Virus record (IMG/VR): IMGVR_UViG_3300035670_000069
Coordinates: 44,557 to 108,556 of that record
Length of the DNA stretch: 64,000 nucleotides
Strand: one strand, 5' to 3'
DNA from: a virus
Shown here: piece after piece, positions 1 to 64,000 of the stretch
Numbering within the stretch: the stretch's first letter is position 1
Layout: every line of letters begins with the position of its first letter
Made by a program: the position numbers and the translations under genes
The notes under the pieces: model-generated
Databases searched by the model: none
Told to the model about the DNA's origin: nothing
The model's input: the letters and a program-made list of their open reading frames with translations, nothing else

Positions 1-485
1 CACCTAATCTACCAAGGCTAGTAATCCCAGAGTCCGTAGAAGTAAAAAATGTAAAGCCAGCAACCCCAGATGTAATTTTGTTTGATGATGAGTCTGTTCC
101 AATTGAGGTAATGACTGACCTTATATTTGAAAATATTGGAGGGCAGGAATTAATAAATATCGTAAGATCAGATATAGTAAATGGACAAGATGTAATATAT
201 CAGCCAATCAAGAATTTAAGTAGTGTATATTTTCAGTATAACCCACAAAATATATTAGGTCTTCAGGATATAGATTTTAATTATTTTAAAAAGTTTCCTA
301 TTAATTTTGCAAACAAGGTGCCAGAATGCGGAACTGGGCCAGACTGTTCTATAGTATATATTGACTCAGAAACGGGTAATTTGATAATAAATGTAGTGAA
401 TATGGCAAACGACGAACAGGTAGAGGTTTCAATAATAGCAGACGGGGCAGTGTTAGATGATACAATATACGAGGTGAATTTATGA
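1..485 (+). CDS. Tail/baseplate-region protein, C-terminal part (cut by left edge)
   Basis: The reading frame is open from base 3 of the window, so the true start lies to the left; the visible part is about 160 residues. No motif is recognised. It overlaps the next gene by 4 bases (ATGA), which places it in the same operon as the tail-type genes that follow. A structural role is inferred from this position alone. Codon use is AT-rich like its neighbours. Confidence 0.6.
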   Translation, partial: PNLPRLVIPESVEVKNVKPATPDVILFDDESVPIEVMTDLIFENIGGQELINIVRSDIVNGQDVIYQPIKNLSSVYFQYNPQNILGLQDIDFNYFKKFPINFANKVPECGTGPDCSIVYIDSETGNLIINVVNMANDEQVEVSIIADGAVLDDTIYEVNL

Positions 486-1600
486 TAACTAATACAGGCA
501 AAAGCATATTGGCAAAGTACTTAATTGGTCAGGCACCAGCATATGCCTCATATGTTGCCGTAGGCTGTGGAGCAAAACCTTTAGCAACAAATGAAGAATT
601 TGGAGACTATTCTGATAAAGAAACTTTAGATTTTGAAATGTTTCGAGTGCCAATTACATCTAGAGGATATGTAAATGATGCTGGAGTAAATAAAATTGTT
701 TTAACTGCAGAGTTGCCAACAGATGAAAGGTATGAGATTTCTGAAGTAGGTATTTATTCTGCGGGAGCAAACCCATCTGCTGGAGCATACGATAGCCGTT
801 CTCTGTTTGCCTTTACTGTAAATGAAAATTGGGAATATCACACGGAGGATACAGCAGTTGCCCTTCCAATCATATACGAACCATTGGACGGTGTTTTAGA
901 GGATGGAAATATAAACCAAACAGATTTAGTATTTCAAACAAATTCAGACAATAGATTATTTACTAATACAGATAGAATTGCAAGATACGAACGTGCTAGA
1001 TTTTTTAATAACATTGTAATGATGCGAGGAGATACATCAGAACTTAATGTATCTGGTGATCATTTAGAAATAGGAACAAATACAAACCACATTCATCTGC
1101 TTGGAACTGGATTAGACTTTAATAAAAATGCTCCAACAGATCAAATGAAGTTAGCATTTAATATTATAAATAAAGATCCAGACCCCTCAATAGTTCCTGA
1201 CGAAGTAAGAATTTTGTTAGAATTTGCAGAAAGTGATTCTCCAGGAACTGGGGAGTGGGCAAGGTTTGAAGTTATTATGGCAGCAGAAGATTATGATTTT
1301 GCTAATAATAGATATTATGTAATAACAAAAGAACTTCAAGAATTGTATAAAAGCACAGGCTTTACCTGGAACAATGTAAGTATTATAAAAATATACACAA
1401 CAATAATTAATGGCGGTGTGGCCTCAGAGGATTTTTATATTGGGCTAGATGCAATTAGATTTGAAAATGTTTCTACAACAAATCCAGTATATGGATTAAC
1501 TGGATATACAGTATTAAAAAATACAAATGCAGAAACTATTGTTAAGGCAGCAAATACAACAAACTATATAGAGTTTAGATTTGCGATGGATGTGCAATAG
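482..1600 (+). CDS. Probable tail fibre/baseplate protein
   Basis: A 372-residue protein with no signal peptide or membrane segment. The N-terminal 130 residues (for example the IYSAGANPSAGAYDSRSLFAF stretch beginning near residue 92) look like the start domains of phage tail fibres and baseplate proteins, and the rest is rich in beta-type polar sequence with many Asn and Thr. It overlaps both neighbours by 1-4 bases. The tail assignment is inference from composition and from its place among similar genes; it could also be another virion component. Confidence 0.5.
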   Translation: MITNTGKSILAKYLIGQAPAYASYVAVGCGAKPLATNEEFGDYSDKETLDFEMFRVPITSRGYVNDAGVNKIVLTAELPTDERYEISEVGIYSAGANPSAGAYDSRSLFAFTVNENWEYHTEDTAVALPIIYEPLDGVLEDGNINQTDLVFQTNSDNRLFTNTDRIARYERARFFNNIVMMRGDTSELNVSGDHLEIGTNTNHIHLLGTGLDFNKNAPTDQMKLAFNIINKDPDPSIVPDEVRILLEFAESDSPGTGEWARFEVIMAAEDYDFANNRYYVITKELQELYKSTGFTWNNVSIIKIYTTIINGGVASEDFYIGLDAIRFENVSTTNPVYGLTGYTVLKNTNAETIVKAANTTNYIEFRFAMDVQ

Positions 1601-2040
1601 TGGCAACACCAGATCGTGGAATAAAAAAAATAATTATTCCTAAGTCTAGCCTACCTGGATTTTTTGGGGAAAATAAGCAATATATTTTGAGATATAGATT
1701 TGTGTCAGAAGATAAAAATAGGACCTCACATTGGTCTCCTGTTTATAAGATTATTGCCGAAGATACTCCAACAGAAATTTTAAATAGTATTATTATAGAT
1801 ACTTCTAATAGAGTTGTTAATTTAGCGTGGGAGCCACAAGAAAATTTACAGGAATACTTTATTTATGTACAGTGGAATAGCGGAGATTGGCAATATTATG
1901 CAAAAACATCTCAAACAAATTACTCTATAGTTTATGGAGTAGATAAAGAATACATAAATGTTGCAGTCCAAACAAACACTATCCCGCTTGAAAGATTTTC
2001 AAATGCTACATTATTTGAAAATGAGGGAAGTCTGATATAA
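1600..2040 (+). CDS. Probable tail protein with fibronectin-III-like fold
   Basis: A 146-residue protein starting at GTG that overlaps the stop of the previous gene by one base. Residues about 25-125 (YRFVSEDKNRTSHWSPVY, then a VNLAWEP strand) resemble an FN3-like beta-sandwich as found in phage tail appendages. The family match is by eye and weak. No catalytic motif is seen. Confidence 0.45.
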   Translation: MATPDRGIKKIIIPKSSLPGFFGENKQYILRYRFVSEDKNRTSHWSPVYKIIAEDTPTEILNSIIIDTSNRVVNLAWEPQENLQEYFIYVQWNSGDWQYYAKTSQTNYSIVYGVDKEYINVAVQTNTIPLERFSNATLFENEGSLI

Positions 2041-2056
2041 TTAGACAGGAGGAATT

Positions 2057-2500
2057 ATGGCAAAAATACCATTACCAGAACTAGGTCAACCAATAGATGT
2101 TTCTTATATCTATCAAATAGTAAACGCTATTAATGAGGTGTCTGTGCAGGTTTCTCCAGCCATCTATAAGTATGTTACAGTTGACGTCCCTAATGGCGTA
2201 CAACAAAGCGCAAAGGCCTCAGAGACCCGTTTTATAGGCGGGTATGTAGATGTAGTCAAAAGTTCGAACCAAAGCGTAGGAAGCCAACAAGCATTTACCT
2301 ATAATTTTCCAGCAGATTTTAAGTTTGTTCCAATAGTAACTGCAACCCCAGTTAATATCGGCGGAACAGAGGCTGGTAAAAATGTTTCAGTTGTATTGAA
2401 ATCAGTAACGACATCAAAGGTAGATGGAGTGGTAAACTTTAATTCTGGCGGAGATGTTTCAATCGGCGTTAATATAATTATCGTCGGCATACCTAATTAA
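2057..2500 (+). CDS. Small tail-associated protein
   Basis: A 147-residue protein with a good ribosome binding site (AGGAGG upstream of 2057). The N-terminal region resembles an assembly helix (PLPELGQPIDVSYIYQIV) and the C-terminal half is beta-rich and ends in IIIVGIP, a pattern seen in small phage tail-tip or appendage proteins. Function is inferred from position only; this is the last gene of the visible tail block. Confidence 0.45.
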   Translation: MAKIPLPELGQPIDVSYIYQIVNAINEVSVQVSPAIYKYVTVDVPNGVQQSAKASETRFIGGYVDVVKSSNQSVGSQQAFTYNFPADFKFVPIVTATPVNIGGTEAGKNVSVVLKSVTTSKVDGVVNFNSGGDVSIGVNIIIVGIPN

Positions 2501-2691
2501 TGATCAAGTGCAAAAAATGCAAAAGAAATATGATGGTAGACAGGGTTTATACATCGATATCTCATTTAGAAATTTATTGTTTGACTTGTGGCTCAAGGAG
2601 GTTTTTTCATCCACCCTCAGATTCGGAGGAAGGTAGATGGCTACTCGTAAAGGAAATAAAACGATCGAAGAGTACAACAGCGCCCCTGTAA
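2500..2691 (+). CDS. Small zinc-ribbon protein
   Basis: A 63-residue protein with two CxxC pairs (CKKC near residue 4 and CLTC near residue 28), typical of a zinc ribbon. Its start overlaps the previous stop (TAATG) and its end overlaps the next gene by about 55 bases, so translation is coupled. It marks the change from tail to replication genes. Role unknown, perhaps nucleic-acid binding or regulation. Confidence 0.55.
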   Translation: MIKCKKCKRNMMVDRVYTSISHLEIYCLTCGSRRFFHPPSDSEEGRWLLVKEIKRSKSTTAPL

Positions 2692-3179
2692 TTCCTGGTA
2701 ATAAAAAAGTTTGGTTTTTGAACGGGGACTTAGTAAGAGTTCATCATTTAAATAAATCTAATGGAATTATGTCTGTATATAATATTACAAAAGATCAGAT
2801 TGAAAGTTGTTTAATAAACGATTTTAAAAATAAAAGAGAAAGAGCATACACTGTTGGAGAAACAGCAGACCTTGTTAACAGACATAAAAAATATATGCCA
2901 TCATTAATGAAACGTGGAATTATACCATTTCCAACGGGATCACAAAAGGGCGGAGCAAGAGGTTGGCAAGTTAGATCTTATTATTCTGAGTCGCAAGTAA
3001 AAGACATACGTGATATACTGGCAACGTACCATATTGGTAGGCCACGCAAAGATAAGTTAATAACAAATGATATAACGCCTACAAAGGCTGAGTTGACACG
3101 AAGAATGGGCGATGGTATACTTACATATACGAGAACTGAAGATGGTAGATTTATACCGATTTGGTCAGAATCAATTTAG
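2637..3179 (+). CDS. MerR-like winged-helix DNA-binding protein
   Basis: A 180-residue protein. Residues about 71-125 (YTVGETADLVNRHKKYMPSL, then GARGWQVRSYYSESQV) fit a MerR/excisionase-type helix-turn-helix plus wing, where the second helix and the Arg/Tyr-rich wing contact DNA. ATG at 2637 follows a GAGGAAGG ribosome site. As it lies at the head of the replication block it may be a regulator or an initiator; nothing in the sequence separates these. Confidence 0.55.
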   Translation: MATRKGNKTIEEYNSAPVIPGNKKVWFLNGDLVRVHHLNKSNGIMSVYNITKDQIESCLINDFKNKRERAYTVGETADLVNRHKKYMPSLMKRGIIPFPTGSQKGGARGWQVRSYYSESQVKDIRDILATYHIGRPRKDKLITNDITPTKAELTRRMGDGILTYTRTEDGRFIPIWSESI

Positions 3180-3193
3180 CAGAAGGGTATGAA

Positions 3194-3400
3194 ATGGAAG
3201 ATACAAAAGTATCTGTAACACTTGGATATACACTTAATCTTGGAAACTTTCAATCGCTTAGATTAGATCTAGGCGTAACAGATTCAAAGCGTGATGGAGA
3301 AAATACAGATCAGGCCTTTGAACGTGTATACAAGTTTGTTGAAGAAAAACTAACTAACAAAATCACAGAAGCCAAAGCGGAACTAGAAGAAAGCGAATAG
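3194..3400 (+). CDS. Conserved-looking small protein before the helicase
   Basis: A 68-residue acidic protein. The start at 3194 is chosen because AGAAGGG lies 8 bases before it; a TTG at 3161 is possible. The sequence has a beta-hairpin-like N-terminus (KVSVTLGYTLNLGNFQSLR) and a charged helical C-terminus. Similar short proteins sit near replication genes of actinophages, but no function is known to me. Confidence 0.5.
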   Translation: MEDTKVSVTLGYTLNLGNFQSLRLDLGVTDSKRDGENTDQAFERVYKFVEEKLTNKITEAKAELEESE

Positions 3401-3401
3401 T

Positions 3402-3710
3402 GTGACCGATAAACAGAAGCGATTGGCTCTGTTAAGTAGGTTTGATAAACACTATAAGTTTAAATTCGGACAGGCGCCAAAGTATAACAAGTGGGTAGAA
3501 CAGTGGTCTGCTGATGCTTTAATAGAATCATATGGTCTCGATGGTTGTTATGAATTGTTAGAATATTATTTTGAAGTTACGGAAAATCCAACCTGGAATC
3601 ATTTCTCATATATAGCACATGATATACTGGAAGCAATACAGGCACAAAGCAAAGATTTAAAAGAAAGACTAGAGCGTAGACAGAAGGCAAAGGAATGGCT
3701 AAGTGAATAA
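3402..3710 (+). CDS. Small helical protein, possible helicase partner
   Basis: A 102-residue, mainly helical, charged protein with a GTG start one base after the previous gene. It overlaps the helicase start by 8 bases. Position directly before a DnaB-type helicase is where phages often encode a helicase loader, but no AAA+ motif is present and it is much shorter than DnaC, so this is only a suggestion. Confidence 0.5.
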   Translation: MTDKQKRLALLSRFDKHYKFKFGQAPKYNKWVEQWSADALIESYGLDGCYELLEYYFEVTENPTWNHFSYIAHDILEAIQAQSKDLKERLERRQKAKEWLSE

Positions 3711-4929
3711 TACAGAGTCTAAGTTAATATCAGCCGTCCTTAAAGATAAGCAAGCACATGTAATGCTTCAGGCCAACGTCGATGGAATATTAAAAACTCA
3801 CTTAGATGTATGGCAGTTTATTAGAAAATACTATGAGACTAATGGGACAGTTCCGCCAACAGATCTGGTGGTTGAAAAGTTTAGGGACTTTGAGCCAGCA
3901 GATGGTGTAGGTGCCACCAAACATCATCTTGAAGAGTTACAGTCTGAATATTTAGTAAATAGTTTAAAAGATATCATTCGTGCTGCAGCAACAGATGTTC
4001 AGGGTGGTTTGGGAGTAGAGGCGCTAGAGACATTAATTACTAAAACTGCAGAATTAAGAAAAAATACTGCAGCAATTAGGGACATTGATGTAACAGATTT
4101 AGACTCTGCAATCGGGTATTTTGAAAATCTAAAAAAACAACAAGAGGCTGGTGCACTTGGAATTAAAACTGGCTTGCCAGGATTTGACAACTATTTACCA
4201 TCTGGAATCATGCCAGGACAGTTAGGAGTTTTTCTTGCATATCCAGGCATAGGAAAGTCATGGCTGTCTCTCTATTTCGCCGTACAGGCTTGGAAACAGG
4301 GTCGTAGCCCAATGATCATAAGCCTTGAGATGTCTGAGGTTGAAGTTAGAAATCGTGTCTTTGCTATTATGGGCGAAGGAGTTTGGTCACATAGAAAATT
4401 AAGTGCTGGACAGATTGAACTAGATATGCTTAAGTCGTGGCACGAAAAACATGTTAAGGGTAAGCCAGAGTTTCATATTATATCTAATGATACAGGTGGA
4501 GACATTACTCCTTTAGTTTTAAGGGGAAAGATAGATCAATATAAACCAGATTTTGTTATTGTAGATTACCTACAACTTATGTCTCCAAACCAAAAGTCTG
4601 ATAATGAAACGATTAGAATGAAAAATTTATCTCGTGAACTAAAGTTAATGGCAATTTCAGAAGAAGTTCCTATTATTGCTATTTCTTCTGCTACTCCTGA
4701 TGATGTAACTAAACTTGAAACCGTTCCAACTCTTGGTCAAACTGCATGGTCAAGACAGATTGCCTACGATGCTGACTGGGTATTAGCATTAGGTCGTGGC
4801 ACAAATAGTGATATTATAGAGTGTGTTTTTAGAAAGAATCGTAATGGTTTTATGGGAGAATTCTTAGTCCAGGCCGATTTTGATAAGGGATATTACAGAT
4901 ATAAAGATTATGAAGATAAGTCAGTATAA
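3703..4929 (+). CDS. dnaB: Replicative DNA helicase, DnaB type
   Basis: ATP-driven 5'-3' fork helicase. The 408-residue protein has a short N-terminal helical domain (about residues 1-140) and a RecA-like motor: the entry motif IKTGLPGFDNYL near 154, Walker A AYPGIGKS at 179-186, the SLEMSE motif near 207, Walker B IVDYLQL near 286. It is slightly shorter than bacterial DnaB (about 470). GTG start, overlapping the previous gene. It is followed by primase, SSB-like and polymerase genes, so a complete phage replisome is encoded in one run. Confidence 0.9.
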   Translation: MNNTESKLISAVLKDKQAHVMLQANVDGILKTHLDVWQFIRKYYETNGTVPPTDLVVEKFRDFEPADGVGATKHHLEELQSEYLVNSLKDIIRAAATDVQGGLGVEALETLITKTAELRKNTAAIRDIDVTDLDSAIGYFENLKKQQEAGALGIKTGLPGFDNYLPSGIMPGQLGVFLAYPGIGKSWLSLYFAVQAWKQGRSPMIISLEMSEVEVRNRVFAIMGEGVWSHRKLSAGQIELDMLKSWHEKHVKGKPEFHIISNDTGGDITPLVLRGKIDQYKPDFVIVDYLQLMSPNQKSDNETIRMKNLSRELKLMAISEEVPIIAISSATPDDVTKLETVPTLGQTAWSRQIAYDADWVLALGRGTNSDIIECVFRKNRNGFMGEFLVQADFDKGYYRYKDYEDKSV

Positions 4930-4938
4930 TATGTTCCA
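4925..4938 (+). promoter_or_regulatory. -10 box TATAAT placed for a leaderless mRNA
   Basis: TATAAT at 4925-4930 overlaps the stop of the helicase gene and ends 7 bases before the ATG at 4938. No convincing -35 box is seen. The same spacing recurs at many genes in this window. Confidence 0.45.
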
Positions 4939-5264
4939 TGGAAATGTATCAGCACAAGCCTATAAAAAGGTTTGGTTTGGATGGGGTAATTTATGATGAC
5001 TCATCCATATATAGATTACAGCAAGAATATATTAGGCTTGTTGTTATGGAAATGCGTCTATCTGGATATGTTCCAAGACTTGACATTGATCCACAATTTA
5101 CGATAGAATATAATGAGAATAAAAACACATATAACTTTACATTAAGCATATATGGAATATATACAGGGAGAAAAAAGAGCGAATGTATAATAGGGATAGA
5201 CGGAACGAGACCAATATATACACAGCCAATCAAATTAAAAGAGTACTCGCAGGATCTGGCATAA
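4938..5264 (+). CDS. Hypothetical protein between helicase and primase
   Basis: A 108-residue protein of mixed helix and strand, no recognised motif. ATG 4938 sits 7 bases after a TATAAT box and has no ribosome binding site; ATG 4944 is an alternative. Its last 80 bases overlap the primase gene in another frame, which suggests either that the primase start is further in or that the two are tightly coupled. Unknown function. Confidence 0.55.
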   Translation: MEMYQHKPIKRFGLDGVIYDDSSIYRLQQEYIRLVVMEMRLSGYVPRLDIDPQFTIEYNENKNTYNFTLSIYGIYTGRKKSECIIGIDGTRPIYTQPIKLKEYSQDLA

Positions 5265-6127
5265 CTGTTGAAAAAGAAACAGAGTCAGAGTATATAGTAT
5301 TTTGTCCCTTTCATTCAAATCACAGAACCCCTGCTGGAGAAATAAATAAGTTTTCTGGATTATTTTTTTGTTTTTCATGTAGCAAAACTGCAGACCTAAT
5401 TGAACTTGTCATGCATTTTTCTAATAGAACATATTTTGAATCTATAAGATTTATTAAGAGTAAAGAGGTAGAGATAGATATAATTGCTGACATTTCTTCA
5501 AAGTTAAAAGATAAAGAAGAGTGGTCTGAATTTGATAGTAATACAATTAATAGGCTATGCGATCAGGCAATACACAGTGCTAGGGCAGTTGATTATTTTA
5601 AGATTAGAAAAATCTCTTTAGACTCAATCAAAAACTTTAAACTTGGTTATTCAGAAACACAAGATATGGTAACTGTGCCAGTTCATAATCATGAGGGGGT
5701 ATGTGTTGGATTTGTTGCAAGATCTATTGAGGGAAAAGATTTTAAGAATACTCCAGGTTTGCCAAAATCTAAAATATTATTTAATTTAAATCGTGTAAAA
5801 AATGCCAGCAGGGTCTATGTTGTAGAATCCTCTTTTGATGCTATTAGGCTTGACCAAGTTGGTATGCCAGCAGTAGCAACTCTTGGCGCTAATATATCGT
5901 TAAAGCAAACTGATTTGCTTAAAAGGTACTTTAGTGATATAATAATTATTGCTGATAATGATGAGGCTGGGGGTAACATGAAAGACAAAATAATCGAAAG
6001 ATTAGGCTCAAGTGTTACTGTTGTAAATATAGACAAGCAGTACAAAGATATTGGCGATATGGAAGATAAGTCAATAAAAGAACTGGATTTACAGTTTGAC
6101 AAATCAATAGTTTCCATGCTAAACTAG
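5183..6127 (+). CDS. dnaG: DnaG-type DNA primase
   Basis: Makes RNA primers for the phage fork. The 314-residue protein has a CHC2-type zinc finger (CPFHSN near residue 41, CFSC near 63) and a Toprim core (VVESSFDAI near 213, then IADNDEAG near 258, the metal-binding DxD). It lacks the C-terminal helicase-interaction domain of bacterial DnaG (about 580 residues), which is usual in phages. The assigned start overlaps the previous gene by 82 bases and has no clear ribosome site; an in-frame later start cannot be excluded. Confidence 0.85.
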   Translation: MYNRDRRNETNIYTANQIKRVLAGSGITVEKETESEYIVFCPFHSNHRTPAGEINKFSGLFFCFSCSKTADLIELVMHFSNRTYFESIRFIKSKEVEIDIIADISSKLKDKEEWSEFDSNTINRLCDQAIHSARAVDYFKIRKISLDSIKNFKLGYSETQDMVTVPVHNHEGVCVGFVARSIEGKDFKNTPGLPKSKILFNLNRVKNASRVYVVESSFDAIRLDQVGMPAVATLGANISLKQTDLLKRYFSDIIIIADNDEAGGNMKDKIIERLGSSVTVVNIDKQYKDIGDMEDKSIKELDLQFDKSIVSMLN

Positions 6128-6146
6128 AAAAAACAAAGGAGAAAAA

Positions 6147-6806
6147 ATGAGCGTTATTAAAGGACTAAAGAATATCAATGCCTTGCTCGATAAGAAAAAT
6201 GATGAAGGCGCACCAAAGGTAAAGTGGCTAAAGTTGGCAGATGGTCAGTCTGTAAAGATTAGATTCATCGAAGAATTAGACGAAGACTCTGCACACTACA
6301 ATGCAGATCGTGGACTTGCTCTTGTTGTTAAAGAGCATACAAATCCAAAAGATTATAAGCGTAAGGCTGTAGATACAATGGATGCTGAGGGTCGTGACTG
6401 GGCAGAGGAAATGTACCGAAAAGATCCAAAGGGAAATAGCGGATGGCGTGGCCGTCTTCGTTTCTATTGCAACGTTTTGGTTGATGACGGAATTGAGTCA
6501 CCATATGTGGCAATTTGGTCAATGGGTGTAAGTAAGCAATCAGCATTTAATACTATTCGTGAATATGCACTTGAGACTGGAAGCATTTCTAATCTTCAGT
6601 GGAAGTTAAAGCGAAACGGTCAGGGAACAGAAACATCATATACCCTTATCCCATCTGCTCCAGACAAGGAGCCTTTTACATGGGAAGGTATTGAACCATA
6701 TCCACTAGAGAAGGCATTACGTCGTGTGCCTTATGCAGAACAAGAAGCGTTCTATCTAGGATTTGATTCTCCATCTACTACATCAGCGACTAACATCGAC
6801 TGGTAG
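6147..6806 (+). CDS. Probable single-stranded DNA-binding protein of the replisome
   Basis: A 219-residue protein with a strong ribosome site (AAAGGAG) between primase and polymerase genes. It has a conserved-looking N-terminal LKLADGQSVKIRF strand, an aromatic-rich centre and an acidic, Ser/Thr-rich C-terminal tail ending in DW, as in phage ssDNA-binding proteins that recruit partners through an acidic tail. Its codons are less AT-rich than those of its neighbours, as expected for a highly made protein. The family is inferred from place and tail; it does not resemble the second SSB at 27690. Confidence 0.55.
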   Translation: MSVIKGLKNINALLDKKNDEGAPKVKWLKLADGQSVKIRFIEELDEDSAHYNADRGLALVVKEHTNPKDYKRKAVDTMDAEGRDWAEEMYRKDPKGNSGWRGRLRFYCNVLVDDGIESPYVAIWSMGVSKQSAFNTIREYALETGSISNLQWKLKRNGQGTETSYTLIPSAPDKEPFTWEGIEPYPLEKALRRVPYAEQEAFYLGFDSPSTTSATNIDW

Positions 6807-6809
6807 TAG

Positions 6810-9800
6810 ATGAACTACGTCCCATTACATTTACATACTCACTTTTCATTATTCGATGGTATTGGGTTGCCATCTGAATATGTTGAACGTGCTACAAAGT
6901 TGGGCATGCCTGCAATAGCGATTACTGATCATGGCTCACTTTCTGGTCATAGAGAAATGTATCGTGTTGCTAAATCTAATGGGATAAAGCCTATTCTTGG
7001 CATAGAAGGGTACATGTGCGAAGATAGATTTGATCAGCGAGATAAAGCAGATCGAACTACTCCACTTGATATGGTTTATAATCATATTATCCTTCTTGCC
7101 AAGAATAAACAGGGATTAGAAAATCTTAATAAATTAAATGAAATAGCATGGACAGAAGGCTATTATAAAAAACCAAGAATAGATTTTGAGATTCTCTCAA
7201 AGTATAAAGAAGGAATTATTGTTTCATCTGCTTGCCCAAGTGGAATTATTGCCAAGTCAATCGAACTTGGCGAACTTGGCATGGCAAAAAAATATATTAA
7301 ATGGTTTAAAGAAGAGTTTGGCGATGACTATTACCTTGAGGTAATGCCACACAATAATGAATCAATAAATAGTACCATATTACAACTAGCAGACGAGTTT
7401 AAGATTAAGCCTATAGTTACTCCAGACTGCCACCATGTTGATTCATCACAAAAAGAAATACAAGAATTAAAATTAATTCTAAATACTTATTCTAATAAGA
7501 TTCAAAAAGATGCTACATATGAGAAGTCGAAAAAGCAAGGGGATCTAATGAAACGCCTTGACTATCTATATGGTGCAGATAGGCAAATGTCATTTAATAA
7601 GTTTGATATTCATTTGTTGTCATATGAAGAAATCCAGGCTGCTATGGAAAAACAAGCAATTTTCAGAACAGATATTTACGAAAACACAATTGACCTTGCC
7701 AACAAGATTGAAGACTATGATATTAAAGATAATCTAAATCTATTACCTGTTCAATACAAAAATCCAGACAAGCAATTGTCAGATCTTGCTTATCAAGGAT
7801 TAAAAGATAAAGGCCTTGCAGATAATAAAGAATATATAGATAGGCTTGAAGAAGAACTAAAGGTTATCAAAGATAAAAAATTTGGTCCATACTTTCTTGT
7901 TGTTCAAAGTATGATATCTTGGGCTAAAAAAGAGGGGATTATGGTAGGCCCAGGCCGTGGATCGTCTGCTGGATCCTTGCTCTGCTACACCCTTGGAATT
8001 ACAGATATTGATCCAATAGAGAACGGTCTTTTGTTTTTTCGATTTATTAACCCAGAGCGTAATGACTTTCCTGATATTGATACAGACATTCAAGATACAC
8101 GTCGTGATGAAGTAAAAGACTACTTAATAAGACAGTACAAGCATGTTGCTTCTATTGCAACATTTTTAGAATTTAAAGATAAAGGCGTAGTGCGAGATGT
8201 TGCTCGTGCTTTAAATATTCCATTGGCAGATGTTAACAAGGTTCTTAAGTTGGTTGACACTTGGGATGAATACTGCACTTCAAAAACAACTGCATGGTTT
8301 AGAGAGAAATATCCAGAGGTAGAACAATATGGAGAACAATTACGTGGTCGTATTAGAGGTACTGGCATACACGCTGCTGGTGTTGTCACTAGTAAAAATC
8401 CTATTTTTAGGTACGCACCGTTGGAGACACGCTCTTCTCCTGGTTCCGATGACCGCATACCTGTTGTGGCGGTGGACATGGAAGAGGCTGAAAAAATCGG
8501 GCTTATCAAGATAGATGCCCTTGGTCTTAAGACTCTTAGTGTTATTAATGATACATTAAAAATTATTAAAGAAAGAGAGGGCACATCTATAGACTTGCTT
8601 AATATAGATATGTCTGATCAAAAGGTTTATCAAATGCTTTCAGAAGGATATACAAAGGGAGTCTTTCAGTGTGAAGCAACACCATATACCAACCTTTTGG
8701 TAAAGATGGGCGTAAAGAGTTTAGCAGAACTTTCAGCATCAAATGCGCTTGTTCGTCCAGGAGCAATGAATACTATTGGGAAAGACTATATTGATCGTAA
8801 GCACGGCAGACAGGCGGTAAATTACCTTCATCAGACCATGAAGCCTTTCACAGAAGAAACATATGGGTGTATCCTATACCAAGAGCAGGTTATGCAGGCT
8901 TGCGTCGAGTTGGGAGGGATGTCTTGGTCTGAAGCCGATAAGGTTCGTAAGATTATTGGTAAAAAGAAAGATGCGAGAGAATTTGATGCGTTCCAGGAAC
9001 AGTTTGTTAAAGGTGCTTCTAGGTTTATTAGTCCTAACCAGGCTCGTGATTTATGGCATGACTTTGAAGCGCATGCGGGATATTCGTTCAACAAGAGTCA
9101 TGCGGTTGCTTATTCTACGCTCTCGTATTGGACGGCATGGCTAAAATACTATTATCCAATTGAGTTTATGTATTCACTATTAAAAAATGAAAAGGACAAA
9201 GATGCACGAACTGAATATCTTATTGAAGCGAAAAGAATGGGGATTAGCATTAAACTACCTCATGTTAATGATTCGGATATTGATTTTAAGATTGAGGGTA
9301 AAGGTATTCGGTTTGGACTCTCAGGGATCAAGTTTATCTCTGATAAGATTGCAGAACGATATATATCAGCACGACCTTTTAAGTCTTTTGAGGAACTTAG
9401 AGAGTTTACATTCACAAAAGGTAATGGAGTAAACAGCAGAGCCTTAGAAGCATTGAGACTTATAGGTGCTGCAACATTTCCAGATAATCCAAGAAATGAT
9501 AATGAAATTAGAGATAATCTATATGAGTATCTAGGATTACCTGAATTTACTCAAACTGTTCCATCACACTATCATGCATTTATTAATCCAGTAGAAGATT
9601 TCGAAGAAAAAGGTTCGTTTATTCTTATGGGTATGGTTAAGGGAATTAAACGAGGCAAGGGTTGGTCTCGTGTAGAGATATTAGATAAGACTGGAAGCAT
9701 AGGAGTATTTGATGAAGAGCAAACAACAATTGAGGCTGGACGAAGTTATATTGCACTCTGTTCTGATAATAGAATTGTTAGTGCTGTTCCTGTAGATGAA

Positions 9801-10085
9801 ATAAAAGGATCAGACTCTGCCTTAATTAAATTCTTAAATTATAGAATGTTGCCATACAAAGACGATGAACTTTTTGTGGTATCATTTAAGCCTAGAATAA
9901 CTAAAGCAGGAAAGAAGATGGCTTCATTAACATTAGCAGATACATCAAGAGAACTTCATCCTGTAACTGTATTTCCTACAGCATTTGCTAAAGCATATAT
10001 GAAAATTGAAGAGGGTAATGCATATAAATTTGAATTAGGAAAAACAAAAGACGGAACTGTTATATTGGAGGATATAAATGTTTGA
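6810..10085 (+). CDS. dnaE: DNA polymerase III alpha subunit (DnaE type)
   Basis: Replicative C-family polymerase, 1091 residues. N-terminal PHP domain (HLHTHFSLFDG at 7-17), polymerase palm with the catalytic PDIDTD at 421-426, fingers with the GPGRGSSAGS motif near 378, and the FNKSHAVAYS motif near 756; C-terminal OB-type region after about 930. Length is close to bacterial DnaE (about 1160). The PHP metal ligands at the start look intact, so proofreading by this domain is possible. It starts 4 bases after the SSB-like gene. Confidence 0.95.
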   Translation: MNYVPLHLHTHFSLFDGIGLPSEYVERATKLGMPAIAITDHGSLSGHREMYRVAKSNGIKPILGIEGYMCEDRFDQRDKADRTTPLDMVYNHIILLAKNKQGLENLNKLNEIAWTEGYYKKPRIDFEILSKYKEGIIVSSACPSGIIAKSIELGELGMAKKYIKWFKEEFGDDYYLEVMPHNNESINSTILQLADEFKIKPIVTPDCHHVDSSQKEIQELKLILNTYSNKIQKDATYEKSKKQGDLMKRLDYLYGADRQMSFNKFDIHLLSYEEIQAAMEKQAIFRTDIYENTIDLANKIEDYDIKDNLNLLPVQYKNPDKQLSDLAYQGLKDKGLADNKEYIDRLEEELKVIKDKKFGPYFLVVQSMISWAKKEGIMVGPGRGSSAGSLLCYTLGITDIDPIENGLLFFRFINPERNDFPDIDTDIQDTRRDEVKDYLIRQYKHVASIATFLEFKDKGVVRDVARALNIPLADVNKVLKLVDTWDEYCTSKTTAWFREKYPEVEQYGEQLRGRIRGTGIHAAGVVTSKNPIFRYAPLETRSSPGSDDRIPVVAVDMEEAEKIGLIKIDALGLKTLSVINDTLKIIKEREGTSIDLLNIDMSDQKVYQMLSEGYTKGVFQCEATPYTNLLVKMGVKSLAELSASNALVRPGAMNTIGKDYIDRKHGRQAVNYLHQTMKPFTEETYGCILYQEQVMQACVELGGMSWSEADKVRKIIGKKKDAREFDAFQEQFVKGASRFISPNQARDLWHDFEAHAGYSFNKSHAVAYSTLSYWTAWLKYYYPIEFMYSLLKNEKDKDARTEYLIEAKRMGISIKLPHVNDSDIDFKIEGKGIRFGLSGIKFISDKIAERYISARPFKSFEELREFTFTKGNGVNSRALEALRLIGAATFPDNPRNDNEIRDNLYEYLGLPEFTQTVPSHYHAFINPVEDFEEKGSFILMGMVKGIKRGKGWSRVEILDKTGSIGVFDEEQTTIEAGRSYIALCSDNRIVSAVPVDEIKGSDSALIKFLNYRMLPYKDDELFVVSFKPRITKAGKKMASLTLADTSRELHPVTVFPTAFAKAYMKIEEGNAYKFELGKTKDGTVILEDINV

Positions 10086-10395
10086 TGAGTTGGCAGAAGA
10101 AATACATAAAAACGCTATAGATAAAGGATTTTGGGATAGAACTGTAGATCCAATTTTTATAGCAAAACAGATGATGATGATTGTTTCTGAGGTATCAGAG
10201 GCAATGGAAGCGCTTCGTAAGGAGATGGATCCAGAGCAAATATCAGATGAGTTTGCAGATATTCTTATCCGTACCTTAGATTTATACGCAGGCATAGCAG
10301 AAGCAGGGTATGTAACAAAATCATTAGACTATGCAGTAAAAGAAAAGATGGAGAAGAACTCTAAAAGACCAATGAGGCATGGGGTGAGATTCTAA
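10078..10395 (+). CDS. MazG-like nucleotide pyrophosphohydrolase
   Basis: Predicted all-alpha NTP pyrophosphatase, 105 residues. The EVSEAMEAL helix near residue 39 and DEFADILIRTLD near 60 fit the metal-binding ExxE...ExxD pattern of MazG-like enzymes. Such enzymes clean or tune nucleotide or (p)ppGpp pools during infection; substrate is not visible here. It overlaps the polymerase stop by 8 bases and the RecA start by one base. Confidence 0.75.
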   Translation: MFDELAEEIHKNAIDKGFWDRTVDPIFIAKQMMMIVSEVSEAMEALRKEMDPEQISDEFADILIRTLDLYAGIAEAGYVTKSLDYAVKEKMEKNSKRPMRHGVRF

Positions 10396-11408
10396 TGACA
10401 GTTTCAGTAGAAGATGTAATTGCTCAACTTAATCCAAAGTTAAGAAAAAGCATATTAGTTGGAGATGCTGTTCCTAAAACAGAGTATGCTCCAACGCCAA
10501 GTTATGGATTAAATAGAGCACTAAATGGTGGTCTTCCGTATGGACGCCAAGTTCTTATTTGGGGAAGCAAATCTAGCGCAAAGTCTTCTCTATGTTTGCA
10601 AACAATAGGTCTCGCACAAAAAGAAGGAAAGATCTGCGCTTGGATTGATGCAGAAATGTCTTATGACAAAGCATGGGCAGAAAGTCTTGGCGTTGACACC
10701 TCAAAGTTAATTGTTTCACAGGCAAGAACAATTAATGAGATGGTTGAGGTTGGGGTTAGTTTAATCGAGGCGGGAGTAGATATAATTGTTATTGATTCTA
10801 TAACATCACTGCTTCCAGCGATATATTTTGAAAAAGATTCTGATGAATTAAAGGCTCTTGAAAACACAAAACAGATTGGCGCAGAATCTAGAGATTTTAG
10901 TAATGCTTGGAAAATGCTTAACTATGCAAATAATAAAGTTAAGCCTACACTATTAATACTTATTTCTCAGTCTCGTAATAATATTAATGCAATGTATACT
11001 AGCCAGCAACCAACTGGTGGTCAGGCTACAAAGTTTTACTCATCTACAGTTGTTAAGTTGTTTTCTTCTGAATCAGATAACCAAGCCTTGAAGGGAAAGA
11101 TATATGTTGGCGACAAGGCTATTGAAGAAAAGGTTGGAAGAAAAGTTAGATGGGAACTCCAGTTTAGTAAAACCAGTCCTGCCTTTCAGTCTGGTGAATA
11201 TGATTTCTATTTTAGAGGCGATAACCTGGGCATCGATGGGGTCGCTGATCTTGTTGATACTGCTGAGTTAATGGGTATAGTTGAACGTACTGGCGCTTGG
11301 TATTTGCTTCCAGATGGCTCAAAGGTTCAGGGTAGAGAAGGATTTGTCAATAGAGTAAGAGAGGACCTTGATCTACAAGACATGATTAAGAACAAAATCA
11401 GTGGATAA
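10395..11408 (+). CDS. recA: RecA-like recombinase
   Basis: Strand-exchange ATPase for phage recombination and replication restart, 337 residues, similar in length to bacterial RecA. P-loop GSKSSAKS at 57-64 (the canonical GxxxxGKT carries Ala and Ser here), the catalytic region IDAEMSYDKAW near 79, Walker B IIVIDSIT near 126, and the LILISQSR sensor near 187. The start overlaps the previous stop (TAATG). The altered P-loop is listed as a finding. Confidence 0.9.
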   Translation: MTVSVEDVIAQLNPKLRKSILVGDAVPKTEYAPTPSYGLNRALNGGLPYGRQVLIWGSKSSAKSSLCLQTIGLAQKEGKICAWIDAEMSYDKAWAESLGVDTSKLIVSQARTINEMVEVGVSLIEAGVDIIVIDSITSLLPAIYFEKDSDELKALENTKQIGAESRDFSNAWKMLNYANNKVKPTLLILISQSRNNINAMYTSQQPTGGQATKFYSSTVVKLFSSESDNQALKGKIYVGDKAIEEKVGRKVRWELQFSKTSPAFQSGEYDFYFRGDNLGIDGVADLVDTAELMGIVERTGAWYLLPDGSKVQGREGFVNRVREDLDLQDMIKNKISG

Positions 11409-11586
11409 GTATACAATTTACGAAGGTCAGTTTCCTTGTAAAGTATGTAAGAAAGAGGTTAGAACAATAAGACTGTATGCAAAAACTGGAATGGCTTCTT
11501 GGATGTGTCCAGACAAACATTTATCAGAGGTGTTATTATTTAAAGTAGGTTATAAAAAGAAGCAGGGCAATGAGCGAAAAGAGTGA
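11401..11586 (+). CDS. Small zinc-binding protein
   Basis: A 61-residue protein with CKVC near residue 14 and a lone Cys-Pro-Asp-Lys-His near 37, which could form a CxxC...CxxxH zinc site. GTG start overlaps the end of recA by 8 bases. Unknown role. Confidence 0.5.
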   Translation: MDKYTIYEGQFPCKVCKKEVRTIRLYAKTGMASWMCPDKHLSEVLLFKVGYKKKQGNERKE

Positions 11587-11869
11587 AAGTAAAAGATTAG
11601 GTGCTAGTCAGCATAAAAACTCTGGAAGAAATACCAAAAAGGGTGATGCTACTTGGCAAAACTTTACTGTAGATTTTAAAGAAGTCAAAAAATCATTTAC
11701 CATTAATCAAGACATATGGGCAAAAGCAGTTACTGATGCAATTAAAAATAATAATGATCCAGCAGTAGTTTTAATTATTGGGGAGGGTAACAAAAAAATT
11801 AGACTTGCACTTTTAGAATTAGACTTATTAGAAAATATTTTGGGGTATAATAATGTATATGATAAATAA
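11570..11869 (+). CDS. Hypothetical protein at end of replication block
   Basis: A 99-residue protein with a basic N-terminus and a helical C-terminus that ends in LLELDLLENILG. No motif recognised. Its end overlaps the promoter and start of the first oxygenase gene, so the -10 box of that gene is inside this coding region. Confidence 0.5.
   Translation: MSEKSESKRLGASQHKNSGRNTKKGDATWQNFTVDFKEVKKSFTINQDIWAKAVTDAIKNNNDPAVVLIIGEGNKKIRLALLELDLLENILGYNNVYDK
11846..11859 (+). promoter_or_regulatory. -10 box TATAAT for leaderless oxygenase operon
   Basis: TATAAT at 11846-11851 ends 7 bases before ATG 11859 (an ATG at 11853 lies too close). It lies inside the upstream gene and would start a separate transcript for the five-gene oxygenase array. 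Confidence 0.45.
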
Positions 11870-12479
11870 TAAACTTAAAGATGTTTTTACGAAAAATGAA
11901 AGGGCTGAGATTTATTCCTCTATTAATAAAGAGTTGTCCTCAAGAGAAACTGTAGAGTGGGATGATGCCTCAATGGGGGGGACTCACAAAGAAAACCTTA
12001 TAAGAATTAAAAGAAAAGGACTGGGCAGACTAGAGATTAACAATCTTCCATTGCCAAATACAATTATTCAAAAAATATTTAGAATAAGCCAACAAATTTA
12101 TCAGTTGGATGTTTCATACCCTAAAAATATAAGTGGAATTACCTATGTAGAATATAATCCAAAATATGGAGAGCCAGTTTTAAATGTTCATAAAGATAAC
12201 GGCACATGCGGATTAATATTAGACTATCAATTAGAATCTAATACATCCTGGGAATTCGGAGTAGAAAAAACGCTTTATACTCTAGAAGATAATGAATTAA
12301 TTGCAATGTACCCAATAACTCATTATCATTGGAGACCAAAAAAGGTTTGGAACGAGGGCGAATATATAAAATTAATATTTTTTGAATTCTTTACTCCAAA
12401 ATTAGAAAAGTTAGAAGATGAAAGTTTAAAAAATGAAATTATAAACTTTTCAAAGGAGTACTTACAAAATGAATTATAA
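11859..12479 (+). CDS. 2OG-Fe(II) oxygenase-like protein, array member 1
   Basis: Putative Fe(II)/2-oxoglutarate-dependent dioxygenase, 206 residues. The double-stranded beta-helix core carries HKD at 111-113 (first two metal ligands) and HYHWRP at 155-160 (distal His, with Arg for 2-oxoglutarate). Start 11859 is chosen from the -10 box; 11853 adds two residues. It is first of five neighbouring paralogs, which share the pattern HxD, then about 45-50 residues, then H(Y/I/V)HWR. Substrate unknown. Confidence 0.7.
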   Translation: MINNKLKDVFTKNERAEIYSSINKELSSRETVEWDDASMGGTHKENLIRIKRKGLGRLEINNLPLPNTIIQKIFRISQQIYQLDVSYPKNISGITYVEYNPKYGEPVLNVHKDNGTCGLILDYQLESNTSWEFGVEKTLYTLEDNELIAMYPITHYHWRPKKVWNEGEYIKLIFFEFFTPKLEKLEDESLKNEIINFSKEYLQNEL

Positions 12480-13125
12480 TGAATTTAAAAAAGACTCTGG
12501 TTTTGTAGAAAATGAAAACTTTAATCCTATTATTGTTAAAGATATTTTTTCTGCAGATCAAATTAAAAGAATATATGATGCAGTTAATAATACCAAAATT
12601 GAAAATACTCATTTACAAAAATGGGCAGGACACAGGGCTTGGGATACAAAATTTGATAAAGATATTGAAGACTCTATAACTGAAAAAGCAAAAGAGCATT
12701 TTGGAGATAATATATCGCTGTGCGGAGACTATTCATTTGCAAGATATTCTCCAAGTTACGGATATGTATGTAAATTATTTCCACATTATGATACAAGAGA
12801 CTACCAAAGAATTACATTTGACATTCAGTTAAATGCCTCAGAAGAATGGGCTATTGTTGTTGAGGGCAATCGTTATGTTCTTGAAAACAATCAAGCCTTA
12901 ATGTTTGCTGGAACACAGCAGATACATTGGCGAGAGAACAAGCAAATTAACCAGGAGGCTTCTATAGACATGATATTTTGTCATCTTCAGTATGTTCCAA
13001 ACAAAGAAATAGAAAATGGGCAAAATGAAATTTTAACAAAAAGGGCTAACTTTTTAATAGAAGAAACAGGCATTTCAAATGAAGAAATTGAAATAGGGTA
13101 TAATATACTAGGAGGCAAATTATGA
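12469..13125 (+). CDS. 2OG-Fe(II) oxygenase-like protein, array member 2
   Basis: A 218-residue paralog of the previous gene, overlapping it by 11 bases. Metal motif HYD at 106-108 and QIHWR with the distal His at about 153; preceded by the shared YARY/YSFARYSP strand. Ribosome site AAGGAG is present. All motifs for catalysis seem kept. Substrate unknown. Confidence 0.7.
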   Translation: MNYNEFKKDSGFVENENFNPIIVKDIFSADQIKRIYDAVNNTKIENTHLQKWAGHRAWDTKFDKDIEDSITEKAKEHFGDNISLCGDYSFARYSPSYGYVCKLFPHYDTRDYQRITFDIQLNASEEWAIVVEGNRYVLENNQALMFAGTQQIHWRENKQINQEASIDMIFCHLQYVPNKEIENGQNEILTKRANFLIEETGISNEEIEIGYNILGGKL

Positions 13126-13736
13126 AATATGATGAAATAAATACAGTAGTTGAGCAAGTTTTTACCAGTGATGAAATTAGTGATATCTATAAGGCAATAG
13201 AGAATAATGTTGGGGGAGACTTTGTAAAAGTACATTCTCAAGCCAATACATTTATTTCTTTACCAGAAAATATATTAAATAAGGTTAGAGATAAATCAAG
13301 AGAACTTTCAGGAAATAACAATTTAGAAATAACCGAATATTGTCATGCAAGATATAACAATGTTACAAGTAATTGTGGACAGTTTCATTTTAAGCCATCC
13401 TTGTTCCCACACTATGATGAAACATTTAAGCAGCCTAGATTTACTTTTGACTATCAACTTAATTCAAATATAGACTGGGCTTTAGTTGTTGAACCAGATA
13501 AAGAGTTTATCTTAAAAGATAACGAGGCTCTAACATTTAGCGGGACACATCAAATACATTGGAGAAAACCTACACATTTTGAAGATGATCAATATGTAGA
13601 GATGTTATTCTTTCATTTATCTGATCCAAACTCTGGACCCAAGGGCGAGGATGTAAATAAAATTATGAATGAAAAAGCAAATTATTATAAAGAAATATTT
13701 TATGCAAATGGTGGATTTAGTAATTTGGATAAATAA
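13122..13736 (+). CDS. 2OG-Fe(II) oxygenase-like protein, array member 3
   Basis: A 204-residue paralog with PHYDE (HxD) near residue 96 and HQIHWR near 144. It overlaps the previous stop by 4 bases and has AGGAGG upstream. The EYCHARYNN strand before the core matches the YARY/YSFARY strand of member 2. Substrate unknown. Confidence 0.7.
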   Translation: MKYDEINTVVEQVFTSDEISDIYKAIENNVGGDFVKVHSQANTFISLPENILNKVRDKSRELSGNNNLEITEYCHARYNNVTSNCGQFHFKPSLFPHYDETFKQPRFTFDYQLNSNIDWALVVEPDKEFILKDNEALTFSGTHQIHWRKPTHFEDDQYVEMLFFHLSDPNSGPKGEDVNKIMNEKANYYKEIFYANGGFSNLDK

Positions 13737-14398
13737 TGAAAAAATCAGCATTTGAGTATAAATATTTAAATGGTTCAAAAAATTTTAAAAAGCAGGTTCC
13801 ATTTTATATTGATAACTTTTTAACAAATCAAGAAATTGTTGATTTAAAAAAAGCAATATTGGATGGCAAGGACACGTCTGTAAATAAAAATGGGACAGAT
13901 TATGTTAACTTTATTTGCCCAGATAGCATTGAAAAAAAATCAACTGAAATAGGAAATGACGTATATGATTTAGAATTAAAACTTTTACATAAATCATATA
14001 TTGCGTATAAATATAATTCTGAACAAGAAACAATTTTGTCTCCACACATAGATAATACAGAAAATATAATTACTATAGATTATTGCTTAGATACAAATAT
14101 AGATTGGCCTATAACTATATGTGATATAGATAATAATTTTGATTGTAATGATTTTTCTATAAGGCCAAACCAAGCACTAGTTTTTAGCGGAATAAATCAG
14201 GTTCATTGGAGGCCAAAAAGAATTTTTTCTGAGGGCGAATTTTGCGACATTGTTGTTTTATCATTATCTTCTATAGAAGCGGATATAGAAAAAGATAACA
14301 ATTCCAAAGTAAATCATGTTTTAAAATATTTAGAAATAAACAAAAGACCAGAAATAATTGATGCTTTTAAAAAATATAATGGGGGTAGCCTTGGCTGA
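13736..14398 (+). CDS. 2OG-Fe(II) oxygenase-like protein, array member 4
   Basis: A 220-residue paralog: PHIDNTE (HxD) near 102, then NQVHWRPKR near 158. The N-terminal part PFYIDNFLTNQEIVDLKKAI is shared in form with member 5, so these two are closest to each other. It overlaps the previous stop by one base. Confidence 0.7.
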   Translation: MKKSAFEYKYLNGSKNFKKQVPFYIDNFLTNQEIVDLKKAILDGKDTSVNKNGTDYVNFICPDSIEKKSTEIGNDVYDLELKLLHKSYIAYKYNSEQETILSPHIDNTENIITIDYCLDTNIDWPITICDIDNNFDCNDFSIRPNQALVFSGINQVHWRPKRIFSEGEFCDIVVLSLSSIEADIEKDNNSKVNHVLKYLEINKRPEIIDAFKKYNGGSLG

Positions 14399-15179
14399 AT
14401 TACACAAATACTTAACTGGGTTTGATCAATATAATAAGGATTTGCCATTTTATATTGATGATTTATTTTCAGAAGATCAGGCTACAAGAATTAAAAACTT
14501 GATAGAAAAAAATAGAAAAATTGAACCTTTTATAATTGGGGATAGAATTGAAGATGGTTATATTAGGACATCAACTTTTAGAAGTAGGTATCAGCCAAAA
14601 ATTGCTAAAAATATGTCTAGAACATTGATTGAATTTGATATGCCAGAAGATTGTGAAAAACGACTAGATGAAATAGCAAAACCACTATATAAAGAAGATA
14701 TAGCGCTATGTCATTGGAATTATATAGATTATAATTTAAAGTATGGGTATGGAGACAACAGTCCAGCGCTTCCGCCACATTTAGATGCAGATGAAAATTT
14801 AGTAACAATAAATTATTGCCTTGACACTAATATAGAATGGGATTTGTATGTGGGGAACTGGAATGATACTGGGAATTTTACTAAATATACTTTGGGTGCA
14901 GGACAAACAATTGTATTTAGTGCTGTTAATCAAATTCACTGGAGACCAAAACGTAAGTTTAAAGATGGTGAATTCTGTGAAATTATAAGCATGGATTATT
15001 GTAGACTAAGCAGTTATAGATTTACTGGAGAAAAAAATCCAATAGATCCAGAGCATTTTCCAGAAAAAAGAAAAGAATATTTGGATAAGTTACAGTCTAG
15101 GCCAGACATGATTTCTGCTTTTAATTTATGGAATTCCGAAGGAATAAAAAATAACATACCTATAGAATCGATGGGATAA
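14379..15179 (+). CDS. 2OG-Fe(II) oxygenase-like protein, array member 5
   Basis: A 266-residue paralog, longest of the five: PPHLDADENL near 130 and NQIHWRPKR near 187. Start uncertain: ATG 14379 or TTG 14391, the latter with GGGGGT before it. The C-terminal end RPDMISAFNLWN repeats the RPEIIDAFKKYN end of member 4, supporting recent duplication. Confidence 0.7.
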   Translation: MGVALAELHKYLTGFDQYNKDLPFYIDDLFSEDQATRIKNLIEKNRKIEPFIIGDRIEDGYIRTSTFRSRYQPKIAKNMSRTLIEFDMPEDCEKRLDEIAKPLYKEDIALCHWNYIDYNLKYGYGDNSPALPPHLDADENLVTINYCLDTNIEWDLYVGNWNDTGNFTKYTLGAGQTIVFSAVNQIHWRPKRKFKDGEFCEIISMDYCRLSSYRFTGEKNPIDPEHFPEKRKEYLDKLQSRPDMISAFNLWNSEGIKNNIPIESMG

Positions 15180-15484
15180 TGGAAAATCAACAAACAACAA
15201 TAGAAATGATTAATGGTTTATCTGAAATATCTGAGTATATGGAAGATGAAGAACTTACGTCAGCACTAACAACAATAGCAAAACTTATTTTAAAGCCAGA
15301 CATTCCAATGAATGTAGCAACTCTTGAAATAGTTAGGCTTCAGGCAATTGCTGCAAAAATGTCACTAAAGGCTACGTGGATGGCTAATGTTGATAAAAGC
15401 AATAGGGGTAAAAAGAATATTTATTATACAGCAGCAGAGGCAATTAATAATCTTGTATCTGCTCTTAAATACATCACTCGCTGA
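15179..15484 (+). CDS. Hypothetical helical protein
   Basis: A 101-residue helical protein with no recognised motif, starting one base into the previous stop. Small proteins of this kind often precede the Cas4/RecB-like nuclease in actinophages, but no function is known to me. Confidence 0.5.
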   Translation: MENQQTTIEMINGLSEISEYMEDEELTSALTTIAKLILKPDIPMNVATLEIVRLQAIAAKMSLKATWMANVDKSNRGKKNIYYTAAEAINNLVSALKYITR

Positions 15485-15488
15485 TTTC

Positions 15489-15497
15489 TGATATAAT
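15489..15497 (+). promoter_or_regulatory. Extended -10 promoter for nuclease gene
   Basis: TGATATAAT (TG plus TATAAT at 15492-15497) lies right after the previous stop. A 20-base leader follows with AAAGGA before ATG 15520, so this mRNA has a ribosome site, unlike the leaderless set. Confidence 0.5.
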
Positions 15498-15519
15498 AGT
15501 TAAAACTTAAAGGATACTT

Positions 15520-16380
15520 ATGACAAAAAACTTGTTAAAAGAAGTAATGATTAAAAAAGAAAAGAAGCCAGAAATTGTCAAGCATGAAGTGTTTGATGTA
15601 GAAGGAATGATTGAAAAAATACAGTCTGGATACCTTGTTGGGCGTGAGCCAAAACAAGAAAAAAAGAAAACCTTTGCTCCATCAACTTTGGCGTACGGCC
15701 AAGGAGAATGTCCTAGATATTGGTATTTAGCATTTGAAGGTGGAATGTTTGAGAAAAATGACACACCATATGGCGTAGCCAATATGACTTCTGGAACATT
15801 ATCTCATGACAGGATTCAGGATGCTATGCTTAAATCTGGCATAGCAAAATCTTTCTTGGATGAGAAAGAAACAGAAAAGCAGGGTAAAGAGGTTTATACT
15901 ACAGAGTTTAAGGTTATAAATAATGATCCACCAATCTTTGGATATGGCGATGCTATGATCCTGTGGAATGATGAAGAGATTGTTGGAGAAATTAAAACAA
16001 TGCCTAATGATGCATTCGAATATTTTAAAACTGTACAAAAGCCTAAAAAGGGTCATGTTATTCAGTTATTAATATATATGAAGGTATTAGATAAAGCAAA
16101 AGGTGTTTTAATTTATGAAAATAAAAATAATCATGAATTATTAACATTTCCAATACAAGTAAACAGTCACTATATTCGGTGGGTAAATCAAACATTTGAC
16201 TGGTTGCGTGAGACAAGAAAGGCATGGGTTGACAAAACCTTGCCCAAGAAAAATTATAGATCTAATTCAAAGGTCTGTAAGGTATGTCCATTGCAACAGG
16301 CATGTGCTGATGCTGGGGACGGAACTATAAAAATCAAATCCCTGGAGCCACTAGAAGATGAAACATTGCCAATGGTGTGA
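15520..16380 (+). CDS. Cas4/RecB-like PD-(D/E)xK exonuclease
   Basis: Predicted iron-sulfur DNA exonuclease, 286 residues. The nuclease core has GYGDAMIL (Asp) near 144 and GEIKT (ExK) near 157. One Cys in GECPRYWY near 66 and three in CKVCPLQQAC near 252 fit the four 4Fe-4S ligands of the Cas4/AddB type. There is no CRISPR array, so a role in phage recombination or end processing with the RecA is more likely than adaptation. Confidence 0.8.
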   Translation: MTKNLLKEVMIKKEKKPEIVKHEVFDVEGMIEKIQSGYLVGREPKQEKKKTFAPSTLAYGQGECPRYWYLAFEGGMFEKNDTPYGVANMTSGTLSHDRIQDAMLKSGIAKSFLDEKETEKQGKEVYTTEFKVINNDPPIFGYGDAMILWNDEEIVGEIKTMPNDAFEYFKTVQKPKKGHVIQLLIYMKVLDKAKGVLIYENKNNHELLTFPIQVNSHYIRWVNQTFDWLRETRKAWVDKTLPKKNYRSNSKVCKVCPLQQACADAGDGTIKIKSLEPLEDETLPMV

Positions 16381-16648
16381 TAAAGAGTTTGAATCAAAGA
16401 TATCTTATCAGATCTATTGTTCTGAAGAATGCAGAGATGCTGCAACTAAAGAAAAAATAGCACAAAGGTATATTCAAACAAGAAGGCAAAAACGAAAGGG
16501 AAAGCATAGGGTTTGCAAACAATGTGGAGAAAAATTGTCTATATATAATGACGATCCACTATGCGTTAAATGTAATATTCATCCAGGAGACGTAAAAAAA
16601 GCATTAAAAGAAATAAAAGGAATGACAAATGCTAAACGAAAAAAGTGA
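16358..16648 (+). CDS. Small double zinc-finger protein
   Basis: A 96-residue, very basic protein with CQWC...CSEEC (residues about 4-25) and CKQC...CVKC (about 52-71), two probable zinc sites joined by a KR-rich linker. It overlaps both neighbours. Nucleic-acid binding is likely from charge and zinc sites; HNH catalytic residues are not evident. Confidence 0.55.
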   Translation: MKHCQWCDKEFESKISYQIYCSEECRDAATKEKIAQRYIQTRRQKRKGKHRVCKQCGEKLSIYNDDPLCVKCNIHPGDVKKALKEIKGMTNAKRKK

Positions 16649-17192
16649 AATATATAATATTTGTGCAATAGATGCAAGCACAAATAGTTTAGCCTTTGCT
16701 ATTTATTCTCACGGCAAGTTAGCAAAATATGGAAAGATAAACTTTGAAGGCAAAGATGTATACGAAAAAATAATTGACGCATGCAAAAAATCTAAAGCAC
16801 TGTTTACTTATTATAATTGCATGCAGGCTATAGTAATTGAGCATACTGTTTTTATGAATTCCCCCAAAACAGCAGCAGACCTAGCACTTGTTCAAGGTGC
16901 AATTCTTGGAGGTGCTGGTATGGCGGGGATTAATAAAATAGGCAAGGTCTCGCCAATAACCTGGCAAAGTTATCTGGGTAACAAAAAATTAACTAAAGAA
17001 GAACAATTACAGATAAGGTCCGCCAACCCAGGCAAATCTATTTCTTGGTATAAAACCTACGAAAGAGATTTTAGAAAGAAAAGAACCATCAAGTTATTAG
17101 ATATTATTTATGATAAAAAAATAGATGACTATGACGTAGCAGACGCCTGCGGTATAGGTCATTGGGCAGTCAATAATTTGGAGAAGGCATGA
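16629..17192 (+). CDS. RuvC-like Holliday junction nuclease
   Basis: RNase H-fold resolvase, 187 residues. First acidic residue in ICAIDAST near 15, second in IVIEHT near 74, and the terminal YDVADACGIGHW near 168 supply the acidic cluster of RuvC. It sits with the Cas4-like nuclease and RecA as a recombination set that would resolve branches before packaging. Confidence 0.8.
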   Translation: MLNEKSEIYNICAIDASTNSLAFAIYSHGKLAKYGKINFEGKDVYEKIIDACKKSKALFTYYNCMQAIVIEHTVFMNSPKTAADLALVQGAILGGAGMAGINKIGKVSPITWQSYLGNKKLTKEEQLQIRSANPGKSISWYKTYERDFRKKRTIKLLDIIYDKKIDDYDVADACGIGHWAVNNLEKA

Positions 17193-17425
17193 ATAAGGCT
17201 GAACTTAAAGTAGAAATGTTGATGGAACATCTTTTGCTACAAAATGCAATAGAGGTTGAGGGGTTTGACAAAAGCACTGGGGAGACGGTATACTCTATTA
17301 CAGACAAACTAAAAGAGGTGGCCCCAGAAATGTATGCTGACTTAAACAAACAATTCACCGCTCACATGCTGGCCCTAATTGATGAGGGGCCAAAAACAAT
17401 GAGGTGGAAAATAAATAATGCCTAA
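17189..17425 (+). CDS. Hypothetical protein, paralog of 37170-37490
   Basis: A 78-residue protein. Its centre (GFDKSTGETVYSITDKLKEVAPEM) matches in form the protein at 37170 (DKDTGEVLYSFTSKLEEVSPEL), so the phage carries two copies of this family. Function unknown. Confidence 0.55.
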   Translation: MNKAELKVEMLMEHLLLQNAIEVEGFDKSTGETVYSITDKLKEVAPEMYADLNKQFTAHMLALIDEGPKTMRWKINNA

Positions 17426-17573
17426 TAAATTTTATACTAACTCTGATTGGCTGCGTAAAAGATATGCTGTAGATAAAAGATCTCCACAAGATATTGCAAA
17501 AGAGTGTGGTGTATCCGTAGAAACAATATATGTATATTTGGCAAAATTTGGATTAAGGAAATCAAAGCGATGA
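17418..17573 (+). CDS. Tiny helix-turn-helix protein
   Basis: A 51-residue protein. Residues about 20-45 (SPQDIAKECGVSVETIYVYL) read as a classic helix-turn-helix, with the last residues KKSKR-like and basic. It overlaps both neighbours (ATGA at its end). Probably a DNA-binding regulator or a helper for terminase. Confidence 0.6.
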   Translation: MPNKFYTNSDWLRKRYAVDKRSPQDIAKECGVSVETIYVYLAKFGLRKSKR

Positions 17574-17815
17574 CAGAAAAATTTAATATTACAGTTGATC
17601 AGGTAAATCATCCAACTCATTACACCTCAGATCCTTCAGGTGTTGAGTGTATTCAAATTACAAGACATAGAAACTTTAATATAGGAAATGCCTTTAAATA
17701 TCTTTGGAGAGCGGGATTAAAAAACCAAGACACTCAAATTGAAGATTTAAAAAAGGCTATCTTTTATATTCAGGATGAAATTAAAAGACTAGAGGGCAGA
17801 CATGTCAACGACTGA
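17570..17815 (+). CDS. DUF3310 family protein
   Basis: An 81-residue protein with the family hallmarks VNHPTHYT near residue 11, VECIQI near 24 and NAFKYLWRAGLKN near 40. The family is common in phages and has been linked to nucleotide metabolism, without a settled activity. Start at 17570 overlaps the previous stop (ATGA). Confidence 0.75.
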   Translation: MTEKFNITVDQVNHPTHYTSDPSGVECIQITRHRNFNIGNAFKYLWRAGLKNQDTQIEDLKKAIFYIQDEIKRLEGRHVND

Positions 17816-18338
17816 AGAAGACTTAACCAAACACTTAGATGAGATTAACACCGTTGTTGGAGAATATCTAAAAGGTAATGACGCTACCAAAATATCTAAA
17901 GATCTTGCTATACCAAGAACCCGTGTAGTACAGCATATCAATGAGTGGAAAGTTATGGCCTCTGCCAATGATGCAATTCGTGCACGTGCAAAAGAAGCCC
18001 TTGCTGTTGCAGATACACATTATAATAAATTAATATCTAGATCATACGAAGTAATTGACGAGGCATCTCTTACTAATAATCTAAGTGCTAAGACTGCAGC
18101 AATTAAATTAGTAATGGATATTGAATCTAAAAGAATTGATATGTTACAAAAGGCAGGTTTGTTAGAGAACAAAGAACTGGCAGAAGAAATGCTGCAAATA
18201 GAAAAGAAGCAAGATATTCTCATGGGTATTTTAAAAGATATAGCATCAGAATATCCTCAAATACGTGATGAGATTATGCGTAGGCTATCTGATATTTCTA
18301 AAAAGGATGAAGTGATTACAATTGTCCATGATGTTTGA
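17802..18338 (+). CDS. Probable terminase small subunit
   Basis: A 178-residue helical protein with an N-terminal helix-turn-helix (ATKISKDLAIPRTRVVQHI near 28-46) followed by long helices, the layout of DNA-recognising small terminases. It lies directly before the large subunit and overlaps it. It would mark the genome for packaging. Confidence 0.6.
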   Translation: MSTTEEDLTKHLDEINTVVGEYLKGNDATKISKDLAIPRTRVVQHINEWKVMASANDAIRARAKEALAVADTHYNKLISRSYEVIDEASLTNNLSAKTAAIKLVMDIESKRIDMLQKAGLLENKELAEEMLQIEKKQDILMGILKDIASEYPQIRDEIMRRLSDISKKDEVITIVHDV

Positions 18339-20106
18339 TGATTTTTTAGAGGCCCTTGCTGATAATCATTTTGAAGAAACTCCAGTAGATGCAAAAACTT
18401 TTGTTGAGTCTCCAGATTATTTGGGACAGCCAGCACTTTCTGATATTCAATACGACATTGTAGAAGCAATGAGTCAAATTTATCGCAAAGAAGATCTTCA
18501 AACAATTATGGGAGAAGAGGAAGGAGCAAGATATTATGAAAAATACACAAAGAACGAAATTATTCTTCAACTTGGGAAGGGCAGTGGGAAGGACTTTACC
18601 TCTACTGTTGCCTGCTCTTATATTGTATATAAGTTATTATGTCTTAAAGACCCTGCAAGATATTTCGGAAAACCAAGTGGAGATGCAATAGATCTTATCA
18701 ATGTTGCTATTAATGCACAGCAGGCTAAGAATGTTTTCTTTAAAGGCTTTAAATCAAAAATAGAAAGATCACCTTGGTTCGCTGGCAAGTATGAAGCAAA
18801 GGTAGATTCTATTAGTTTTGACAAATCAATTACAGTTTATTCTGGACACTCAGAAAGAGAGTCTCATGAGGGCCTTAATCTTTTATTAGCAGTTCTTGAC
18901 GAGATTTCTGGTTTTGCATCAGAGGTGGCAACAGGAAATGAACAAGGAAAGACTGCTGACAATATCTATAAAGCATTTCGTGGATCAGTTGACTCTCGCT
19001 TCCCTGATCTTGGCAAAGTAGTTCTTCTTTCGTTCCCAAGATATAACGGAGACTTTATTTCTGAGCGGTACGAATCAGTAATTGCAGATAAAGAAGTTAT
19101 AAGCAAAACACATAGGTTTATTATTAATCCATTATTACCAGAGGATGATAAAGATAATTGGTTTGATATTGCTTGGGATGAAGATCATATTAAATCATAT
19201 AAATACCCTGGAGTATTTGCATTAAAAAGACCAACATGGGAAGTTAATCCTACAAGAAAAATTGATGATTTTAAGATTGCCTTTATGACTGACCTTGGAG
19301 ATGCAATGATGCGTTTTGCTTGTGTGCCAACATATGCTTCTGATGCATTTTTTAAGCAGGCTGACAAAGTAAGGGCATGTATGACTATTAGAAATCCTCT
19401 TGATGCCTTTAGAAGATTTGAGGAAAACTTTAAGCCAGACCCAGAAAAAATTTATTATGTTCATGCCGACCTTGCACAAAAGCATGACAAGTGTGCTGTT
19501 GCTATCGCCCATGTTGAGAAATGGGTTAATGTTCAAGTAATTAAGGACTATGAACAAATATCCCCAATTGTTGTTGTCGATGCCGTTGCTTGGTGGGAGC
19601 CAAAAGTAGAGGGTCCAGTTAATCTATCTGAAGTGAAGCAGTGGATACAAAATCTAAGAAGGCTTGGATTTAATATAGGATTAGTTACATTTGACCGTTG
19701 GCAATCGTTTGATATTCAAAATGAATTGCAGGCGGTAGGCATGAGAACAGAAACAGTATCAGTAGCAAAGAAGCACTATGAGGACATGGCCATGCTTGTG
19801 TATGAAGAACGACTCGCTATGCCTGCTATAGAACTTTTGTTTGAAGAATTAACTGAACTTAAGATTATGAAAAATGATAAGGTTGACCACCCCCGTAAAA
19901 AATCTAAGGACTTGGCAGATGCTGTGTGTGGTTCTATTTTTGGTGCAATATCCCATACCCCACGAGATCAAAACCTTGAAGTAGAAGTTCATACTTTTAA
20001 GGATAGGCCTAAACGAGTTGACACGCTCCCTGAGAACGTGATACAATATAAACCTAGTCAAATAGAAGACATAAAAGACTATTTGGATAGACTTAAAACA
20101 ATATAA
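18328..20106 (+). CDS. terL: Terminase large subunit
   Basis: Packaging motor and nuclease, 592 residues. ATPase: Walker A GKGSGKD near 83-89 and Walker B LLLAVLDEIS near 187; the C-terminal RNase H-type nuclease starts with YYVHADLAQ near 379 and includes later acidic residues near KKSKDLADAV. A TTG six bases upstream is an alternative start. No portal or capsid gene follows, which is unusual; those genes must be outside the window. Confidence 0.9.
   Translation: MMFDDFLEALADNHFEETPVDAKTFVESPDYLGQPALSDIQYDIVEAMSQIYRKEDLQTIMGEEEGARYYEKYTKNEIILQLGKGSGKDFTSTVACSYIVYKLLCLKDPARYFGKPSGDAIDLINVAINAQQAKNVFFKGFKSKIERSPWFAGKYEAKVDSISFDKSITVYSGHSERESHEGLNLLLAVLDEISGFASEVATGNEQGKTADNIYKAFRGSVDSRFPDLGKVVLLSFPRYNGDFISERYESVIADKEVISKTHRFIINPLLPEDDKDNWFDIAWDEDHIKSYKYPGVFALKRPTWEVNPTRKIDDFKIAFMTDLGDAMMRFACVPTYASDAFFKQADKVRACMTIRNPLDAFRRFEENFKPDPEKIYYVHADLAQKHDKCAVAIAHVEKWVNVQVIKDYEQISPIVVVDAVAWWEPKVEGPVNLSEVKQWIQNLRRLGFNIGLVTFDRWQSFDIQNELQAVGMRTETVSVAKKHYEDMAMLVYEERLAMPAIELLFEELTELKIMKNDKVDHPRKKSKDLADAVCGSIFGAISHTPRDQNLEVEVHTFKDRPKRVDTLPENVIQYKPSQIEDIKDYLDRLKTI
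20018..20047 (+). promoter_or_regulatory. Sigma70-type promoter for 20130 gene
   Basis: TTGACA at 20018-20023, 18-bp spacer, TACAAT at 20042-20047, inside the 3' end of the terminase gene. The leader then carries AAAAGGAG before ATG 20130. The same TTGACAC/TACAAT design with 18 bp is found at 37839. Confidence 0.6.
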
Positions 20107-20129
20107 GAAATGAATATAAAAGGAGAAAA

Positions 20130-21281
20130 ATGAATTCATTGAAGAAAATCGCTCTAGCCGTGGTTGCAGCCATGACTATGGGCACACTTGTCGCAACACC
20201 TGCAAGTGCTGCTGTCATGACAGTTGCTGTAGATTTGAACTCAGTTGCTAATACAACTGCTTCATCTTCTGCAACACCTGCTGCGCTACCAGTACCAGCC
20301 GATAACACTATCGATGCTACTGACGCACTACGTTTTGTTGCAACAGTTGATACGGGAACAGCCGTAACTGTAACTGCAACAAACGCAACTATCGTAACAG
20401 CACTACATACAGTTGCTGCACCAGTATCAGCAAGTTCTGGATCATCCAGCATTACAATTGCTACTGGCACAGGTACAACCGCAACGTTCTATGTATATAC
20501 TAAAACGACTGCCGTTGGTACCGTTGTTGTTACCAATCAAGGAACAACTCTAACATATTATGTACAAGGTACTGCAGGTTTAATTAATAACCTTACAGTT
20601 TCTGCTCCAGCAAATGGTGCTGCAGGAACTAAGCAGGACATTGTTGTAACTGCAACAGACGTATTTGGAAACAAGATTTCTGGTAAGTCTCTAACCGCTA
20701 CAGTATTTGCTGGTCTTGGAACACTTGATTCCGCAACAGCGACAACTGGTGCAACACTATCTGACTTCGGTCAGGCAAAGTTTAAGTTGACACTTCCAAC
20801 AACTGGAACTCGTTCACTCGTAACATTTGCTCCAACTACAGCAGGAGAGGCTACTTCTGCAGATGTAACTGGTCTAACAGCACGTACACTATCTCCATTT
20901 GCTGAGATTGCAGTTCGTGATCTTTTGACAGAGTTGGCTTCTGCAAATGCTGCACTTGCTGCAGAAAAGGCTGCTCGTGAGGCTGATAAGGTTGCTGCTG
21001 CTAAGGCTGCTTCTGATGCAAAGTTGCTTGCTGATACAGAAGTTCTTTCTCTCAAGTCAGAGATTGTAACTCTTAAGGCTGATGCAGTAACCGCTAAGGT
21101 CGCTGCAGATAAGGCTCTTGCTGATGCTCTTGCTGCTGCTAAGGTTGCTTCCGATGCAGAACTTGCAAAGGTAAAGGCTGATAATGATGCCTCTATGGCA
21201 GCATTGAAGAAGGCATTTAATTCTCTTGCTCGTAAGTGGAACAAGAAGAATCCAAAGGCTAAGGTAGCACTTATTAAGTAA
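20130..21281 (+). CDS. Secreted Ala/Thr-rich surface-type protein with coiled-coil tail
   Basis: A 383-residue protein with a clear signal peptide (basic start MNSLKK, hydrophobic core, cleavage after ASA near 28). Residues about 30-265 are Ala/Thr/Val-rich beta domains like bacterial Ig-like or S-layer proteins; about 270-365 is an Ala-Lys-Asp coiled coil; the end is basic. Base composition and codon use are richer in GC than neighbours, suggesting recent transfer or very high expression. It has its own strong promoter and is followed by a hairpin. It could coat the host surface or be a virion decoration. Confidence 0.65.
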   Translation: MNSLKKIALAVVAAMTMGTLVATPASAAVMTVAVDLNSVANTTASSSATPAALPVPADNTIDATDALRFVATVDTGTAVTVTATNATIVTALHTVAAPVSASSGSSSITIATGTGTTATFYVYTKTTAVGTVVVTNQGTTLTYYVQGTAGLINNLTVSAPANGAAGTKQDIVVTATDVFGNKISGKSLTATVFAGLGTLDSATATTGATLSDFGQAKFKLTLPTTGTRSLVTFAPTTAGEATSADVTGLTARTLSPFAEIAVRDLLTELASANAALAAEKAAREADKVAAAKAASDAKLLADTEVLSLKSEIVTLKADAVTAKVAADKALADALAAAKVASDAELAKVKADNDASMAALKKAFNSLARKWNKKNPKAKVALIK

Positions 21282-21306
21282 TTAACTTAAATAGTGTTAA
21301 TATAGG

Positions 21307-21328
21307 GGGAGAGGGGAAACCTTCTCCC
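21307..21328 (+). terminator. Hairpin after the secreted protein gene
   Basis: Eight-base-pair stem (GGGAGAGG with CTTCTCCC, one G-U pair) and a 6-base loop. The tract after it (TCTAACTATTTA) is only weakly T-rich, so this may be a weak terminator or an mRNA stabiliser. Confidence 0.5.
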
Positions 21329-21354
21329 TCTAACTATTTAAGGAAGTGATTTAA

Positions 21355-21777
21355 TTGGTAAACCCAGTTCCAGGTAAGAAAATTACCTCAAAATATCGTA
21401 TTCCAGGAAAGCATTGGTCTTGTGGATATCATACTGGAGTAGATTATGCAGCACCTACGGGTACAGAGGTTGTTGCTTGTAAAAGCGGTAAAGTATTAGA
21501 AGCAAAAAACGGAGTATCGTTTGGACCTTCATATGGACTAGCAGTAATAATCGATCATGGAGATGGTATGAAAGCAGTATATGCACATCTATCAAAGATT
21601 GATGTAAAGGCTGGAGACAGAGTGCGATCAGGAGATAAGATAGGTGAAGTTGGTTCAACTGGCAATAGTACAGGACCACATTTACATCTTGAAGTAAGAA
21701 TATCTCCTTGGAAGTATGCAAATAAAGATATTGATCCAAGCATTATCATAAACCATAAGCCACAAAAACTAAAATAA
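21355..21777 (+). CDS. M23 family peptidoglycan endopeptidase
   Basis: Zinc metallopeptidase that cuts peptide cross-bridges, 140 residues. LytM motifs: HTGVD with H26 and D30, H78 in YAHLS, and HLHLE with H109 and H111. No signal peptide, so release would need a holin or it acts as part of the virion. TTG start after AAGGAAG. The domain makes up nearly the whole protein. Confidence 0.85.
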   Translation: MVNPVPGKKITSKYRIPGKHWSCGYHTGVDYAAPTGTEVVACKSGKVLEAKNGVSFGPSYGLAVIIDHGDGMKAVYAHLSKIDVKAGDRVRSGDKIGEVGSTGNSTGPHLHLEVRISPWKYANKDIDPSIIINHKPQKLK

Positions 21778-21784
21778 TGTTATA

Positions 21785-23908
21785 ATGTCTTTGTATGGAA
21801 ACATGCATTGGAGAAAGGAAATTAAACATAACTTATTTAGAATAATTCTTTCAGTTATATTTGCGCTAGGGTGGACATTTTCAACGGCATCTCAAGCAGA
21901 TTCTGACTCATTAATACAAGCGTATGAAGATATTCAACAACTACAATCAGATATCAATAAATTAAATGACAAGGCAAAAACTCAAGAATTATTAGATATA
22001 GCAATAGATAAGTATAACTATGCAGTACAGTCAAAATATAACTTAGAAGAATCTGAACAAGAATATAATACGGCGGTAGAGCAGGAGTCCTTGGCATTAG
22101 AGGCTAAAACTCTTGCTCTATCTGCTGTAGATGGTCAAACAGTTACTGTGGCTACCGCATTAGAAGATAAGGATCAAGCATTACAAGATAAAAATAATGC
22201 ACAGGATCAACTTGATATTGCCAATATAAATCTTCAGACGACACAATTGACAATTCAAAACTCAGGAAATCAAGGATGGCAATTTACAGCCTATACCCTT
22301 AACAGAAGTGGTGATTTTGCTTATGCTGGAACAGCATATTGTTCTGGTGTAATAACACAGGCATATCAAGGTATGCCAGTATGTGGCAGGTATGAAAACT
22401 TATTTGTGGTTTATTCTGGAAAAATAACAGCACCTGAAGGTGTTAACTTGGTTTCTTTTGCAGGGTATACGGATGATGGATTTAGAATGTATGTAGATGG
22501 TCAATTGGTTATTGATCAGTGGGTAGATCAAGGATCAACATGGAGTCCATATTATTATCATACCTTTACAGCCGAAGATAGGGTTATAGATGTAGTATTT
22601 CATTATTTTAATGGTGGGGGTCCAGGTGTATTTCATGTAGGATGGGGGCATAGTGGTATCTGGACTGGAGTAGCCTCAAGTGCAATGTCTTATGGACAAG
22701 GAGCAACACAGGCACAGATAGACGCATACAATCAGGCTGTATCAGATCAAGCCCAGGCACAACAAGACTATAACTCTATGGCTGAGATTTATAATAATAA
22801 ACTATCTTATTACAATGAACAGAACTCTATATTATTAGCATACCAACAAACTCTTTCTGAGGCAGAAGCAAACCTAACACAGGCTCAAGAAAGCCTAACA
22901 CTTGCATTAGAAAACCTTACACAAGATCAAAATGAATATGAGGTTTCAATACCAGACATGCAGCAAGCAATACTAAATGCTCAAACTGAGTATAACAAAC
23001 AATGGCAATTTGAAGAAAATCAAAGGGTGGCTGCAGCAATTGCACAGGCTATAGCAAACCAGCCACAACCAATGCCAGAGCCAGAACCAATCCCCACGCC
23101 AGAAGAAAGTACACAGCCAACTCCAGAGCCAACCCCAGAGACAGAGCCAGAACCTTCCATAGAGCCTTCACCAGAGCCTACCCCAAATCCTGAGCCATCG
23201 CCTGAGCAAACAGAACCAGATTTCCCCAATCCTCAGCCAACCGATCAAACAGATGATGAATCATCCGTAACTCCAGACCCTGAGCCTGAGATATCTCCAG
23301 AGCCTCAGCCAGAGCCAACACCTCAGCAAACGGATATAGATCCTCTTCCCACTCCAAGTCCTCAACCAGAGAAATCTCCCGTAGCACCTTCTCCAAAACC
23401 ATCACCACCTAATAATACCACCATTGACTTAACTAGCGTTATTGCTAACCTAACTAGCAAAGATAATATTATTGTTAAATTAACACCAGAACAAATGTCT
23501 GCTGTTGGTCAATCTTTGACTACCCTGGCTCCAGAGGCTAAGGTTGAACTAGCACAAGATCTTGGAGTAAAGACAAATGAGATAGCAATACTTGCAGAAG
23601 AAGCACAAGATAATCCTGCAGTCGCTGCTGCCATCGTAACATTTGCTGAAAAGGCAGAGGAAAACGCTGATGCTCCTATGCCATATACAATTGCAGACGC
23701 TATTACTGAGGCTGCTGCTGAGTTATTTTTAGAGGATCCCTTGGCGGTATTTAATAATATAGATTTAGAAGAATTATCTGACCCTACTCAATGGGGCAAA
23801 GATATGACAGATGATCAGAGAGAAAAGGCACAAGAGGTAATTGTTCCAGTTATTCTTGTTTCTAATATAATTTCTTCTGTGGCTTCTGCGTTAACAAGGA
23901 GGGTATAA
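21785..23908 (+). CDS. Secreted PA14-like, Pro/Glu-repeat surface protein
   Basis: A 707-residue multidomain protein. N-terminal membrane/signal segment (about 12-38), coiled coil (about 40-155), a PA14-like carbohydrate-binding domain (about 160-300; YTDDGFRMYVDGQLVID), second coiled coil (about 310-425), a long PEPTP-type repeat linker (about 435-565), and a C-terminal helical part with a hydrophobic end near 690. Start may be ATG 21803, with GGAA before it. It looks like a cell-surface or fibre protein; with 20130 it forms a secreted pair inside the lysis region. Confidence 0.65.
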   Translation: MSLYGNMHWRKEIKHNLFRIILSVIFALGWTFSTASQADSDSLIQAYEDIQQLQSDINKLNDKAKTQELLDIAIDKYNYAVQSKYNLEESEQEYNTAVEQESLALEAKTLALSAVDGQTVTVATALEDKDQALQDKNNAQDQLDIANINLQTTQLTIQNSGNQGWQFTAYTLNRSGDFAYAGTAYCSGVITQAYQGMPVCGRYENLFVVYSGKITAPEGVNLVSFAGYTDDGFRMYVDGQLVIDQWVDQGSTWSPYYYHTFTAEDRVIDVVFHYFNGGGPGVFHVGWGHSGIWTGVASSAMSYGQGATQAQIDAYNQAVSDQAQAQQDYNSMAEIYNNKLSYYNEQNSILLAYQQTLSEAEANLTQAQESLTLALENLTQDQNEYEVSIPDMQQAILNAQTEYNKQWQFEENQRVAAAIAQAIANQPQPMPEPEPIPTPEESTQPTPEPTPETEPEPSIEPSPEPTPNPEPSPEQTEPDFPNPQPTDQTDDESSVTPDPEPEISPEPQPEPTPQQTDIDPLPTPSPQPEKSPVAPSPKPSPPNNTTIDLTSVIANLTSKDNIIVKLTPEQMSAVGQSLTTLAPEAKVELAQDLGVKTNEIAILAEEAQDNPAVAAAIVTFAEKAEENADAPMPYTIADAITEAAAELFLEDPLAVFNNIDLEELSDPTQWGKDMTDDQREKAQEVIVPVILVSNIISSVASALTRRV

Positions 23909-23916
23909 TACGATCA
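23904..23916 (+). promoter_or_regulatory. -10 box TATAAT for leaderless mRNA
   Basis: TATAAT at 23904-23909 overlaps the stop of the PA14 gene and ends 6 bases before ATG 23916. No good -35 box. Confidence 0.45.
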
Positions 23917-24185
23917 TGACAAAACTTAAGACTATTTTATCTAAAATAAAAGTGGTCAATGCTTTAAGGAAGGCTATAGAATGGCTTTTAAAGGGCGTAA
24001 AAGGGCTTCTGAGGTGGTTTGGTAAGGCCATTAAGGAGAGCATCGCACAGGTGTGGACATTGCTTGGATTCTTCATTGCATGGCTTACCCTAACTGGTAC
24101 TGCCCAACAAATTGTGGGTATAGCAACAGTAGCAGCCACAGTATTATGGCTTATAACAATACCGCTTAGAGAGGAAAAAGAATAG
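23916..24185 (+). CDS. Small membrane protein, holin-like
   Basis: An 89-residue protein with an amphipathic basic N-terminal half (about 1-43) and two adjoining hydrophobic segments (about 46-62 and 65-82), ending in charged residues. Short membrane proteins beside lysis enzymes are often holins, but no family motif is recognised. Confidence 0.5.
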   Translation: MTKLKTILSKIKVVNALRKAIEWLLKGVKGLLRWFGKAIKESIAQVWTLLGFFIAWLTLTGTAQQIVGIATVAATVLWLITIPLREEKE

Positions 24186-24199
24186 TATAATGTCAATAA
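24186..24199 (+). promoter_or_regulatory. -10 box TATAAT for leaderless mRNA
   Basis: TATAAT at 24186-24191 ends 7 bases before ATG 24199. An earlier in-frame ATG at 24190 lies inside the box, so 24199 is the better start. Confidence 0.45.
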
Positions 24200-24537
24200 T
24201 GAAGACCATAGCATCTATATTTTCTGCCCTTCTATTGGTTATTGGATTAACCGCATGTGGTGTTTTTGAAGGCAAGTATAGGTATGAATGCCAAGACCCA
24301 GAAAATTGGGGCACCCCTGGATGTACAAAACCACTATGTACAAGTTACTGCACAGAAGATCTGCTTGGATATGATCCAACCGAAGGTAAAGAAGAAATAT
24401 CAGAAATGCCAGAAATGTTAGATGAACCACAAGAAGAAACAACTTCTGATATAATTGAAGAACCAAAGAGTGCGCCAGCACCAGAGAATGTAGATGAGAT
24501 TAACCAAATGGTTGATGACTTATCGAAAGGAAACTAA
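24199..24537 (+). CDS. Predicted lipoprotein
   Basis: A 112-residue protein with a lipoprotein signal: basic start, hydrophobic core, lipobox LTAC with the Cys near 20. The mature part has six further Cys in a short stretch and an acidic, Glu/Pro-rich tail. Placed between two membrane proteins of the lysis region; could be a spanin-like or superinfection-exclusion lipoprotein. Actinobacterial phages do not need a Gram-negative spanin, so the second idea is somewhat more attractive. Confidence 0.6.
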   Translation: MKTIASIFSALLLVIGLTACGVFEGKYRYECQDPENWGTPGCTKPLCTSYCTEDLLGYDPTEGKEEISEMPEMLDEPQEETTSDIIEEPKSAPAPENVDEINQMVDDLSKGN

Positions 24538-24906
24538 GTGAGTACAAAAGTTAGATATACACCAGCAGAATTAGATTCAAGGCTAAAGTTTATATTGGCA
24601 ATTATGTTGGGAGCAATGGTTTTTTTGATTGTTGCAGGTAACTTGTACGCATTAATTTTTGTTGAGCAGCCTATTGGGGCACAAGCAGAGAACGATAAAA
24701 TGTTTTTTAATCTTTTAAATTCTATTGCTACTTTTATTACTGGTACTCTTGCAGGCATATTAATTGGTAAAACTAATTCTGGATCGTCAGAAGAAACATC
24801 TGTAGCAATTTCTGAAGATGTAGTTGAAGAGCAAATATCTGAAGGAAAGCCTGAAGGTGAGATGCCAGAAGAAACTGAAATTGATGAAGATTGGGATAAA
24901 GACTAA
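24538..24906 (+). CDS. Membrane protein, holin-like
   Basis: A 122-residue protein with GTG start, two membrane segments (about 17-43 and 58-77) and a long acidic C-terminal tail. Two segments, short length and the CHAP enzyme gene directly after it (overlap of one base) fit a class II holin. Function is inferred. Confidence 0.55.
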   Translation: MSTKVRYTPAELDSRLKFILAIMLGAMVFLIVAGNLYALIFVEQPIGAQAENDKMFFNLLNSIATFITGTLAGILIGKTNSGSSEETSVAISEDVVEEQISEGKPEGEMPEETEIDEDWDKD

Positions 24907-25526
24907 TGGCAGAACTTGGTACAGCAGCCAAACTTATTGAGGTTGCTAAAGGCGAATTAGGAACTATTGAAGGCCCCAAAGATAACGAAACAAAATATGG
25001 AAAGTTTATGAAGGCCAACTTTCAGCCATGGTGTGGTTCATTTGTTAACTGGTGTGCTGTTCAGGCTGAAGTTAAGATTCCTAATACAGTATATACTCCA
25101 TCAGGCGCAGCAGCATTTAAGAAGGCTGGTCGTTGGTATGACGCACAAGTTTGTGATCCAGAACCAGGCGATATAGCCTATTTTGATTTTCCAGCAGATG
25201 GTGTTGATAGAATTTCTCATGTTGGAATTGTAATCAAAGATAATGAAGATGGAACTGTTTGGTGTATTGAAGGAAATACCACTAACCGTAAAGGCGGAAG
25301 CCAGCGTAATGGCGGAGAAGTTTGTAAACAACTTCGTGCCTATAAGAAAAATAAAAAGGGCGTAATGATTTCTATTGTTGGATTTGGTCGTCCTAAATTT
25401 AAAAATGAATCTAAGAATAAAGTTAAAGAAACCCCTGTTTCAGAAAACAAAATATGTCCAACATGTGGACAAAATATGCCCAAAAAGTTGACAGGCGGAG
25501 GCGGAACTGGTACACTAATTCAATAG
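24906..25526 (+). CDS. CHAP-domain endolysin
   Basis: Cys-His amidohydrolase/peptidase for cell-wall lysis, 206 residues. Catalytic C43 in PWCGSF and H105 in ISHVGIV, with a following Glu in CIEGNT. C-terminal part has an unusual zinc-ribbon-like CPTCGQ near 178 and a Gly-rich end. It starts at the stop of the holin-like gene. With the M23 enzyme the phage has two wall-cutting activities. Confidence 0.8.
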   Translation: MAELGTAAKLIEVAKGELGTIEGPKDNETKYGKFMKANFQPWCGSFVNWCAVQAEVKIPNTVYTPSGAAAFKKAGRWYDAQVCDPEPGDIAYFDFPADGVDRISHVGIVIKDNEDGTVWCIEGNTTNRKGGSQRNGGEVCKQLRAYKKNKKGVMISIVGFGRPKFKNESKNKVKETPVSENKICPTCGQNMPKKLTGGGGTGTLIQ

Positions 25527-25542
25527 CATAGAAAGGCTTTGA

Positions 25543-26076
25543 ATGACTTGCATTGCGGTAGTTCGTGATAAAGTAAATAATAAAATTTGGATGGCTGGAG
25601 ATCGTGGTGTCTCTGATGATAATACGATTAATGTTTGTTCTAGTCCAAAGATATGGAAAAAAGAAGGATACCTTTTTGGCTATGCTGGCTCAATGGACGG
25701 GGACAGAATAAAGCACTTATTCGTACCCCCACAACCAGAACCTAGAGTAAACATAGATAAGTTTATGTATAGTAAATTTCTTAAAGCCCTTAGAACATTT
25801 TACGAAAATTGGTGGGTAGATACTTCCACATCGTCAGATTTTGGAATGATTATATGCATTAAAGGAAAAATATACGAGCACAATGCTGGAGACATGTCTT
25901 TGACTCAATATGAACAAGACTATTTAGCAATGGGTTCTGGCGGAGATTTGGCTTTAGGATCTTTATACTCTACACAAAAACAAAAAGATTCTAGAAAAAG
26001 GGCGGTACTTGCTGTAAATGCTGCAATAAATCATTCAACAACCTGTAAGGGTCCTATTGACATATTAAGTATTTAG
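25543..26076 (+). CDS. Proteasome/HslV-like Ntn hydrolase
   Basis: A 177-residue protein whose start MTCIAVVRD places Thr2 as N-terminal nucleophile after Met removal, followed by a GDRGVS turn near 26 and a YAGSMDG strand near 46, as in proteasome beta and HslV-type folds. Similar single-domain proteins occur in phages. It may process peptides or cleave a specific protein; no partner ATPase is present. Confidence 0.6.
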   Translation: MTCIAVVRDKVNNKIWMAGDRGVSDDNTINVCSSPKIWKKEGYLFGYAGSMDGDRIKHLFVPPQPEPRVNIDKFMYSKFLKALRTFYENWWVDTSTSSDFGMIICIKGKIYEHNAGDMSLTQYEQDYLAMGSGGDLALGSLYSTQKQKDSRKRAVLAVNAAINHSTTCKGPIDILSI

Positions 26077-26085
26077 GTATATACT
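26057..26085 (+). promoter_or_regulatory. Full sigma70-type promoter, leaderless
   Basis: TTGACA at 26057-26062, 17-bp spacer, TATACT at 26080-26085, then 6 bases to ATG 26092. The -35 lies in the end of the previous gene. This is the clearest leaderless promoter of the window. Confidence 0.7.
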
Positions 26086-26091
26086 AAATAT

Positions 26092-27489
26092 ATGAGAGAC
26101 ATTCGTAAAGCCTTTATTGTAACCTTTTCAATATTTTTGCTATATATCTATACACCACAATCACTTGCCAATGATAATATCAATTACTCTTTTACAAAAA
26201 AGCCTTGTTCTAAAAATAAACTAAATACAATAGTAAAAAATAAAATATGCCTAAAGAATGGAAAGGTTTATAGATGGGCTGTATTAGATAATAAACAATC
26301 CGTTTCTGAGACTAATTCAGTTGATAATATGTCTCCAAAACATTATTACGATACTAATTTTTTAAATTATAACGAGTGCAATGTTAACTTTCCTTATTGG
26401 GAAAATAGAGATGGTAGATTTAATTCTTCTTATAAAATTAAAGTTATACCATTTCAAACAGAGGACTATAAATCTTCTAAATCCCCTAAAGAAGAATGGG
26501 GTGAATTTTTTACATATTTTCACCAGACATTAAAAAACCTTTCAGATGTTAAAACAAATCATGTTATTGATATTGAAAATAAATATATTGATTTACCAAT
26601 TAATCTAAAATCATTGGATCTAGGCTCAAAGTATGACCATGGAGACATTAGCGTAAGGCCTCGTACTACTAAACTATTTAGCCTTGCTGTACAAAAATTA
26701 GATCCCGATATTGATTTTTCTAAATATGATGCCATTTGGCTGGTTCCACCAATATCTGTACCGACAACAGTTTTATCTAATTTTATTATTGAGGGGCCAG
26801 TTTTAACACAGGGAAAAAGATTTATGGTTGGTCTTTATTTAGGTTCAAGGCCTAATGATTTTTTTGATAAGGGAATAGATAATAAAAGTTTGCCACTAAT
26901 AGTTCATGAATGGCTGGTTCATGTTACCAGTAGTTTAGATGATACATATGGAGATATGCATTATTATAATGGCGTCGGCAATTATGGGACAGGGCTATGG
27001 TCAAATACTTCTAACTTTTCAGTAGATTTTTTAGGTTATAATAAATGGCAACTTGGAATGTTAAGCAACTCACAAATAAGTTGTGTGGACAAAAATAAAA
27101 CTTATTTTGTTTGGTTAAACCCACTACAGTCGACGAACACATCAAATAAATTGGGAATAATAAAAGTTGACAAATATGTTGCAATTACTATTCAATCTAT
27201 GAGATCTTTAGGTTACAATTATAAGTTGCCAATAAACCAAAATGGTGTTCTTGTTTCTGAAATTAATACAGAAAAAATGTATGATAATAATGTTCATGGA
27301 GATGGACAATATGTTATATGCCCGAACAGAGGCAATGAAGCAAAAATTCATGGTGGTTGCAAAACAAAAGAATTATATGATGCAGCACTTAAACTAAATG
27401 AAACAGTATCGTATAAAGGTTACAAAATAACTGTTGTTGATTCTGGAGATTTTGGAGATGTTGTTAAGATAGAATATATTGGTCTGTAG
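26092..27489 (+). CDS. Secreted M6-like (degenerate) metallopeptidase-type protein
   Basis: A 465-residue protein with a signal peptide (hydrophobic core about 8-20, cleavage near LAN 27). The stretch from residue 270 (VHEWLVHV...SLDDTYGD, then GLWSNTSNF and FLGYNKWQLGML) follows the layout of M6/immune-inhibitor-type peptidases, but the zinc motif reads HEWLVH at 272-277, one residue longer than HExxH, so activity is doubtful. Its last 10 bases are the 5' end of tRNA-Asn. Own promoter. Host-surface or secreted role inferred. Confidence 0.55.
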   Translation: MRDIRKAFIVTFSIFLLYIYTPQSLANDNINYSFTKKPCSKNKLNTIVKNKICLKNGKVYRWAVLDNKQSVSETNSVDNMSPKHYYDTNFLNYNECNVNFPYWENRDGRFNSSYKIKVIPFQTEDYKSSKSPKEEWGEFFTYFHQTLKNLSDVKTNHVIDIENKYIDLPINLKSLDLGSKYDHGDISVRPRTTKLFSLAVQKLDPDIDFSKYDAIWLVPPISVPTTVLSNFIIEGPVLTQGKRFMVGLYLGSRPNDFFDKGIDNKSLPLIVHEWLVHVTSSLDDTYGDMHYYNGVGNYGTGLWSNTSNFSVDFLGYNKWQLGMLSNSQISCVDKNKTYFVWLNPLQSTNTSNKLGIIKVDKYVAITIQSMRSLGYNYKLPINQNGVLVSEINTEKMYDNNVHGDGQYVICPNRGNEAKIHGGCKTKELYDAALKLNETVSYKGYKITVVDSGDFGDVVKIEYIGL

Positions 27490-27551
27490 TTCAATGGCAG
27501 AACAATCGGCTGTTAACCGATGGGTTGTAGGTTCGAATCCTACCAGACCAG
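27480..27551 (+). tRNA. tRNA-Asn (GUU)
   Basis: Acceptor stem TGGTCTG pairs with CAGACCA; anticodon stem ATCGG/CCGAT with loop CTGTTAA, anticodon GTT; T-arm GTAGG-TTCGAAT-CCTAC. No CCA end encoded. Its 5' end overlaps the stop of the preceding gene by 10 bases. Confidence 0.9.
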
Positions 27552-27555
27552 CGAA

Positions 27556-27564
27556 TGCTATAAT
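27556..27564 (+). promoter_or_regulatory. Extended -10 promoter of tRNA-Asp
   Basis: TGC followed by TATAAT (27559-27564), ending 8 bases before the tRNA 5' end, so transcription would begin almost at the tRNA. Confidence 0.5.
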
Positions 27565-27572
27565 AAAAGTAA

Positions 27573-27646
27573 GGTCCGTTAGTTCAGTTGGTTAGAACGC
27601 TACCCTGTCACGGTAGAGGTCGTCGGTTCAAGTCCGATACGGATCG
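27573..27646 (+). tRNA. tRNA-Asp (GUC)
   Basis: Acceptor GGTCCGT pairs with ACGGATC (one G-U); anticodon stem CTACC/GGTAG with loop CTGTCAC, anticodon GTC; T-arm GTCGG-TTCAAGT-CCGAT; discriminator G. No encoded CCA. Confidence 0.9.
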
Positions 27647-27689
27647 CTCACCAAATTGGTGAATTATAAATCGAGGAAGGGAGTTCAAA

Positions 27690-28043
27690 TTGAACCCTAA
27701 GATAACACTAGTTGGTCGTATTGGACAGGAACCAGAAGCAATCGGCACTGGTATTCGTTTCAGAATGGCCACAAACGATAGAGTAAAAAATGAAAACGGA
27801 GACTGGGAAGATAAAGATACTTCTTGGTTCACTGTTAAGGCTTGGAAAACTTTAGCAGAGCATTCAAAAAATAACCTTAAAAAGGGTAATGAGGTAATAG
27901 TTGTTGGAGTTATGCGTGAAGAAAATTGGACAGATAATGAGGGTAAAAAGAGAACATCTTTTGAAGTAGTTGCTGAGTCAATTGGAGTTACAACAAAAAC
28001 TTTAAACAAAAATACTTCTGCACAACCAAGTAATTGGTTATAA
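27690..28043 (+). CDS. ssb: Single-stranded DNA-binding protein (SSB, OB fold)
   Basis: A 117-residue bacterial-type SSB: N-terminal KITLVGRIGQEPE strand, TSWFTVKAWKTLAEH near 48, KKGNEVIVVGVMREENW near 70 and KKRTSFEVVAESIG near 91. TTG start after GGAAGGG. It sits among four tRNA genes, apart from the replisome. The short C-terminal tail ends in WL and lacks the acidic DDDIPF-type tip, so it may not bind host SSB partners in the usual way. Confidence 0.8.
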   Translation: MNPKITLVGRIGQEPEAIGTGIRFRMATNDRVKNENGDWEDKDTSWFTVKAWKTLAEHSKNNLKKGNEVIVVGVMREENWTDNEGKKRTSFEVVAESIGVTTKTLNKNTSAQPSNWL

Positions 28044-28054
28044 CTAGTAGTATT

Positions 28055-28126
28055 GGCACTATCGTCTATCGGTTAGGACATCGCCCTTTCACGGCGAAAA
28101 GACGGGTTCGATTCCCGTTAGTGCTA
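28055..28126 (+). tRNA. tRNA-Glu (UUC)
   Basis: Acceptor GGCACTA pairs with TAGTGCT (one G-U); anticodon stem TCGCC/GGCGA with loop CTTTCAC, anticodon TTC; T-arm ACGGG-TTCGATT-CCCGT. It ends one base before tRNA-Thr. Confidence 0.9.
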
Positions 28127-28127
28127 C

Positions 28128-28199
28128 GCCTCCTTAACTCAGGGGTAGAGTACCCGCCTTGTAAGCGGGTTGTCGTAGGTTCAAATCCTACAGGAGGCT
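28128..28199 (+). tRNA. tRNA-Thr (UGU)
   Basis: Acceptor GCCTCCT pairs with AGGAGGC; anticodon stem CCCGC/GCGGG with loop CTTGTAA, anticodon TGT; T-arm GTAGG-TTCAAAT-CCTAC. It reads ACA, common in these AT-rich genes. Confidence 0.9.
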
Positions 28200-28208
28200 C
28201 GAAGGGTG

Positions 28209-28221
28209 TATAATTAAAATA
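28209..28221 (+). promoter_or_regulatory. -10 box TATAAT for leaderless mRNA
   Basis: TATAAT at 28209-28214, 10 bases after tRNA-Thr and 6 bases before ATG 28221. Opens the long accessory island. Confidence 0.5.
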
Positions 28222-28901
28222 TGAAAAATCCTAAAATGCTTCATGACATGAATTATAATTTTAATATATGGTATGAAACAAATGATCCAATTTTTTCTGA
28301 TATTAGTTTAAATTCTAGATTACCCGCAAAGTGGGTTGAATTTAAATATGTTGAAAATTACAAAGATTCTATAATTAAACCGATAAATAAATATGTTGAA
28401 GCATTATATCCACCACCCAAATTAATATCAATAGAAGGAAATAACATTAGATTAAGGCAAGGGAATCATGCGGAATTTTTCTTGTTAACTAATCCAGATG
28501 GATCTTTTTATAATTTAGATAGACCATGGATGAGACAATATTACAATACATCTCATCAAATACAAGAGCCAGATGACTGTTTCCCTGGGACTTATATTTT
28601 TTATACACCATGGTATGTAGACGCTAACGTAAAGGTATTTTATGAAAAGCCAGAAAAAGAAACCACCTTTTTTGTTTATAGCAATGTGTCAATTCATAAA
28701 GAGTTTAATGACAGTGATACATATCTAGAACCAGATTTTATAAGGTTTCATTTTAAAAAAGAAGGAGATCATATGGATAGACCAGGATTTGGCAAAATAC
28801 CTAGGCAAAGTCCAATGTTTGATATTGTTTTTGAATGCGATGATATAATGTTAAATAGAGTAAAGGAGTTTTATGAACAAGATAAAGTTTTATCCTTTTA
28901 A
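28221..28901 (+). CDS. Hypothetical protein, start of accessory island
   Basis: A 226-residue soluble protein rich in aromatic residues, with a Phe/Tyr/Pro-rich centre (FPGTYIFYTPWYVDANVKV). Layout hints at a relation to the two following proteins (28873 and 29592), which have a similar order of strands. No family or catalytic residue recognised. Confidence 0.5.
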   Translation: MKNPKMLHDMNYNFNIWYETNDPIFSDISLNSRLPAKWVEFKYVENYKDSIIKPINKYVEALYPPPKLISIEGNNIRLRQGNHAEFFLLTNPDGSFYNLDRPWMRQYYNTSHQIQEPDDCFPGTYIFYTPWYVDANVKVFYEKPEKETTFFVYSNVSIHKEFNDSDTYLEPDFIRFHFKKEGDHMDRPGFGKIPRQSPMFDIVFECDDIMLNRVKEFYEQDKVLSF

Positions 28902-29601
28902 TAATAAAACGATAGAATTTGCACCAAGTCCGTATCCAGCATCAAAAAATATACCAGATTGGTATAAAAAGCAACCAGGAAATGTTCCAGAAAAAGAACA
29001 ATTTTCAATGATGAACGGGGCAAGCACTTCTACAATAAAAAGATGTATGCCTATTTTTGATATAATGACTGCTGGCTATATTATACCAATTCCATGCGAT
29101 ATATACATAGATGCTACAAATCCAGAAAAAATAACTTGGTCAGTTCCACTTGGAGTTAAAATTTTTGGATCCGATATGGTGTCTCATCATTCTAGAGAAC
29201 AATACTCTCATTATCCAATTAATACTGATAAATATCATAAAGACCTGTTTAGAATAATGCCATTCTGGTCTGTAAAAACAGAAGAAGGCTATAGTTCTTT
29301 ATTTATAAACCCAATACACAAAGATGAAGTACCATTTTGGACCTTTGGTGGATTAATAGATACCGATAAGTTTATAACTGATGGACATATATCAATGTTG
29401 ATTGAAAAAGACTTTAAGGGTGTAATTAAACAGGGTACACCATTTGTTCAGGTAATTCCTTTTAAAAGAGAAGAGTGGGAAATGGAAACCATTAGCCCAG
29501 ATGATGCACAAAAAGAAGTTGTTAAGCAAAGATTAAGCCTTAGAAGTGTATTTGTAAATGGTTATAAAAATAAAATGAGAACAAAAAAAGTATGGAACTA
29601 G
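28873..29601 (+). CDS. Protein of a PxxxIPDWYK family, copy 1
   Basis: A 242-residue protein with PYPASKNIPDWYKKQ near 16, RCMPIFDIMTAGY near 52 and GTPFVQVIPFKREEW near 195. The next gene has the same blocks, so these are tandem paralogs. I recall proteins of this shape in aquatic phages but no function. Ribosome site AAAGGAG; overlaps the previous gene by 29 bases. Confidence 0.55.
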   Translation: MNKIKFYPFNNKTIEFAPSPYPASKNIPDWYKKQPGNVPEKEQFSMMNGASTSTIKRCMPIFDIMTAGYIIPIPCDIYIDATNPEKITWSVPLGVKIFGSDMVSHHSREQYSHYPINTDKYHKDLFRIMPFWSVKTEEGYSSLFINPIHKDEVPFWTFGGLIDTDKFITDGHISMLIEKDFKGVIKQGTPFVQVIPFKREEWEMETISPDDAQKEVVKQRLSLRSVFVNGYKNKMRTKKVWN

Positions 29602-30362
29602 CAAACAAGATATCTTTTATTCCAGCATTCACTGGACATTCTGGACTATTAACTCCTCCAATGCCAGCAACAAAAAATGTGCCAGAATGGTATAAAAGTT
29701 TGGCCAAATTTGATAAATCTAATGATGACATAACTTTAGGAGTTAAGAATAGTATAGGAACTGACGGCGCCCTAGTTTCTACTAAAATGTGTATGCCATT
29801 TTTTGATGCATTAACTGGAGGGTATCATTATGTTTTAGAAGATGATGTTCATGTCGATTTAGATAAAAACGGTAAACCGATTCTCACCTGGGATGGAAAC
29901 GTAATGATGGTTGATAAAAGACCAATCATAGACATTCCAGTTCCAGACAACTGCCACCCAGTTCACTATGGCTGGAGAATGAATTGGTATTATGAAACTC
30001 CGCCAGGATATTCTGTTTTAATTACACATCCAATGAATAGATACGACCTACCATTTTATACAATGTCTGGTATTGTAGAGTCAGATATTTGGGGACTCCC
30101 CGTTTTCACGGCATTTTTCTTAAAAAGAAACTTTATAGGCACAATTAAAAAAGGCACTCCAATATTTCAAATATTTCCTTTTAAAAGAGAATCTTGGGAG
30201 TTAGAAGAAAAGGAAACAGAGCATGATCTAGATAGACACGAACTCATGGCTGAAAATAGAAGGTCAAGGCTATATGGATATTATAAACAAACAGCGTGGC
30301 GCAAAAAAATATTTGGTGTAAGTGGCAAAAATAATAAAGAGATTAATCATGACGATGAATAA
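29592..30362 (+). CDS. Protein of a PxxxIPDWYK family, copy 2
   Basis: A 256-residue tandem paralog: PMPATKNVPEWYKSL near 23, MCMPFFDALTGGY near 64, GTPIFQIFPFKRESW near 197. Overlaps the first copy by 10 bases. Conserved His/Asp residues in the middle (VPDNCHPVHYGW) could bind metal, but this is a guess. Confidence 0.55.
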   Translation: MELANKISFIPAFTGHSGLLTPPMPATKNVPEWYKSLAKFDKSNDDITLGVKNSIGTDGALVSTKMCMPFFDALTGGYHYVLEDDVHVDLDKNGKPILTWDGNVMMVDKRPIIDIPVPDNCHPVHYGWRMNWYYETPPGYSVLITHPMNRYDLPFYTMSGIVESDIWGLPVFTAFFLKRNFIGTIKKGTPIFQIFPFKRESWELEEKETEHDLDRHELMAENRRSRLYGYYKQTAWRKKIFGVSGKNNKEINHDDE

Positions 30363-31209
30363 TGTTTTAGTTTGCATTTATTCCTATAAAGGAAAATATT
30401 TAAAAGATGTTGTATATCAGTTAAGGGAAACTCAAAGTAATAATAATAATATAAAAGTTGTTATTTGGGATCAAAATCCCTTAGATAGATCAAAATTTTT
30501 TCCTGATGAAAATTATAATCATGTTTTATGGGATCAAATAATTAGTCCATCTGTTTATAAAAATTTATGCATTAAAGATAATTTTGATTATATCTTATTT
30601 ATATCTGATGAAATTTTATTAAATGAAAGTTGGGATGAAAAATTAATTAATTTAATTAAAGATAAAGATATAGTTTTATCTGGAAATAAAAAAATAAAAA
30701 TAAAATCAAAAAATTTATTTTATCTAGACAAAGAATATTTTGAAAATATTGAAGAGTTGTCCCTAACAAACTTTATAGATAGATCTTTTGTTTTTGCATC
30801 AAAAGATATTATAAATAAAATAAAGTTTCCAGAATATATAAAATATCATGGAGAAGAAGAAATTCTTTCATTAAAAATTTTTTCTAAAAAAATAAATGTA
30901 TATTCTGTTTCACAAGAAATATACTCTAAGCATTTTGAAAATAGTTTTATTTCAAAATATGTACCATTTTCTTTAGATCATAACTATAATGATGCAATAG
31001 ACCTTCTTAGGCATGGCTATAATAGATGGGAAAATTTAGGGATGGGTAAAAAAATATGTGAGGAATTTTCTCAGTTTCATGATTTTAATTTTAAACAAAT
31101 AGAATATTTACCATTTTTAAAGAATGACGTAGAATATGACCCCTATATGCTTAATTTTGACAGGGTAGACTCAAGAAGATTTGTGGCTAGGACAAAGGCT
31201 ATACACTAG
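30349..31209 (+). CDS. Glycosyltransferase-like protein (GlcNAc-transferase type)
   Basis: A 286-residue protein with a GT-A-like start (VLVCIYSYKGKYLKDVVYQL), an FDYILFISDE block near 80 in the place of the DxD loop, and YHGEEEILSLKIFSKKINVYS near 163, like the GEE-type acceptor loop of the GlcNAc-transferase (PF11397-like) family. Start at ATG 30349 or 30355. Very AT-rich. It would add sugar to a protein or glycan; acceptor unknown. Confidence 0.55.
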   Translation: MTMNNVLVCIYSYKGKYLKDVVYQLRETQSNNNNIKVVIWDQNPLDRSKFFPDENYNHVLWDQIISPSVYKNLCIKDNFDYILFISDEILLNESWDEKLINLIKDKDIVLSGNKKIKIKSKNLFYLDKEYFENIEELSLTNFIDRSFVFASKDIINKIKFPEYIKYHGEEEILSLKIFSKKINVYSVSQEIYSKHFENSFISKYVPFSLDHNYNDAIDLLRHGYNRWENLGMGKKICEEFSQFHDFNFKQIEYLPFLKNDVEYDPYMLNFDRVDSRRFVARTKAIH

Positions 31210-31234
31210 TGTATAATATAAAGAGGAGGAATAT

Positions 31235-31912
31235 ATGAATGAAGTAAAACCAGTAGAACCACTAAGTAATGAAACATGGCACGGACATAAAATTTTCATA
31301 GTTAAAAATTTTATAGACCCACAAGATGCAGAATTATTAATTCAAGAAATGAGAAATCCAAGCGAACAAAACGAATATCCATCATATTATAAAGATAGAT
31401 ATGGCGGAACTTCTCTTCCATATAATAAAAAAGTAATGGATATAATGATTAAGTATGGACACAAATCTAACGAAATGCATAAAAAAATAAATGGATTTGT
31501 TAATGATATTTATGTTTTTAAAGGATTTGGCTCCTGGTGGACAACTGGTACTAAGGGGGACCTACATATTGATGCACAAGGACCAGAACCCTGGATTGAA
31601 TGGAGCACTATTATGTATTTAAATGGTGATGAAAACCCTGGGGAAGAATTAGAAACTAGAGAAGATTACAAGTTTACTGGGGGTCAGATATATTTTCCAA
31701 ATCAAAACTTTGTATATAGCCCACGAAGATATTCTGCTGTATTTTTTCAAAGTGCTGGAACGGAATATATACATGGAATAACTAAAGTAAAAAGTGGAAA
31801 TAGATATACTGCGCTATATATGCATACGAGTTTACCAGATCATGCAGATCCAGATTTTCACCCTGGTCCGTTGCAATGGAAAGCAAGGAATTATCCATTA
31901 AACTATGTTTGA
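31235..31912 (+). CDS. 2OG-Fe(II) oxygenase
   Basis: A 225-residue prolyl-hydroxylase-type dioxygenase: LHIDAQGPE (HxD) near 112, GGQIYFPN near 150, YIHGITKVKSGNRYT near 180 with distal His and the 2OG-binding Arg. Strong ribosome site (AGAGGAGG) and a -10 box at 31212-31217. It overlaps the next oxygenase by 8 bases. Confidence 0.8.
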   Translation: MNEVKPVEPLSNETWHGHKIFIVKNFIDPQDAELLIQEMRNPSEQNEYPSYYKDRYGGTSLPYNKKVMDIMIKYGHKSNEMHKKINGFVNDIYVFKGFGSWWTTGTKGDLHIDAQGPEPWIEWSTIMYLNGDENPGEELETREDYKFTGGQIYFPNQNFVYSPRRYSAVFFQSAGTEYIHGITKVKSGNRYTALYMHTSLPDHADPDFHPGPLQWKARNYPLNYV

Positions 31913-32567
31913 TTATGAAGTCTTAGATTTAGGATTAGTATATTACAAAAATATACTAAAAAATCCAAACTCTTTAATTGAAAAAATTGAAGAATTAGAC
32001 GCCAGATGGCATAAAGATTCCCCTAAACCATATGAAACTAGTGTAAAGCCATGGGTGCCGTGGAAAAATGATAATGGATCTGAAGAGATATTTAATTATC
32101 AAAAATTTATTCCACAGGTAAAACATATAGCCCCTTGGGATAAATATAAAGAAGAGCAAACTCTTATCTCGTCTGAATTATTTGGAGCATTAGATGTAAC
32201 TTTAGAACATTATTCCACAGAACTTTATCCTTTTGCAAAAAAAAATATTAAATCAAGAGAGGCAACAATGCATCTTTTGAGATATGATAAAACAGGTCAT
32301 TTGCCAGCACACCAAGATCAAGGGGTAAGCACAAGGGTGTTGTCTGTATTATTATATTTAAATGATAACTACGATGGCGGAGAGATTGAGTTTAGACACT
32401 CTAATGTAAAAATTAAGCCTGAGCCTGGTAGTGTTTTATTTTTTCCTTCTAATTTCTTATATGTTCATGAAGTCTATCCAGTAACTAAGGGACCAAGATA
32501 TGCTTTGCCAAATTGGTACCATAATGTTGCTGGAGATGAGTTTAGAAATTCTACGGGGCAAGAATGA
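31905..32567 (+). CDS. 2OG-Fe(II) oxygenase
   Basis: A 220-residue dioxygenase with PAHQDQGVSTR (HxD) near 131, the family strand YDGGEIEF near 154, and FLYVHEVYPVTKGPRYAL near 183 (distal His and Arg). It overlaps the carbamoyltransferase start by 4 bases, so the enzymes are likely made together. Confidence 0.85.
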   Translation: MFDYEVLDLGLVYYKNILKNPNSLIEKIEELDARWHKDSPKPYETSVKPWVPWKNDNGSEEIFNYQKFIPQVKHIAPWDKYKEEQTLISSELFGALDVTLEHYSTELYPFAKKNIKSREATMHLLRYDKTGHLPAHQDQGVSTRVLSVLLYLNDNYDGGEIEFRHSNVKIKPEPGSVLFFPSNFLYVHEVYPVTKGPRYALPNWYHNVAGDEFRNSTGQE

Positions 32568-33997
32568 AAATTTTAGGAATTAACGAAACAACACACGATG
32601 CATCAATATCCTTAATAGAAAATGGGAACATATTGTTTGCTGGACATGCAGAAAGATATAGTAAGAAAAAAAATGATTGGTTCACTAATAATGAACTTAT
32701 TGATGAGGCTTTGAGTTATGGAAAACCAGATAGAATAGCCTATTATGAAAATAGATGGCTAAAAAAATCTAGAATTGTTACCCGTGGTGGATTTGGTGGA
32801 GGTAAGCCATACTATTTAGAAAGAAAAGATCTCAGGTGGATTCCTAGAGAATCTTTTAGCCATCATCACTCTCATGCAGCAGCAGGCTATTACACTAGCA
32901 AATTTGATGATGCGGTGGTTGTTGTGCTTGATGCAATTGGTGAATACAACACTTCAACAATTTGGATAGGCGAGGGAAGTAATTTAAAAAGAGTATACGC
33001 AAAAAATTATCCATTTAGTTTTGGATTATTTTATTCTGCATTTACACAATTAGTAGGGTTAAAGCCAAATGAAGAAGAATACATTTTTATGGGAATGGCA
33101 GCGTATGGAGATTGGACAAAGTTTTACCTTACAGTAAAAAAATATTTTCCAGATATTAATACTCAAAAATATAATTTTCATAAAGGTATAAGGGACTGGG
33201 GCCTGATAACAGAACAAGATAAATTTGATATTGCAGCAGCAGTTCAAAAAGTATATGAAGAAAGATTAGTTAATTTTATGGCTATGGCCAAACAAATAAC
33301 TGGTAAAAGAAATCTTGTTTTTATGGGTGGGTGTGCTCTTAATTGTGCAGCAAATACAATGCTCTGGAGGATGTTTGATGATGTCTGGATTATGCCAAAC
33401 CCAGGAGATGCTGGATCGTCTCTAGGAGCGGCTGCTGCAGCCTATGGAGAGCATTTAAAATGGGAGCATCCATATCTTGGCCATGATTTAGGCGGGGAAT
33501 ATCCAGTAAAATCTATTATGACAGAATTAATCAGAAATAAAATTGCTGCAGTAGCAACAGGAAGAGCAGAATATGGGCCAAGGGCACTGGGAAATAGAAG
33601 TATACTAGCAGATCCAAGAGATCCCAACATTAAAGATAAGGTTAATTTAATTAAAAAAAGAGAAATGTTTAGGCCATTTGCCCCAGTAATATTAGAGGAG
33701 CATGCAGGAAAATGGTTTGATATGAAATATACATCACCATATATGCAATATACTCCAAAATGTTTAAAGCCTGATTTAATACCATCAGTGGTTCACAAAG
33801 ACGGCACCTCTAGAGTTCAAACAGTAAATAAAAATCAGCATCCAGGACTTTACAATTTGCTTTCAGAGTGGTATGCTATAACAGGTGTTCCTATATTATT
33901 AAATACCAGCCTAAATATTAAGGGACAGCCACTTTTAAATGATCAAGAAGATATTAAAAATTGGGAAGGCCTATATGGAACCAGAATCATATCCTGA
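32564..33997 (+). CDS. O-carbamoyltransferase (NodU/TobZ family)
   Basis: Predicted transfer of a carbamoyl group from carbamoyl phosphate/ATP to a hydroxyl of a sugar or antibiotic-like acceptor. 477 residues: N-terminal ILGINETTHDAS, metal-binding HHHSH at 100-104, MGGCALN at 254-260, PGDAGSSLGAA near 282, and the carbamoyl-phosphate-binding YGPRALGNRS starting at 337; C-terminal LNTSLNIKGQP near 446. The usual C-terminus is slightly shortened. It overlaps an SGNH-type gene. Carbamoyltransferases are rare in phages. Confidence 0.85.
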   Translation: MKILGINETTHDASISLIENGNILFAGHAERYSKKKNDWFTNNELIDEALSYGKPDRIAYYENRWLKKSRIVTRGGFGGGKPYYLERKDLRWIPRESFSHHHSHAAAGYYTSKFDDAVVVVLDAIGEYNTSTIWIGEGSNLKRVYAKNYPFSFGLFYSAFTQLVGLKPNEEEYIFMGMAAYGDWTKFYLTVKKYFPDINTQKYNFHKGIRDWGLITEQDKFDIAAAVQKVYEERLVNFMAMAKQITGKRNLVFMGGCALNCAANTMLWRMFDDVWIMPNPGDAGSSLGAAAAAYGEHLKWEHPYLGHDLGGEYPVKSIMTELIRNKIAAVATGRAEYGPRALGNRSILADPRDPNIKDKVNLIKKREMFRPFAPVILEEHAGKWFDMKYTSPYMQYTPKCLKPDLIPSVVHKDGTSRVQTVNKNQHPGLYNLLSEWYAITGVPILLNTSLNIKGQPLLNDQEDIKNWEGLYGTRIIS

Positions 33998-34913
33998 TAG
34001 GGGAACTATTTGGGACAATTGGGAAATAACCATTGATTCTATTTATAGTACATCCGAAAAAATGGTAAAAAAAATAGGAAATCCTAAATCTATATTTGAT
34101 GACAATACAAAAAGTTTATTTGAATATAAACTAAATTCACATGGATTTAGATCTAATGAATTTGTTGAAAATAATAAAAATCCACAAATACTTTTTGCGG
34201 GATGTTCAGAAACTTTTGGACAGGGAGATACTTTAGAAAATTCTTGGCCTGAAATGTTTTTCAAAATGTTTGAAAATCATAAAAGTGGATATGAAGTATA
34301 TAATTTGAGTGTACCAGGACATGGATTTCAATTAATAATAAATTCAGTTTTACAATATATTAAAAAATTTGGCACACCAGAATATATTTTTATATTATTC
34401 CCTGATTTTCAAAGAGAAATTATTTGGCAGTATAAAGATAAAAATAAAAAAAGTTTTTCGCCTCTTGGGGCAGAAGAGGATTTTAAAAATGGAAATTGGA
34501 CACTTGTCCATCAAAGGTTAATAGATAAAAGAAAAAAAGATTTTTCATTTTTTCTTGCAGGAACTGATATAGAGATAGATCCATTAAATTCTTTTTCTTT
34601 TTTTTATTCATGTATATTGTTTTTGGACCTGTTAGAAGAATTATGCATGGCAAAAAATATAAAGTTATTTTGGACGACTTGGGATAGCCTTACTGATTAT
34701 GTTATTCGAACATTAAAATTAAAAAATGAGAATTTATTTAAAAACTATTTTAATTTATTAAATTATGATGAAAAAGATGTTTTAGAAATAATAAATACCG
34801 ATCCTAAAAAATACAATCTTAAGAAAGAAGATGGACATAAGGGGTCTGCAATTCATTATTTATGGGCCAAGGCCTTTTATGATGAATTAATAAGTAAGGA
34901 TGCTATAATATAA
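33975..34913 (+). CDS. SGNH/GDSL-hydrolase-like protein, copy 1
   Basis: A 312-residue protein with LFAGCSETFGQGD near 68 (block I, Ser in GCSET), YNLSVPGHG near 101 (block II Gly), and a C-terminal DGHKGSAIHYLWAKAFYDEL with Asp/His near 295. A paralog with the same blocks is at 49627. Start 33975 has GGAAGG upstream; an earlier ATG at 33939 is possible. It may add or remove acyl groups from glycans. Confidence 0.6.
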   Translation: MEPESYPDRGTIWDNWEITIDSIYSTSEKMVKKIGNPKSIFDDNTKSLFEYKLNSHGFRSNEFVENNKNPQILFAGCSETFGQGDTLENSWPEMFFKMFENHKSGYEVYNLSVPGHGFQLIINSVLQYIKKFGTPEYIFILFPDFQREIIWQYKDKNKKSFSPLGAEEDFKNGNWTLVHQRLIDKRKKDFSFFLAGTDIEIDPLNSFSFFYSCILFLDLLEELCMAKNIKLFWTTWDSLTDYVIRTLKLKNENLFKNYFNLLNYDEKDVLEIINTDPKKYNLKKEDGHKGSAIHYLWAKAFYDELISKDAII

Positions 34914-34919
34914 AAAGGA
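34914..34919 (+). promoter_or_regulatory. Extended -10 promoter
   Basis: TGC plus TATAAT overlapping the stop of the SGNH-like gene, followed by AAAAAGGAGG before ATG 34926. Confidence 0.45.
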
Positions 34920-34925
34920 GGAAAA

Positions 34926-35144
34926 ATGGAATCTAAAAAGAAAAGTCTTTTAAAAACACTGAGTTGGGAAACTTTTCACCTTGTCGGTGTTGCTGGTGTT
35001 ATTGCTGTTATAACTTACATTATGACAGGAGAAGTCGAATATGAGTATGCCACATTGGGAGCACTCGTATATATTTTGTGGGAAGCGCTAGGATATTTTT
35101 TGCACGAAAGAGTTTGGGCCAAATTTGGCAAAGGGGTAAAATAA
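34926..35144 (+). CDS. DUF2061-like membrane protein
   Basis: A 72-residue protein with LLKTLSWETFHLVGVAGVIAVITYI (first membrane segment about 12-35), second segment about 42-58, ending with YFLHERVWAKF. This matches the DUF2061 family layout (KTxSWRxxG ... YxHERxW). Role unknown; the family is found in bacteria and aquatic phages. Confidence 0.7.
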   Translation: MESKKKSLLKTLSWETFHLVGVAGVIAVITYIMTGEVEYEYATLGALVYILWEALGYFLHERVWAKFGKGVK

Positions 35145-35254
35145 TGAGAATTAAAATTATTAAATTTGTTGTAAAACTATTAGGATATGAATGGTCTGGA
35201 GACAATGTAAATCTTCCAGTTTGGCAGGTTAAAGCAAAAAAGAAGGCAAAGTAA
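35144..35254 (+). CDS. Tiny basic protein
   Basis: A 36-residue protein with a hydrophobic-basic helix at the start (RIKIIKFVVKLLGYEW) and a Lys-rich end. It fits exactly between overlapping stop and start codons of its neighbours (TAATG at both ends), which supports that it is translated. Confidence 0.5.
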   Translation: MRIKIIKFVVKLLGYEWSGDNVNLPVWQVKAKKKAK

Positions 35255-35439
35255 TGCCATCATATGAATATGATTGTATGCCTTGTGGCAGAAGGTATAC
35301 AAAAGTGCGTTCTATGTCAGACAATGATCCAGGATATTTATGCGATACTTGCAATAAACCCTTGGTTCGTGTATACTCTAATGTAGGGGCTGTTTTTAAT
35401 GGTCCTGGTTTTTATACAACTGATAATAGAAAGGTATAA
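35254..35439 (+). CDS. FmdB-like zinc-ribbon protein
   Basis: A 61-residue protein with the FmdB hallmark start MPSYEYDCMPCGRRY and a second pair CDTCNKPL near 31; it ends with a GPGFYTTD motif typical of the family. Putative regulator; exact role not known. Confidence 0.75.
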   Translation: MPSYEYDCMPCGRRYTKVRSMSDNDPGYLCDTCNKPLVRVYSNVGAVFNGPGFYTTDNRKV

Positions 35440-35441
35440 TT

Positions 35442-35699
35442 ATGTTTAAGATGTTAGAACAAAAACAAGATGAAGTTTGGTTGCTAGATGCAACAGATAG
35501 ATGTGATCGTTGTGGGGCACAAGCCTATATTAAAGTTATTGGAAAAGATAATAACGATCTGCTTTTTTGTGCACATCATTATAACAAGATTATGGACAAT
35601 GCTGTGGGTTATGACAAAATGATGAAATTTGCTCTTGAGGTTATAGACGAACGAGATAGGCTTGTAGAAAATAAATTAAAAGGAGAGTCATACTCTTGA
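35442..35699 (+). CDS. Small Cys/His protein of an actinobacterial family
   Basis: An 85-residue protein with DRCDRCGAQAYIKV near 20 and LLFCAHHYNKI near 40. This CxxC...CAHH pattern is common in Actinobacteria (DUF7455-like) and supports an actinobacterial host. Function unknown. Confidence 0.7.
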   Translation: MFKMLEQKQDEVWLLDATDRCDRCGAQAYIKVIGKDNNDLLFCAHHYNKIMDNAVGYDKMMKFALEVIDERDRLVENKLKGESYS

Positions 35700-36217
35700 T
35701 TATTCAAATGTTTGGCATGGACGTATCTACAAGAGAAAAGGTTGGTAGAGAAATTGCTAAAAGATTAGATGCTTGGTATCTCGATAGTAGAGATCTCCCC
35801 ATGGGACACACACAGCCACAACAGGCCAGATGGCTTCGTGTTGTTGCAAAAGCATTTGACAGAAACTATCATGGAGATATAATTACAAGCGGATACTTTG
35901 CTACTGCTGAGGCAAGAGAACAATATAGGATAGAGCCAGGAAGACAAATTCCAGATTTTTCTGTTTTTATAGATACTATACCCCATGATCAATTCCATAC
36001 AATACCTGGATATCTAGAAAGAAAAATACAATTAGTTGATAGCCATTCAGAAAATGAAATGCAGGAATTAAGTTATTGGGAAGAAACATTAGAAAGCGAC
36101 TATGATATTCGTATAACAGAAAATAATGGTATATATGAAATGGCCACCTTTATTATTGATAAATATCAAGAAAAAATGAAAAACTATAAGGTGGAATATA
36201 AATATGAGCAAGGCTAA
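35696..36217 (+). CDS. Adenylylsulfate-kinase-like protein with degenerate P-loop
   Basis: A 173-residue protein built like CysC/APS kinases: N-terminal strand-loop-helix MIIQMFGMDVSTREKVGREIAKRL, then AWYLDSRDL, then a KAFDRNYHGDIITSGYFATAEAREQYR block matching the family's iSpyRxxR region. The P-loop GxSGxGKT is replaced by GMDVSTREK, so ATP binding is doubtful. TTG start overlapping the previous stop. It may be a pseudo-kinase. Confidence 0.5.
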   Translation: MIIQMFGMDVSTREKVGREIAKRLDAWYLDSRDLPMGHTQPQQARWLRVVAKAFDRNYHGDIITSGYFATAEAREQYRIEPGRQIPDFSVFIDTIPHDQFHTIPGYLERKIQLVDSHSENEMQELSYWEETLESDYDIRITENNGIYEMATFIIDKYQEKMKNYKVEYKYEQG

Positions 36218-36773
36218 AGAAAGTTTTAATTTTATATTCCATGGCAATTTTAATATAAGTCCAATAGTTGAGCATTTAAAAAAATATAATTCAGAATGGT
36301 TTTTAAATACAACAAGGCAAGATGCTTTTGGAGTTCATAAATATACCAATTCTATTTTTATATATGATCATGACGCAAATTGGAAAAAAAATACTAAATA
36401 TTCTATAGAAAAAGCAACAAATGATGAAGATATGTTAAATCTTATAAGTCCAATAATTAAAGTTTTAGAAGAAAAGCACAATGGTAAAGTTGGAAAAGTC
36501 TTATTTATAAGACTATCTTCGTCAAAAAATATTGATAAGCATGTAGATGTTGGCGATTATTTGGAATCTATAAGAAGGCATCATGTTCCAATTATTACAA
36601 ATGATAATGTTTCTTTTGTTGTAGGTAATGAAACAAAAACTATGCGTATAGGTGAAATTTGGGAGGTAAATAACAATAAAATGCATGAAGTATTAAACGC
36701 TGGAGATGATGAAAGAGTACATCTCTTAATTGACATTATCCCAAATAATTATATTGGAGAAGACAATGTATGA
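36204..36773 (+). CDS. Aspartyl/asparaginyl beta-hydroxylase-like oxygenase
   Basis: A 189-residue 2OG-Fe(II)-type protein of the Asp/Asn hydroxylase branch: IRLSSSKNIDKHVDVGDYLESIRRHHVPI near 102-132 (first His and Asp ligand HVD), VGNETKTMRIGEIWEVNN near 140, then HEVLNAGDDERVHLLIDI near 161 (distal His, Arg and HLLID). All expected residues are present. Overlaps both neighbours. Confidence 0.75.
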   Translation: MSKAKESFNFIFHGNFNISPIVEHLKKYNSEWFLNTTRQDAFGVHKYTNSIFIYDHDANWKKNTKYSIEKATNDEDMLNLISPIIKVLEEKHNGKVGKVLFIRLSSSKNIDKHVDVGDYLESIRRHHVPIITNDNVSFVVGNETKTMRIGEIWEVNNNKMHEVLNAGDDERVHLLIDIIPNNYIGEDNV

Positions 36774-37173
36774 ATATAGAGTAAAAAACATTACAAAAGT
36801 TGTAGACGGTGACACAATTGATGTTGATATAGACCTTGGATTTAATATATCCTATTCTCAAAGAGTTAGGCTTGCTGGAATAGATACACCAGAATCAAGA
36901 ACTTCTGACAAAGCAGAAAAGATTTTGGGGCTTGAGTCTAAAGAGTATTTGAAATCTAAACTAAAAGATGCTAAACTTATAGTAATAAAAACAGAAAAGC
37001 CAGACTCTTCTGAAAAATATGGCCGTATTTTAGGATGGCTATATGTTAATGGAGATACAATTTCTATAAACGATCATATGATAGAGGATGGTTATGCTTG
37101 GGGATACCTTGGAGATACTAAGGTAAAAGACTTTGCTGCACTTGCTGCACAAAGAGAAAAGGCAAAAAAATGA
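36766..37173 (+). CDS. Thermonuclease-like nuclease (SNase)
   Basis: A 135-residue OB-fold nuclease: VVDGDTIDV near 12 (metal-binding Asp), RLAGIDTPE near 33, EKYGRILGWLYVNG near 79 (catalytic Arg), and the final EDGYAWGY near 104. No signal peptide, so it acts inside the cell, perhaps degrading host DNA or RNA. Confidence 0.85.
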   Translation: MYEYRVKNITKVVDGDTIDVDIDLGFNISYSQRVRLAGIDTPESRTSDKAEKILGLESKEYLKSKLKDAKLIVIKTEKPDSSEKYGRILGWLYVNGDTISINDHMIEDGYAWGYLGDTKVKDFAALAAQREKAKK

Positions 37174-37490
37174 ATGAGCCGACAGATGTTGAAAAATTAA
37201 TACTGGCTGGAGCCTTAGAGCCTGCTGCAATAGATAAAGATACTGGAGAAGTTTTATATAGTTTTACTTCAAAACTAGAGGAAGTAAGCCCAGAACTTCA
37301 CAAGAAATTAACTAACTCTATTATGTCTGCAACTATGCACCTATGGGAGTTAGGATTTTTAAATATGGATTTAACTAATCCAGATCCTATCATTTCTTTG
37401 ACTGAAAAGGCTTATGATGAAAATGAATTGTCAAAACTAGATTTTGATTTAAGAAGATTTTTAGAAGATGCGAGGCGAGGTTTAGAATAA
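37170..37490 (+). CDS. Hypothetical protein, paralog of 17189-17425
   Basis: A 106-residue protein. Residues about 20-45 repeat the pattern DKDTGEVLYSFTSKLEEVSPEL of the protein at 17189; a C-terminal extension (about 65-106) is its own. Overlaps the nuclease stop by 4 bases. Unknown function. Confidence 0.5.
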   Translation: MNEPTDVEKLILAGALEPAAIDKDTGEVLYSFTSKLEEVSPELHKKLTNSIMSATMHLWELGFLNMDLTNPDPIISLTEKAYDENELSKLDFDLRRFLEDARRGLE

Positions 37491-37498
37491 CAAAGTAG

Positions 37499-37514
37499 TA
37501 TAATGTGTATACTA
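37499..37514 (+). promoter_or_regulatory. -10 box TATAAT near leaderless start
   Basis: TATAAT at 37499-37504, 9 bases before ATG 37514. The spacing is slightly longer than in the other leaderless cases. Confidence 0.35.
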
Positions 37515-37942
37515 TGCAATATTTAGCAGGATTTATATTTGCTTATTTTATTTTGTATGTTATTTTTAAATTTCAAAATAAAAATAACGTCCTAAAAGAA
37601 CCGACAATAAAGCCTATTAGATATAGTCAAAGCCACTTACATTCTTTGATCTATCCCCTATTGCCTAAAAATAAAAAAATAAAACCAAATAGAAAGTCTC
37701 AGTCTACTATCCATGAAGCAAAAACAAATATAAGGGTAATTATTATGAATAATGTGGCCTATTGGATCAAAGATACCGCTTTTTATATGGCTGAGGTAAA
37801 CCTTGATGGCACTGTAAATAAAGATACAACACAAAGAGTTGACACAGCCACCATGGATAAGGTACAATTAGATAAGATGCTGTTCATTGTAGATAAACTT
37901 AGGGAAGGGACTTTTGATGATAGTGGGAGTGCAGGGAACTAG
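37514..37942 (+). CDS. Membrane-anchored hypothetical protein
   Basis: A 142-residue protein with one N-terminal membrane segment (about 4-19) and a basic then mixed domain. GTG 37505 is an alternative start. No motif recognised. Confidence 0.45.
   Translation: MQYLAGFIFAYFILYVIFKFQNKNNVLKEPTIKPIRYSQSHLHSLIYPLLPKNKKIKPNRKSQSTIHEAKTNIRVIIMNNVAYWIKDTAFYMAEVNLDGTVNKDTTQRVDTATMDKVQLDKMLFIVDKLREGTFDDSGSAGN
37839..37868 (+). promoter_or_regulatory. Sigma70-type promoter inside 37514 gene
   Basis: TTGACA at 37839-37844, 18-bp spacer, TACAAT at 37863-37868. Same design as at 20018. The next gene starts at 37917 with GGGAAGGGA before it. Confidence 0.55.
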
Positions 37943-38267
37943 TAGTTTTAAAGACTACAATGTTTTCCTTAGAGCAATGGGGGTTGCTCTTTCTAGTCTT
38001 CCAGAAAACGATAAATATTTTTATATTTATAGCGCTGGCCCAGCAGCAACCAACTCTATGGCTATGGAGTTTGTAAACGTTTCTGAACGTAATATGAAAT
38101 CCCGTGGGATAAAAATAAAATTATATAAAGTTCCACCTTCCTGGATTAGTGAGAACATGCATGAAATAAACTATTTTGCTTTTTTATCAAATGAAAAAGA
38201 GCAAGTTTCAAAGTTAGTAAAAGATGCCGAACTTCAAAACATTGAAGTTGGAATATTTAGATACTGA
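37917..38267 (+). CDS. Possible SLOG/Rossmann-type protein
   Basis: A 116-residue protein with the start IVGVQGTSSFKDYNVFLRAM and YIYSAGPAATNSMAMEF near 43, which resembles in order the GxxS/F..Y and sGgA.G.D.. blocks of YspA/DprA-like (SLOG) nucleotide-binding folds. The key Gly-rich loop is not exact, so the call is weak. Confidence 0.4.
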   Translation: MIVGVQGTSSFKDYNVFLRAMGVALSSLPENDKYFYIYSAGPAATNSMAMEFVNVSERNMKSRGIKIKLYKVPPSWISENMHEINYFAFLSNEKEQVSKLVKDAELQNIEVGIFRY

Positions 38268-38273
38268 GGGAAT

Positions 38274-38486
38274 ATGAATATCACATCAATTGAAAAAATG
38301 GAAACAATCGTAAACAATAATAAGTCCTTGTCTTGGGATGGCTGGACAGTTGTAAATAAATATAAAAGTGAAAAGGGTAGAACATCCAAATATGGCAAGT
38401 ATATTGACGGTGCTTGGTATATGACTAGAAGATTTGTGCCAGGTAAAAATGGGTGGGAAATACCAGAAAGATTTACAGATGCATAA
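38274..38486 (+). CDS. Small hypothetical protein before WhiB
   Basis: A 70-residue, basic, Trp/Tyr-rich protein (WYMTRRFVPGKNGWEIP at its end). It overlaps the WhiB start by 8 bases. Function unknown; it could partner with WhiB. Confidence 0.5.
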   Translation: MNITSIEKMETIVNNNKSLSWDGWTVVNKYKSEKGRTSKYGKYIDGAWYMTRRFVPGKNGWEIPERFTDA

Positions 38487-38766
38487 ACTTAAATGGAAAG
38501 ACAACGCATCATGTATAGATTACGATACAAATATATTTTTTGAAAAGTATGAAGACGATGAAGGTTTAAGGCCAGCAATAGACAATCTTTGTCAGGCCTG
38601 CCCCGTAGTAAAAACATGTTTTGCTGTAGGAGTTTCTAGTAAAGAATGGGGCGTTTGGGGAGGGGTCTACCTTGAAAGTGGAAATATTTCAAAAGAATAT
38701 AACTCTCATAAAAAAGATTCAGATTGGTCAAACATTTGGCAAATTTTAACATTGGATAGAGATTAA
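38479..38766 (+). CDS. WhiB-family Fe-S transcription regulator
   Basis: A 95-residue WhiB-like protein: first Cys in WKDNASC at 12, then LCQACPVVKTC near 36-46 giving the four cluster ligands, then the family turn EWGVWGGV near 54. It has a 4Fe-4S cluster and binds sigma factor in Actinobacteria. WhiB proteins are confined to Actinobacteria and their phages, so this is the best host clue in the window. Confidence 0.85.
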   Translation: MHKLKWKDNASCIDYDTNIFFEKYEDDEGLRPAIDNLCQACPVVKTCFAVGVSSKEWGVWGGVYLESGNISKEYNSHKKDSDWSNIWQILTLDRD

Positions 38767-39671
38767 TGTTTGTGCTTGGAACAGAACAGGAACCATCAAA
38801 ATTTTTTGGAACCTATAAAATATCTGTAGAAAAAAGTAATCAACTTAATTTTACAAAAATTTCAGATGATAAAAATGAAATTGAAAATTTAGTTATTATA
38901 CTTAATAGTAGATTTTATCATACAATGATCGAAGTATTAGGTACAATTTTAAATATTTATGAAAAAAATAATCAATTTCATTTTAATATAATAATGACAA
39001 AATTTGAACAATATTATGATTCTCCACATACAAAATTTTTATTTAAAATATTAAAAGATAATAACATTAATTATACAATTTATGATGAAAGAAATAATAA
39101 TAAAGAAATTATTGTTAGTAACTTTATTTATTATGGAAATTTTATAAGGATTAATGATAATGCAATAAACAATATATATAAGTATTGTTTGCCATATGTA
39201 AAGCAAAAAAAATATGCTGCAGACAATAAGGTTTATTTAAGCAGGAAAAAAACAACATATCAAACTGGGGAGCCAATACTTGGCTTTGATAAAAACAAAT
39301 ACGCCTCTTTACCATTTAAAGATGACCTGAGAGTTGACAACGAAGAAATTTTAGAAGAATATTTTAAAAATAAAAAATATAAAATTGTATATCCTGAAGA
39401 TTTTGATAACTTTGAAGATCAAATAAATTATTTCTATAATGTAAAAAATCTTGTATCTTTGAGTGGTGCGGGGCTAACTAATCAATGCCTTATGCAGCCA
39501 GGGGCCAATGTTGTAGAAATATCAACGCCTTTGATGGTTATGGGTGAAACCGAATTACATACTTTATATTTTTGTATGGCATGGGCAAAGGACCATAACT
39601 ACTACTCTATTCCCAGTTTAAGAAAGTCCAAAGAAATAATAAACAGGTTAGAAAGGTCTGGGATAATATAA
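38766..39671 (+). CDS. GT61-like glycosyltransferase, copy 1
   Basis: A 301-residue protein: FYHTMIEVLGTIL near 51, VYLSRKK near 156, RVDNEEILEEYFK near 190, IVYPEDFDNFEDQINYFYNVKNLVSLSGAGLTNQCLMQPGANVVEI near 208-245. The GAGLTN and Glu-Ile blocks are hallmarks of the DUF563/GT61 family. Two more copies are at 39674 and 42432. Product is unknown, probably a surface glycan. Confidence 0.7.
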   Translation: MFVLGTEQEPSKFFGTYKISVEKSNQLNFTKISDDKNEIENLVIILNSRFYHTMIEVLGTILNIYEKNNQFHFNIIMTKFEQYYDSPHTKFLFKILKDNNINYTIYDERNNNKEIIVSNFIYYGNFIRINDNAINNIYKYCLPYVKQKKYAADNKVYLSRKKTTYQTGEPILGFDKNKYASLPFKDDLRVDNEEILEEYFKNKKYKIVYPEDFDNFEDQINYFYNVKNLVSLSGAGLTNQCLMQPGANVVEISTPLMVMGETELHTLYFCMAWAKDHNYYSIPSLRKSKEIINRLERSGII

Positions 39672-39673
39672 TT

Positions 39674-40648
39674 ATGACATTAAAATTTAACGATGACGAT
39701 AGATATCCAACTAAAAACAATGGATTTCATTCTATAGAATTAAACACATTAGATGTACACAAAAGACTTTCGCCAAAACTATTACAAGAAACCGAAATTA
39801 TTAGTTTAAAAAATATAATAAATATTGATACAGACAATAAAGAAATATACTATGTTGAATTACAAGATTCATTCTTTCATTTTTTATTAGAGGACATGTC
39901 AAATATATTGTATAATTTTAATTTAAATAAAGACATTGTCTTTATTCTTAATGCACACAATGTCTTAACATCTAATCAACCGCAGGTACCATGGCTTTTA
40001 AAATTATTTAAATTTTTAGATATTAATTTTATCTTATTAAATTTTGAAAAAGGTAAAAATTTAATAATAAAAGACTTTTATTCAACGAATAACGATAGCC
40101 TATATTATGATCATGTGGATAATTTTTATCATATTATACAAAGATATAAAGACAGGTATGGATTAATAAATCATGTTGGTCCATATAGAAAAGTTTATTT
40201 GAGTAGAAAAAAAATATCAGACAAAAGTAAACAGATTATGTTTAGTAACAATAATCCAGATAACTATAATTTTCAAGATGATATTCGTGTTGACAATGAA
40301 GAAAAAATAGAACAATATTTTAGTAATTTTGGATTTGAAATTATTTATCCCGAAGAGTTTCATAATTTTGATGATCAAATAGACTATTTTGATACTGTAA
40401 AAACTCTTGTTTCTTTAACGAGTGCTGGACTGAGTAATGCTTTGTTTATGAGGCCAGGACAAATGCTAGTAGAGTTATCCGTTCCATTAATTGTTGACGG
40501 CAGAGAATCTATTCACACTCACTATCAAGGGCTATCTTTTGCAAAAAACCATCGATATATATCAATTCCAAGCATGAGAAATTCTGATGATATAATTGGA
40601 CATATAGAAAATAACCTAAAACTAAAAGAGTTGATATCAAATGGATAA
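39674..40648 (+). CDS. GT61-like glycosyltransferase, copy 2
   Basis: A 324-residue copy: FFHFLLEDMSNIL near 73, VYLSRKK near 174, RVDNEEKIEQYFS near 206, and TSAGLSNALFMRPGQMLVELSVPLIV near 252. GATAAT at 39662-39667 ends 6 bases before ATG, another possible leaderless promoter. Overlaps the HAD/nucleotidyltransferase start. Confidence 0.7.
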   Translation: MTLKFNDDDRYPTKNNGFHSIELNTLDVHKRLSPKLLQETEIISLKNIINIDTDNKEIYYVELQDSFFHFLLEDMSNILYNFNLNKDIVFILNAHNVLTSNQPQVPWLLKLFKFLDINFILLNFEKGKNLIIKDFYSTNNDSLYYDHVDNFYHIIQRYKDRYGLINHVGPYRKVYLSRKKISDKSKQIMFSNNNPDNYNFQDDIRVDNEEKIEQYFSNFGFEIIYPEEFHNFDDQIDYFDTVKTLVSLTSAGLSNALFMRPGQMLVELSVPLIVDGRESIHTHYQGLSFAKNHRYISIPSMRNSDDIIGHIENNLKLKELISNG

Positions 40649-42002
40649 ATTAATTATTTTTGATTTAGATGGAGTATTAATTGATAGTAAAACTTTACAC
40701 TTTGATGCATTTAATTTAGCATTAAAAGAAGCAGATCCATCTTATGTTATATCAAAAGAAGATCATAAAAATATTTATGAAGGTCTTCCAACTACCGAAA
40801 AATTAAAAATTTTAACAATCCAAAAAAATCTTCCAGAGTCAATGTATCAAAAAATTTGGGATATTAAACAAAAGCATACAATGAAAATGCTTGAAGATAT
40901 TTCTGAAGATCAAGAATTAAAGACAATAATTAGTTTTATAAAAGAAAATAATTTTAAAGTTGCAGTTGCAAGCAACAGCATAAAAGAAACTATTATAACT
41001 GTATTAAAAAAAATAGGAATTTTTAACGATATAGATTTTATAGTTGGAAATGAAGATGTTTTGCATCCCAAGCCACACCCAGAAATGTATTGGAAGTGCA
41101 TGTCTTATTTTAATACGGTGCCAGATAGCACTATAATTTTTGAAGATAGCGTTGTTGGCAAAGTTGCTGTTTATAATAGTAAAGCAAAATTAGTTCACGT
41201 AGAAAATAGAAAAGATTTAACGCTTAAAAAAGTTTCTGATTCAATTGAAACTATTAAAAATAGCCCAATTTCTATAATTGATAAAACAATAAACATACTT
41301 ATTCCAATGGCTGGTGCTGGCAGTCGTTTTGCTGATGCTGGATATTCGTTTCCAAAACCCCTAATTGATATCAATGGGAAAACAATGATTGAACTAGTTG
41401 TTAAAAATTTAGGAATTAAGGGAAATTACATTTTTTTAGTACAAAAAGAACATTACAACAAATATAACTTACAAGAAACTTTAGAATTAATTTCCCCTAA
41501 TTGTAAAATTGTTCAGGTGGACTCATTAACAGAAGGTGCAGCCTGCACCTCACTATTAGCAAAAAATTTAATTGATAATGACAATCCGCTTATTATTGCA
41601 AATTCAGATCAGTATGTGGAGTGGGATAATAGGGAATTTTTATATAATAGTTTAATAAAAAATACCGACGGATCAATTTTATTATTTAAATCATCACATC
41701 CGAAATGGTCTTATGCAAAACTAAATGATTTTGGGCTTGTGTCAGAGGTAGCAGAAAAAAAACCAATTAGCGATAACGCAACTGTTGGTATTTATTTTTG
41801 GTCTAAAGGATCAGACTATGTCAAATATGCAGAACAGATGATAAATAAAGATATTAGAACAAATAATGAATTTTATATTTGCCCCGTTTATAACGAAGCC
41901 ATTGAAGATGGTAAAAAAATTGGATCATTTTTTGCAAATGCAATGTGGGGACTTGGCACTCCTGAAGATTTAAATTTATTTTTAAGGAACAAAAATGATT
42001 AA
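40641..42002 (+). CDS. HAD phosphatase fused to sugar nucleotidyltransferase
   Basis: A 453-residue two-domain enzyme. Residues 1-210: beta-phosphoglucomutase-type HAD (DLDGV at 8-12, later VGNEDVLHPKPHPEMY and IIFEDSVVGKVA). Residues about 213-453: GT-A nucleotidyltransferase (MAGAGSRFADAG at 223, FPKPLIDINGKTMIE near 236, NSDQYVEW near 319). Such a fusion could remove a phosphate and activate a sugar or choline-type head group in one pathway. It sits between GT61 genes. Confidence 0.75.
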   Translation: MDKLIIFDLDGVLIDSKTLHFDAFNLALKEADPSYVISKEDHKNIYEGLPTTEKLKILTIQKNLPESMYQKIWDIKQKHTMKMLEDISEDQELKTIISFIKENNFKVAVASNSIKETIITVLKKIGIFNDIDFIVGNEDVLHPKPHPEMYWKCMSYFNTVPDSTIIFEDSVVGKVAVYNSKAKLVHVENRKDLTLKKVSDSIETIKNSPISIIDKTINILIPMAGAGSRFADAGYSFPKPLIDINGKTMIELVVKNLGIKGNYIFLVQKEHYNKYNLQETLELISPNCKIVQVDSLTEGAACTSLLAKNLIDNDNPLIIANSDQYVEWDNREFLYNSLIKNTDGSILLFKSSHPKWSYAKLNDFGLVSEVAEKKPISDNATVGIYFWSKGSDYVKYAEQMINKDIRTNNEFYICPVYNEAIEDGKKIGSFFANAMWGLGTPEDLNLFLRNKND

Positions 42003-42435
42003 AATTTCTCATAGAGGCAACCTGCATGGTCCTAATCTTAATGACGAAAACAATCCAGACTATATCTATGAAGCCATTAAGTCTGGGTATAATGTCGAAA
42101 TTGATTTTTGGGTAGTTGATCGTAACTTATATTTTGGACACGAAGAGCCTACCTATAAGGTTAATGATTATTTTTTACATTATAATATAAAAAACATATG
42201 GCTTCATTGTAAAAATTTAGAAGCATTAGATTTTGTTTTGACAGTGCCAAAATATTATAAAGCATTTTGGCATCAGGAAGACTCTTACACAATAACAACT
42301 AATAACTATATATGGACATATCCTGGAATGCCAGTCACCGATAAAAGTATTTTGGTGCATAAGGATATGCCAACAAAGGATGTTTTATCTTTAAATATGG
42401 CTGGGATTTGTAGTGACTATATAGGCAAAATATGA
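41995..42435 (+). CDS. Glycerophosphodiesterase-like small protein
   Basis: A 146-residue protein with ISHRGNLHGP near 3, ENNPDYIYEAIKSGYNVEIDFWVVDRNLYFGHEEPTY near 19: the HRG, E.D and GH blocks of GDPD TIM barrels. It is half the usual length, so it is a truncated or minimal form. In this context it may trim a glycerol-phosphate or act on a glycan building block. Confidence 0.6.
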   Translation: MIKISHRGNLHGPNLNDENNPDYIYEAIKSGYNVEIDFWVVDRNLYFGHEEPTYKVNDYFLHYNIKNIWLHCKNLEALDFVLTVPKYYKAFWHQEDSYTITTNNYIWTYPGMPVTDKSILVHKDMPTKDVLSLNMAGICSDYIGKI

Positions 42436-43349
42436 TTTTTTACGATAATACTACTGAAGGTAAGTTTTATCAAGGAATTTATAAATTAACTAATTCTGGA
42501 AACTCTTTGGTTGTAGAAAAATCTAACCTAATTGTTAACGGGGTTTTTACAGAAAAAAACAAACCGAAAGTTTTCTTATTTATTAAGGATAGATTTTATC
42601 ACCAAATAGTAGAAACATTTGCAATAATTTTATTTTCTATAAAGGAAGATCCAGATACAATTTTTATATTAGATTTAACCCAACAGCCTAGACTAAACGA
42701 ATTAGACTTTTTGTTTAAATATTTAGATGAAAACAATATCAAATACTACATAACTAATTTAAGAAAAAGTGGTCCCCTATATGTTTCTGATTTTAAAACA
42801 TACATAAACTATCAAATTCATAAAAAATGTGTAGATGTCTTATACGAAATGTCTCAAAAGTTTGTCAAGAATCATAAACCATTTCGAAAGGTATATATTA
42901 GTAGGGCAAAAACCATTAATCATAGCGAAATAGCAATGTTTGGTCCAAATAATGATTCGTCTAAATTTAATTTTAACAATGATATAAGGCTAGATAATGA
43001 TAAAAAAATGGAATCTTATTTTTCATCTTTGGGCTTTGAAATTATTTATCCAGAAGACTTTTTAAATTTTAATGATCAATTAATATTTTTTAATGAAGTA
43101 AAAATAATTGCAGGGGTTACCAATGCTGGCCTTTTGAATTCTATATTTATGCAGCCAGGGGGAATTGTATTAGAATTAACTGTCCCATTGATAGTGTATG
43201 GAACAGAAAAAATTCATCATCAATACAAAGGACTTGCAGATGTTAAGGAGCACATGTATTTATCATTATTTAGTATGAGAAAAGTCGATGATTTTATTGA
43301 CAAAATAGAAAATAATAAAATGATAAAAGAATTGCTTTTAAGTAGTTAG
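42432..43349 (+). CDS. GT61-like glycosyltransferase, copy 3
   Basis: A 305-residue copy: FYHQIVETFAIIL near 55, KVYISRAKTI near 154, RLDNDKKMESYF near 185, TNAGLLNSIFMQPGGIVLELTVPLIV near 233. It differs enough from copies 1 and 2 to suggest an older duplication. Overlaps the GDPD-like gene by 4 bases. Confidence 0.7.
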   Translation: MIFYDNTTEGKFYQGIYKLTNSGNSLVVEKSNLIVNGVFTEKNKPKVFLFIKDRFYHQIVETFAIILFSIKEDPDTIFILDLTQQPRLNELDFLFKYLDENNIKYYITNLRKSGPLYVSDFKTYINYQIHKKCVDVLYEMSQKFVKNHKPFRKVYISRAKTINHSEIAMFGPNNDSSKFNFNNDIRLDNDKKMESYFSSLGFEIIYPEDFLNFNDQLIFFNEVKIIAGVTNAGLLNSIFMQPGGIVLELTVPLIVYGTEKIHHQYKGLADVKEHMYLSLFSMRKVDDFIDKIENNKMIKELLLSS

Positions 43350-43360
43350 TCTGATATAAT
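43332..43360 (+). promoter_or_regulatory. Leaderless promoter
   Basis: TTGCTT at 43332-43337, 17-bp spacer, TATAAT at 43355-43360 (preceded by TGA), then 6 bases to ATG 43367. The -35 lies in the end of the previous gene. Confidence 0.55.
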
Positions 43361-43366
43361 AAAATA

Positions 43367-43606
43367 ATGTATACTACAAAAATGTCAAAAGCCTTTAGGT
43401 CTTTAGATCATTTTTGCCCAAAAGGATTCCAAGTAGAATTAATAGACAATGAACATTTTATTACCATCCGTGCTTCTGAAAAATCCTTCATGTCTTTACT
43501 TGACACAGACAAGAGACGTGCTGTAGAATATATGGTAAGGGTTAAAAAAGCCCTTGAAGACAATGGCGCCATTGTTTTGTTAGTTCGTGAAGGCGGTAAA
43601 GAATAA
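43367..43606 (+). CDS. Hypothetical protein
   Basis: A 79-residue protein; helical C-terminal half. No motif recognised. Leaderless start. Overlaps the next gene by one base. Confidence 0.5.
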   Translation: MYTTKMSKAFRSLDHFCPKGFQVELIDNEHFITIRASEKSFMSLLDTDKRRAVEYMVRVKKALEDNGAIVLLVREGGKE

Positions 43607-44103
43607 TGCAAACATTCTTAACATCTACCAACAGTCTTGAATGTGCACAAAATCTTGACAATAAAAGATTAAACAAGCAGATACTTGAAGGCTATCAAAT
43701 TCTTAATGTATTATCTGGCAGATCAAAGACTGGCGGATGGCGTAATCATCCTGCTGTGCTTATGTGGAAAGGTTATGAACATGGACTTTGGTCATATATT
43801 GAAAGCATGGTACAAATTGCTAATCTTCGTGGCATTAAAACAGAAAATAATGTAAAGAATTTAAATGCTTTATATGCAGAGTGCTATGAAGACTGGGGTA
43901 ATGAGCATCCAGCGTTTTGGCGGGATGATAATAAAATAATGCGTATCATTACTACTCACCGTGCTAATCTATTTAAAAAAGATCCACTTTACTATGCTAA
44001 GTATCAATATGCAGTAAATAGCCCACATAACGTTCCTTGCTGTCCAGATCGTAAAGAGCCTTGCAAATATTATTGGCCAACACATGAGGTCTCTAATGCT
44101 TGA
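43606..44103 (+). CDS. Pyrimidine-dimer glycosylase-like protein
   Basis: A 165-residue protein that fits the PF03013-type layout: MQTFLTSTNSLECAQNLDNKRLNKQILEGYQIL at the start and WRNHPAVLMWKGYE near 45. Family members include T4 endonuclease V, which repairs UV dimers with an N-terminal Thr; here the residue after Met is Gln, so the activity is not assured. UV repair would suit a phage of surface water. Confidence 0.65.
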   Translation: MQTFLTSTNSLECAQNLDNKRLNKQILEGYQILNVLSGRSKTGGWRNHPAVLMWKGYEHGLWSYIESMVQIANLRGIKTENNVKNLNALYAECYEDWGNEHPAFWRDDNKIMRIITTHRANLFKKDPLYYAKYQYAVNSPHNVPCCPDRKEPCKYYWPTHEVSNA

Positions 44104-44500
44104 TTTGTTAATATTTATAGTGGTTGTTGTTGTAATCGTAGGCGCTGTATTAGAAAACATTAGATTGAAAAACAATAATACAGAATTACTATTTTTATTG
44201 GCCCAGTCAAATATTGATAATTCTTTAATAAAGAAAAAAATAACAACAGAACAAGATATAGAAAAAGACCACCTAATAAAATTTTTATCAGATTCTAGAG
44301 ATTCCTCATATCAATATATAGAAGATGTTCAAAATGAATTAAAAAATTTTAAAAATGATTTAGAGCGTCACGTTGCATATTTTGATTCATACGGAATGCT
44401 TGCAGAGCCATATGATGTGCACTATGACATGTCCGTAAAGTTTGTAGAATATTATAAAAAATTAATTAGTTTTATTCCAAAGGACGAAAATGGCAATTGA
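44096..44500 (+). CDS. Membrane-anchored coiled-coil protein
   Basis: A 134-residue protein with one N-terminal membrane segment (about 3-20) and a charged, helical part (about 55-95). Start at ATG 44096. No family recognised. Confidence 0.45.
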   Translation: MLDLLIFIVVVVVIVGAVLENIRLKNNNTELLFLLAQSNIDNSLIKKKITTEQDIEKDHLIKFLSDSRDSSYQYIEDVQNELKNFKNDLERHVAYFDSYGMLAEPYDVHYDMSVKFVEYYKKLISFIPKDENGN

Positions 44501-44693
44501 CTTTAGAGGAATACCAACAACGGCATGTCCAATATGTGGTTGTAAAACTTTTAACATAAAGGCAGAATTTGATCCAACAGACTATGAAATAGGATTATAT
44601 TATTTAGATGGAAATTGTTCACAATGTGGTACACTATTAACAGTGCCAACACCACTAGACCATCCAAGTAATAGGGAGAAAAATGGATTATAA
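44490..44693 (+). CDS. Small zinc-ribbon protein
   Basis: A 67-residue protein with CPICGCKTF near 12 and CSQCGTLL near 41. Overlaps both neighbours by 11 bases. Unknown role. Confidence 0.5.
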   Translation: MAIDFRGIPTTACPICGCKTFNIKAEFDPTDYEIGLYYLDGNCSQCGTLLTVPTPLDHPSNREKNGL

Positions 44694-45270
44694 AGAATTA
44701 GCAACTGGGATAGTAGTCGTAAATGATATAGGAAACGGCAAAAAATATTTAGAAGAAATAGAATCTTATGTTGATAAAAAAATATTATCTTGGGTTCCTC
44801 ATGATCAAAAAAAGATTGACGAAGATCTTAATCGTAAAGCAATGAATACAATGTATATTAAAAATATTCGCAGATGGGGTTTTGGCAAAACTCCAACTCC
44901 AAGTCAAATCATACATGATTATTTTTTTGATAGATTTGAAAGAGATTTTCATGAAGCCTATGAGAAATATACCCAAGATTTTCATGTTCCATATAGCCAA
45001 AAAGAGGACTACGAAATATTAAAATATGGACCAGGAAACTTTTTTATAGATCATATAGATGATGGACTATTTATGACAAGAAGGGTTTCTGTTGTATATT
45101 ATTTTAATGATGACTATAAAGGGGGAGAAATAATTTTTCCAAGATTTGATTTAGAAATTAAACCGAAAGCAAACCAACTTTTGCTTTTCCCAGCAAACTA
45201 TATATATAATCATAATGTAAACGAAGTTACGGAAGGCACCAGATATTCTATGGTGAATTGGTTAAAATAA
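44683..45270 (+). CDS. 2OG-Fe(II) oxygenase
   Basis: A 195-residue prolyl-4-hydroxylase-type protein: FIDHIDDGLF (HxD) near 123, YKGGEIIFPRF near 146, YIYNHNVNEVTEGTRYSMV near 173 with distal His and Arg. Intact catalytic set. Overlaps the zinc-ribbon gene by 11 bases. Confidence 0.85.
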   Translation: MDYKELATGIVVVNDIGNGKKYLEEIESYVDKKILSWVPHDQKKIDEDLNRKAMNTMYIKNIRRWGFGKTPTPSQIIHDYFFDRFERDFHEAYEKYTQDFHVPYSQKEDYEILKYGPGNFFIDHIDDGLFMTRRVSVVYYFNDDYKGGEIIFPRFDLEIKPKANQLLLFPANYIYNHNVNEVTEGTRYSMVNWLK

Positions 45271-45428
45271 TGAGAGAGATACTGTTATCAATAATTACTG
45301 GTTTTGGCTGTGGCGTAATATTTGCAGCGTTTAAACTACCAGTTCCAGCACCACCAGTGTTTGCTGGAGTTGCTGGTATAATAGGGTTATGGCTTGGTTA
45401 TGATGTCATAACTAGAGTCATATCCTAG
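45270..45428 (+). CDS. XapX-type small membrane protein
   Basis: A 52-residue protein: MREILLSIITGFGCGVIFAAFKLPVPAPP... with two membrane segments and the KLPVPAPP turn that marks the XapX/DUF1427 family. ATG overlaps the previous stop (TAATG). Function unknown. Confidence 0.7.
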   Translation: MREILLSIITGFGCGVIFAAFKLPVPAPPVFAGVAGIIGLWLGYDVITRVIS

Positions 45429-45436
45429 GAGGAAAA

Positions 45437-45730
45437 ATGAATATGTTAAAAGAAGAACACAAGAAAATGATTGCGTCTTATGGACGATCTGTTCTTGCTG
45501 GTGTTGCAGCGCTTTATGTTGCTGGTGTCACTGATCCAAAAGAACTTTGGGCAGCACTTGTAGCAGCGATTGCCCCAGTAGCATTAAGAGCGTTGAATCC
45601 AAATGATCCAGCGTTTGGCCGTCTTCCTGCAGCAAAGGCTGTAGAAGAGGCAATGAAGGCAGTTAAGAAGCCAGTAAAGAAGGTTGCAAAGAAATCTTCT
45701 GGTGGTGGATCTAACCACAATATGGCTTAG
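45437..45730 (+). CDS. Holin-like protein with basic tail
   Basis: A 97-residue protein: one or two hydrophobic segments (about 17-30 and 39-50), then a Lys/Ala-rich tail (KAVKKPVKKVAKKSS). The layout is like actinophage holins or small membrane proteins with histone-like tails. Good ribosome site AGGAGG. A strong terminator follows. Confidence 0.5.
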   Translation: MNMLKEEHKKMIASYGRSVLAGVAALYVAGVTDPKELWAALVAAIAPVALRALNPNDPAFGRLPAAKAVEEAMKAVKKPVKKVAKKSSGGGSNHNMA

Positions 45731-45748
45731 TTCATGCTATAAGAATTT

Positions 45749-45776
45749 GGGGGCCGAAAGGCCCCCTTATTTTTTA
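45749..45776 (+). terminator. Strong rho-independent terminator
   Basis: Perfect 7-bp GC stem GGGGGCC/GGCCCCC around a GAAA loop (45749-45766), then TTATTTTTT. It closes the long + strand island and faces a convergent - strand gene. Confidence 0.9.
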
Positions 45777-46445
45777 ATCTTGTAAATGCGGTGGCCTTAA
45801 AAAATATTTAAATTTTGGTTCATAAGGGAAATCTATAGAGTCAAGCCTATGCTGTCTTTCTTCTTCTGTTATCTCACATCCAAAAAAAACTATAGTATAT
45901 CTAGTATTGCCACCAGTTTTTGAATGTATTTTATGTTGATATGAATAAGCAGAAGGGAAAATTATAAATTGTCCTGCTTTGGGTTTATACTTAATTCCAA
46001 AATGCACAAACTCTAACTCTCCTCCTTCATAATCATCATTTGGATAATGAACAAAAGAAACAGTCCTTGGCGTTCCATAAGAATCGTCAGGATGCATAGA
46101 AAAGAATTCACCATCTTCAAATTTTGTAACTCTATATGCTTCCCTAGTAATTGGGGCTATGTCCCACATTTGACAATACGAATCTACAATTTCCTCAAAA
46201 GCCTCACACATATCATCATTTTCATAAATCCATGTTGTGCTTGCCTTTTTCCCAATCTCTTCATCGTAATAATCTTCTCTTTCAAATTTCCCAGAATCTT
46301 CAAGTTTTTTCATGAGATCCATTGCACCTGAAAAAACATTGTCATATACATGTATTGCTGGGCCAAGTTCTGTAAATTTAAACTCGTTACCCTTCCTGCT
46401 TCTGGTTATGCGATTTTCTTTTAATGATAATTTTTCTTTATCCAT
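45774..46445 (-). CDS. 2OG-Fe(II) oxygenase
   Basis: A 223-residue dioxygenase on the - strand: SMHPDDSYG (HxD) near 127, YEGGELEFVHFG near 150, YSYQHKIHSKTGGNTRYTIVF near 177 with distal His and Arg. Start 46445 is chosen because AAGGAG lies upstream; an upstream ATG exists. It is divergent from the hsp20 gene, so they may share a control region. Confidence 0.8.
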   Translation of the reverse strand: MDKEKLSLKENRITRSRKGNEFKFTELGPAIHVYDNVFSGAMDLMKKLEDSGKFEREDYYDEEIGKKASTTWIYENDDMCEAFEEIVDSYCQMWDIAPITREAYRVTKFEDGEFFSMHPDDSYGTPRTVSFVHYPNDDYEGGELEFVHFGIKYKPKAGQFIIFPSAYSYQHKIHSKTGGNTRYTIVFFGCEITEEERQHRLDSIDFPYEPKFKYFLRPPHLQD

Positions 46446-46468
46446 ATTTCTCCTTAGACTATACAATT

Positions 46469-46518
46469 ATACCACCTTGTGGTATACTTATATTATACCT
46501 GCCCAAAGGGGGGTATAA
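46469..46518. promoter_or_regulatory. Palindromic operator region upstream of hsp20
   Basis: ATACCAC-CTT-GTGGTAT is a perfect 7-bp inverted repeat (46469-46485). A second inverted pair TTATACC (46493-46499) and GGTATAA (46512-46518) follows. ATACC/GGTAT half-sites occur four times between the divergent oxygenase and hsp20 genes. It could be a repressor site or a transcript hairpin. Confidence 0.5.
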
Positions 46519-46546
46519 ACTGAACTCGCTTAACAAGGAGGAAATA

Positions 46547-46963
46547 ATGGTAAGTTCATTTAGTCTGGATCTATTTAAGGATCCATTTTTTATTGGTTTC
46601 AACAAAGAGTTGGACCGTCTTTCAAACATCCATCGTGAGGCAACTCGTCAATCCTATCCACCATATGATGTGGTAAGAATTGATGAAGATACTTATAGAT
46701 TATCTTTGGCTATTGCTGGCTTTAATAAAGATGAGATTGAGGTATCTGTTGAAAACGGAAGTCTAATTATCAAGGGCGAAAAGGCTGAAGAAGAATTAGA
46801 CTATCTTCATAAAGGCATTGCAACCAGAAAGTTCACAAGAACATTTGCTCTTGGAGAACACATGGAAGTAGATCGTGCTGAGGCTGAAGATGGAATTCTG
46901 CATGTTGTTATTTTACGCAACATCCCAGAAGAAAAGAAACCAAAAACAATCAAAATAAAATAA
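46547..46963 (+). CDS. hsp20: Small heat shock protein (Hsp20)
   Basis: ATP-independent chaperone, 138 residues. Alpha-crystallin domain from about 35: YDVVRIDEDTYRLSLAIAGFNKDEIEVSVENGSLIIKGEK, then GIATRKFTRTFALGEHMEVDRAEAEDGILHVVI. C-terminal KPKTIKIK has the IxI-type end. Strong ribosome site AAGGAGG. Codon use is less AT-rich. Hsp20 is known from cyanophages, where it is proposed to aid assembly. Confidence 0.9.
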   Translation: MVSSFSLDLFKDPFFIGFNKELDRLSNIHREATRQSYPPYDVVRIDEDTYRLSLAIAGFNKDEIEVSVENGSLIIKGEKAEEELDYLHKGIATRKFTRTFALGEHMEVDRAEAEDGILHVVILRNIPEEKKPKTIKIK

Positions 46964-46974
46964 ACTGATATGAT

Positions 46975-47065
46975 ATAGTCAGGTCCCCTGCAGGACCTTG
47001 GGATGATTAGTTACCATCTTATTAACCTGGGCCTTCGTGCCTGAATTTCCTGCGGGGGATTTATA
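46975..47065 (+). other. Structured intergenic element
   Basis: No gene of length. AGGTCC/GGACCT hairpin at 46981-46998, a GGGC/GCCT hairpin with loop CTTCGT near 47029-47042, and long-range pairing between TCCCCTGCAGGA (46984-46995) and TCCTGCGGGGGA (47048-47059). Could be a small RNA or a 3' end; it is followed by -10 box TATAAT at 47074. Confidence 0.4.
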
Positions 47066-47073
47066 ATGTCCAG

Positions 47074-47090
47074 TATAATTATCCTATCTA
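47074..47090 (+). promoter_or_regulatory. -10 box TATAAT upstream of HNH gene
   Basis: TATAAT at 47074-47079 and 10 bases to ATG 47090; the leader would be about 3 bases. Confidence 0.35.
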
Positions 47091-47362
47091 TGACAGACAA
47101 AGAACTTCATAGGCAAAAGCAGGCTTATAAACAAAGACTGACAGAAATAAAACAGTCTAGTGGATGTGTAGACTGCGGAGAAAATAATCCAATAGTATTA
47201 GACTTTGATCATCTTAAAGATAAAAAATACAATGTATCCAGAATGATTCACGATGGTTTTTCCTGGAAATCAATTAAAAAAGAAATAGCAAAGTGCGAGG
47301 TTGTATGTGCTAATTGCCACAGGATAAGAACTCATAACAGGTTTATTGAAAATGCTAGTTAG
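47090..47362 (+). CDS. HNH-type endonuclease-like protein
   Basis: A 90-residue protein: CVDCGENN near 22, LDFDHLKDKK near 35 (the His of the motif), and VVCANCHRIRTH near 68 (CxxCH). This is a compact HNH nuclease. ATG 47066 is an alternative start. It may be a free-standing homing nuclease or act in packaging; no intron is seen around it. Confidence 0.7.
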   Translation: MTDKELHRQKQAYKQRLTEIKQSSGCVDCGENNPIVLDFDHLKDKKYNVSRMIHDGFSWKSIKKEIAKCEVVCANCHRIRTHNRFIENAS

Positions 47363-47538
47363 ATATTTTTAATGTGGTTGATTATGGCATCTGATAAATT
47401 TTTATCAAAATGGTGATGGCCAGTTGCTAATTTTTCTAATTGTGGTTGCAAAGAAAGTACTATCTTTTCTTTAGTGGCCTGCATAATTTGATGAGTCAGT
47501 ATTTCTGCTTTTTGTTCTGTAGTTAATGATTCTTCCAT
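47359..47538 (-). CDS. Small helical protein
   Basis: A 59-residue protein, strongly helical and charged (EESLTTEQKAEILTHQIMQ). TAAAAT ends 6 bases before its ATG on the - strand. Its stop overlaps the HNH stop by 4 bases. Unknown. Confidence 0.5.
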   Translation of the reverse strand: MEESLTTEQKAEILTHQIMQATKEKIVLSLQPQLEKLATGHHHFDKNLSDAIINHIKNI

Positions 47539-47563
47539 ACCTTAATTTTACCATAACATATGA

Positions 47564-47576
47564 TATACTATTTCTA
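47564..47576 (+). promoter_or_regulatory. Leaderless promoter, TGA-TATACT
   Basis: TATACT at 47564-47569 with TG just upstream, then 6 bases to ATG 47576. Divergent from the - strand gene at 47538. Confidence 0.5.
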
Positions 47577-48661
47577 TGCCATATCATGTAGGTGCTAAAG
47601 GGTCATACGGGTGTTCTGGATACCCTGCCTTAAAAGACACAGGAGAGGTTATGGGGTGCCATAAGACTCGCCGTGAGGCAGCAGCACAGATCTATGCTAT
47701 AAACCGCTCTGAGGGCAATATAGGCAAGGCTATGGTCAAAGAGGGCGATATGGTGATGGCCCCACACGAAGAAGAAATGTATGTTGGCCGTGTAGTTCAT
47801 GTAATGACAGAAGGTATGCTTGGAATGCCAGGATCAGAATATAGTATTGAGGCTACTTCAACAGAGCCTGCTATACTTATCCAACTGTTTGAAATGGAAG
47901 AAGGCGGTCTTGAAGAGACTGAATATTTCGTTGGAGCAAAAGCATCGGAGGTAATGGTAATGCCATCATTAGAAGAAAACGTAGGCATGGATAAAGCATA
48001 CGAAGGATGCGGATGTCCAATGTGTAAAGAATTAGATGTAACTTGTGACCAATGCCCACAATGTCAGTCTGGAGATATGAAATCGGATTGTTGTGGTAGT
48101 GTTGAAAAGAAATCGCCATGTTGGGAAGGATATGTACAGCGTGGAATGAAGCCAGGTAAAAATGGTAGCATGGTTCCTAATTGTGTCCCTGTTAAAAAAG
48201 CAGATGATCTTTGGGAAGATGATGATACAGTTGTTTACGAAACAGAATCGATGTTAAAGGCTGAAGGATATTCTCCACCAGCAGGTGCTCGTGCAGCAGC
48301 ACGTAAAGCGATTAGATTTAAAGAACAAGGTAAGGCAAAAGGTGCGGGTACATCAGTAGGATGGACTCGTGCAGGACAGTTAGCAAGAGGAGAATCACTT
48401 TCTCTAAGCACTGTTAAAAGAATGTACTCTTATTTTTCTCGTCACGAGGTTGATAAAAAGGGGAAGGATTGGGCTAATCAATCAAATCCGTCTAATGGGT
48501 ACATAATGTGGTTAGCATGGGGTGGGGATGCTGGCTATTCTTGGTCACGTCGTATCGTGAATGCAGAAAAAGATAAGGCATTGTTTGCTGATACCTTTAA
48601 TACAATAGAAAAACAAAGCAAGAAAATTCGTGGTAGCGGTAATGTCTTCTGGCAAATATAA
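47576..48661 (+). CDS. Phage head-associated type protein with modular domains
   Basis: A 361-residue protein. N-terminus has a short CSGYPALKDTGEVMGCHKTRREAA motif known from phage structural proteins; the middle is rich in Cys (four CxxC-type groups near 144-170); the C-terminus (SPPAGARAAARKAIRFKEQ near 242 to GYIMWLAWGGDAGYSW near 315) is a domain often linked to capsid maturation proteins or to prohead protease. The enzyme or scaffold part is missing. Role in the head is inferred. Confidence 0.55.
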   Translation: MPYHVGAKGSYGCSGYPALKDTGEVMGCHKTRREAAAQIYAINRSEGNIGKAMVKEGDMVMAPHEEEMYVGRVVHVMTEGMLGMPGSEYSIEATSTEPAILIQLFEMEEGGLEETEYFVGAKASEVMVMPSLEENVGMDKAYEGCGCPMCKELDVTCDQCPQCQSGDMKSDCCGSVEKKSPCWEGYVQRGMKPGKNGSMVPNCVPVKKADDLWEDDDTVVYETESMLKAEGYSPPAGARAAARKAIRFKEQGKAKGAGTSVGWTRAGQLARGESLSLSTVKRMYSYFSRHEVDKKGKDWANQSNPSNGYIMWLAWGGDAGYSWSRRIVNAEKDKALFADTFNTIEKQSKKIRGSGNVFWQI

Positions 48662-48782
48662 AAGACACGATAAGTTTAACCCAATTCAAATTAAAGATGG
48701 AATGGTTGTTCGTCTAAGAAAAGATGGAACTATAAAAGCAATACTTGGTAAATATGGAGAATACAAAAAAAATACTAAATAA
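48642..48782 (+). CDS. Tiny basic protein
   Basis: A 46-residue Lys-rich protein overlapping the end of the previous gene by 20 bases; convergent overlap of 8 bases with the RsmI-like gene. Unknown. Confidence 0.45.
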   Translation: MSSGKYKRHDKFNPIQIKDGMVVRLRKDGTIKAILGKYGEYKKNTK

Positions 48783-49554
48783 TTTTAGAAATTTTGCCAT
48801 CAATTACTATACAGCAATTTCCAGGTAATCTTTCATTGTTTTTAACAAAATCATATAAATACTTTAATGTTCCCCTAAACACAGATTGTGGATGACCATA
48901 ATCTTCTGAAGTTAAATTATACATCAAAACGGCCTTTCTGTTTTCTCCAAATGTTTCCATTGCTTCTTCCATTAATTCAAAAATGTGATCGCTATATGGG
49001 CCAGGTAAATCTGGTATAACATTTCTTTCTCTGTTTTTAATTAAAAAAACCATTGGGTTAACTCTATTTTTTAACTCTTTCCATTCATGGCCTCTGTCCC
49101 AACTATCAAAAGACAAAAACCCTTCAAAAGAAAATTTATGCAAACATCCAGCAATAGCAACAGCAGAAAGTACAACTGAAGGTCCAGGTGTAGCATATAT
49201 ATTTATATCATTTTTTATTGCTTCTCTTATTAGAAGTTCTCCTGGATCTGCTATTCCTGGCATTCCCTCATCAGAAACTAAATAAACATCTTCTCCATTT
49301 TTTAAAATATTTATAATTTTATCTAAATTTTCTAACTCTAAAGATTTTCCTGGCTCTCCAGCCAAAGAGACATATTCGATTGGGATTAATTCTCCAGTTG
49401 GATTTGGCGCATTAAATTTTTTTAACTGATCAAATAAAATATCTATCTGCTCTACAACTAAATATTTTGCTTTTTGTATAGACTCTATAAAAAATGGCGA
49501 TGCATCTTTTTTATTTCCGATTGGCCCACCAACTATGTACAAAGTTCCGCTCAT
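48775..49554 (-). CDS. RsmI-like SAM-dependent methylase
   Basis: A 259-residue tetrapyrrole-methylase-fold protein: LYIVGGPIGNKKDASPFFIES at the start (canonical LYIVATPIGNLxDIT), YLVSDEGMPGIADPGELL near 90, IYATPGPSVVLSAVAIAG near 115. RsmI makes 2'-O-methyl-C1402 in 16S rRNA. A phage copy could tune the ribosome, or the domain may act on another RNA. The C-terminal part is diverged. Confidence 0.75.
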   Translation of the reverse strand: MSGTLYIVGGPIGNKKDASPFFIESIQKAKYLVVEQIDILFDQLKKFNAPNPTGELIPIEYVSLAGEPGKSLELENLDKIINILKNGEDVYLVSDEGMPGIADPGELLIREAIKNDINIYATPGPSVVLSAVAIAGCLHKFSFEGFLSFDSWDRGHEWKELKNRVNPMVFLIKNRERNVIPDLPGPYSDHIFELMEEAMETFGENRKAVLMYNLTSEDYGHPQSVFRGTLKYLYDFVKNNERLPGNCCIVIDGKISKII

Positions 49555-49634
49555 TAGTATATATATCCTTTAGGTTTTTTTAATTCTTTTTTAATTTTTC
49601 TAATTAAAAGCCACTGTTTTATTTTTTTAATCAT
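49554..49634 (-). CDS. Tiny basic helix protein
   Basis: A 26-residue protein, MIKKIKQWLLIRKIKKELKK..., amphipathic and very basic. It overlaps the upstream stop by 8 bases and the RsmI-like start. Translation is plausible but not proven. Confidence 0.35.
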   Translation of the reverse strand: MIKKIKQWLLIRKIKKELKKPKGYIY

Positions 49635-50643
49635 GTTCTATCCATCCCCTTTTTACTAATTGGTCATAATATTGTTCTGCCCAATCATTCTGTAATAATC
49701 TTCCAGGATGTCTATCTCTAAAACTTATATCATCATGTTTTAGGGTGAGTCCATTTTTTATAACGTTTTGTGCCAAGTCTGTAGCAGATACTGGCTTTAA
49801 ATAGAAAAAGGTTTCTGTAAATAAACTTGAACAATGTATATTGATTGACTCTATATAATGCCAGGTAGTCCATAATAATTTTGTACCTATTGAATTGCAA
49901 TACTCTTGAAAAAGCATCATGGCAGTTAGAAAAACTGGAAAATGAACTCTGTGCATTTGCAGATCAGATTCTTCATAGTTAGTTTTTATTACATTATCTC
50001 CATATGGAACTTTTTGATGATATATCCAATCACTTTCCCAAAACCTTAGTATATTTGGCATATGAATTACTAATATATCTGGCGCTCCATAATTAACCAC
50101 GTATTCTCTAAAATTATGTACAATCTTATGCCAGCCACTTCCACCCCTACCTAAATTATAATATCCACTAACATTATTTTTTTCTTTAATTTTATTGTAT
50201 AAGATATGGCTCCAAGTGTCTTCTATGTTTCCCCCAACCCCTTCTGTGTTTGAACATCCAGAAAAAACAATATGTAGCCCGTCATGGTTTTTAGAAAATT
50301 CGTCACATCTAAACCAATCAGAGTTATACTCATATCTAACTTTCCATGTTTTTCTATCTTCTTCTATATAAGATAACTCAGGAGGAATAAAATCTAAAAC
50401 ATGCTTATTGTTTTCTAATCTATAATTTGTCTCATGCCCCAAGATATCTATTATTTCTAAATTTTCTCGTCCCATATAGGCAGCCTCAGCCCACGTTCTA
50501 TCAAAAGTATAAAATGGCAATGATAAAAAATTTTGATAATTAATTATATATGGTGATCTGGAATCTTTAGAATAAACAGAATGTGATTGAGAAATATCAT
50601 TAAAATTTGATTCACATAGCCTTAAATAATCATCATGCTTCAT
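49627..50643 (-). CDS. SGNH/GDSL-hydrolase-like protein, copy 2
   Basis: A 338-residue paralog of 33975: IVFSGCSNTEGVGGNIEDTW near 116 (block I Ser), YYNLGRGGSGWHKIV near 149 (block II), DRHPGRLLQNDWAEQYYDQL near 315 (Asp/His end). It overlaps a methyltransferase gene by 11 bases. Confidence 0.6.
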   Translation of the reverse strand: MKHDDYLRLCESNFNDISQSHSVYSKDSRSPYIINYQNFLSLPFYTFDRTWAEAAYMGRENLEIIDILGHETNYRLENNKHVLDFIPPELSYIEEDRKTWKVRYEYNSDWFRCDEFSKNHDGLHIVFSGCSNTEGVGGNIEDTWSHILYNKIKEKNNVSGYYNLGRGGSGWHKIVHNFREYVVNYGAPDILVIHMPNILRFWESDWIYHQKVPYGDNVIKTNYEESDLQMHRVHFPVFLTAMMLFQEYCNSIGTKLLWTTWHYIESINIHCSSLFTETFFYLKPVSATDLAQNVIKNGLTLKHDDISFRDRHPGRLLQNDWAEQYYDQLVKRGWIEHD

Positions 50644-51337
50644 TGTTTTTCCTTATATATATATCATAAAATCCTAAATTATGCAATGCAATTGCATCTA
50701 CAGACCAATTTTTATTTTTATCTAAAAACTCATTCACTGTTTGAAAAGTCCCGTATGGCATATCTTCAATTATACCATCATAGATTAGATAATCATTTAA
50801 ACCTATAATGCCACCAACATCTACTAAATTGGCACAGTGTTTTATACATTCCCTGGTTTGATATCTATCATTGCTAATATCAATATATATAAAGTCATAT
50901 TTTTTATTTAAAGATGGAAGGATATCTAATGCGTCACCTTTGACGGTGTTTACGTTTTTTCTATCTTTAAATAAATCAATTATATATTTTTCATGAGTTT
51001 CTGGTGTATATAAAAGTTCATGCTTAAAGCCTTCACACTGACAACTGCCAAATTTTCTCCAAGACCAACATTTTAAATCTTGATTGTATAAGTCTAATAA
51101 GTCTGCCGATGAAGCATCAGATTCTTCTATAAACATTTTTGCCGAATAGCCCCAAGCAACTCCTACCTCTAAATACTTAATTCCCCTTTTTAGACTTTTA
51201 GCATATTCTTCTCTAGAACTAAAAAGTTTTGCACCCAATAATTGGTTTTGAGATATTTTTGGGCTATCCTCTATTTGATCATTATTGATAATTTTAATTT
51301 CGTTTTCATTAAATGGAGGAACTGGTTTTTTAGGCAT
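50633..51337 (-). CDS. Class I SAM methyltransferase
   Basis: A 234-residue protein: IKYLEVGVAWGYSAKMF near 50 (motif I), VNTVKGDALDILPSL near 125, YDFIYIDISNDRYQ near 142 (motif IV-like), NLVDVGGIIGLNDYL near 165. Layout of Methyltransf_24-type enzymes. Target may be a small molecule or glycan. Confidence 0.65.
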   Translation of the reverse strand: MPKKPVPPFNENEIKIINNDQIEDSPKISQNQLLGAKLFSSREEYAKSLKRGIKYLEVGVAWGYSAKMFIEESDASSADLLDLYNQDLKCWSWRKFGSCQCEGFKHELLYTPETHEKYIIDLFKDRKNVNTVKGDALDILPSLNKKYDFIYIDISNDRYQTRECIKHCANLVDVGGIIGLNDYLIYDGIIEDMPYGTFQTVNEFLDKNKNWSVDAIALHNLGFYDIYIRKNNEA

Positions 51338-52006
51338 TTATGTATTCCTTAAAATTAAATCACGACAGGATAAATATTTTGAATGCAAATCTTTAAAAAT
51401 ACTAAAAGAGTTTACCATTTCTTTTGCTTCATAATATACATCTGGCTTAGTCTCTACTGGTACAGCATTGTTATATCCAATATGTCCTTTATTATGAATA
51501 ATGATTCTGTCTTTTGCTAACCTAATTAATTCTTCTATGTCTGAATTATTTGCATCGACGTTTATAAGTTTTTTTACAACCAAAGATATATCTTGAGTAA
51601 CCTGTTCAAATGTAAATGGATATAAATTTTCAAAATTATTCTCTATTCCATACATGTATCTTTCATAAACCTCTGCTTGATCAAAAACTAATGTTCTAAG
51701 ATCTGGAACATTGTGTTCATGTGGCATTGGTATATTTGAAGTAATAGTATTACCCATACCACCCATTGTTTTGGTAACAATTGATGGGATTATGTCATAA
51801 GGATTTCTTAATATTACGGTTTGTTTGATATCCTCAAATTTTGATAATAAAAAAACAGGAGAGTTGGCTCTAATTATAAAATTTTTTCTATTAACTTCTC
51901 CTATACTAATATTTTCATCATATCCTTTATAATGATAAAGTATAAACTGAAGCCACGCATGAGCGCTTCTAGGCTCAGAATTAATTACTATTCTTACTGG
52001 ATCCAT
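51338..52006 (-). CDS. Sulfotransferase-like protein, copy 1
   Basis: A 222-residue P-loop protein: SEPRSAHAWLQFIL near 9 (5'-PSB, altered) and TVILRNPYDIIPSIV near 62 (3'-PB). The 5' loop deviates from YPRSGTTW, so donor binding should be tested. It would use PAPS. Confidence 0.55.
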   Translation of the reverse strand: MDPVRIVINSEPRSAHAWLQFILYHYKGYDENISIGEVNRKNFIIRANSPVFLLSKFEDIKQTVILRNPYDIIPSIVTKTMGGMGNTITSNIPMPHEHNVPDLRTLVFDQAEVYERYMYGIENNFENLYPFTFEQVTQDISLVVKKLINVDANNSDIEELIRLAKDRIIIHNKGHIGYNNAVPVETKPDVYYEAKEMVNSFSIFKDLHSKYLSCRDLILRNT

Positions 52007-52166
52007 TAGAACCTTCCTTTAATATTTTAATTATACCACTAACTATTTCCGAATAGTCTATATCTAATATCATATTTTTATCTTTTAAAGTATAAATTTT
52101 AATATCTTTCATTGCATTAAATAGATATAATTCTATTTTTTTTGCAATATCATCATAATTAATCAA
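51981..52166 (-). CDS. Hypothetical protein
   Basis: A 61-residue protein; TTG start at 52166 is preferred because GAGG lies upstream and the previous gene ends there. Residues about 1-45 are helical and acidic. Unknown. Confidence 0.4.
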   Translation of the reverse strand: MINYDDIAKKIELYLFNAMKDIKIYTLKDKNMILDIDYSEIVSGIIKILKEGSNGSSKNSN

Positions 52167-52722
52167 AACTAAGCCTCGATTTATTTTTTGTTTTTGTTCC
52201 CCAAACTGGAATGGCATATCTAAATCCAGAAATTATTTCTTTTATTTCATGAATATAGGGAGATGGAAAAATTACTAAACTACCACGCTTAGGTTTATAA
52301 CAATAACTTAATTCTGGAAAACATAATTCTCCTCCAGAAAAATTATCATTTAAATATATTACCCCACTTAACGATATTGCTTCAGCCCCTTTATGATTGT
52401 CTGGATGAGGACCCAACATTGTCTGTGGACCCATTACTGAAATCCATATTGCATAAGGAAAAATTTCTTCTTTTATAGAATAAAAAGATAATGCCTCATC
52501 TATAAATTTTTCATAATATTTTTTTAAAATATGAATAATTTCAGCATGCTCTTTTATATCGTGGTTTTCTGGTGGTTGTGAATCCCACCTATCTCTTCTA
52601 TTAGACTTTCTAAATTTTTTATTATTGTTTTTGTTAGCGTCAATATAATTAATTAAAATATTGATATCATCTTCTGAAATAAAATCAGGAATTTCTTTAA
52701 TGCATTCTAGAGTGTGATCCAT
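52159..52722 (-). CDS. 2OG-Fe(II) oxygenase
   Basis: A 187-residue dioxygenase: LGPHPDNHKGAEAISL (HxD) near 103, FSGGELCFPEL near 126, YIHEIKEIISGFRYAIPV near 155 (distal His and Arg). Start at ATG 52722; a GTG lies three bases upstream. Overlaps the CDGSH gene. Confidence 0.85.
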   Translation of the reverse strand: MDHTLECIKEIPDFISEDDINILINYIDANKNNNKKFRKSNRRDRWDSQPPENHDIKEHAEIIHILKKYYEKFIDEALSFYSIKEEIFPYAIWISVMGPQTMLGPHPDNHKGAEAISLSGVIYLNDNFSGGELCFPELSYCYKPKRGSLVIFPSPYIHEIKEIISGFRYAIPVWGTKTKNKSRLSFD

Positions 52723-52918
52723 CACAAAATGGTGCCCTCCCAGATTGACCACAAACACATTTCTTTTTCCATTTAAGTTGTTCTTTATTTAAATCAATAT
52801 TAATAGAGCCTTTTAAAATAAAAACTTTATAGATATCATCATTAATTTCTTGTATTTCTGCAGCATAACCATTGTACAATTCATGGTTTTGTATTAAAAC
52901 ATAATCTCCTATTTTCAT
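52697..52918 (-). CDS. CDGSH iron-sulfur domain protein
   Basis: A 73-residue protein ending in the exact CDGSH motif C-x-C-x2-S-x3-P-x-CDGSH with C54, C56, C65 and H69. The domain binds a 2Fe-2S cluster through three Cys and one His and is linked to redox sensing or cluster transfer. The first 50 residues form a small KOW/SH3-like beta domain. Strong ribosome site AAAAGGAG. Phage-encoded CDGSH proteins are very rare in my knowledge. Confidence 0.8.
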   Translation of the reverse strand: MKIGDYVLIQNHELYNGYAAEIQEINDDIYKVFILKGSINIDLNKEQLKWKKKCVCGQSGRAPFCDGSHSRMH

Positions 52919-52945
52919 GATTCTCCTTTTGTAACTATTATACAG

Positions 52946-53018
52946 TACCCCTGGTTGGATTCGAACCAACGCTGTCACGATTTTAAGTCGTGTGCCTCTA
53001 CCACTGGGCTACAAGGGC
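52946..53018 (-). tRNA. tRNA with UAA anticodon, short variable loop (Leu-type?)
   Basis: Acceptor GCCCTTG pairs with CAGGGGT (two G-U pairs); D-stem GCC/GGC; anticodon stem CACGA/TCGTG with loop CTTAAAA (anticodon TAA); T-arm GTTGG-TTCGAAT-CCAAC. Anticodon UAA reads UUA (Leu), but the variable region is only 5 bases, not the long arm of tRNA-Leu. Confidence 0.75.
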
Positions 53019-53022
53019 AAAG

Positions 53023-53096
53023 TAGAGCAGGTAGGACTTGAACCTACGATAGCCGAATTATGAGTTCGGGGCCTTGACCAACTTGGCTACTGCTCC
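53023..53096 (-). tRNA. tRNA with CAU anticodon (Met or Ile2)
   Basis: Acceptor GGAGCAG pairs with CTGCTCT (one G-U); anticodon stem CCGAA/TTCGG, loop CTCATAA, anticodon CAT; T-arm GTAGG-TTCAAGT-CCTAC. The CAU anticodon could be elongator Met or lysidine-modified Ile reading AUA. AUA is very frequent in this phage. Confidence 0.8.
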
Positions 53097-53130
53097 TTAG
53101 TCTTTTAACCATTACAGGGACATGCCCAGG

Positions 53131-53610
53131 TCACTCTTTATCTTTCTTAAACCATCCACCTACATTTGGATCTAAGGCTTTACCGTCTAATTGAAGCCCA
53201 TCAGGATATACTGTATGAAATACTCCATCCATAAGGCTACCCTCTTGTTCAACAACAAAACCATTTTCTCTATCAAATAATTGATATTCCATAGAGTGAA
53301 TATTGAACGCTTTTCCTAAGATATAAAATACTTTTTGAACATCCAAAGATCCGCAGGTATATAAATCAAACTGTAATAGTCCTGGATCAACTTCATCCCA
53401 TATATGAAAAGCAATATGGCTAGTCTCAATCATAACAATAGCCGTCAATCCTTTGTTTCCATCCTTATCTACATAAGATGAAAATGGCCCTTTAATAATC
53501 TTCATGTCAATTTCTTGTACTAAATTAGTTAAAAAATCAATAGCCTCTTGTTCGGACTGCATAGGATTTTTAACTTTAGCGTTTACTAATAAGTGCTTGT
53601 GATATATCAT
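53131..53610 (-). CDS. speD: S-adenosylmethionine decarboxylase-like protein
   Basis: A 159-residue SpeD-type protein: VMIETSHIAFHIWDE near 59-73 with the pyruvoyl-forming Ser64, then LLQFDLYTCG near 77-86. SAM decarboxylase gives decarboxylated SAM for spermidine synthesis. It is longer than the class 1 enzyme (about 125 residues), with an extra C-terminus. Ribosome site GGAAGGG. Similar genes are reported in cyanophages. No spermidine synthase gene is seen here. Confidence 0.8.
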   Translation of the reverse strand: MIYHKHLLVNAKVKNPMQSEQEAIDFLTNLVQEIDMKIIKGPFSSYVDKDGNKGLTAIVMIETSHIAFHIWDEVDPGLLQFDLYTCGSLDVQKVFYILGKAFNIHSMEYQLFDRENGFVVEQEGSLMDGVFHTVYPDGLQLDGKALDPNVGGWFKKDKE

Positions 53611-53611
53611 T

Positions 53612-53692
53612 TTAATATGCCCTTCCTTGTAGGTAAGCGAGATAGTTAAGTATACCAAACATTAAAAATATCAATCCTATAGCCCATTTCAT
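53612..53692 (-). CDS. Tiny membrane protein
   Basis: A 26-residue protein, one membrane segment (KWAIGLIFLMFGILNYLAYL). Its start overlaps the stop of 53689 and its stop sits one base before the speD start, so it is in the same operon. Confidence 0.5.
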   Translation of the reverse strand: MKWAIGLIFLMFGILNYLAYLQGRAY

Positions 53693-54048
53693 TTATTTAT
53701 AATCCTAAACGCATCGCCTGTTTCTTCATCTTCATAATCCCAAACATAAGCATTGATAAACTCTGGCTTTTCCCAGTATGGGACTCCATCTGAATCGTAA
53801 TCATTCCATCCATCTCCACTCATATCAAAACTCCATTCATAGAATGAACCAAACTTATAATATACTGGCCATGTAATCTTCCAAATAATTGAATGTAATT
53901 TATACCGCCATCCAAAATCTTCTAATTCATCCTGATATGAGATACGCATAATTGCCCATCCTGAGATATCTCCACACATGTTGGCAAACCATCGTAATGG
54001 TGGGCGGGACTTATGAATCTTAATACTAGTTTCTATTTGGTCCACCAC
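53689..54048 (-). CDS. Hypothetical protein
   Basis: A 119-residue acidic, Trp/Tyr-rich protein without motif. Overlaps both neighbours. Unknown. Confidence 0.5.
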   Translation of the reverse strand: MVDQIETSIKIHKSRPPLRWFANMCGDISGWAIMRISYQDELEDFGWRYKLHSIIWKITWPVYYKFGSFYEWSFDMSGDGWNDYDSDGVPYWEKPEFINAYVWDYEDEETGDAFRIINK

Positions 54049-54196
54049 GAACTAACTCCCATTCCCCAGTTTCTTTAGCAACATATACATCTCCTGTTTG
54101 TCTATCAACTAAGATATATTTTTCAGGGCATTTAGTTTTAAGTGTTACAACCACAGATTTTTCTAATTCTGCAAACTCAATAGACTTTCTACTCAT
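54026..54196 (-). CDS. Small hypothetical protein
   Basis: A 56-residue protein; start at 54196 (MSRKSIEF) because the previous tiny gene ends in ATGA there. Contains a beta-strand-rich centre (KYILVDRQTGDVYVAKETG). Unknown. Confidence 0.5.
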   Translation of the reverse strand: MSRKSIEFAELEKSVVVTLKTKCPEKYILVDRQTGDVYVAKETGEWELVRGGPNRN

Positions 54197-54342
54197 ATTG
54201 CAACTCCAATTAAAATTCCGATAATAAAAGATCCAATTGCCACCGACCAATAAAAAGTGCGTTGAATGTAATTCCTTTCAATTTCTCTTCTGATACTGCG
54301 AGGTATTTGAAAGTCAACATCATAATCATCAATATAAGTCAT
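54193..54342 (-). CDS. Small membrane protein
   Basis: A 49-residue protein with one C-terminal membrane segment (FYWSVAIGSFIIGILIGVAI). Starts inside the previous stop (ATGA) and ends in the next start. Confidence 0.5.
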   Translation of the reverse strand: MTYIDDYDVDFQIPRSIRREIERNYIQRTFYWSVAIGSFIIGILIGVAI

Positions 54343-54449
54343 TTATGCTCTTTCTTCACATGTCTATCCATTGTATCATGGGCAAAAATGCCCCATCTTA
54401 ACTCTATGTTTTTGCCACAGATGTTACAAATAACAAATCTTTCTGTCAT
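54339..54449 (-). CDS. Tiny zinc-finger protein
   Basis: A 36-residue protein with CNICGKN near 8 and HDTMDRHVKKEH at the end, a C2H2-like zinc finger. First gene of an overlapping run of tiny genes. Leaderless promoter upstream. Confidence 0.55.
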   Translation of the reverse strand: MTERFVICNICGKNIELRWGIFAHDTMDRHVKKEHK

Positions 54450-54455
54450 ACATTA

Positions 54456-54484
54456 AGTATACCTTAAAATCATCATTTTGTAAA
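54456..54484 (-). promoter_or_regulatory. Leaderless promoter on - strand
   Basis: - strand TTTACA (54484-54479), 17 bp, TATACT (54461-54456), then 6 bases to ATG 54449. A near-ideal sigma70 promoter. Confidence 0.65.
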
Positions 54485-55030
54485 ATCTTTAATGCACATT
54501 GAGTCTAAATCATTATAAAAATCTTCAAATATTTTTAAATCAACATTGTTTATTTTTTCTAAGACAGAATTATACTGTAATACATTTTTGCTGCTAACCA
54601 AATGCCTAGAATCTGGGTTATCGATTATAGTATTTGTAAAATTATTATTTTTTATATTAACTTTAAGTTCTTTTGATAAAAATAATATAATCTTTTTAGG
54701 ATTGTCTATCAAATCTAAATATTGTATAAAAATATCTATATTTTTTTTAGCATAATTATAAAATAAAGCATATTCTTTTTTTGCAGCCTCTAAATAAAAA
54801 TCTAATGTTTGTTTTTTTCTTGTTGGATCAATTTCTTCATAATATAATTCCATGCTTATCCAAGATGCCATAGCCTCTTTTGGGTCTCTTATAATTGTTA
54901 TTGTTTTATCAAAATCATGTTTTTTTAAAAGGGAATGGGTCCATCCACATTCAACATCAAGCATTTGTAATATATGTTCTCTTAATAGATGCTGGCCAGA
55001 TCTTGGATAGGTTATAAGTAACACACTCAT
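54473..55030 (-). CDS. Sulfotransferase-like protein, copy 2
   Basis: A 185-residue protein with LLITYPRSGQHLL at the start (5'-PSB loop) and TITIIRDPKEAMASWIS near 43 (3'-PB). These are the two PAPS-binding blocks. It is shorter than copy 1 at 51338 and closer to the canonical motif. Acceptor unknown. Confidence 0.65.
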   Translation of the reverse strand: MSVLLITYPRSGQHLLREHILQMLDVECGWTHSLLKKHDFDKTITIIRDPKEAMASWISMELYYEEIDPTRKKQTLDFYLEAAKKEYALFYNYAKKNIDIFIQYLDLIDNPKKIILFLSKELKVNIKNNNFTNTIIDNPDSRHLVSSKNVLQYNSVLEKINNVDLKIFEDFYNDLDSMCIKDFTK

Positions 55031-55147
55031 AATATAAATGATATCATATTAAATAAGTATTAAAGTTCGGCGCAAAATAGAAATGTTTAACTCCTTATGA
55101 CCTACACGGTCAATAAAGTTTAATATTCTTAATATATGCCGTTGCAG

Positions 55148-55258
55148 TCAGGACGGCTGTAGAGACTCATATCCACATCTAGCGCACAAAGTGCGGGTAT
55201 ATGAATTATCGTCTATTACAACCTCTATGACAGATACGAATGAACTATGTAAATGCAC
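55148..55258 (-). CDS. Tiny zinc-binding protein
   Basis: A 36-residue protein ending LCARCGYESLQPS, with EVVIDDNSYTRT before it; CxxC plus HxH at the start could hold zinc. GTG start at 55258, no ribosome site, TAAAAT box about 8 bases upstream. It explains hairpins that look like RNA structure. Confidence 0.45.
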   Translation of the reverse strand: MHLHSSFVSVIEVVIDDNSYTRTLCARCGYESLQPS

Positions 55259-55298
55259 AATGGATTATTTTACAACCATTTAATGTTACTGGTTAGTA

Positions 55299-55400
55299 TC
55301 AGATAAGTGTAAAGAATACGGCTGCTGCAATAAGAACTAGTGCTGAAAGGACAATCTTCTGCTTTGTTTCCTTAGACCATTCTTTAGTATCAATCGCCAT
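55299..55400 (-). CDS. Tiny membrane protein
   Basis: A 33-residue protein, charged start and one membrane segment (IVLSALVLIAAAVFFTLI). GGAGAT before ATG. Unknown. Confidence 0.5.
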   Translation of the reverse strand: MAIDTKEWSKETKQKIVLSALVLIAAAVFFTLI

Positions 55401-55408
55401 GATATCTC

Positions 55409-55528
55409 CTATCCCATATGCCTAAATGTAAAATGCTTTGAGCAGACATCAATAATCTTGCCAGTGTCTTTTTCTGGCTGAGTAAATTCTGCCTTAGCAT
55501 CACAGTAATAACATTTATTGTTTGTCAT
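55409..55528 (-). CDS. Tiny zinc-ribbon-like protein
   Basis: A 39-residue protein with CYYC near 5 and a later Cys and His (VCSKHF). TATAAT on the - strand (55542-55537) ends 8 bases before its ATG. It starts 16 bases from the previous gene. Confidence 0.5.
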   Translation of the reverse strand: MTNNKCYYCDAKAEFTQPEKDTGKIIDVCSKHFTFRHMG

Positions 55529-55544
55529 AATATTTTATTATACA

Positions 55545-55700
55545 CTATCCGTGAACATACCAAGTAGGTGGTTCTTGTAAATCCAAAGCATCTATAATTT
55601 GTTCTGCAAGATCTTTGGACAATTTGTCCTTGTGCTTGCCTTTAATATAATCGTATATTATTTCTGAGATTATCTCAATCTGGGATTCTTTAGATAGCAT
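55545..55700 (-). CDS. Small helical protein
   Basis: A 51-residue protein, acidic-basic helices (SKESQIEIISEIIYDYIKGKHKDKLSKDLAEQIIDAL). Start MLSKE at 55700 is 7 bases from a - strand TATAAT; MDIML upstream would overlap it. Confidence 0.5.
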   Translation of the reverse strand: MLSKESQIEIISEIIYDYIKGKHKDKLSKDLAEQIIDALDLQEPPTWYVHG

Positions 55701-55707
55701 GATGTCC

Positions 55708-55713
55708 ATTATA
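55708..55713 (-). promoter_or_regulatory. -10 box for leaderless mRNA (- strand)
   Basis: - strand TATAAT, 7 bases before ATG 55700. Divergent from the next promoter, with only 17 bases between the two -10 boxes. Confidence 0.5.
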
Positions 55714-55730
55714 CGGGGTATTTGCGAGGG

Positions 55731-55743
55731 TATAATAAAGCCA
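55731..55743 (+). promoter_or_regulatory. -10 box TATAAT for leaderless mRNA (+ strand)
   Basis: TATAAT at 55731-55736, 6 bases before ATG 55743. Confidence 0.5.
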
Positions 55744-56060
55744 TGGACCCCACTATCCTATATATAATATATCACCCCCAATATAATGCCATAAAGGTAG
55801 GAATAGGGGATATTTCTGGGAAAAGGTTTAAAGCCCATAGGACCAAAGGATGGGAATTAGTAGCATATTGGTATTTTCAAGATCGGCGGGGAGCCAGAAG
55901 AGTAGAATCTATAGTAGTAAATACACTAAGGGATAAATATGGACATTTCCTCAATAAGGATAATATGCCATATGGAGGATATACGGAGACATTTAATGCC
56001 AAGAAGATATCCAAAAAGAGATTAATGGCTATGGTCAATAAGGCTATAAAGGGGCTTTAA
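55743..56060 (+). CDS. GIY-YIG/T5orf172-like protein
   Basis: A 105-residue protein: ILYIIYHPQYNAIKVGIGD near 4, RFKAHRTKGWELVAYW near 29, RRVESIVVNTLRDKYG near 51. This follows the GIY-YIG superfamily order (strand-Tyr, IKVGI, R..H, E). It is in the one + strand gene of a - strand area, which suggests a mobile nuclease or a separately controlled gene. Confidence 0.6.
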   Translation: MDPTILYIIYHPQYNAIKVGIGDISGKRFKAHRTKGWELVAYWYFQDRRGARRVESIVVNTLRDKYGHFLNKDNMPYGGYTETFNAKKISKKRLMAMVNKAIKGL

Positions 56061-56061
56061 T

Positions 56062-56595
56062 CTACCCCGCCTTATGCACAAATATCTGTAGAGTTATCCT
56101 AAAATCTGATTGAACAGGAGATACTCCATGAGGAGTACCTTCCTCAACTAATACTGCAGTGTTGAATGTTGGTGCAATAGCATTCCAGGAATCTCCATCC
56201 TTCCAATGAAAAATACCACCATCATTATATTTCCAATTCGGATTTAAATATACGGTTATTGCCTTGCTATATCCAGTATCTGGATGAGAGGTTATTAATG
56301 ATCCCCTGCCCCATATATTTACTGTGGTTGCTGTTGTGGTTATAGGTTTTTCAATTGTAAAATCTAATACCCCTTTTTCAACCAATATATTTTCTATTTC
56401 TTTTTCCATTTCTTCAGTAGGCCTTATGCATAAAACAAGACCACTGCCAATTCTTAATGGACTAGGCCAAGCAAGATTAGTTGAGATATGCCTTATAGGC
56501 TCTTTTATTTCTTCACCTTTGGCAATAGACAAACCATACTCATATAGCCTATTTGCTAAATCATCTGATATTAATTTGTCGTATTTTGTAATCAT
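56062..56595 (-). CDS. 2OG-Fe(II) oxygenase
   Basis: A 177-residue dioxygenase: TSHPDTGYSKAITVYLNPNW (HxD) near 101, GGIFHWKDG near 126, TPHGVSPVQSDFRITLQIF near 153 (distal His and Arg). Leaderless promoter upstream. It stops one base before the + strand gene ends (convergent). Confidence 0.8.
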   Translation of the reverse strand: MITKYDKLISDDLANRLYEYGLSIAKGEEIKEPIRHISTNLAWPSPLRIGSGLVLCIRPTEEMEKEIENILVEKGVLDFTIEKPITTTATTVNIWGRGSLITSHPDTGYSKAITVYLNPNWKYNDGGIFHWKDGDSWNAIAPTFNTAVLVEEGTPHGVSPVQSDFRITLQIFVHKAG

Positions 56596-56601
56596 AATTT
56601 A

Positions 56602-56607
56602 ATTATA
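56602..56607 (-). promoter_or_regulatory. -10 box TATAAT for leaderless oxygenase mRNA
   Basis: - strand TATAAT at 56607-56602, then TAAATT (6 bases) and ATG 56595. Confidence 0.5.
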
Positions 56608-56717
56608 CATCATGAATTATCCACAGAAAAATCTTACTGATTATATTTCTAAATAGTCCTAAAGTGGAGTGAAGTGGAGGATAGTGGAGGATGGAGCGTT
56701 TTCGAAGGGGGCGCCGT

Positions 56718-57443
56718 AAAAACCATAAACCTTCAAACCATATATCCTCATATACCATATATGCCCAATATTGTCAAACCATATATCGTTGGGCATTATA
56801 CATGCAATATAATGGTTTGTCAAATTGGATATATGCATGAATATGCCCATAATGTTTCAGGGATTTTTATCGAAATATCGTAATAAGTTTTAAATAAATC
56901 CAAAAAAGATTTAAAAGGTTTGAAAAAGTTTTAAAACCAAGGAATATGGTTTGTTATTGCTTATTAGGGGTATTTGTGTTATGATCGTAATCTTTTTTAT
57001 TCCCCGCCTGGTGCTGCGCCCGCCATTCGGCCCTGTCAAAAAGCGGCGGGGTAAAAGAAAAATACTTTCCTAATCCAATAACCTTAGTAAAAGCAACAAA
57101 GGCATTATGTAAACCAATATCATCTTCATTTGCTGCTTTTGGAAAATTCATTCTATAAAAATGTCTTGGCATAATATAATCATAACACCATTTATATGGT
57201 TTGAAAATATTTCAGGGATTTTTAATGTTTGATCGTAATACCTTTTTTCAAAATTCTGTTGTATTTTCCCCCCCGAATATTGCGGGGTATAAAAAAGATA
57301 CCCAATACCCTATATACAATAAACCATTATACATTCAATACATATGGTTTGACAAATAGAAAATTATTTGATATATGGTTTGAAGGATATTTCAGGGATA
57401 TCGTAATATTCTTCGTAATAAGATATTTGGAAATTATGGTTTG
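56718..57443. repeat. Repeat-rich control or origin-like region
   Basis: Gene-poor, AT-rich. CAAACCATA-type repeats: + orientation at 56734 and 56775; - orientation at 56812 (CAAACCATT), 56945, 57194, 57342, 57373 and 57435. A 30-bp motif ATTACGAT-N8-AAAATCCCTGAAA (- strand) at 56855-56884, 56962-56991, 57210-57239 and 57390-57419. The - strand order motif, 6-8 bases, CAAACCATAT holds at three of them. Also inverted repeat ATGCCCAA/TTGGGCAT (56761-56796) and hairpin CCCCG/CGGGG at 57271-57287. Nothing else is seen in 56608-56953. Confidence 0.6.
56954..57172 (-). CDS. Small hypothetical protein inside repeat region
   Basis: A 72-residue protein, MPRHFYRMNFPKAANEDDIG... with a Trp/Arg/Gln-rich C-terminus. 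TATGAT ends 6 bases before its ATG on the - strand, a leaderless start. Its last 30 bases coincide with one copy of the 30-bp motif, so the 3' end may be a by-product of the repeat. A GC-rich inverted repeat CCCCGCC/GGCGGGG (57002-57051) lies inside it. Confidence 0.45.
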   Translation of the reverse strand: MPRHFYRMNFPKAANEDDIGLHNAFVAFTKVIGLGKYFSFTPPLFDRAEWRAQHQAGNKKDYDHNTNTPNKQ

Positions 57444-57462
57444 AAATAGGTCCCGAGAAATC

Positions 57463-57765
57463 TCAGTCGAAACTACCTGCTTCAAACAAAAGATCATCTA
57501 ATGTTTCATAGTATTTTGTATTGTCCACCTGTAGTGTTTCACATAGTAGATCCCAGGCTTCGTTTATATATGCCTCTGCTGTTTCTGTTGACTTGACTAT
57601 CCCCTCGTTTATTGCAAAAGCAAGGGGTAGTGCAAGATCACAATAATCTACATAAGATTCAAATGCTTCTTCATCTCTATAGTCCATCCAGAATTTATCT
57701 AATATCTCACACTTCTTAGAAAAGTCTATAGTGGGTTTGTCTGAAGTCACTGCTCTCCTTTTCAT
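57463..57765 (-). CDS. Hypothetical protein
   Basis: A 100-residue acidic, helical protein (FSKKCEILDKFWMDYRDEEAFESYVDYC). Start at MKRRAVTSDK chosen over an earlier Met because it lies closer to the end of the previous gene. First of the right-arm small genes from this side. Confidence 0.5.
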   Translation of the reverse strand: MKRRAVTSDKPTIDFSKKCEILDKFWMDYRDEEAFESYVDYCDLALPLAFAINEGIVKSTETAEAYINEAWDLLCETLQVDNTKYYETLDDLLFEAGSFD

Positions 57766-57928
57766 GTTGCGCTGATTCAACAATTTCTACAAGCCTATTA
57801 TACGGCACACTTGGACTTGTTCTAGCCAAATAAACACCAACAAGGTCTAAGTCAATTCTAACATCAGAAACAATGTCAGATAATCTTTTGGCTATCTTTT
57901 CTTCAGGAGTCATTATTCGTCTAAGCAT
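57716..57928 (-). CDS. Hypothetical protein
   Basis: A 70-residue protein, helical, with MTPEEKIAKRLSDIVSDVRIDL. Ribosome site GGAGGTAAG before ATG 57928. Overlaps the next gene. Unknown. Confidence 0.5.
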   Translation of the reverse strand: MLRRIMTPEEKIAKRLSDIVSDVRIDLDLVGVYLARTSPSVPYNRLVEIVESAQHEKESSDFRQTHYRLF

Positions 57929-58077
57929 TACTTACCTCCAATAAAGTTGATAGCACCCTCTAAAGCCTCTAGTGCGCCTGTGAGGTATTCTGTTTGATAC
58001 CCTTCGTTCTCAGCAAGGACATCACGGATTTCGTCTGCCTCAGTAATCAAATAATCTAGTATCTGTTGTGTATTCAT
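57928..58077 (-). CDS. Small helical protein
   Basis: A 49-residue acidic helical protein (MNTQQILDYLITEADEIRDVL). AGGAGAAC before the start at 58077. Its stop overlaps the next start. A structured stretch without a gene follows at 58078-58171 (hairpin GGGGA/TCCCC near 58154). Confidence 0.5.
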   Translation of the reverse strand: MNTQQILDYLITEADEIRDVLAENEGYQTEYLTGALEALEGAINFIGGK

Positions 58078-58171
58078 AGTTCTCCTCATTGTATCAAAAA
58101 AGTGGTGACAGCGCAAGGGCAAGAAAGGATTAGAGCCTGCGCTGCCACCTGGACGGGGATGACCAGTCCCC

Positions 58172-58537
58172 TTATGAAGTAGCCGTCGCTACTAAATTAT
58201 GGTAATTAATAAAATCTTTAATAGAGTGTTCTCCACCAACCCTACTATCGACAGTATTATTTACAAGATTAATTATGATTGGCTCGTCCATAAAACCTAG
58301 GTCATTAGGATTACAAGCATAGATACCAAAGCCTGTCTCATCTAAAATGCTATCTTTAATTAAATAACTAATAGCCATACGAGTAGCATATGCATGGTCT
58401 CTCATCTCAATACGTGGCATTGCATGCTGCAGGGCTGCTGCCAGGTCTTCATACATGTCATATTCACCCCAGTGGCTGTATAAGGCCACAGCCTGGTCTT
58501 TTGACTGCTTAAAAACGAATGTACAACGTGCTCCCAT
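58172..58537 (-). CDS. Hypothetical protein
   Basis: A 121-residue protein: GARCTFVFKQSKDQAVALYSHWGEYDMYEDLAAALQHA at the start and a mixed C-terminus. This type of small protein is common in actinophage early regions, where it follows an Api92/DUF-type gene. AAAGGACC ribosome site. Function unknown. Confidence 0.55.
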   Translation of the reverse strand: MGARCTFVFKQSKDQAVALYSHWGEYDMYEDLAAALQHAMPRIEMRDHAYATRMAISYLIKDSILDETGFGIYACNPNDLGFMDEPIIINLVNNTVDSRVGGEHSIKDFINYHNLVATATS

Positions 58538-58610
58538 TGTGGGTCCTTTCGATAGTTGGGTTTTCTTCTAGTGTATCAAATTGTAGGTCTAATGTCAACT
58601 GTTCGTACAT
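58509..58610 (-). CDS. Tiny protein
   Basis: A 33-residue protein (MYEQLTLDLQFDTLEENPTIERTH...). AAGGA just before ATG, overlap with the previous stop and with the next gene start. Unknown. Confidence 0.45.
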   Translation of the reverse strand: MYEQLTLDLQFDTLEENPTIERTHNGSTLYIRF

Positions 58611-58888
58611 TATTCCTTCAGATCTGCAATTGCAAATGATAGTTGGTATGTCAATCTGTAGAGGTCTGCTAGTGCCTCCATATACCCTGACAGCCATAGT
58701 CTATCTACAGTATCTGAGTAGTCTTCATCTGAGCCAATCTCTTCTGATTGCTGCAGCAATGGATTTAGTTCTTGTTCTGTTTCATACATCCAGTTCTTAA
58801 GTTCACCATGGATGATATCAAGACCTGATATGCCTGCTTGAACAGACTTAATTAGATTATCTGATAATTCATTTGGCTTGGGCTGCAT
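58610..58888 (-). CDS. Helical hypothetical protein
   Basis: A 92-residue acidic helical protein; start MQPKPNEL at 58888. Stop and next start overlap (TAATG). Unknown. Confidence 0.5.
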   Translation of the reverse strand: MQPKPNELSDNLIKSVQAGISGLDIIHGELKNWMYETEQELNPLLQQSEEIGSDEDYSDTVDRLWLSGYMEALADLYRLTYQLSFAIADLKE

Positions 58889-59078
58889 GCTCTTCTCCAA
58901 TCTGTATAAAATGGCGGGTAGCAATAATCTGTCCTGCCAACCAGTTGTATTCAAACTCTAGGTCTCTATAGTCTTTAGAATTCTCATCTAGTTTTTCCAT
59001 TTCTTCAGCAACTTCTGCTTGGTCCTGCTCAATAGATACAAGATGTATCTTCATATACTCTAATAAATAATCAGACAT
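58869..59078 (-). CDS. Helical coiled-coil protein
   Basis: A 69-residue protein with heptad-like EEMEKLDENSKDYRDLEFEY. Overlaps both neighbours. Unknown. Confidence 0.5.
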   Translation of the reverse strand: MSDYLLEYMKIHLVSIEQDQAEVAEEMEKLDENSKDYRDLEFEYNWLAGQIIATRHFIQIGEEHAAQAK

Positions 59079-59790
59079 TTATCTCATCCATTCTATAGTC
59101 TGGTACATACTCTTCAGTCAAGTATACTTTATGCTCCTCGCATTCTGCAACTGCTTCTAAATCTGCCTCGCCTAAATAGTGACAAGAATCACAGATTTCT
59201 CCACAATCGTTATCACAATACTGTAATGTGTTGAGTGAATCACAGTCCCTGCATTTATTATCGTAGGATTCTGTTTCCATAGATTCGCCATTCTCTATGA
59301 CTACCTCGCCACCCCAACCAGTCTCTTCCTCAAAGGATAGAGTAAATACTAGATTAGGATACTGCTCAGATAGTTTGACGATAGCCTCAACAGGTGGGGA
59401 CCATGCTGTATTGAAGCGGTATGAAATAAAGTCCTGACCTTCATCAGTCAACTCAGTCTCAGGATACTTATCATCCTCATTGACACATACATCCCATTTA
59501 GTTCCCCAGTTACGCACATTCCAGTCATACCAGTGGTCTGAATCAAAGGATAGGCCCTTAGATAAGTCTGTCTCAGGTTGTGGGCCATAGTAGGCTTCTA
59601 GGTTTGTTGGCTTGACAATGTTCCAGAATGCAAATACAGGGTTGGGATAGTGAAACAGTTTCTTTTCCATTTGTCCTGTTTCTCTATTGTAAGTATCATG
59701 CATTACCTCAAAGGGGGTATTGAGTTGGGCTTTGAGAGCAGATACGTCTCCACCTGAAATGTCTAGGTGGTTGTAACACCAATTGGGCAT
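59071..59790 (-). CDS. Api92-like ferredoxin-fold protein
   Basis: A 239-residue protein with the family start MPNWCYNHLDISGG, central LSFEEETGWGGEV, and a C-terminal Cys-rich part (CRDCDSLNTLQYCDNDCGEICDSC near 180-200). YubB/Api92-type proteins are common in phages and plasmids without known function. The Cys-rich tail may bind zinc. Strong promoter and AAAGGAA site upstream. Confidence 0.7.
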   Translation of the reverse strand: MPNWCYNHLDISGGDVSALKAQLNTPFEVMHDTYNRETGQMEKKLFHYPNPVFAFWNIVKPTNLEAYYGPQPETDLSKGLSFDSDHWYDWNVRNWGTKWDVCVNEDDKYPETELTDEGQDFISYRFNTAWSPPVEAIVKLSEQYPNLVFTLSFEEETGWGGEVVIENGESMETESYDNKCRDCDSLNTLQYCDNDCGEICDSCHYLGEADLEAVAECEEHKVYLTEEYVPDYRMDEINV

Positions 59791-59818
59791 TGGATTCCTT
59801 TCTATAGGTCTTTGTATA

Positions 59819-59847
59819 ATTCTAGCAAAATCTTATGGGGTTGTCAA
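59819..59847 (-). promoter_or_regulatory. Right-arm promoter
   Basis: - strand TTGACA (59847-59842), 17-bp spacer ending TGC, TAGAAT (59824-59819). Then a leader with AAAGGAATCC before ATG 59790. Confidence 0.7.
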
Positions 59848-60003
59848 CTATTGAAAGTGTCCCTCTACTATTAATCCTTGTAAGAAGTCAAAGGCTTTGT
59901 ATAGATCCCGTTTGGTTTCAGGGTCATCGGCGGGTATATATTTAGTAGCCTCATTAATAGAGATCTGCATATCTACTACATCTGTAATGGTATAGCCTAA
60001 CAT
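59848..60003 (-). CDS. Small hypothetical protein
   Basis: A 51-residue acidic helical protein (LGYTITDVVDMQISINEATKYI). GAAAGGAAAAT before ATG 60003. Preceded by a promoter that carries the 30-bp motif. Unknown. Confidence 0.55.
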   Translation of the reverse strand: MLGYTITDVVDMQISINEATKYIPADDPETKRDLYKAFDFLQGLIVEGHFQ

Positions 60004-60024
60004 ATTTTCCTTTCTGTTATATTT

Positions 60025-60053
60025 ATTATAGCAATTTCAGGGATTTAAGTCAA
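60025..60053 (-). promoter_or_regulatory. Right-arm promoter with operator motif
   Basis: - strand TTGACT (60053-60048), 17 bp ending TGC, TATAAT (60030-60025). The 30-bp repeat ATTACGAT...CCCTGAAA at 60035-60064 covers its -35 and spacer. Confidence 0.65.
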
Positions 60054-60064
60054 GTCATCGTAAT
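60035..60064 (-). repeat. 30-bp bipartite motif, operator candidate
   Basis: ATTACGAT-GACTTGAC-TTAAATCCCTGAAA on the - strand, matching the four copies at 56855-57419. Overlap with a promoter suggests a repressor or activator site. Confidence 0.6.
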
Positions 60065-60142
60065 TAATTTCTGGAAAAATCTAATTAATATCTTAATCAG
60101 GTGTGAGAAAAATCACATGCTCGGGGGATTTTTTTGATCAAT

Positions 60143-60171
60143 AAAAAATAGAGCAGTTTAGACTCATGCTC
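60143..60171 (-). terminator. Hairpin element H1 with T-run
   Basis: - strand GAGCATGAGTCTAAACTGCTC (stem GAGCA/TGCTC, 60171-60151) followed by TATTTTTTATTG. It lies 16 bases after the DUF932 gene and before a promoter. Confidence 0.6.
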
Positions 60172-60186
60172 AGGAGTTGAATTAGA

Positions 60187-61188
60187 TTAAACTAATTCTA
60201 GAGTTGAATTAACAACTTGCAACAAGCGATTTTTTTCTGCTGTGATAGCAGGGTCAAAACCACTTGAACCCATTAGGATTGATTCAGTAAGACCACGCTT
60301 ACCTCCACGATACCAATCGATTCTTTCTGTAAGTGCATTCCAAGCACCCCAAGCAGAACCAGCAATCATGCCATTGAATTGACCTGTGTAGATGTCATTG
60401 ATAGTGTCGATTTTATTCTCCCACTTTTTCAATGCACCCTTTTTGGTTTCATCAGGCTTTGGATACGCAGCAAGAACAATATCATTGAATTGTTGCGCTG
60501 TGATTTCTTTCTGAATCATCAACTGAGCCATTTTAGAAAACTCGTCCATGTATGCATTAGCAACACCTAGAGCCTCACGTGCTTGTTGCACTTTACCGTC
60601 AGCAGATTGGGTGTGACGAATCTTGAATGATTGCTTTACGCCACGCTTACCTCTACCAAGAGCAACGGCAAGAGTGTTAGCACACACAACACGAACTGGG
60701 GTCACACTTGCTTGAATAGCAACTGAACCATCGTGTGATGTATTGACAAGAAGATAAGTCTTGACAACATCTGCAACACCGCTAGGGTCTAGAACGGTTT
60801 CACGCTCAAGAGCAAGAGAGCCGAAAACTACACGACCACCCTTGAGAGAGCCAGCAGTCTCCCAACGACCTCCACCATCAAGAATTGCATCACCAAAAGT
60901 GAATAGGTCTTCATTTTGTAGTGGAACATAACGCTCACCTACAACACCCAAAACATCTGTCTGAGAATTATCAAACGGATTAGTGCGAACAACATATTGA
61001 TAAGATTTATCTGATGAGAGATTTTCTGGAATCACTACATCTTCTAATCTAACATTCCAATTCTGGAGATTAGCAAGAGACAACATTTCTGATGTTGAAA
61101 CTTCCTCATTAAATACGGTTCCTAAACCATGCCAAGCAGGTTCACGGAAACTAGCGAATGACTTTTCTGATTCTAATTCATGAGCCAT
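60187..61188 (-). CDS. DUF932 / phage-plasmid-like protein
   Basis: A 333-residue protein with the family features WHGLGT near residue 19, RYVPLQNED near 87, ETAGSLKGGRVVFGSL near 107, RVVCANTL near 164, and a C-terminal WGAWNALTERIDW. Widespread in phages and plasmids, no settled function. Less AT-rich than most of the window. GAAAGGAAG ribosome site. Confidence 0.8.
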   Translation of the reverse strand: MAHELESEKSFASFREPAWHGLGTVFNEEVSTSEMLSLANLQNWNVRLEDVVIPENLSSDKSYQYVVRTNPFDNSQTDVLGVVGERYVPLQNEDLFTFGDAILDGGGRWETAGSLKGGRVVFGSLALERETVLDPSGVADVVKTYLLVNTSHDGSVAIQASVTPVRVVCANTLAVALGRGKRGVKQSFKIRHTQSADGKVQQAREALGVANAYMDEFSKMAQLMIQKEITAQQFNDIVLAAYPKPDETKKGALKKWENKIDTINDIYTGQFNGMIAGSAWGAWNALTERIDWYRGGKRGLTESILMGSSGFDPAITAEKNRLLQVVNSTLELV

Positions 61189-61220
61189 TTTTTCTTCCTT
61201 TCTGTTTGTTTATTATCTAA

Positions 61221-61249
61221 AGTTTAGCACAATGGACTGACAAAAGCAA
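61221..61249 (-). promoter_or_regulatory. Right-arm promoter
   Basis: - strand TTGCTT (61249-61244), 17 bp ending TGC, TAAACT (61226-61221), 30 bases upstream of ATG 61188. Confidence 0.55.
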
Positions 61250-61284
61250 ATCCTGGAATTCGTGATCTTTTTCTTAAACTTCTT

Positions 61285-61426
61285 AAAACGGACATATAGT
61301 ACAAAAGCCCCTCGGGAAATTTTTAGAGCAGTTTACATGGACGTGCTCAGGTCCCTCACGGTCTCTTTGAAAGAAAGGATGAAAGAAGAGAGCCGTGCAC
61401 ATTGCGGGGCCTTTCATGATCCCCGC
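61285..61426 (-). terminator. Stacked hairpins including element H2
   Basis: Nothing coding seen in 61250-61435. - strand order after the 61436 gene: GCGGGG/CCCCGC hairpin (61426-61404), an imperfect CACGG...CCGTG hairpin (61397-61357), element H2 GAGCA..TGCTC (61348-61326), then TCCCGAGGGGC (61317-61307) and ATGTCCGTTTT (61295-61285). The last two are repeated at 63364-63389. Confidence 0.5.
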
Positions 61427-61435
61427 AAATTTTAT

Positions 61436-61846
61436 TTAGATGTCAACACTGTCGACACTAGATGAAACATGTGTGACATGGTCCGTGTCATATACAATTG
61501 CGTCGAAATCAATATCATTGATTATGTCTTCAGCATTCTCACCTGCAGGCACATTCAATGTTATATAGTAAGTTACAGAGACTTCAGCCTCTACTTCTTT
61601 TGTTAGTTCGAATCCACCAATCTCTGCCAGTTCCAAGGCCTGCGCCTCGTTGATGGCAATATTCTCTAGATTCTCTATGGTCCAATCACGTAGTGATTCT
61701 GACATTGCATTCAATGCAGCAGATGTACTAAAGTCACGCTGCACGACACGAGCATGAGACTCTTCTACAGTCTTTACTCGCTCCTCTAATTCGGTAATTC
61801 TATTACGAAGGAATTCCTCCGTCATATGTATTTCATTAGTTTCCAT
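61436..61846 (-). CDS. Coiled-coil hypothetical protein
   Basis: A 136-residue protein with an N-terminal coiled coil (EFLRNRITELEERVKTVEESH) and a beta-rich acidic C-terminus. AAAGGAT ribosome site. Overlaps the previous gene by 11 bases. Unknown. Confidence 0.55.
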   Translation of the reverse strand: METNEIHMTEEFLRNRITELEERVKTVEESHARVVQRDFSTSAALNAMSESLRDWTIENLENIAINEAQALELAEIGGFELTKEVEAEVSVTYYITLNVPAGENAEDIINDIDFDAIVYDTDHVTHVSSSVDSVDI

Positions 61847-62108
61847 TTGTTATATCCTTTCCAAGTTCATCAAATTCTTTGATATCATCAATCATAGCGT
61901 CCATTTGTTCTTCTGTCAATAGGACATTAGTGACAAGTGTTGCTGTTAGTGATGAGAGTAGAGCAGAATACTCAAACAATGCTCTTGCGAAATCATTATC
62001 TGACATTTCATTTCTTGTGTGAAATAAGTGAGAAGCGATGCCCATTGTCATTTCGTCATGAACTGCTTCTGCTGTTGCTTGTTGTATTGCTATAGCGGTT
62101 GCTATCAT
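61836..62108 (-). CDS. Hypothetical helical protein
   Basis: A 90-residue protein, Ala-rich helices (IATAIAIQQATAEAVHDEM). AAAGGAACT before ATG 62108. Unknown. Confidence 0.55.
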   Translation of the reverse strand: MIATAIAIQQATAEAVHDEMTMGIASHLFHTRNEMSDNDFARALFEYSALLSSLTATLVTNVLLTEEQMDAMIDDIKEFDELGKDITNGN

Positions 62109-62133
62109 CTTAGTTCCTTTCTTTCTAATTCTA

Positions 62134-62163
62134 AGTTTAGCATTTGGGTCTGACATTTGTCAA
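62134..62163 (-). promoter_or_regulatory. Right-arm promoter
   Basis: - strand TTGACA (62163-62158), 18 bp ending TGC, TAAACT (62139-62134). Confidence 0.7.
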
Positions 62164-62174
62164 GTTAGGAGGTG

Positions 62175-62195
62175 GAGCAGTTTAGAGTCATGCTC
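62175..62195 (-). terminator. Hairpin element H3
   Basis: - strand GAGCATGACTCTAAACTGCTC, 11 bases before the -35 box of the next promoter. A GAGGGG/CCCCTC hairpin (62252-62271) stands between it and the upstream gene. No T-run, so it may be a boundary or processing hairpin. Confidence 0.5.
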
Positions 62196-62277
62196 AGGAC
62201 GATCCCCAGGGGACACTTGCTATAAATAGCGTGGAACGCAGGGGATAGAGAGAGGGGCTTTTACACCCCTCCCAATT

Positions 62278-62700
62278 TTACAAGTATCTTGCGATAGCGT
62301 TGTAAGTAGAAGTAGAAACTACTTCCTCGTCTGTCATCTTGAGAATACGGACAGCGTTCTCAATTTCCTCAATCATTTCCTTATACTGCCAATCATGGTA
62401 AGTAGTAAAATCCTTTTGAGGTTCATCAGGTAGTTCAATACTTCCAGCAGGTAAGCAGAAAGATACTTGGATTTCGCCATTGTATCTCTTGTGAGCAGAT
62501 AAGTCAGTTGCCTTAGAGATAGCAGATACCGCAAGTTTTGCGACTTCCTTGTTATGCTTCTCCTCAAGTTTCTTGAACTTAGCCTCGTTGCTTGCTTGAT
62601 TAGCCTTATCTTTGTTGATTTGGGCTAACTTAGTTTCTAATGCCTTGATTACTTTGGTTGTAGCAATCTTGACATTTATGGCTTTTCCATTTCTTGCCAT
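62278..62700 (-). CDS. Hypothetical helical protein
   Basis: A 140-residue protein with a Lys-rich N-terminal helical half (KVIKALETKLAQINKDKANQ). AAAGGATAAC before ATG 62700. Resembles short early-region proteins of actinophages. Unknown. Confidence 0.55.
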   Translation of the reverse strand: MARNGKAINVKIATTKVIKALETKLAQINKDKANQASNEAKFKKLEEKHNKEVAKLAVSAISKATDLSAHKRYNGEIQVSFCLPAGSIELPDEPQKDFTTYHDWQYKEMIEEIENAVRILKMTDEEVVSTSTYNAIARYL

Positions 62701-62731
62701 TGTTATCCTTTCTTAGTGGGTTGTTATTTAT

Positions 62732-62760
62732 AGTCTAGCATTTTTACTGCTAGAAATCAA
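62732..62760 (-). promoter_or_regulatory. Right-arm promoter
   Basis: - strand TTGATT (62760-62755), 17 bp ending TGC, TAGACT (62737-62732). Confidence 0.6.
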
Positions 62761-62762
62761 GT

Positions 62763-62785
62763 GAGCAGTTTTAGTAGTCATGCTC
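62763..62785 (-). terminator. Hairpin element H4
   Basis: - strand GAGCATGACTACTAAAACTGCTC, ending 3 bases before the -35 box of the next promoter and 22 bases after the preceding gene. Confidence 0.5.
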
Positions 62786-62807
62786 AGGACTTTTCCTGTA
62801 TTAGGAA

Positions 62808-62975
62808 TTACTTTGCTGTCCAAGTTGTCCAGCGTGGTGTGCCATTGACATCAAGTTTTACACGAACTGTTGTTCCGTCTGTGTTTGGCTTGATTTCTGT
62901 GATAACACCTGTCACCTTTGACTTTTGTGAGGTGTAGGTGTCGCCTACCTTGTAAGTTGCTGTTGCTACTGCCAT
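62808..62975 (-). CDS. Small SH3-like protein, copy 1
   Basis: A 55-residue protein (ATYKVGDTYTSQKSKVTGVITEIKP...RVKL) with a KOW/SH3-like pattern. The next gene carries the same pattern (YQVGDLFTTSKTGVTGRIEKF), so they are paralogs. AAAGGAAAT ribosome site. Confidence 0.6.
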   Translation of the reverse strand: MAVATATYKVGDTYTSQKSKVTGVITEIKPNTDGTTVRVKLDVNGTPRWTTWTAK

Positions 62976-63014
62976 TTGTATTTCCTTTCAGTTGGTTGTT
63001 TTGCTTACTGTATT

Positions 63015-63043
63015 ATTATTACATTTTGTAGAGAAAATGTCAA
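63015..63043 (-). promoter_or_regulatory. Right-arm promoter
   Basis: - strand TTGACA (63043-63038), 17 bp, AATAAT (63020-63015). The -10 is less typical and lacks TGC. Confidence 0.5.
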
Positions 63044-63074
63044 GTTTGACCCTGACATTTCTCACATTTTGAGA

Positions 63075-63242
63075 TTAGTAGGTTTTGACCATAGCAAATC
63101 TAGTCTGATTATTAGACAAGCGAAGCATAACCTTAGTTACATTTTGACGCATTGGAACGAACTTCTCAATACGACCTGTAACACCTGTTTTGCTAGTAGT
63201 GAATAAATCGCCTACCTGATAAGTGTATCCGCCTAGTGTCAT
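63075..63242 (-). CDS. Small SH3-like protein, copy 2
   Basis: A 55-residue paralog of the preceding entry; start at 63242 after GAAAGGAAAAC. The shared VTG(R/V)I turn suggests a small nucleic-acid-binding or regulatory domain. Confidence 0.6.
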   Translation of the reverse strand: MTLGGYTYQVGDLFTTSKTGVTGRIEKFVPMRQNVTKVMLRLSNNQTRFAMVKTY

Positions 63243-63273
63243 TTGTTTTCCTTTCTGTTTGGGTCTTAGTATT

Positions 63274-63302
63274 AGTTTAGCAGAAAAATACCAAAAATAC
63301 AA
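63274..63302 (-). promoter_or_regulatory. Right-arm promoter
   Basis: - strand TTGTAT (63302-63297), 17 bp ending TGC, TAAACT (63279-63274). Confidence 0.55.
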
Positions 63303-63313
63303 TTCAGGGAGAG

Positions 63314-63389
63314 TTTCTAGGACATTTTTAATGTGATCTTAATTACACTCTCTTAATTAGTACAAAACGGACATTTCGCCCCCTCGGGA
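63314..63389 (-). repeat. Degenerate 30-bp motif and second CCGAGGGG/ATGTCCGTTTT block
   Basis: - strand ATTAAGAT-N8-AAATGTCCTAGAAA (63343-63314) matches the 30-bp motif with changes. TCCCGAGGGGGC (63389-63378) and ATGTCCGTTTT (63374-63364) repeat the block of 61285-61317. No gene is seen in 63303-63467. Confidence 0.45.
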
Positions 63390-63467
63390 TTTTTGCGGGG
63401 GATCACTGCAAAAAGAACATGCACATGGCCCACCACAAAAAGAAAATAAGAAACTTACTTAGTTCCA

Positions 63468-64000
63468 TTATTTTTTACTCGCACTAAATACGATATCTGC
63501 TTTGTTATATACACACAATCCACATGACACACATGCACTACCGTTAGTAGAAATAAGTGGAATGCGCTTTGCATTTTCAGGACACTTAGCACCAGGCTTA
63601 GAAATTAATTCTTTCAATTGGTCTTGTCCCATTTTGAAATTCTGAGCAAGGTATGCCATGCGGACACCATATTCTTGTTTTAATTCTACGGCTGTTTTGA
63701 TATTCTCACTATCTGCAGAGAAATATAAACTAAGATTATCCATATTTTTTAGAATGATAGCAGCAGATTTTACACGTGTATATACCCAAAATTGAACATC
63801 AGGATTATTTAACACAATATGCTTCCATACGAATGCGTACTCATCGCTAAAGAAATCCCCATCCCAGTGAATACGGAATAACTTAGGCGCATTACGCTTA
63901 TCGCAATCTTTCTTGAAATCATCAATCATATCTTGCAATAATGCTTCCATAGTGTCATGGTCTGCGTCTTTTAGTAAATTCCAATTATGGAGTAGAGTAT
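63468..64000 (-). CDS. gp88-like protein (cut by right edge)
   Basis: The frame is open to the window edge, so the start lies outside. About 177 residues are visible: PKLFRIHWDGDFFSDEYAFVWKHIVLNNPDVQFWVYTRV, then SADSENIKTAVE, then a Cys-rich end (KCPENAKRIPLISTNGSACVSCGLCVYNKADIVF) that could bind a metal or Fe-S cluster. This is the layout of actinophage gp88-type proteins; function unknown. Confidence 0.65.
   Translation of the reverse strand, partial: TLLHNWNLLKDADHDTMEALLQDMIDDFKKDCDKRNAPKLFRIHWDGDFFSDEYAFVWKHIVLNNPDVQFWVYTRVKSAAIILKNMDNLSLYFSADSENIKTAVELKQEYGVRMAYLAQNFKMGQDQLKELISKPGAKCPENAKRIPLISTNGSACVSCGLCVYNKADIVFSASKK

Follow-up and report, generated by a model that had tools for sequence, protein, structure and literature searches.

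The CDGSH gene and its surroundings

The stretch of DNA analysed here, called the window, covers 64,000 nt of a virus record that is 108,556 bp long. Since this record carries genes for a terminase, a tail protein, a DnaB helicase, a primase, a phage DNA polymerase, a UvsX-like recombinase and a Cas4-like exonuclease, the virus is a tailed phage. It also encodes a WhiB-like regulator, a gene that the literature takes to mark phages of actinobacteria (PMC6802176), and the host is therefore probably an actinobacterium. WhiB was found in 15 of the 18 other records bearing the gene family described below, the three records without it being short fragments. No named phage matched at the DNA level over positions 44000-64000 of the window, while searches for Gp23 and Terminase_6C, which gave matches in none of the phages, say nothing either way. 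The main features are as follows:

31905-32567 (+), 2OG oxygenase
32564-33997 (+), NodU/TobZ-type carbamoyltransferase
38434..38766 (+), WhiB-like regulator (PF02467, 43.4 bits)
49627..50643 (-), SGNH-hydrolase-like protein (motif only, Pfam match absent)
50633..51337 (-), Methyltransf_24-type methyltransferase with an invariant C90-x8-C99-x-C101-x4-H106 loop (CWSWRKFGSCQCEGFKH)
51338..52006 (-), sulfotransferase-like protein (motif only, Pfam match absent), recurrent in the cluster
52159..52722 (-), 2OG-Fe(II) oxygenase (PF13640, 45 bits) with the active-site residues HPD...H...R kept
52697..52918 (-), KOW/SH3-like and CDGSH protein P0001, an ORF of 73 aa from ATG to TAA, with a barrel (residues 1-50) and a predicted [2Fe-2S] module (residues 51-73, C54-x-C56...C65-D-G-S-H69)
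52945..53018 (-), tRNA-Leu(UAA), ending 26 nt upstream of the start of the P0001 gene
53022..53096 (-), tRNA-Met(CAU)

P0001 presents the PF09360 (zf-CDGSH) pattern, C-x-C-x2-(S/T)-x3-P-x-C-D-G-(S/T/A)-H, with the four ligands present, its motif residues being C54, C56, S59, P63, C65, D66, G67, S68 and H69. Pfam PF09360 matched residues 35-70 with 34.9 bits (cut-off 29.5), and reading the window in all six frames gave the motif once, compared with an expectation of 2.5e-8 from base composition. The first-pass annotation had proposed a phage gene with an exact CDGSH motif, which is borne out by the Pfam score and by the phage genes elsewhere on the record, and its numbering of C54, C56, C65 and H69 was correct. 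The ATG of P0001 is preceded by a Shine-Dalgarno-like AAAAGGAG, a good ribosome-binding site. At the other end of the gene, the 2OG oxygenase gene begins with an ATG (52722) among the codons for the CDGSH motif. The two genes share 26 nt; that they overlap had been noticed at first reading.

A predicted KOW-like barrel joined to a CDGSH module

AlphaFold2, run with the family alignment, modelled residues 1-50 of P0001 as a five-stranded barrel in which a short turn precedes the final strand (pLDDT ~90), which is the arrangement of SH3/KOW-like barrels, while the CDGSH part, modelled without metal, reached a pLDDT of only 47-65. Foldseek and VIA-align matched the barrel model to KOW domains, and a profile search matched residues 3-50 to Spt5 KOW (E 7e-6) and the CDGSH tail of the family to CISD3, type-6 CISD and mitoNEET. 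What had been a guess at first reading, an N-terminal SH3-like part, is thus backed by the structural model, by the fold comparisons and by the profile match.

Relatives of P0001 were collected from IMG/VR, where a first scan gave 4 and a profile scan gave 32 loci, 1 of them non-barrel; pattern and neighbour scans added more, and the family alignment holds 25 distinct coding sequences. In 16 family sequences K52, C54, C56, P63, C65, D66, G67 and H69 were invariant and S59 and S68 nearly so. Among 21 close family pairs dN/dS was 0.00-0.33, indicating that the barrel-CDGSH gene is maintained by purifying selection; the P0001 ORF is a real gene, selectively maintained. Scanned with a subset of the family alignment, cellular genome contigs gave at least 386 CDGSH loci; a barrel profile hit none of the 80 listed, and a rare cellular homologue may still exist. 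A search of 396 genomes from the phylum to which a Rhodococcus belongs matched the family in 100 of them, all but one through the CDGSH part only, and the sole exception covered residues 21-71 inside a long unrelated frame. In the data searched, the combination of barrel and CDGSH was found only in viruses. No family in PHROGs matched P0001. We also considered an SH3 domain lacking CDGSH as a stand-in in other phages, and found no case of it, only two altered motifs (CDSSH and CDASH).

CDGSH proteins (CISD/NEET, PF09360) have been sorted into types 1-7 by Lin et al. 2011 (PMC3174974), who do not mention viruses; the barrel-CDGSH proteins, unlike the seven types as described there, are viral. 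P0001 shares with all of them the 17-residue motif, the four ligands, S/T7, P11 and D14-G15-S16-H17. In contrast, the hydrophobic Phi1 that precedes the first Cys in types 1-7 is K in P0001 and K, S, T, N, R, P, A, L or M across the family, and the P motif (GP-Phi-X-Phi) beside the N-strand of types 1-7 has no conserved GP counterpart, residues 36-40 of P0001 (GSINI) being unconserved in the family alignment. Types 1-7 have a dimerising beta-sandwich, whereas the monomer model of P0001 has the N-terminal barrel instead. Since Phi1 and the P motif are unconserved and the sandwich is apparently replaced by a barrel, none of the seven types fits. The best PDB sequence matches to P0001 were the CISD3-like tandem CDGSH proteins 6avj and 3tbn (E 7.5e-6 and 3.1e-5), which have two motifs and lack the barrel, while P0001 has one motif and a barrel. 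Residues 1-52 are alike in fold to the KOW domains of Spt5/NusG (VIA Z 7.7-8.9, rmsd 0.9-1.5) and to NdhS (Ssl0352), the SH3-like subunit of cyanobacterial NDH-1 (Z 8.1, rmsd 1.3), the latter a fold-list lead only; these proteins lack CDGSH, and the likeness is that of a common small barrel, which does not imply a shared function. Judged by its motif, barrel-CDGSH is a CDGSH protein, and its predicted fold makes it a new architecture of this group. A CDGSH protein without the known dimerising sandwich offers a test of the rule that CDGSH modules must pair.

CDGSH modules in phages

Using P0001, a type-4 CDGSH and a CDGSH-2OG fusion as tblastn queries against 50,697 named phage records, we found one genuine CDGSH, encoded on a contig from faeces that is unverified, so that the first description of a phage version as very unusual holds for named phages. 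It does not hold for IMG/VR, where an exact-motif scan gave at least 120 contigs with CDGSH against a chance expectation of order one or fewer, a count that is an order-of-magnitude estimate only, because some contigs may be host sequence. Nearly all of the matches listed fall in open frames. The phage-database search, which had been set beforehand as a test, thus had a divided outcome: CDGSH in general is fairly common in IMG/VR and the barrel architecture is not. A literature search, with most subscription papers and preprints outside its reach, found no report of phage CDGSH.

The forms among the IMG/VR matches listed were barrel-CDGSH, very short proteins (24-60 residues), type-4-like proteins, tandem CISD3-like proteins and fusions to 2OG oxygenases. 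Phages retain only genes that pay, and many of them keep CDGSH modules in several forms: barrel-CDGSH, for which selection is demonstrated, minimal and 2OG-fused. Free-standing CDGSH miniproteins of 24-45 residues, without a dimerisation module, were seen in L008, L018, L020, L027, L068, L070, L076 and other contigs, and six non-barrel CDGSH genes (L020, L027, L068, L070, L092 and L116) have a tRNA gene no more than 400 nt away. The unverified phage contig L313 (MT835643, human faeces) encodes a type-4-like CDGSH protein whose P motif contains GPL, and a match (H1) in MT836504 was spurious.

Neighbouring enzymes

The most constant neighbour of the barrel-CDGSH family is the methyltransferase. 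In 29 of 30 family loci it was found 157-4691 nt downstream, in the same orientation, and it is followed in most loci by the SGNH-hydrolase-like gene. CDGSH genes were present in 27 of 80 methyltransferase loci and absent from 53, indicating that the methyltransferase does not need the CDGSH protein. Its conserved loop reads CWSWR-x-FG-x-CQC-x3-KH and was modelled at low confidence by AlphaFold2 without metal; in this phage methyltransferase family (window, L003, L066, L105 and others) the C-x8-C-x-C-x4-H residues may form a metal site. That the Cys/His loop is due to CDGSH was ruled out, as it is equally conserved in phages without CDGSH.

Of 19 records with a family member, 18 also encoded 2OG oxygenases, a count taken over CDGSH-bearing phages that may only mirror this kind of phage. 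The distance to the nearest 2OG gene was shorter than under uniform placement, both for the barrel-CDGSH family (Fisher p ~0.03) and for all 39 CDGSH places (Fisher p 0.0017), although related records are not independent in either test. The overlapping 2OG gene was found only in the window virus and its near-identical relative L001, while in L002-L004 the nearest 2OG oxygenase lies 5.6-6.8 kb from the CDGSH gene; as this neighbour is not conserved in the family, it was rejected as an obligate partner. The early suggestion of a possible service to neighbouring iron enzymes therefore gains from the frequency and proximity of 2OG genes and from the fusions found elsewhere, and loses in that the adjoining 2OG gene is private to one lineage. 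In the window and in L003, L066, L105, L113 and L120, the barrel-CDGSH gene overlaps or abuts the enzyme gene that follows it.

In L066, L105, L113 and L120, counterparts of the genes at 31905..33997 lie directly downstream of CDGSH and the methyltransferase, the order running, in broad terms, from 2OG through barrel-CDGSH, methyltransferase and 2OG-like to a further 2OG gene and, where the locus extends that far, the NodU/TobZ carbamoyltransferase. In the window, the 2OG-like, 2OG and carbamoyltransferase genes lie 19-20 kb from CDGSH on the opposite strand, and the region 31235-33997 represents one half of a module, split off here, which in other phages directly adjoins CDGSH. This row (+) consists of two 2OG-like genes, with a Pfam match in the second only, and the carbamoyltransferase.

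CDGSH-2OG oxygenase fusions

Among the IMG/VR matches listed, CDGSH and a 2OG oxygenase shared one continuous reading frame in 10 contigs (L012, L013, L021, L069, L072, L074, L081, L098, L100 and L123), several of them from phages without WhiB. Both parts were recognised by Pfam in three confirmed fusions:

L072, 8195-9034 (-)
L123, 2756-3634 (+)
L013, 8635-9366 (+)

The CDGSH part of these three scored 25-29 bits, just below the Pfam cut-off, because the motif alone is present, and in L013 and L123 there is no ATG start near the CDGSH/2OG junction. Like P0001, the fusions are phage-encoded CDGSH modules tied to a 2OG oxygenase; unlike P0001, they are single polypeptides with a minimal N-terminal CDGSH of ~20 residues and no barrel. 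They provide the most direct evidence, at the level of sequence, for a putative functional pairing of CDGSH with 2OG oxygenases, and together with the gene couplings they give concrete candidate partners for CDGSH.

Proposed function of P0001

To our knowledge, the roles of prokaryotic CDGSH proteins are largely unknown. For CDGSH/NEET proteins, cluster transfer activity is described in PMC4598119 and electron transfer in PMC9490426, and their [2Fe-2S] clusters are described as labile and transferable (PMC4598119, PMC9737848). We infer that P0001 binds such a cluster from its motif, and that it serves iron enzymes only from gene context and from the CDGSH-2OG fusions of other phages. The reading we prefer, with a probability of about 0.42, is that P0001 is a [2Fe-2S] accessory for electrons, iron or clusters docked on phage modification enzymes. 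The C-terminal module of this small soluble protein would bind a labile 3Cys-1His [2Fe-2S] cluster, and docking on a partner would fall to the N-terminal barrel and the conserved basic linker (K49, K52). Through overlapping or abutting genes P0001 would be co-produced with the enzymes of the modification island, namely 2OG-Fe(II) oxygenases, the Cys-rich methyltransferase, the sulfotransferase-like protein and the carbamoyltransferase, and by supplying electrons, iron or clusters it would keep them active during infection. Co-expression with metal enzymes and the 2OG fusions elsewhere favour such an accessory role. Weighing against it are a 2OG neighbour that varies across the family, the different and shorter CDGSH form of the fusions, and the many methyltransferase loci that do without CDGSH.

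The main rival, which we consider unlikely, is an RNA- or tRNA-linked protein that would contact tRNA or the ribosome through its barrel and basic linker and whose cluster would serve or sense tRNA modification with the methyltransferase and the oxygenases. tRNA genes were present in the locus of 21 of the 23 distinct family genes, in 8 of 29 methyltransferase loci without CDGSH (absent from 21/29) and in 13 of 82 other CDGSH phages, fractions that are rough because locus lengths differ. In the family, the nearest tRNA gene shared the strand of the barrel-CDGSH gene in all 21 loci that have one, and it lay within ~60 nt of that gene (<400 nt from the motif) in 11 of the 23 distinct sequences (placement p 9e-4), while in the 8 tRNA-bearing methyltransferase loci without CDGSH it was on the other strand in 7. 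Moreover, the barrel resembles KOW domains, and the best solved-structure sequence match of the methyltransferase was TrmR, a tRNA 5-hydroxyuridine methyltransferase (E 1.3e-6), which also appeared in the Foldseek results. A tRNA-linked role retains some probability in view of the neighbouring tRNA arrays, the likeness of the barrel to KOW domains and the similarity of the methyltransferase to TrmR. However, tRNA arrays are ordinary landing sites of phage cargo genes, Foldseek placed the small-molecule and sugar O-methyltransferases MeT1, TomG and COMT at least as high as TrmR, and the carbamoyltransferase, glycosyltransferases and sulfotransferase-like neighbours look like glycan or small-molecule chemistry. 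A more specific form of the tRNA-linked reading is less probable still: an RNA-binding Fe-S protein, encoded in tRNA arrays, that would act alongside the TrmR-related methyltransferase and 2OG oxygenases and pass on the electrons or clusters needed to hydroxylate and methylate the tRNAs of the phage itself.

Compared with the accessory role on modification enzymes, we find it rather improbable that P0001 donates its cluster to another Cys-rich phage protein, such as the methyltransferase loop, WhiB or the Cas4-like nuclease. The near-constant methyltransferase downstream, its invariant loop of low model confidence without metal and the presence of WhiB in most family records would suit such a donor, but the loop is only a putative cluster site and is equally conserved in CDGSH-free phages. 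We give a similarly low standing to a redox, iron or nitric-oxide sensor in which the cluster switches the KOW domain, for example on RNA polymerase as in NusG/Spt5; the KOW-like fold of the N-terminus and the lability of CDGSH clusters in the literature are consistent with it, whereas transcription-related neighbour genes are absent and RNA polymerase binding is purely putative. A structural zinc knuckle with no redox role is the least probable reading. In its favour, the motif by itself cannot separate Fe-S from Zn, and the hydrophobic position 1 and P motif of all solved CDGSH structures are missing here; against it, P0001 retains the residues that hold the 2Fe-2S site (Ser/Thr7, Pro11, Asp14, Gly15 and Ser16).

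Glycosyltransferase-61 genes, two recognised by Pfam and a third by eye, lie at 38766-43349 (+) of the window with a HAD-hydrolase fusion, and suggest a phage glycan island. The modification island is flanked by a TP_methylase (RsmI-like, 48775-49554, -) and an S-adenosylmethionine decarboxylase (53131-53658, -), and several RsmI-like paralogues recur in related phages.

Follow-up and report, generated by a model that had tools for sequence, protein, structure and literature searches.

A probable replication origin combined with an early-gene control region at an oriented repeat array of an uncultured phage

What is the role of a dense, oriented repeat array in the genome of an uncultured phage? 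A sequence-only reading of positions 56718-57443 of the window (the whole stretch of DNA analyzed here, which makes up the rightmost 64 kb of a viral contig of 108,556 bp) had described four 30-bp bipartite motifs together with about eight short repeats, and had proposed a protein-binding array such as a replication origin, a partition site, or a regulatory switch resembling phage stoperators. We searched for the bipartite motif, hereafter M (ATTACGA-N13-ATCCCTGAAA), by exact pattern and by PWM. Exact copies number four in the window and zero in the rest of the contig. The sites are the following:

57390-57419, minus strand, M site 1, exact (ATTACGAAGAATATTACGATATCCCTGAAA; PWM score, 31.9 bits), with a second ATTACGA inside it at 57401-57407
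57210-57239, minus strand, M site 2, exact (ATTACGATCAAACATTAAAAATCCCTGAAA; PWM score, 40.2 bits)
56962-56991, minus strand, M site 3, right half degenerate (ATTACGATCATAACACAAATACCCCTAATA; scored by PWM)
56855-56884, minus strand, M site 4, exact (ATTACGATATTTCGATAAAAATCCCTGAAA; scored by PWM)
60035-60064, minus strand, M site 5, exact and outside the array, with half-sites that bracket the -35 element of the promoter at 60025-60053
56714-56720, minus strand, degenerate core M (TTTACGG), which aligns with the conserved ATTACGA of the relatives' cores (alignment A4)

The four motifs first described are therefore present, as three full copies and one degenerate copy, far above chance; a fifth, full copy (site 5) had been overlooked. 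The short repeat CAAACCATA occurs in eight exact copies in the window, compared to 1.0 expected, and 0 of 100 shuffles reach eight; this excess is not due to chance. Seven of the roughly eight repeats reported lie within the array. The eighth (56530-56538) is located outside it, within an ORF, and is probably unrelated to the array. The repeats are interspersed with promoter-like sequences, hairpins, and genes:

57435-57443, minus strand, CAAACCATA copy, exact match
57374-57382, minus strand, CAAACCATA copy, exact match
57343-57351, minus strand, CAAACCATA copy that overlaps the -35 element of the 57326-57355 promoter and forms half of the inverted repeat AAACCAT-N16-ATGGTTT
57195-57203, minus strand, CAAACCATA copy, half of the imperfect inverted repeat AAACCATATAAATGGTGT
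56945-56953, minus strand, CAAACCATA copy, exact match
56775-56783, plus strand, CAAACCATA copy in reversed orientation, adjoining TTGACA on the minus strand
56734-56742, plus strand, CAAACCATA copy in reversed orientation
57326-57355, minus strand, promoter-like TTGTCA-N18-TATAAT, preceding the small ORF at 56954-57172
56795-56823, minus strand, promoter-like TTGACA-N17-TATAAT, reading towards the core described below, with a -35 element that continues as TTGACAAACCA
56749-56777, minus strand, promoter-like TTGACA-N17-TATATG
60025-60053, minus strand, promoter TTGACT-N17-TATAAT of the small gene at 59848-60003, overlapped by M site 5
57271-57287, plus strand, hairpin CCCCG-AATATTG-CGGGG
57002-57051, plus strand, hairpin CCCCGCC...GGCGGGG, lying within the small ORF, in its 3' part
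56954-57172, minus strand, small ORF encoding 72 aa, located between M sites and 93% identical to its homologue in the relative L014
57463-57783, minus strand, conserved gene that ends just before the array and is the synteny anchor in 82 loci

The order reported for these elements (motif, 6 to 8 bp, CAAACCATAT) is kept at the sites starting at 57390 and 57210 and at the degenerate site starting at 56962. As stated, a CCCCG hairpin comes before two M sites (57271-57287 before the 57210 site and 57002-57051 before the 56962 site). Neither hairpin has a T-run, and both are followed by A-rich DNA; a hairpin resembling that at 57002-57051 is found at the equivalent location of another relative (L020, ∼3180 to 3230). 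The protein encoded at 57463 has no relative among phage records. Two other points raised in the sequence-only reading found no support. The array had been called AT rich, and at 32.1% GC versus 34.1% for the window it is only slightly poorer in GC and not unusual; a strand switch in GC skew had been suggested as a check, and there is no switch at the array. Because skew follows gene strand, it offers no independent support for an origin.

The gene content of the contig and its relatives indicates the kind of phage that carries this array. The phage encodes DnaB, DnaG, RecA, SSB, and a DnaE-type polymerase that is 55% identical to those of Streptomyces phages, including BillNye and Wakanda. 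The gene at 60187-61188 (phrog_1221), whose protein set includes a DUF932 match, shares 55% identity with genes located close to the left end of NootNoot-type phages. Neither an initiator nor a helicase loader was recognized, and no Rep initiator gene was recognized among the scanned proteins, all of them from outside the structural region. WhiB is encoded once per genome in all 13 contigs (the window contig and 12 relatives), which indicates actinobacterial hosts, probably freshwater Actinobacteria; metagenomes have already yielded freshwater phages that encode WhiB (PMC6802176; PMC10914622). Integrase (PF00589), resolvase (PF00239), and HTH_3 repressor (PF01381) genes were not found in any of the 13 contigs, nor were relatives of phrog_1221 found in sequenced bacterial genomes. 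Given these absences, the clade appears to be lytic.

We then asked how M is distributed across relatives. An exact-pattern scan returned 24 viral stretches, most of which share gene order with the window phage, and the matrix built from them was tested on 80 loci picked by their phrog_1221 gene alone. In these loci, 203 matches were on the operon strand and 1 on the opposite strand, with 2 in reversed controls over 1.39 Mb. Over all loci, there were 158 non-redundant M sites. The motif is thus neither missing from relatives nor at chance frequency, the two outcomes named in advance as counting against the array, and the strand bias of 203 to 1 favors it. Likewise, in 20 long contigs searched with up to one mismatch, M matches were always confined to a single strand per contig. 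The M pattern searched genome-wide in bacteria gave nine scattered matches, at chance level, with no arrays, most of which resemble coding sequence. These results, with the absence of phrog_1221 from bacterial genomes, led us to reject a host regulatory motif or a prophage origin of M.

The halves of M are approximately two helical turns apart, and at early promoters the -35 element lies between them, as at 60025-60064 in the window. Since only modest peaks emerged when the -10 box was placed against M at all 132 sites, a strict pattern was needed ([AT]TTA[CA]G, a short spacer, a TTGA[CT]-type -35, TCCC, and then a -10 box); this pattern had 46 non-redundant matches, compared to 3 in reversed sequence. 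In a few loci (L019, L021, and L023), the -10 box is instead located within the M spacer. Directly 3' of the -10 box of M-bracketed promoters there is commonly an ATG (for example, L039 11106, L043 11116, L060 11189, and L162 2083), which suggests that the early genes concerned have leaderless mRNAs. Because M brackets the -35 of ∼46 non-redundant early promoters, we consider an orientation-dependent operator its most likely role. As M takes two registers over promoters, we infer that its binding protein fits better as a repressor than as a sigma factor or fixed activator. Candidates for this regulator are WhiB and a 51-aa HTH-like protein (window 17418-17573) that is present in 13 of 13 contigs and matches a PHROG annotated as DNA binding; a solved-structure search with the protein at 2637-3179 returned nothing significant. 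The proposal of a protein-binding array is well supported by these sequence patterns. In addition, CRP/GlxR-type palindromes (TGTGA-N6-TCACA or GTGATTAAGATCAC) were observed just 5' of the M-bracketed promoter that follows the phrog_1221 gene (window 60102-60117, L012 near 6733, and L056 near 11203), and these are possible sites for a host cAMP-type regulator.

The repeats of the array were as originally described, but the most conserved part of the region, just to their left, had been overlooked. Downstream of the array is a core of ∼120 bp comprising an M, CTCCACT iterons, an AT-rich stretch, CAGTAAGAT, and DnaA boxes, which are typically tandem. In the window, it contains the following elements:

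56663-56696, minus strand, iterons, CTCCACT at 56663, 56673, and 56683 (10-bp spacing) and CTCCAT at 56691
56631-56648, plus strand, trio-like track ATC TTA CTG ATT ATA TTT, read from the DnaA box
56617-56625, plus strand, DnaA box TTATCCACA, the single exact box of the window, with an inexact second one

To compare this core across relatives, we used the sequence downstream of gene 57463 in the 82 loci that carry it, 44 of them non-redundant. Among these 44 regions, the oriented k-mers ATTACGA, CTCCACT, CAGTAAGAT, and TGTGGATAA were present in 43, 34, 30, and 23, respectively, and almost never on the opposite strand. The order of elements is constant (several M, 10-bp iterons, CAGTAAGAT, DnaA boxes). 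The first iteron usually follows the last M by 32 to 43 bp, and where both CAGTAAGAT and a DnaA box are present, the distance from one to the other is nearly always 14 bp. The first nine bases of the track (56631-56639), which read CAGTAAGAT on the minus strand, are invariant or nearly so (alignment A4). Tandem boxes are the usual state in relatives that carry DnaA boxes, and an exact box is absent in 12 of the 30 non-redundant regions with CAGTAAGAT. Scanning viral contigs for CAGTAAGAT-N5-TGTGGATAA yielded at least 120 stretches. The matches listed include 93 non-redundant cores, 90 with WTTACG upstream, 74 with iterons, and 72 with a second box in tandem, 2 to 3 bp from the first. Twelve of the 20 long contigs had one core and none had two; in those with a core, M lies on the core's strand and within several kilobases of it.

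Comparison of the array and core with phage records by blastn gave no meaningful match, and comparison with plasmids gave one short Buchnera match only. An RNA element was considered and rejected: Rfam matches were far below gathering scores, and the core had no consensus pairing. The contig ends of relatives seem clustered ∼0.4 to 1.3 kb past the core and 1.2 to 1.6 kb upstream of phrog_1221, perhaps in variable DNA; those past the core are more likely assembly breaks in such DNA than genome ends.

The arrangement of the core recalls origin-opening elements of bacteria. The 18 bp adjoining CAGTAAGAT are 83% AT. Published criteria for a bacterial basal unwinding system (BUS) require a DnaA box followed by at least three NAN trios within 16 bp (PMC8287927), and this combination of box, spacer, and trios is present in all 93 cores among the matches listed. 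Trio-like runs of at least six triplets occurred in 68 of these 93 cores versus ∼2.5% of shuffles, counts that are to be read knowing that AT-rich DNA favors such runs and that the statistics are not independent because the cores have a common ancestry. Among 30 less similar cores, T was the middle base of triplets 4 to 7 in 57 to 83%, with lower T at most flanking positions. The core resembles a bacterial BUS in its TTATCCACA boxes (usually tandem with a 2- to 3-bp gap among the cores listed, although the window has one exact box), its NAN triplets, and its AT-rich DNA. In contrast to the bacterial element, it lies in a phage, beside phage-specific M sites and CTCCACT iterons, its invariant CAGTAAGAT forms an imperfect 3'-GAT-5' run, some relatives have no boxes, and unwinding here is predicted.

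Iteron origins are marked by direct repeats at helical spacing next to an AT-rich stretch, and the 10-bp CTCCACT repeats show this arrangement here. Plasmids F and P1 have iteron origins that also use DnaA. Like them, the phage region combines helically phased direct repeats, an AT-rich stretch, DnaA boxes, and related promoter sites; unlike them, it has two unrelated repeat families and no recognizable Rep gene.

Taking the array and core together, we consider it probable (roughly 0.6, judged from sequence) that they form a replication origin combined with an early-gene control region using host DnaA. Of the three roles first proposed, an origin is the best supported, and the main evidence for it (56617-56696) lies just outside the interval to which the proposal had been attached. 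Starting from the observed order, spacing, orientation bias, and conservation of the elements, we infer the binding and functional steps as follows. The array would be the upstream half of the composite region. A phage regulator would bind M sites in one orientation; at early promoters, where the M halves flank the -35, the bound protein would therefore compete with RNA polymerase, and the M sites of the array would hold the same regulator beside the origin. Promoters with CAAACC half-sites may drive leftward transcription towards the core. Host DnaA is predicted to bind the TTATCCACA box or boxes, spread along the trio-like strand, which comprises CAGTAAGAT and the AT-rich stretch, and open the duplex, at which the phage DnaB, primase, and DnaE-type polymerase would load. 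The CTCCACT iterons and the last M could place a phage factor that couples initiation with early transcription.

Alternatively, the region could be purely transcriptional, with M as an operator or activator site, CAAACC half-sites bound by a second regulator, DnaA boxes that tune transcription, and the origin elsewhere. The 46 non-redundant promoters with an M-bracketed -35, the strict orientation of M, the presence of WhiB and the small HTH protein in every contig, and the 12 of 30 core regions without exact DnaA boxes are all consistent with this explanation. However, it leaves unexplained the CTCCACT iterons, the invariant CAGTAAGAT at a fixed distance from tandem boxes, the trio-like track, and the single core per genome, and we regard it as rather unlikely.

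Cultured Streptomyces phages (Stanwilliamsviridae) bear on a further possibility, that the core marks the packaging cut (terminase site) of a long terminal repeat. In NootNoot, Bmoc, Wakanda, and Sham, DnaA boxes are present in the corresponding non-coding gap, and three of the four (not Sham) have M-like arrays. NootNoot carries five TTTACGA-type M repeats on the phrog_1221 operon strand at its non-coding left end, and its two TTATCCACA boxes lie 71 and 93 bp past the terminal-repeat start; Bmoc has an array of the NootNoot type and an exact box 114 bp past the terminal-repeat boundary. Wakanda and Sham each have three boxes in a ∼1.4-kb non-coding gap ∼5.5 kb from the terminal repeat, and in Wakanda this gap also contains M-like GTTACGA/TTTACGA repeats. 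The terminal-repeat boundary is thus within ∼115 bp of DnaA boxes, beside the M array, in NootNoot (L343 8301) and Bmoc (L347 6824), and genome end and origin-like region are neighbors in these two phages and not in Wakanda or Sham. The likeness to the window consists of DnaA boxes in the matching gap, found in all four phages, and TTTACGA/GTTACGA-N-TCC repeats, found in NootNoot, Bmoc, and Wakanda. In contrast to the window, GC content is higher, CTCCACT iterons and the CAGTAAGAT core are not seen, and the end region of NootNoot and Bmoc straddles the terminal-repeat boundary. The papers searched contained no description of these M-like repeats. The proximity of boxes, M array, and terminal repeat in NootNoot and Bmoc is what a packaging site would predict, and BE1 phages have terminal repeats of ∼11 kb with sequenced physical ends (PMC5764925). 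However, the distance in Wakanda and Sham separates box cluster from genome end, which weakens this explanation, and a packaging site would not be expected to have DnaA boxes with trios; we judge this explanation improbable.

Still less probable is that M serves immunity as the stoperators of cluster A (L5) do, with a repressor at M sites that stops initiation and elongation. The defining features of stoperators include asymmetric sites oriented with transcription and located at promoters and in non-coding DNA (PMC9283540). M sites share these features, with orientation fixed to transcription and positions at promoters and between genes, and to this extent the earlier comparison was apt. Membership in the class was not supported. 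Cluster A stoperators of mycobacteriophages are 13-mers bound by a repressor monomer, whereas M is bipartite and spans 30 bp, its halves being separated by two helical turns; M sites cluster in one neighborhood rather than genome-wide; the 13 contigs have no integrase, resolvase, or HTH_3 immunity repressor; and phrog_1221 gives no sign of a prophage in sequenced bacterial genomes. Because the clade appears lytic, a true stoperator system is very unlikely. A partition (centromere-like) site, suggested by direct repeats in a non-coding stretch adjoining an origin-like core, deserves hardly any weight given the lytic lifestyle and the lack of ParA/ParB Pfam families among the scanned window proteins.

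Returning to the composite origin and control region, we tentatively extend this reading to the clade, at less than even odds: a large group of uncultured lytic actinophages may carry a complete bacterial-type opening module (tandem DnaA boxes and trios) inside a phage-specific control region whose operators also govern early promoters, such that one phage regulator and host DnaA would together set the start of replication. The region bears on how large lytic phages choose and open a replication origin, in phages of abundant freshwater Actinobacteria that are almost all uncultured. Since the element is single copy, exactly spaced, and has counterparts in Streptomyces phages, the position of the origin, its dependence on host DnaA, and early control could be tested in laboratory strains. 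The core and M also provide a DNA signature for spotting the clade in metagenomes. If the reading is correct, the layout by which bacteria open their origins would sit inside lytic viruses.
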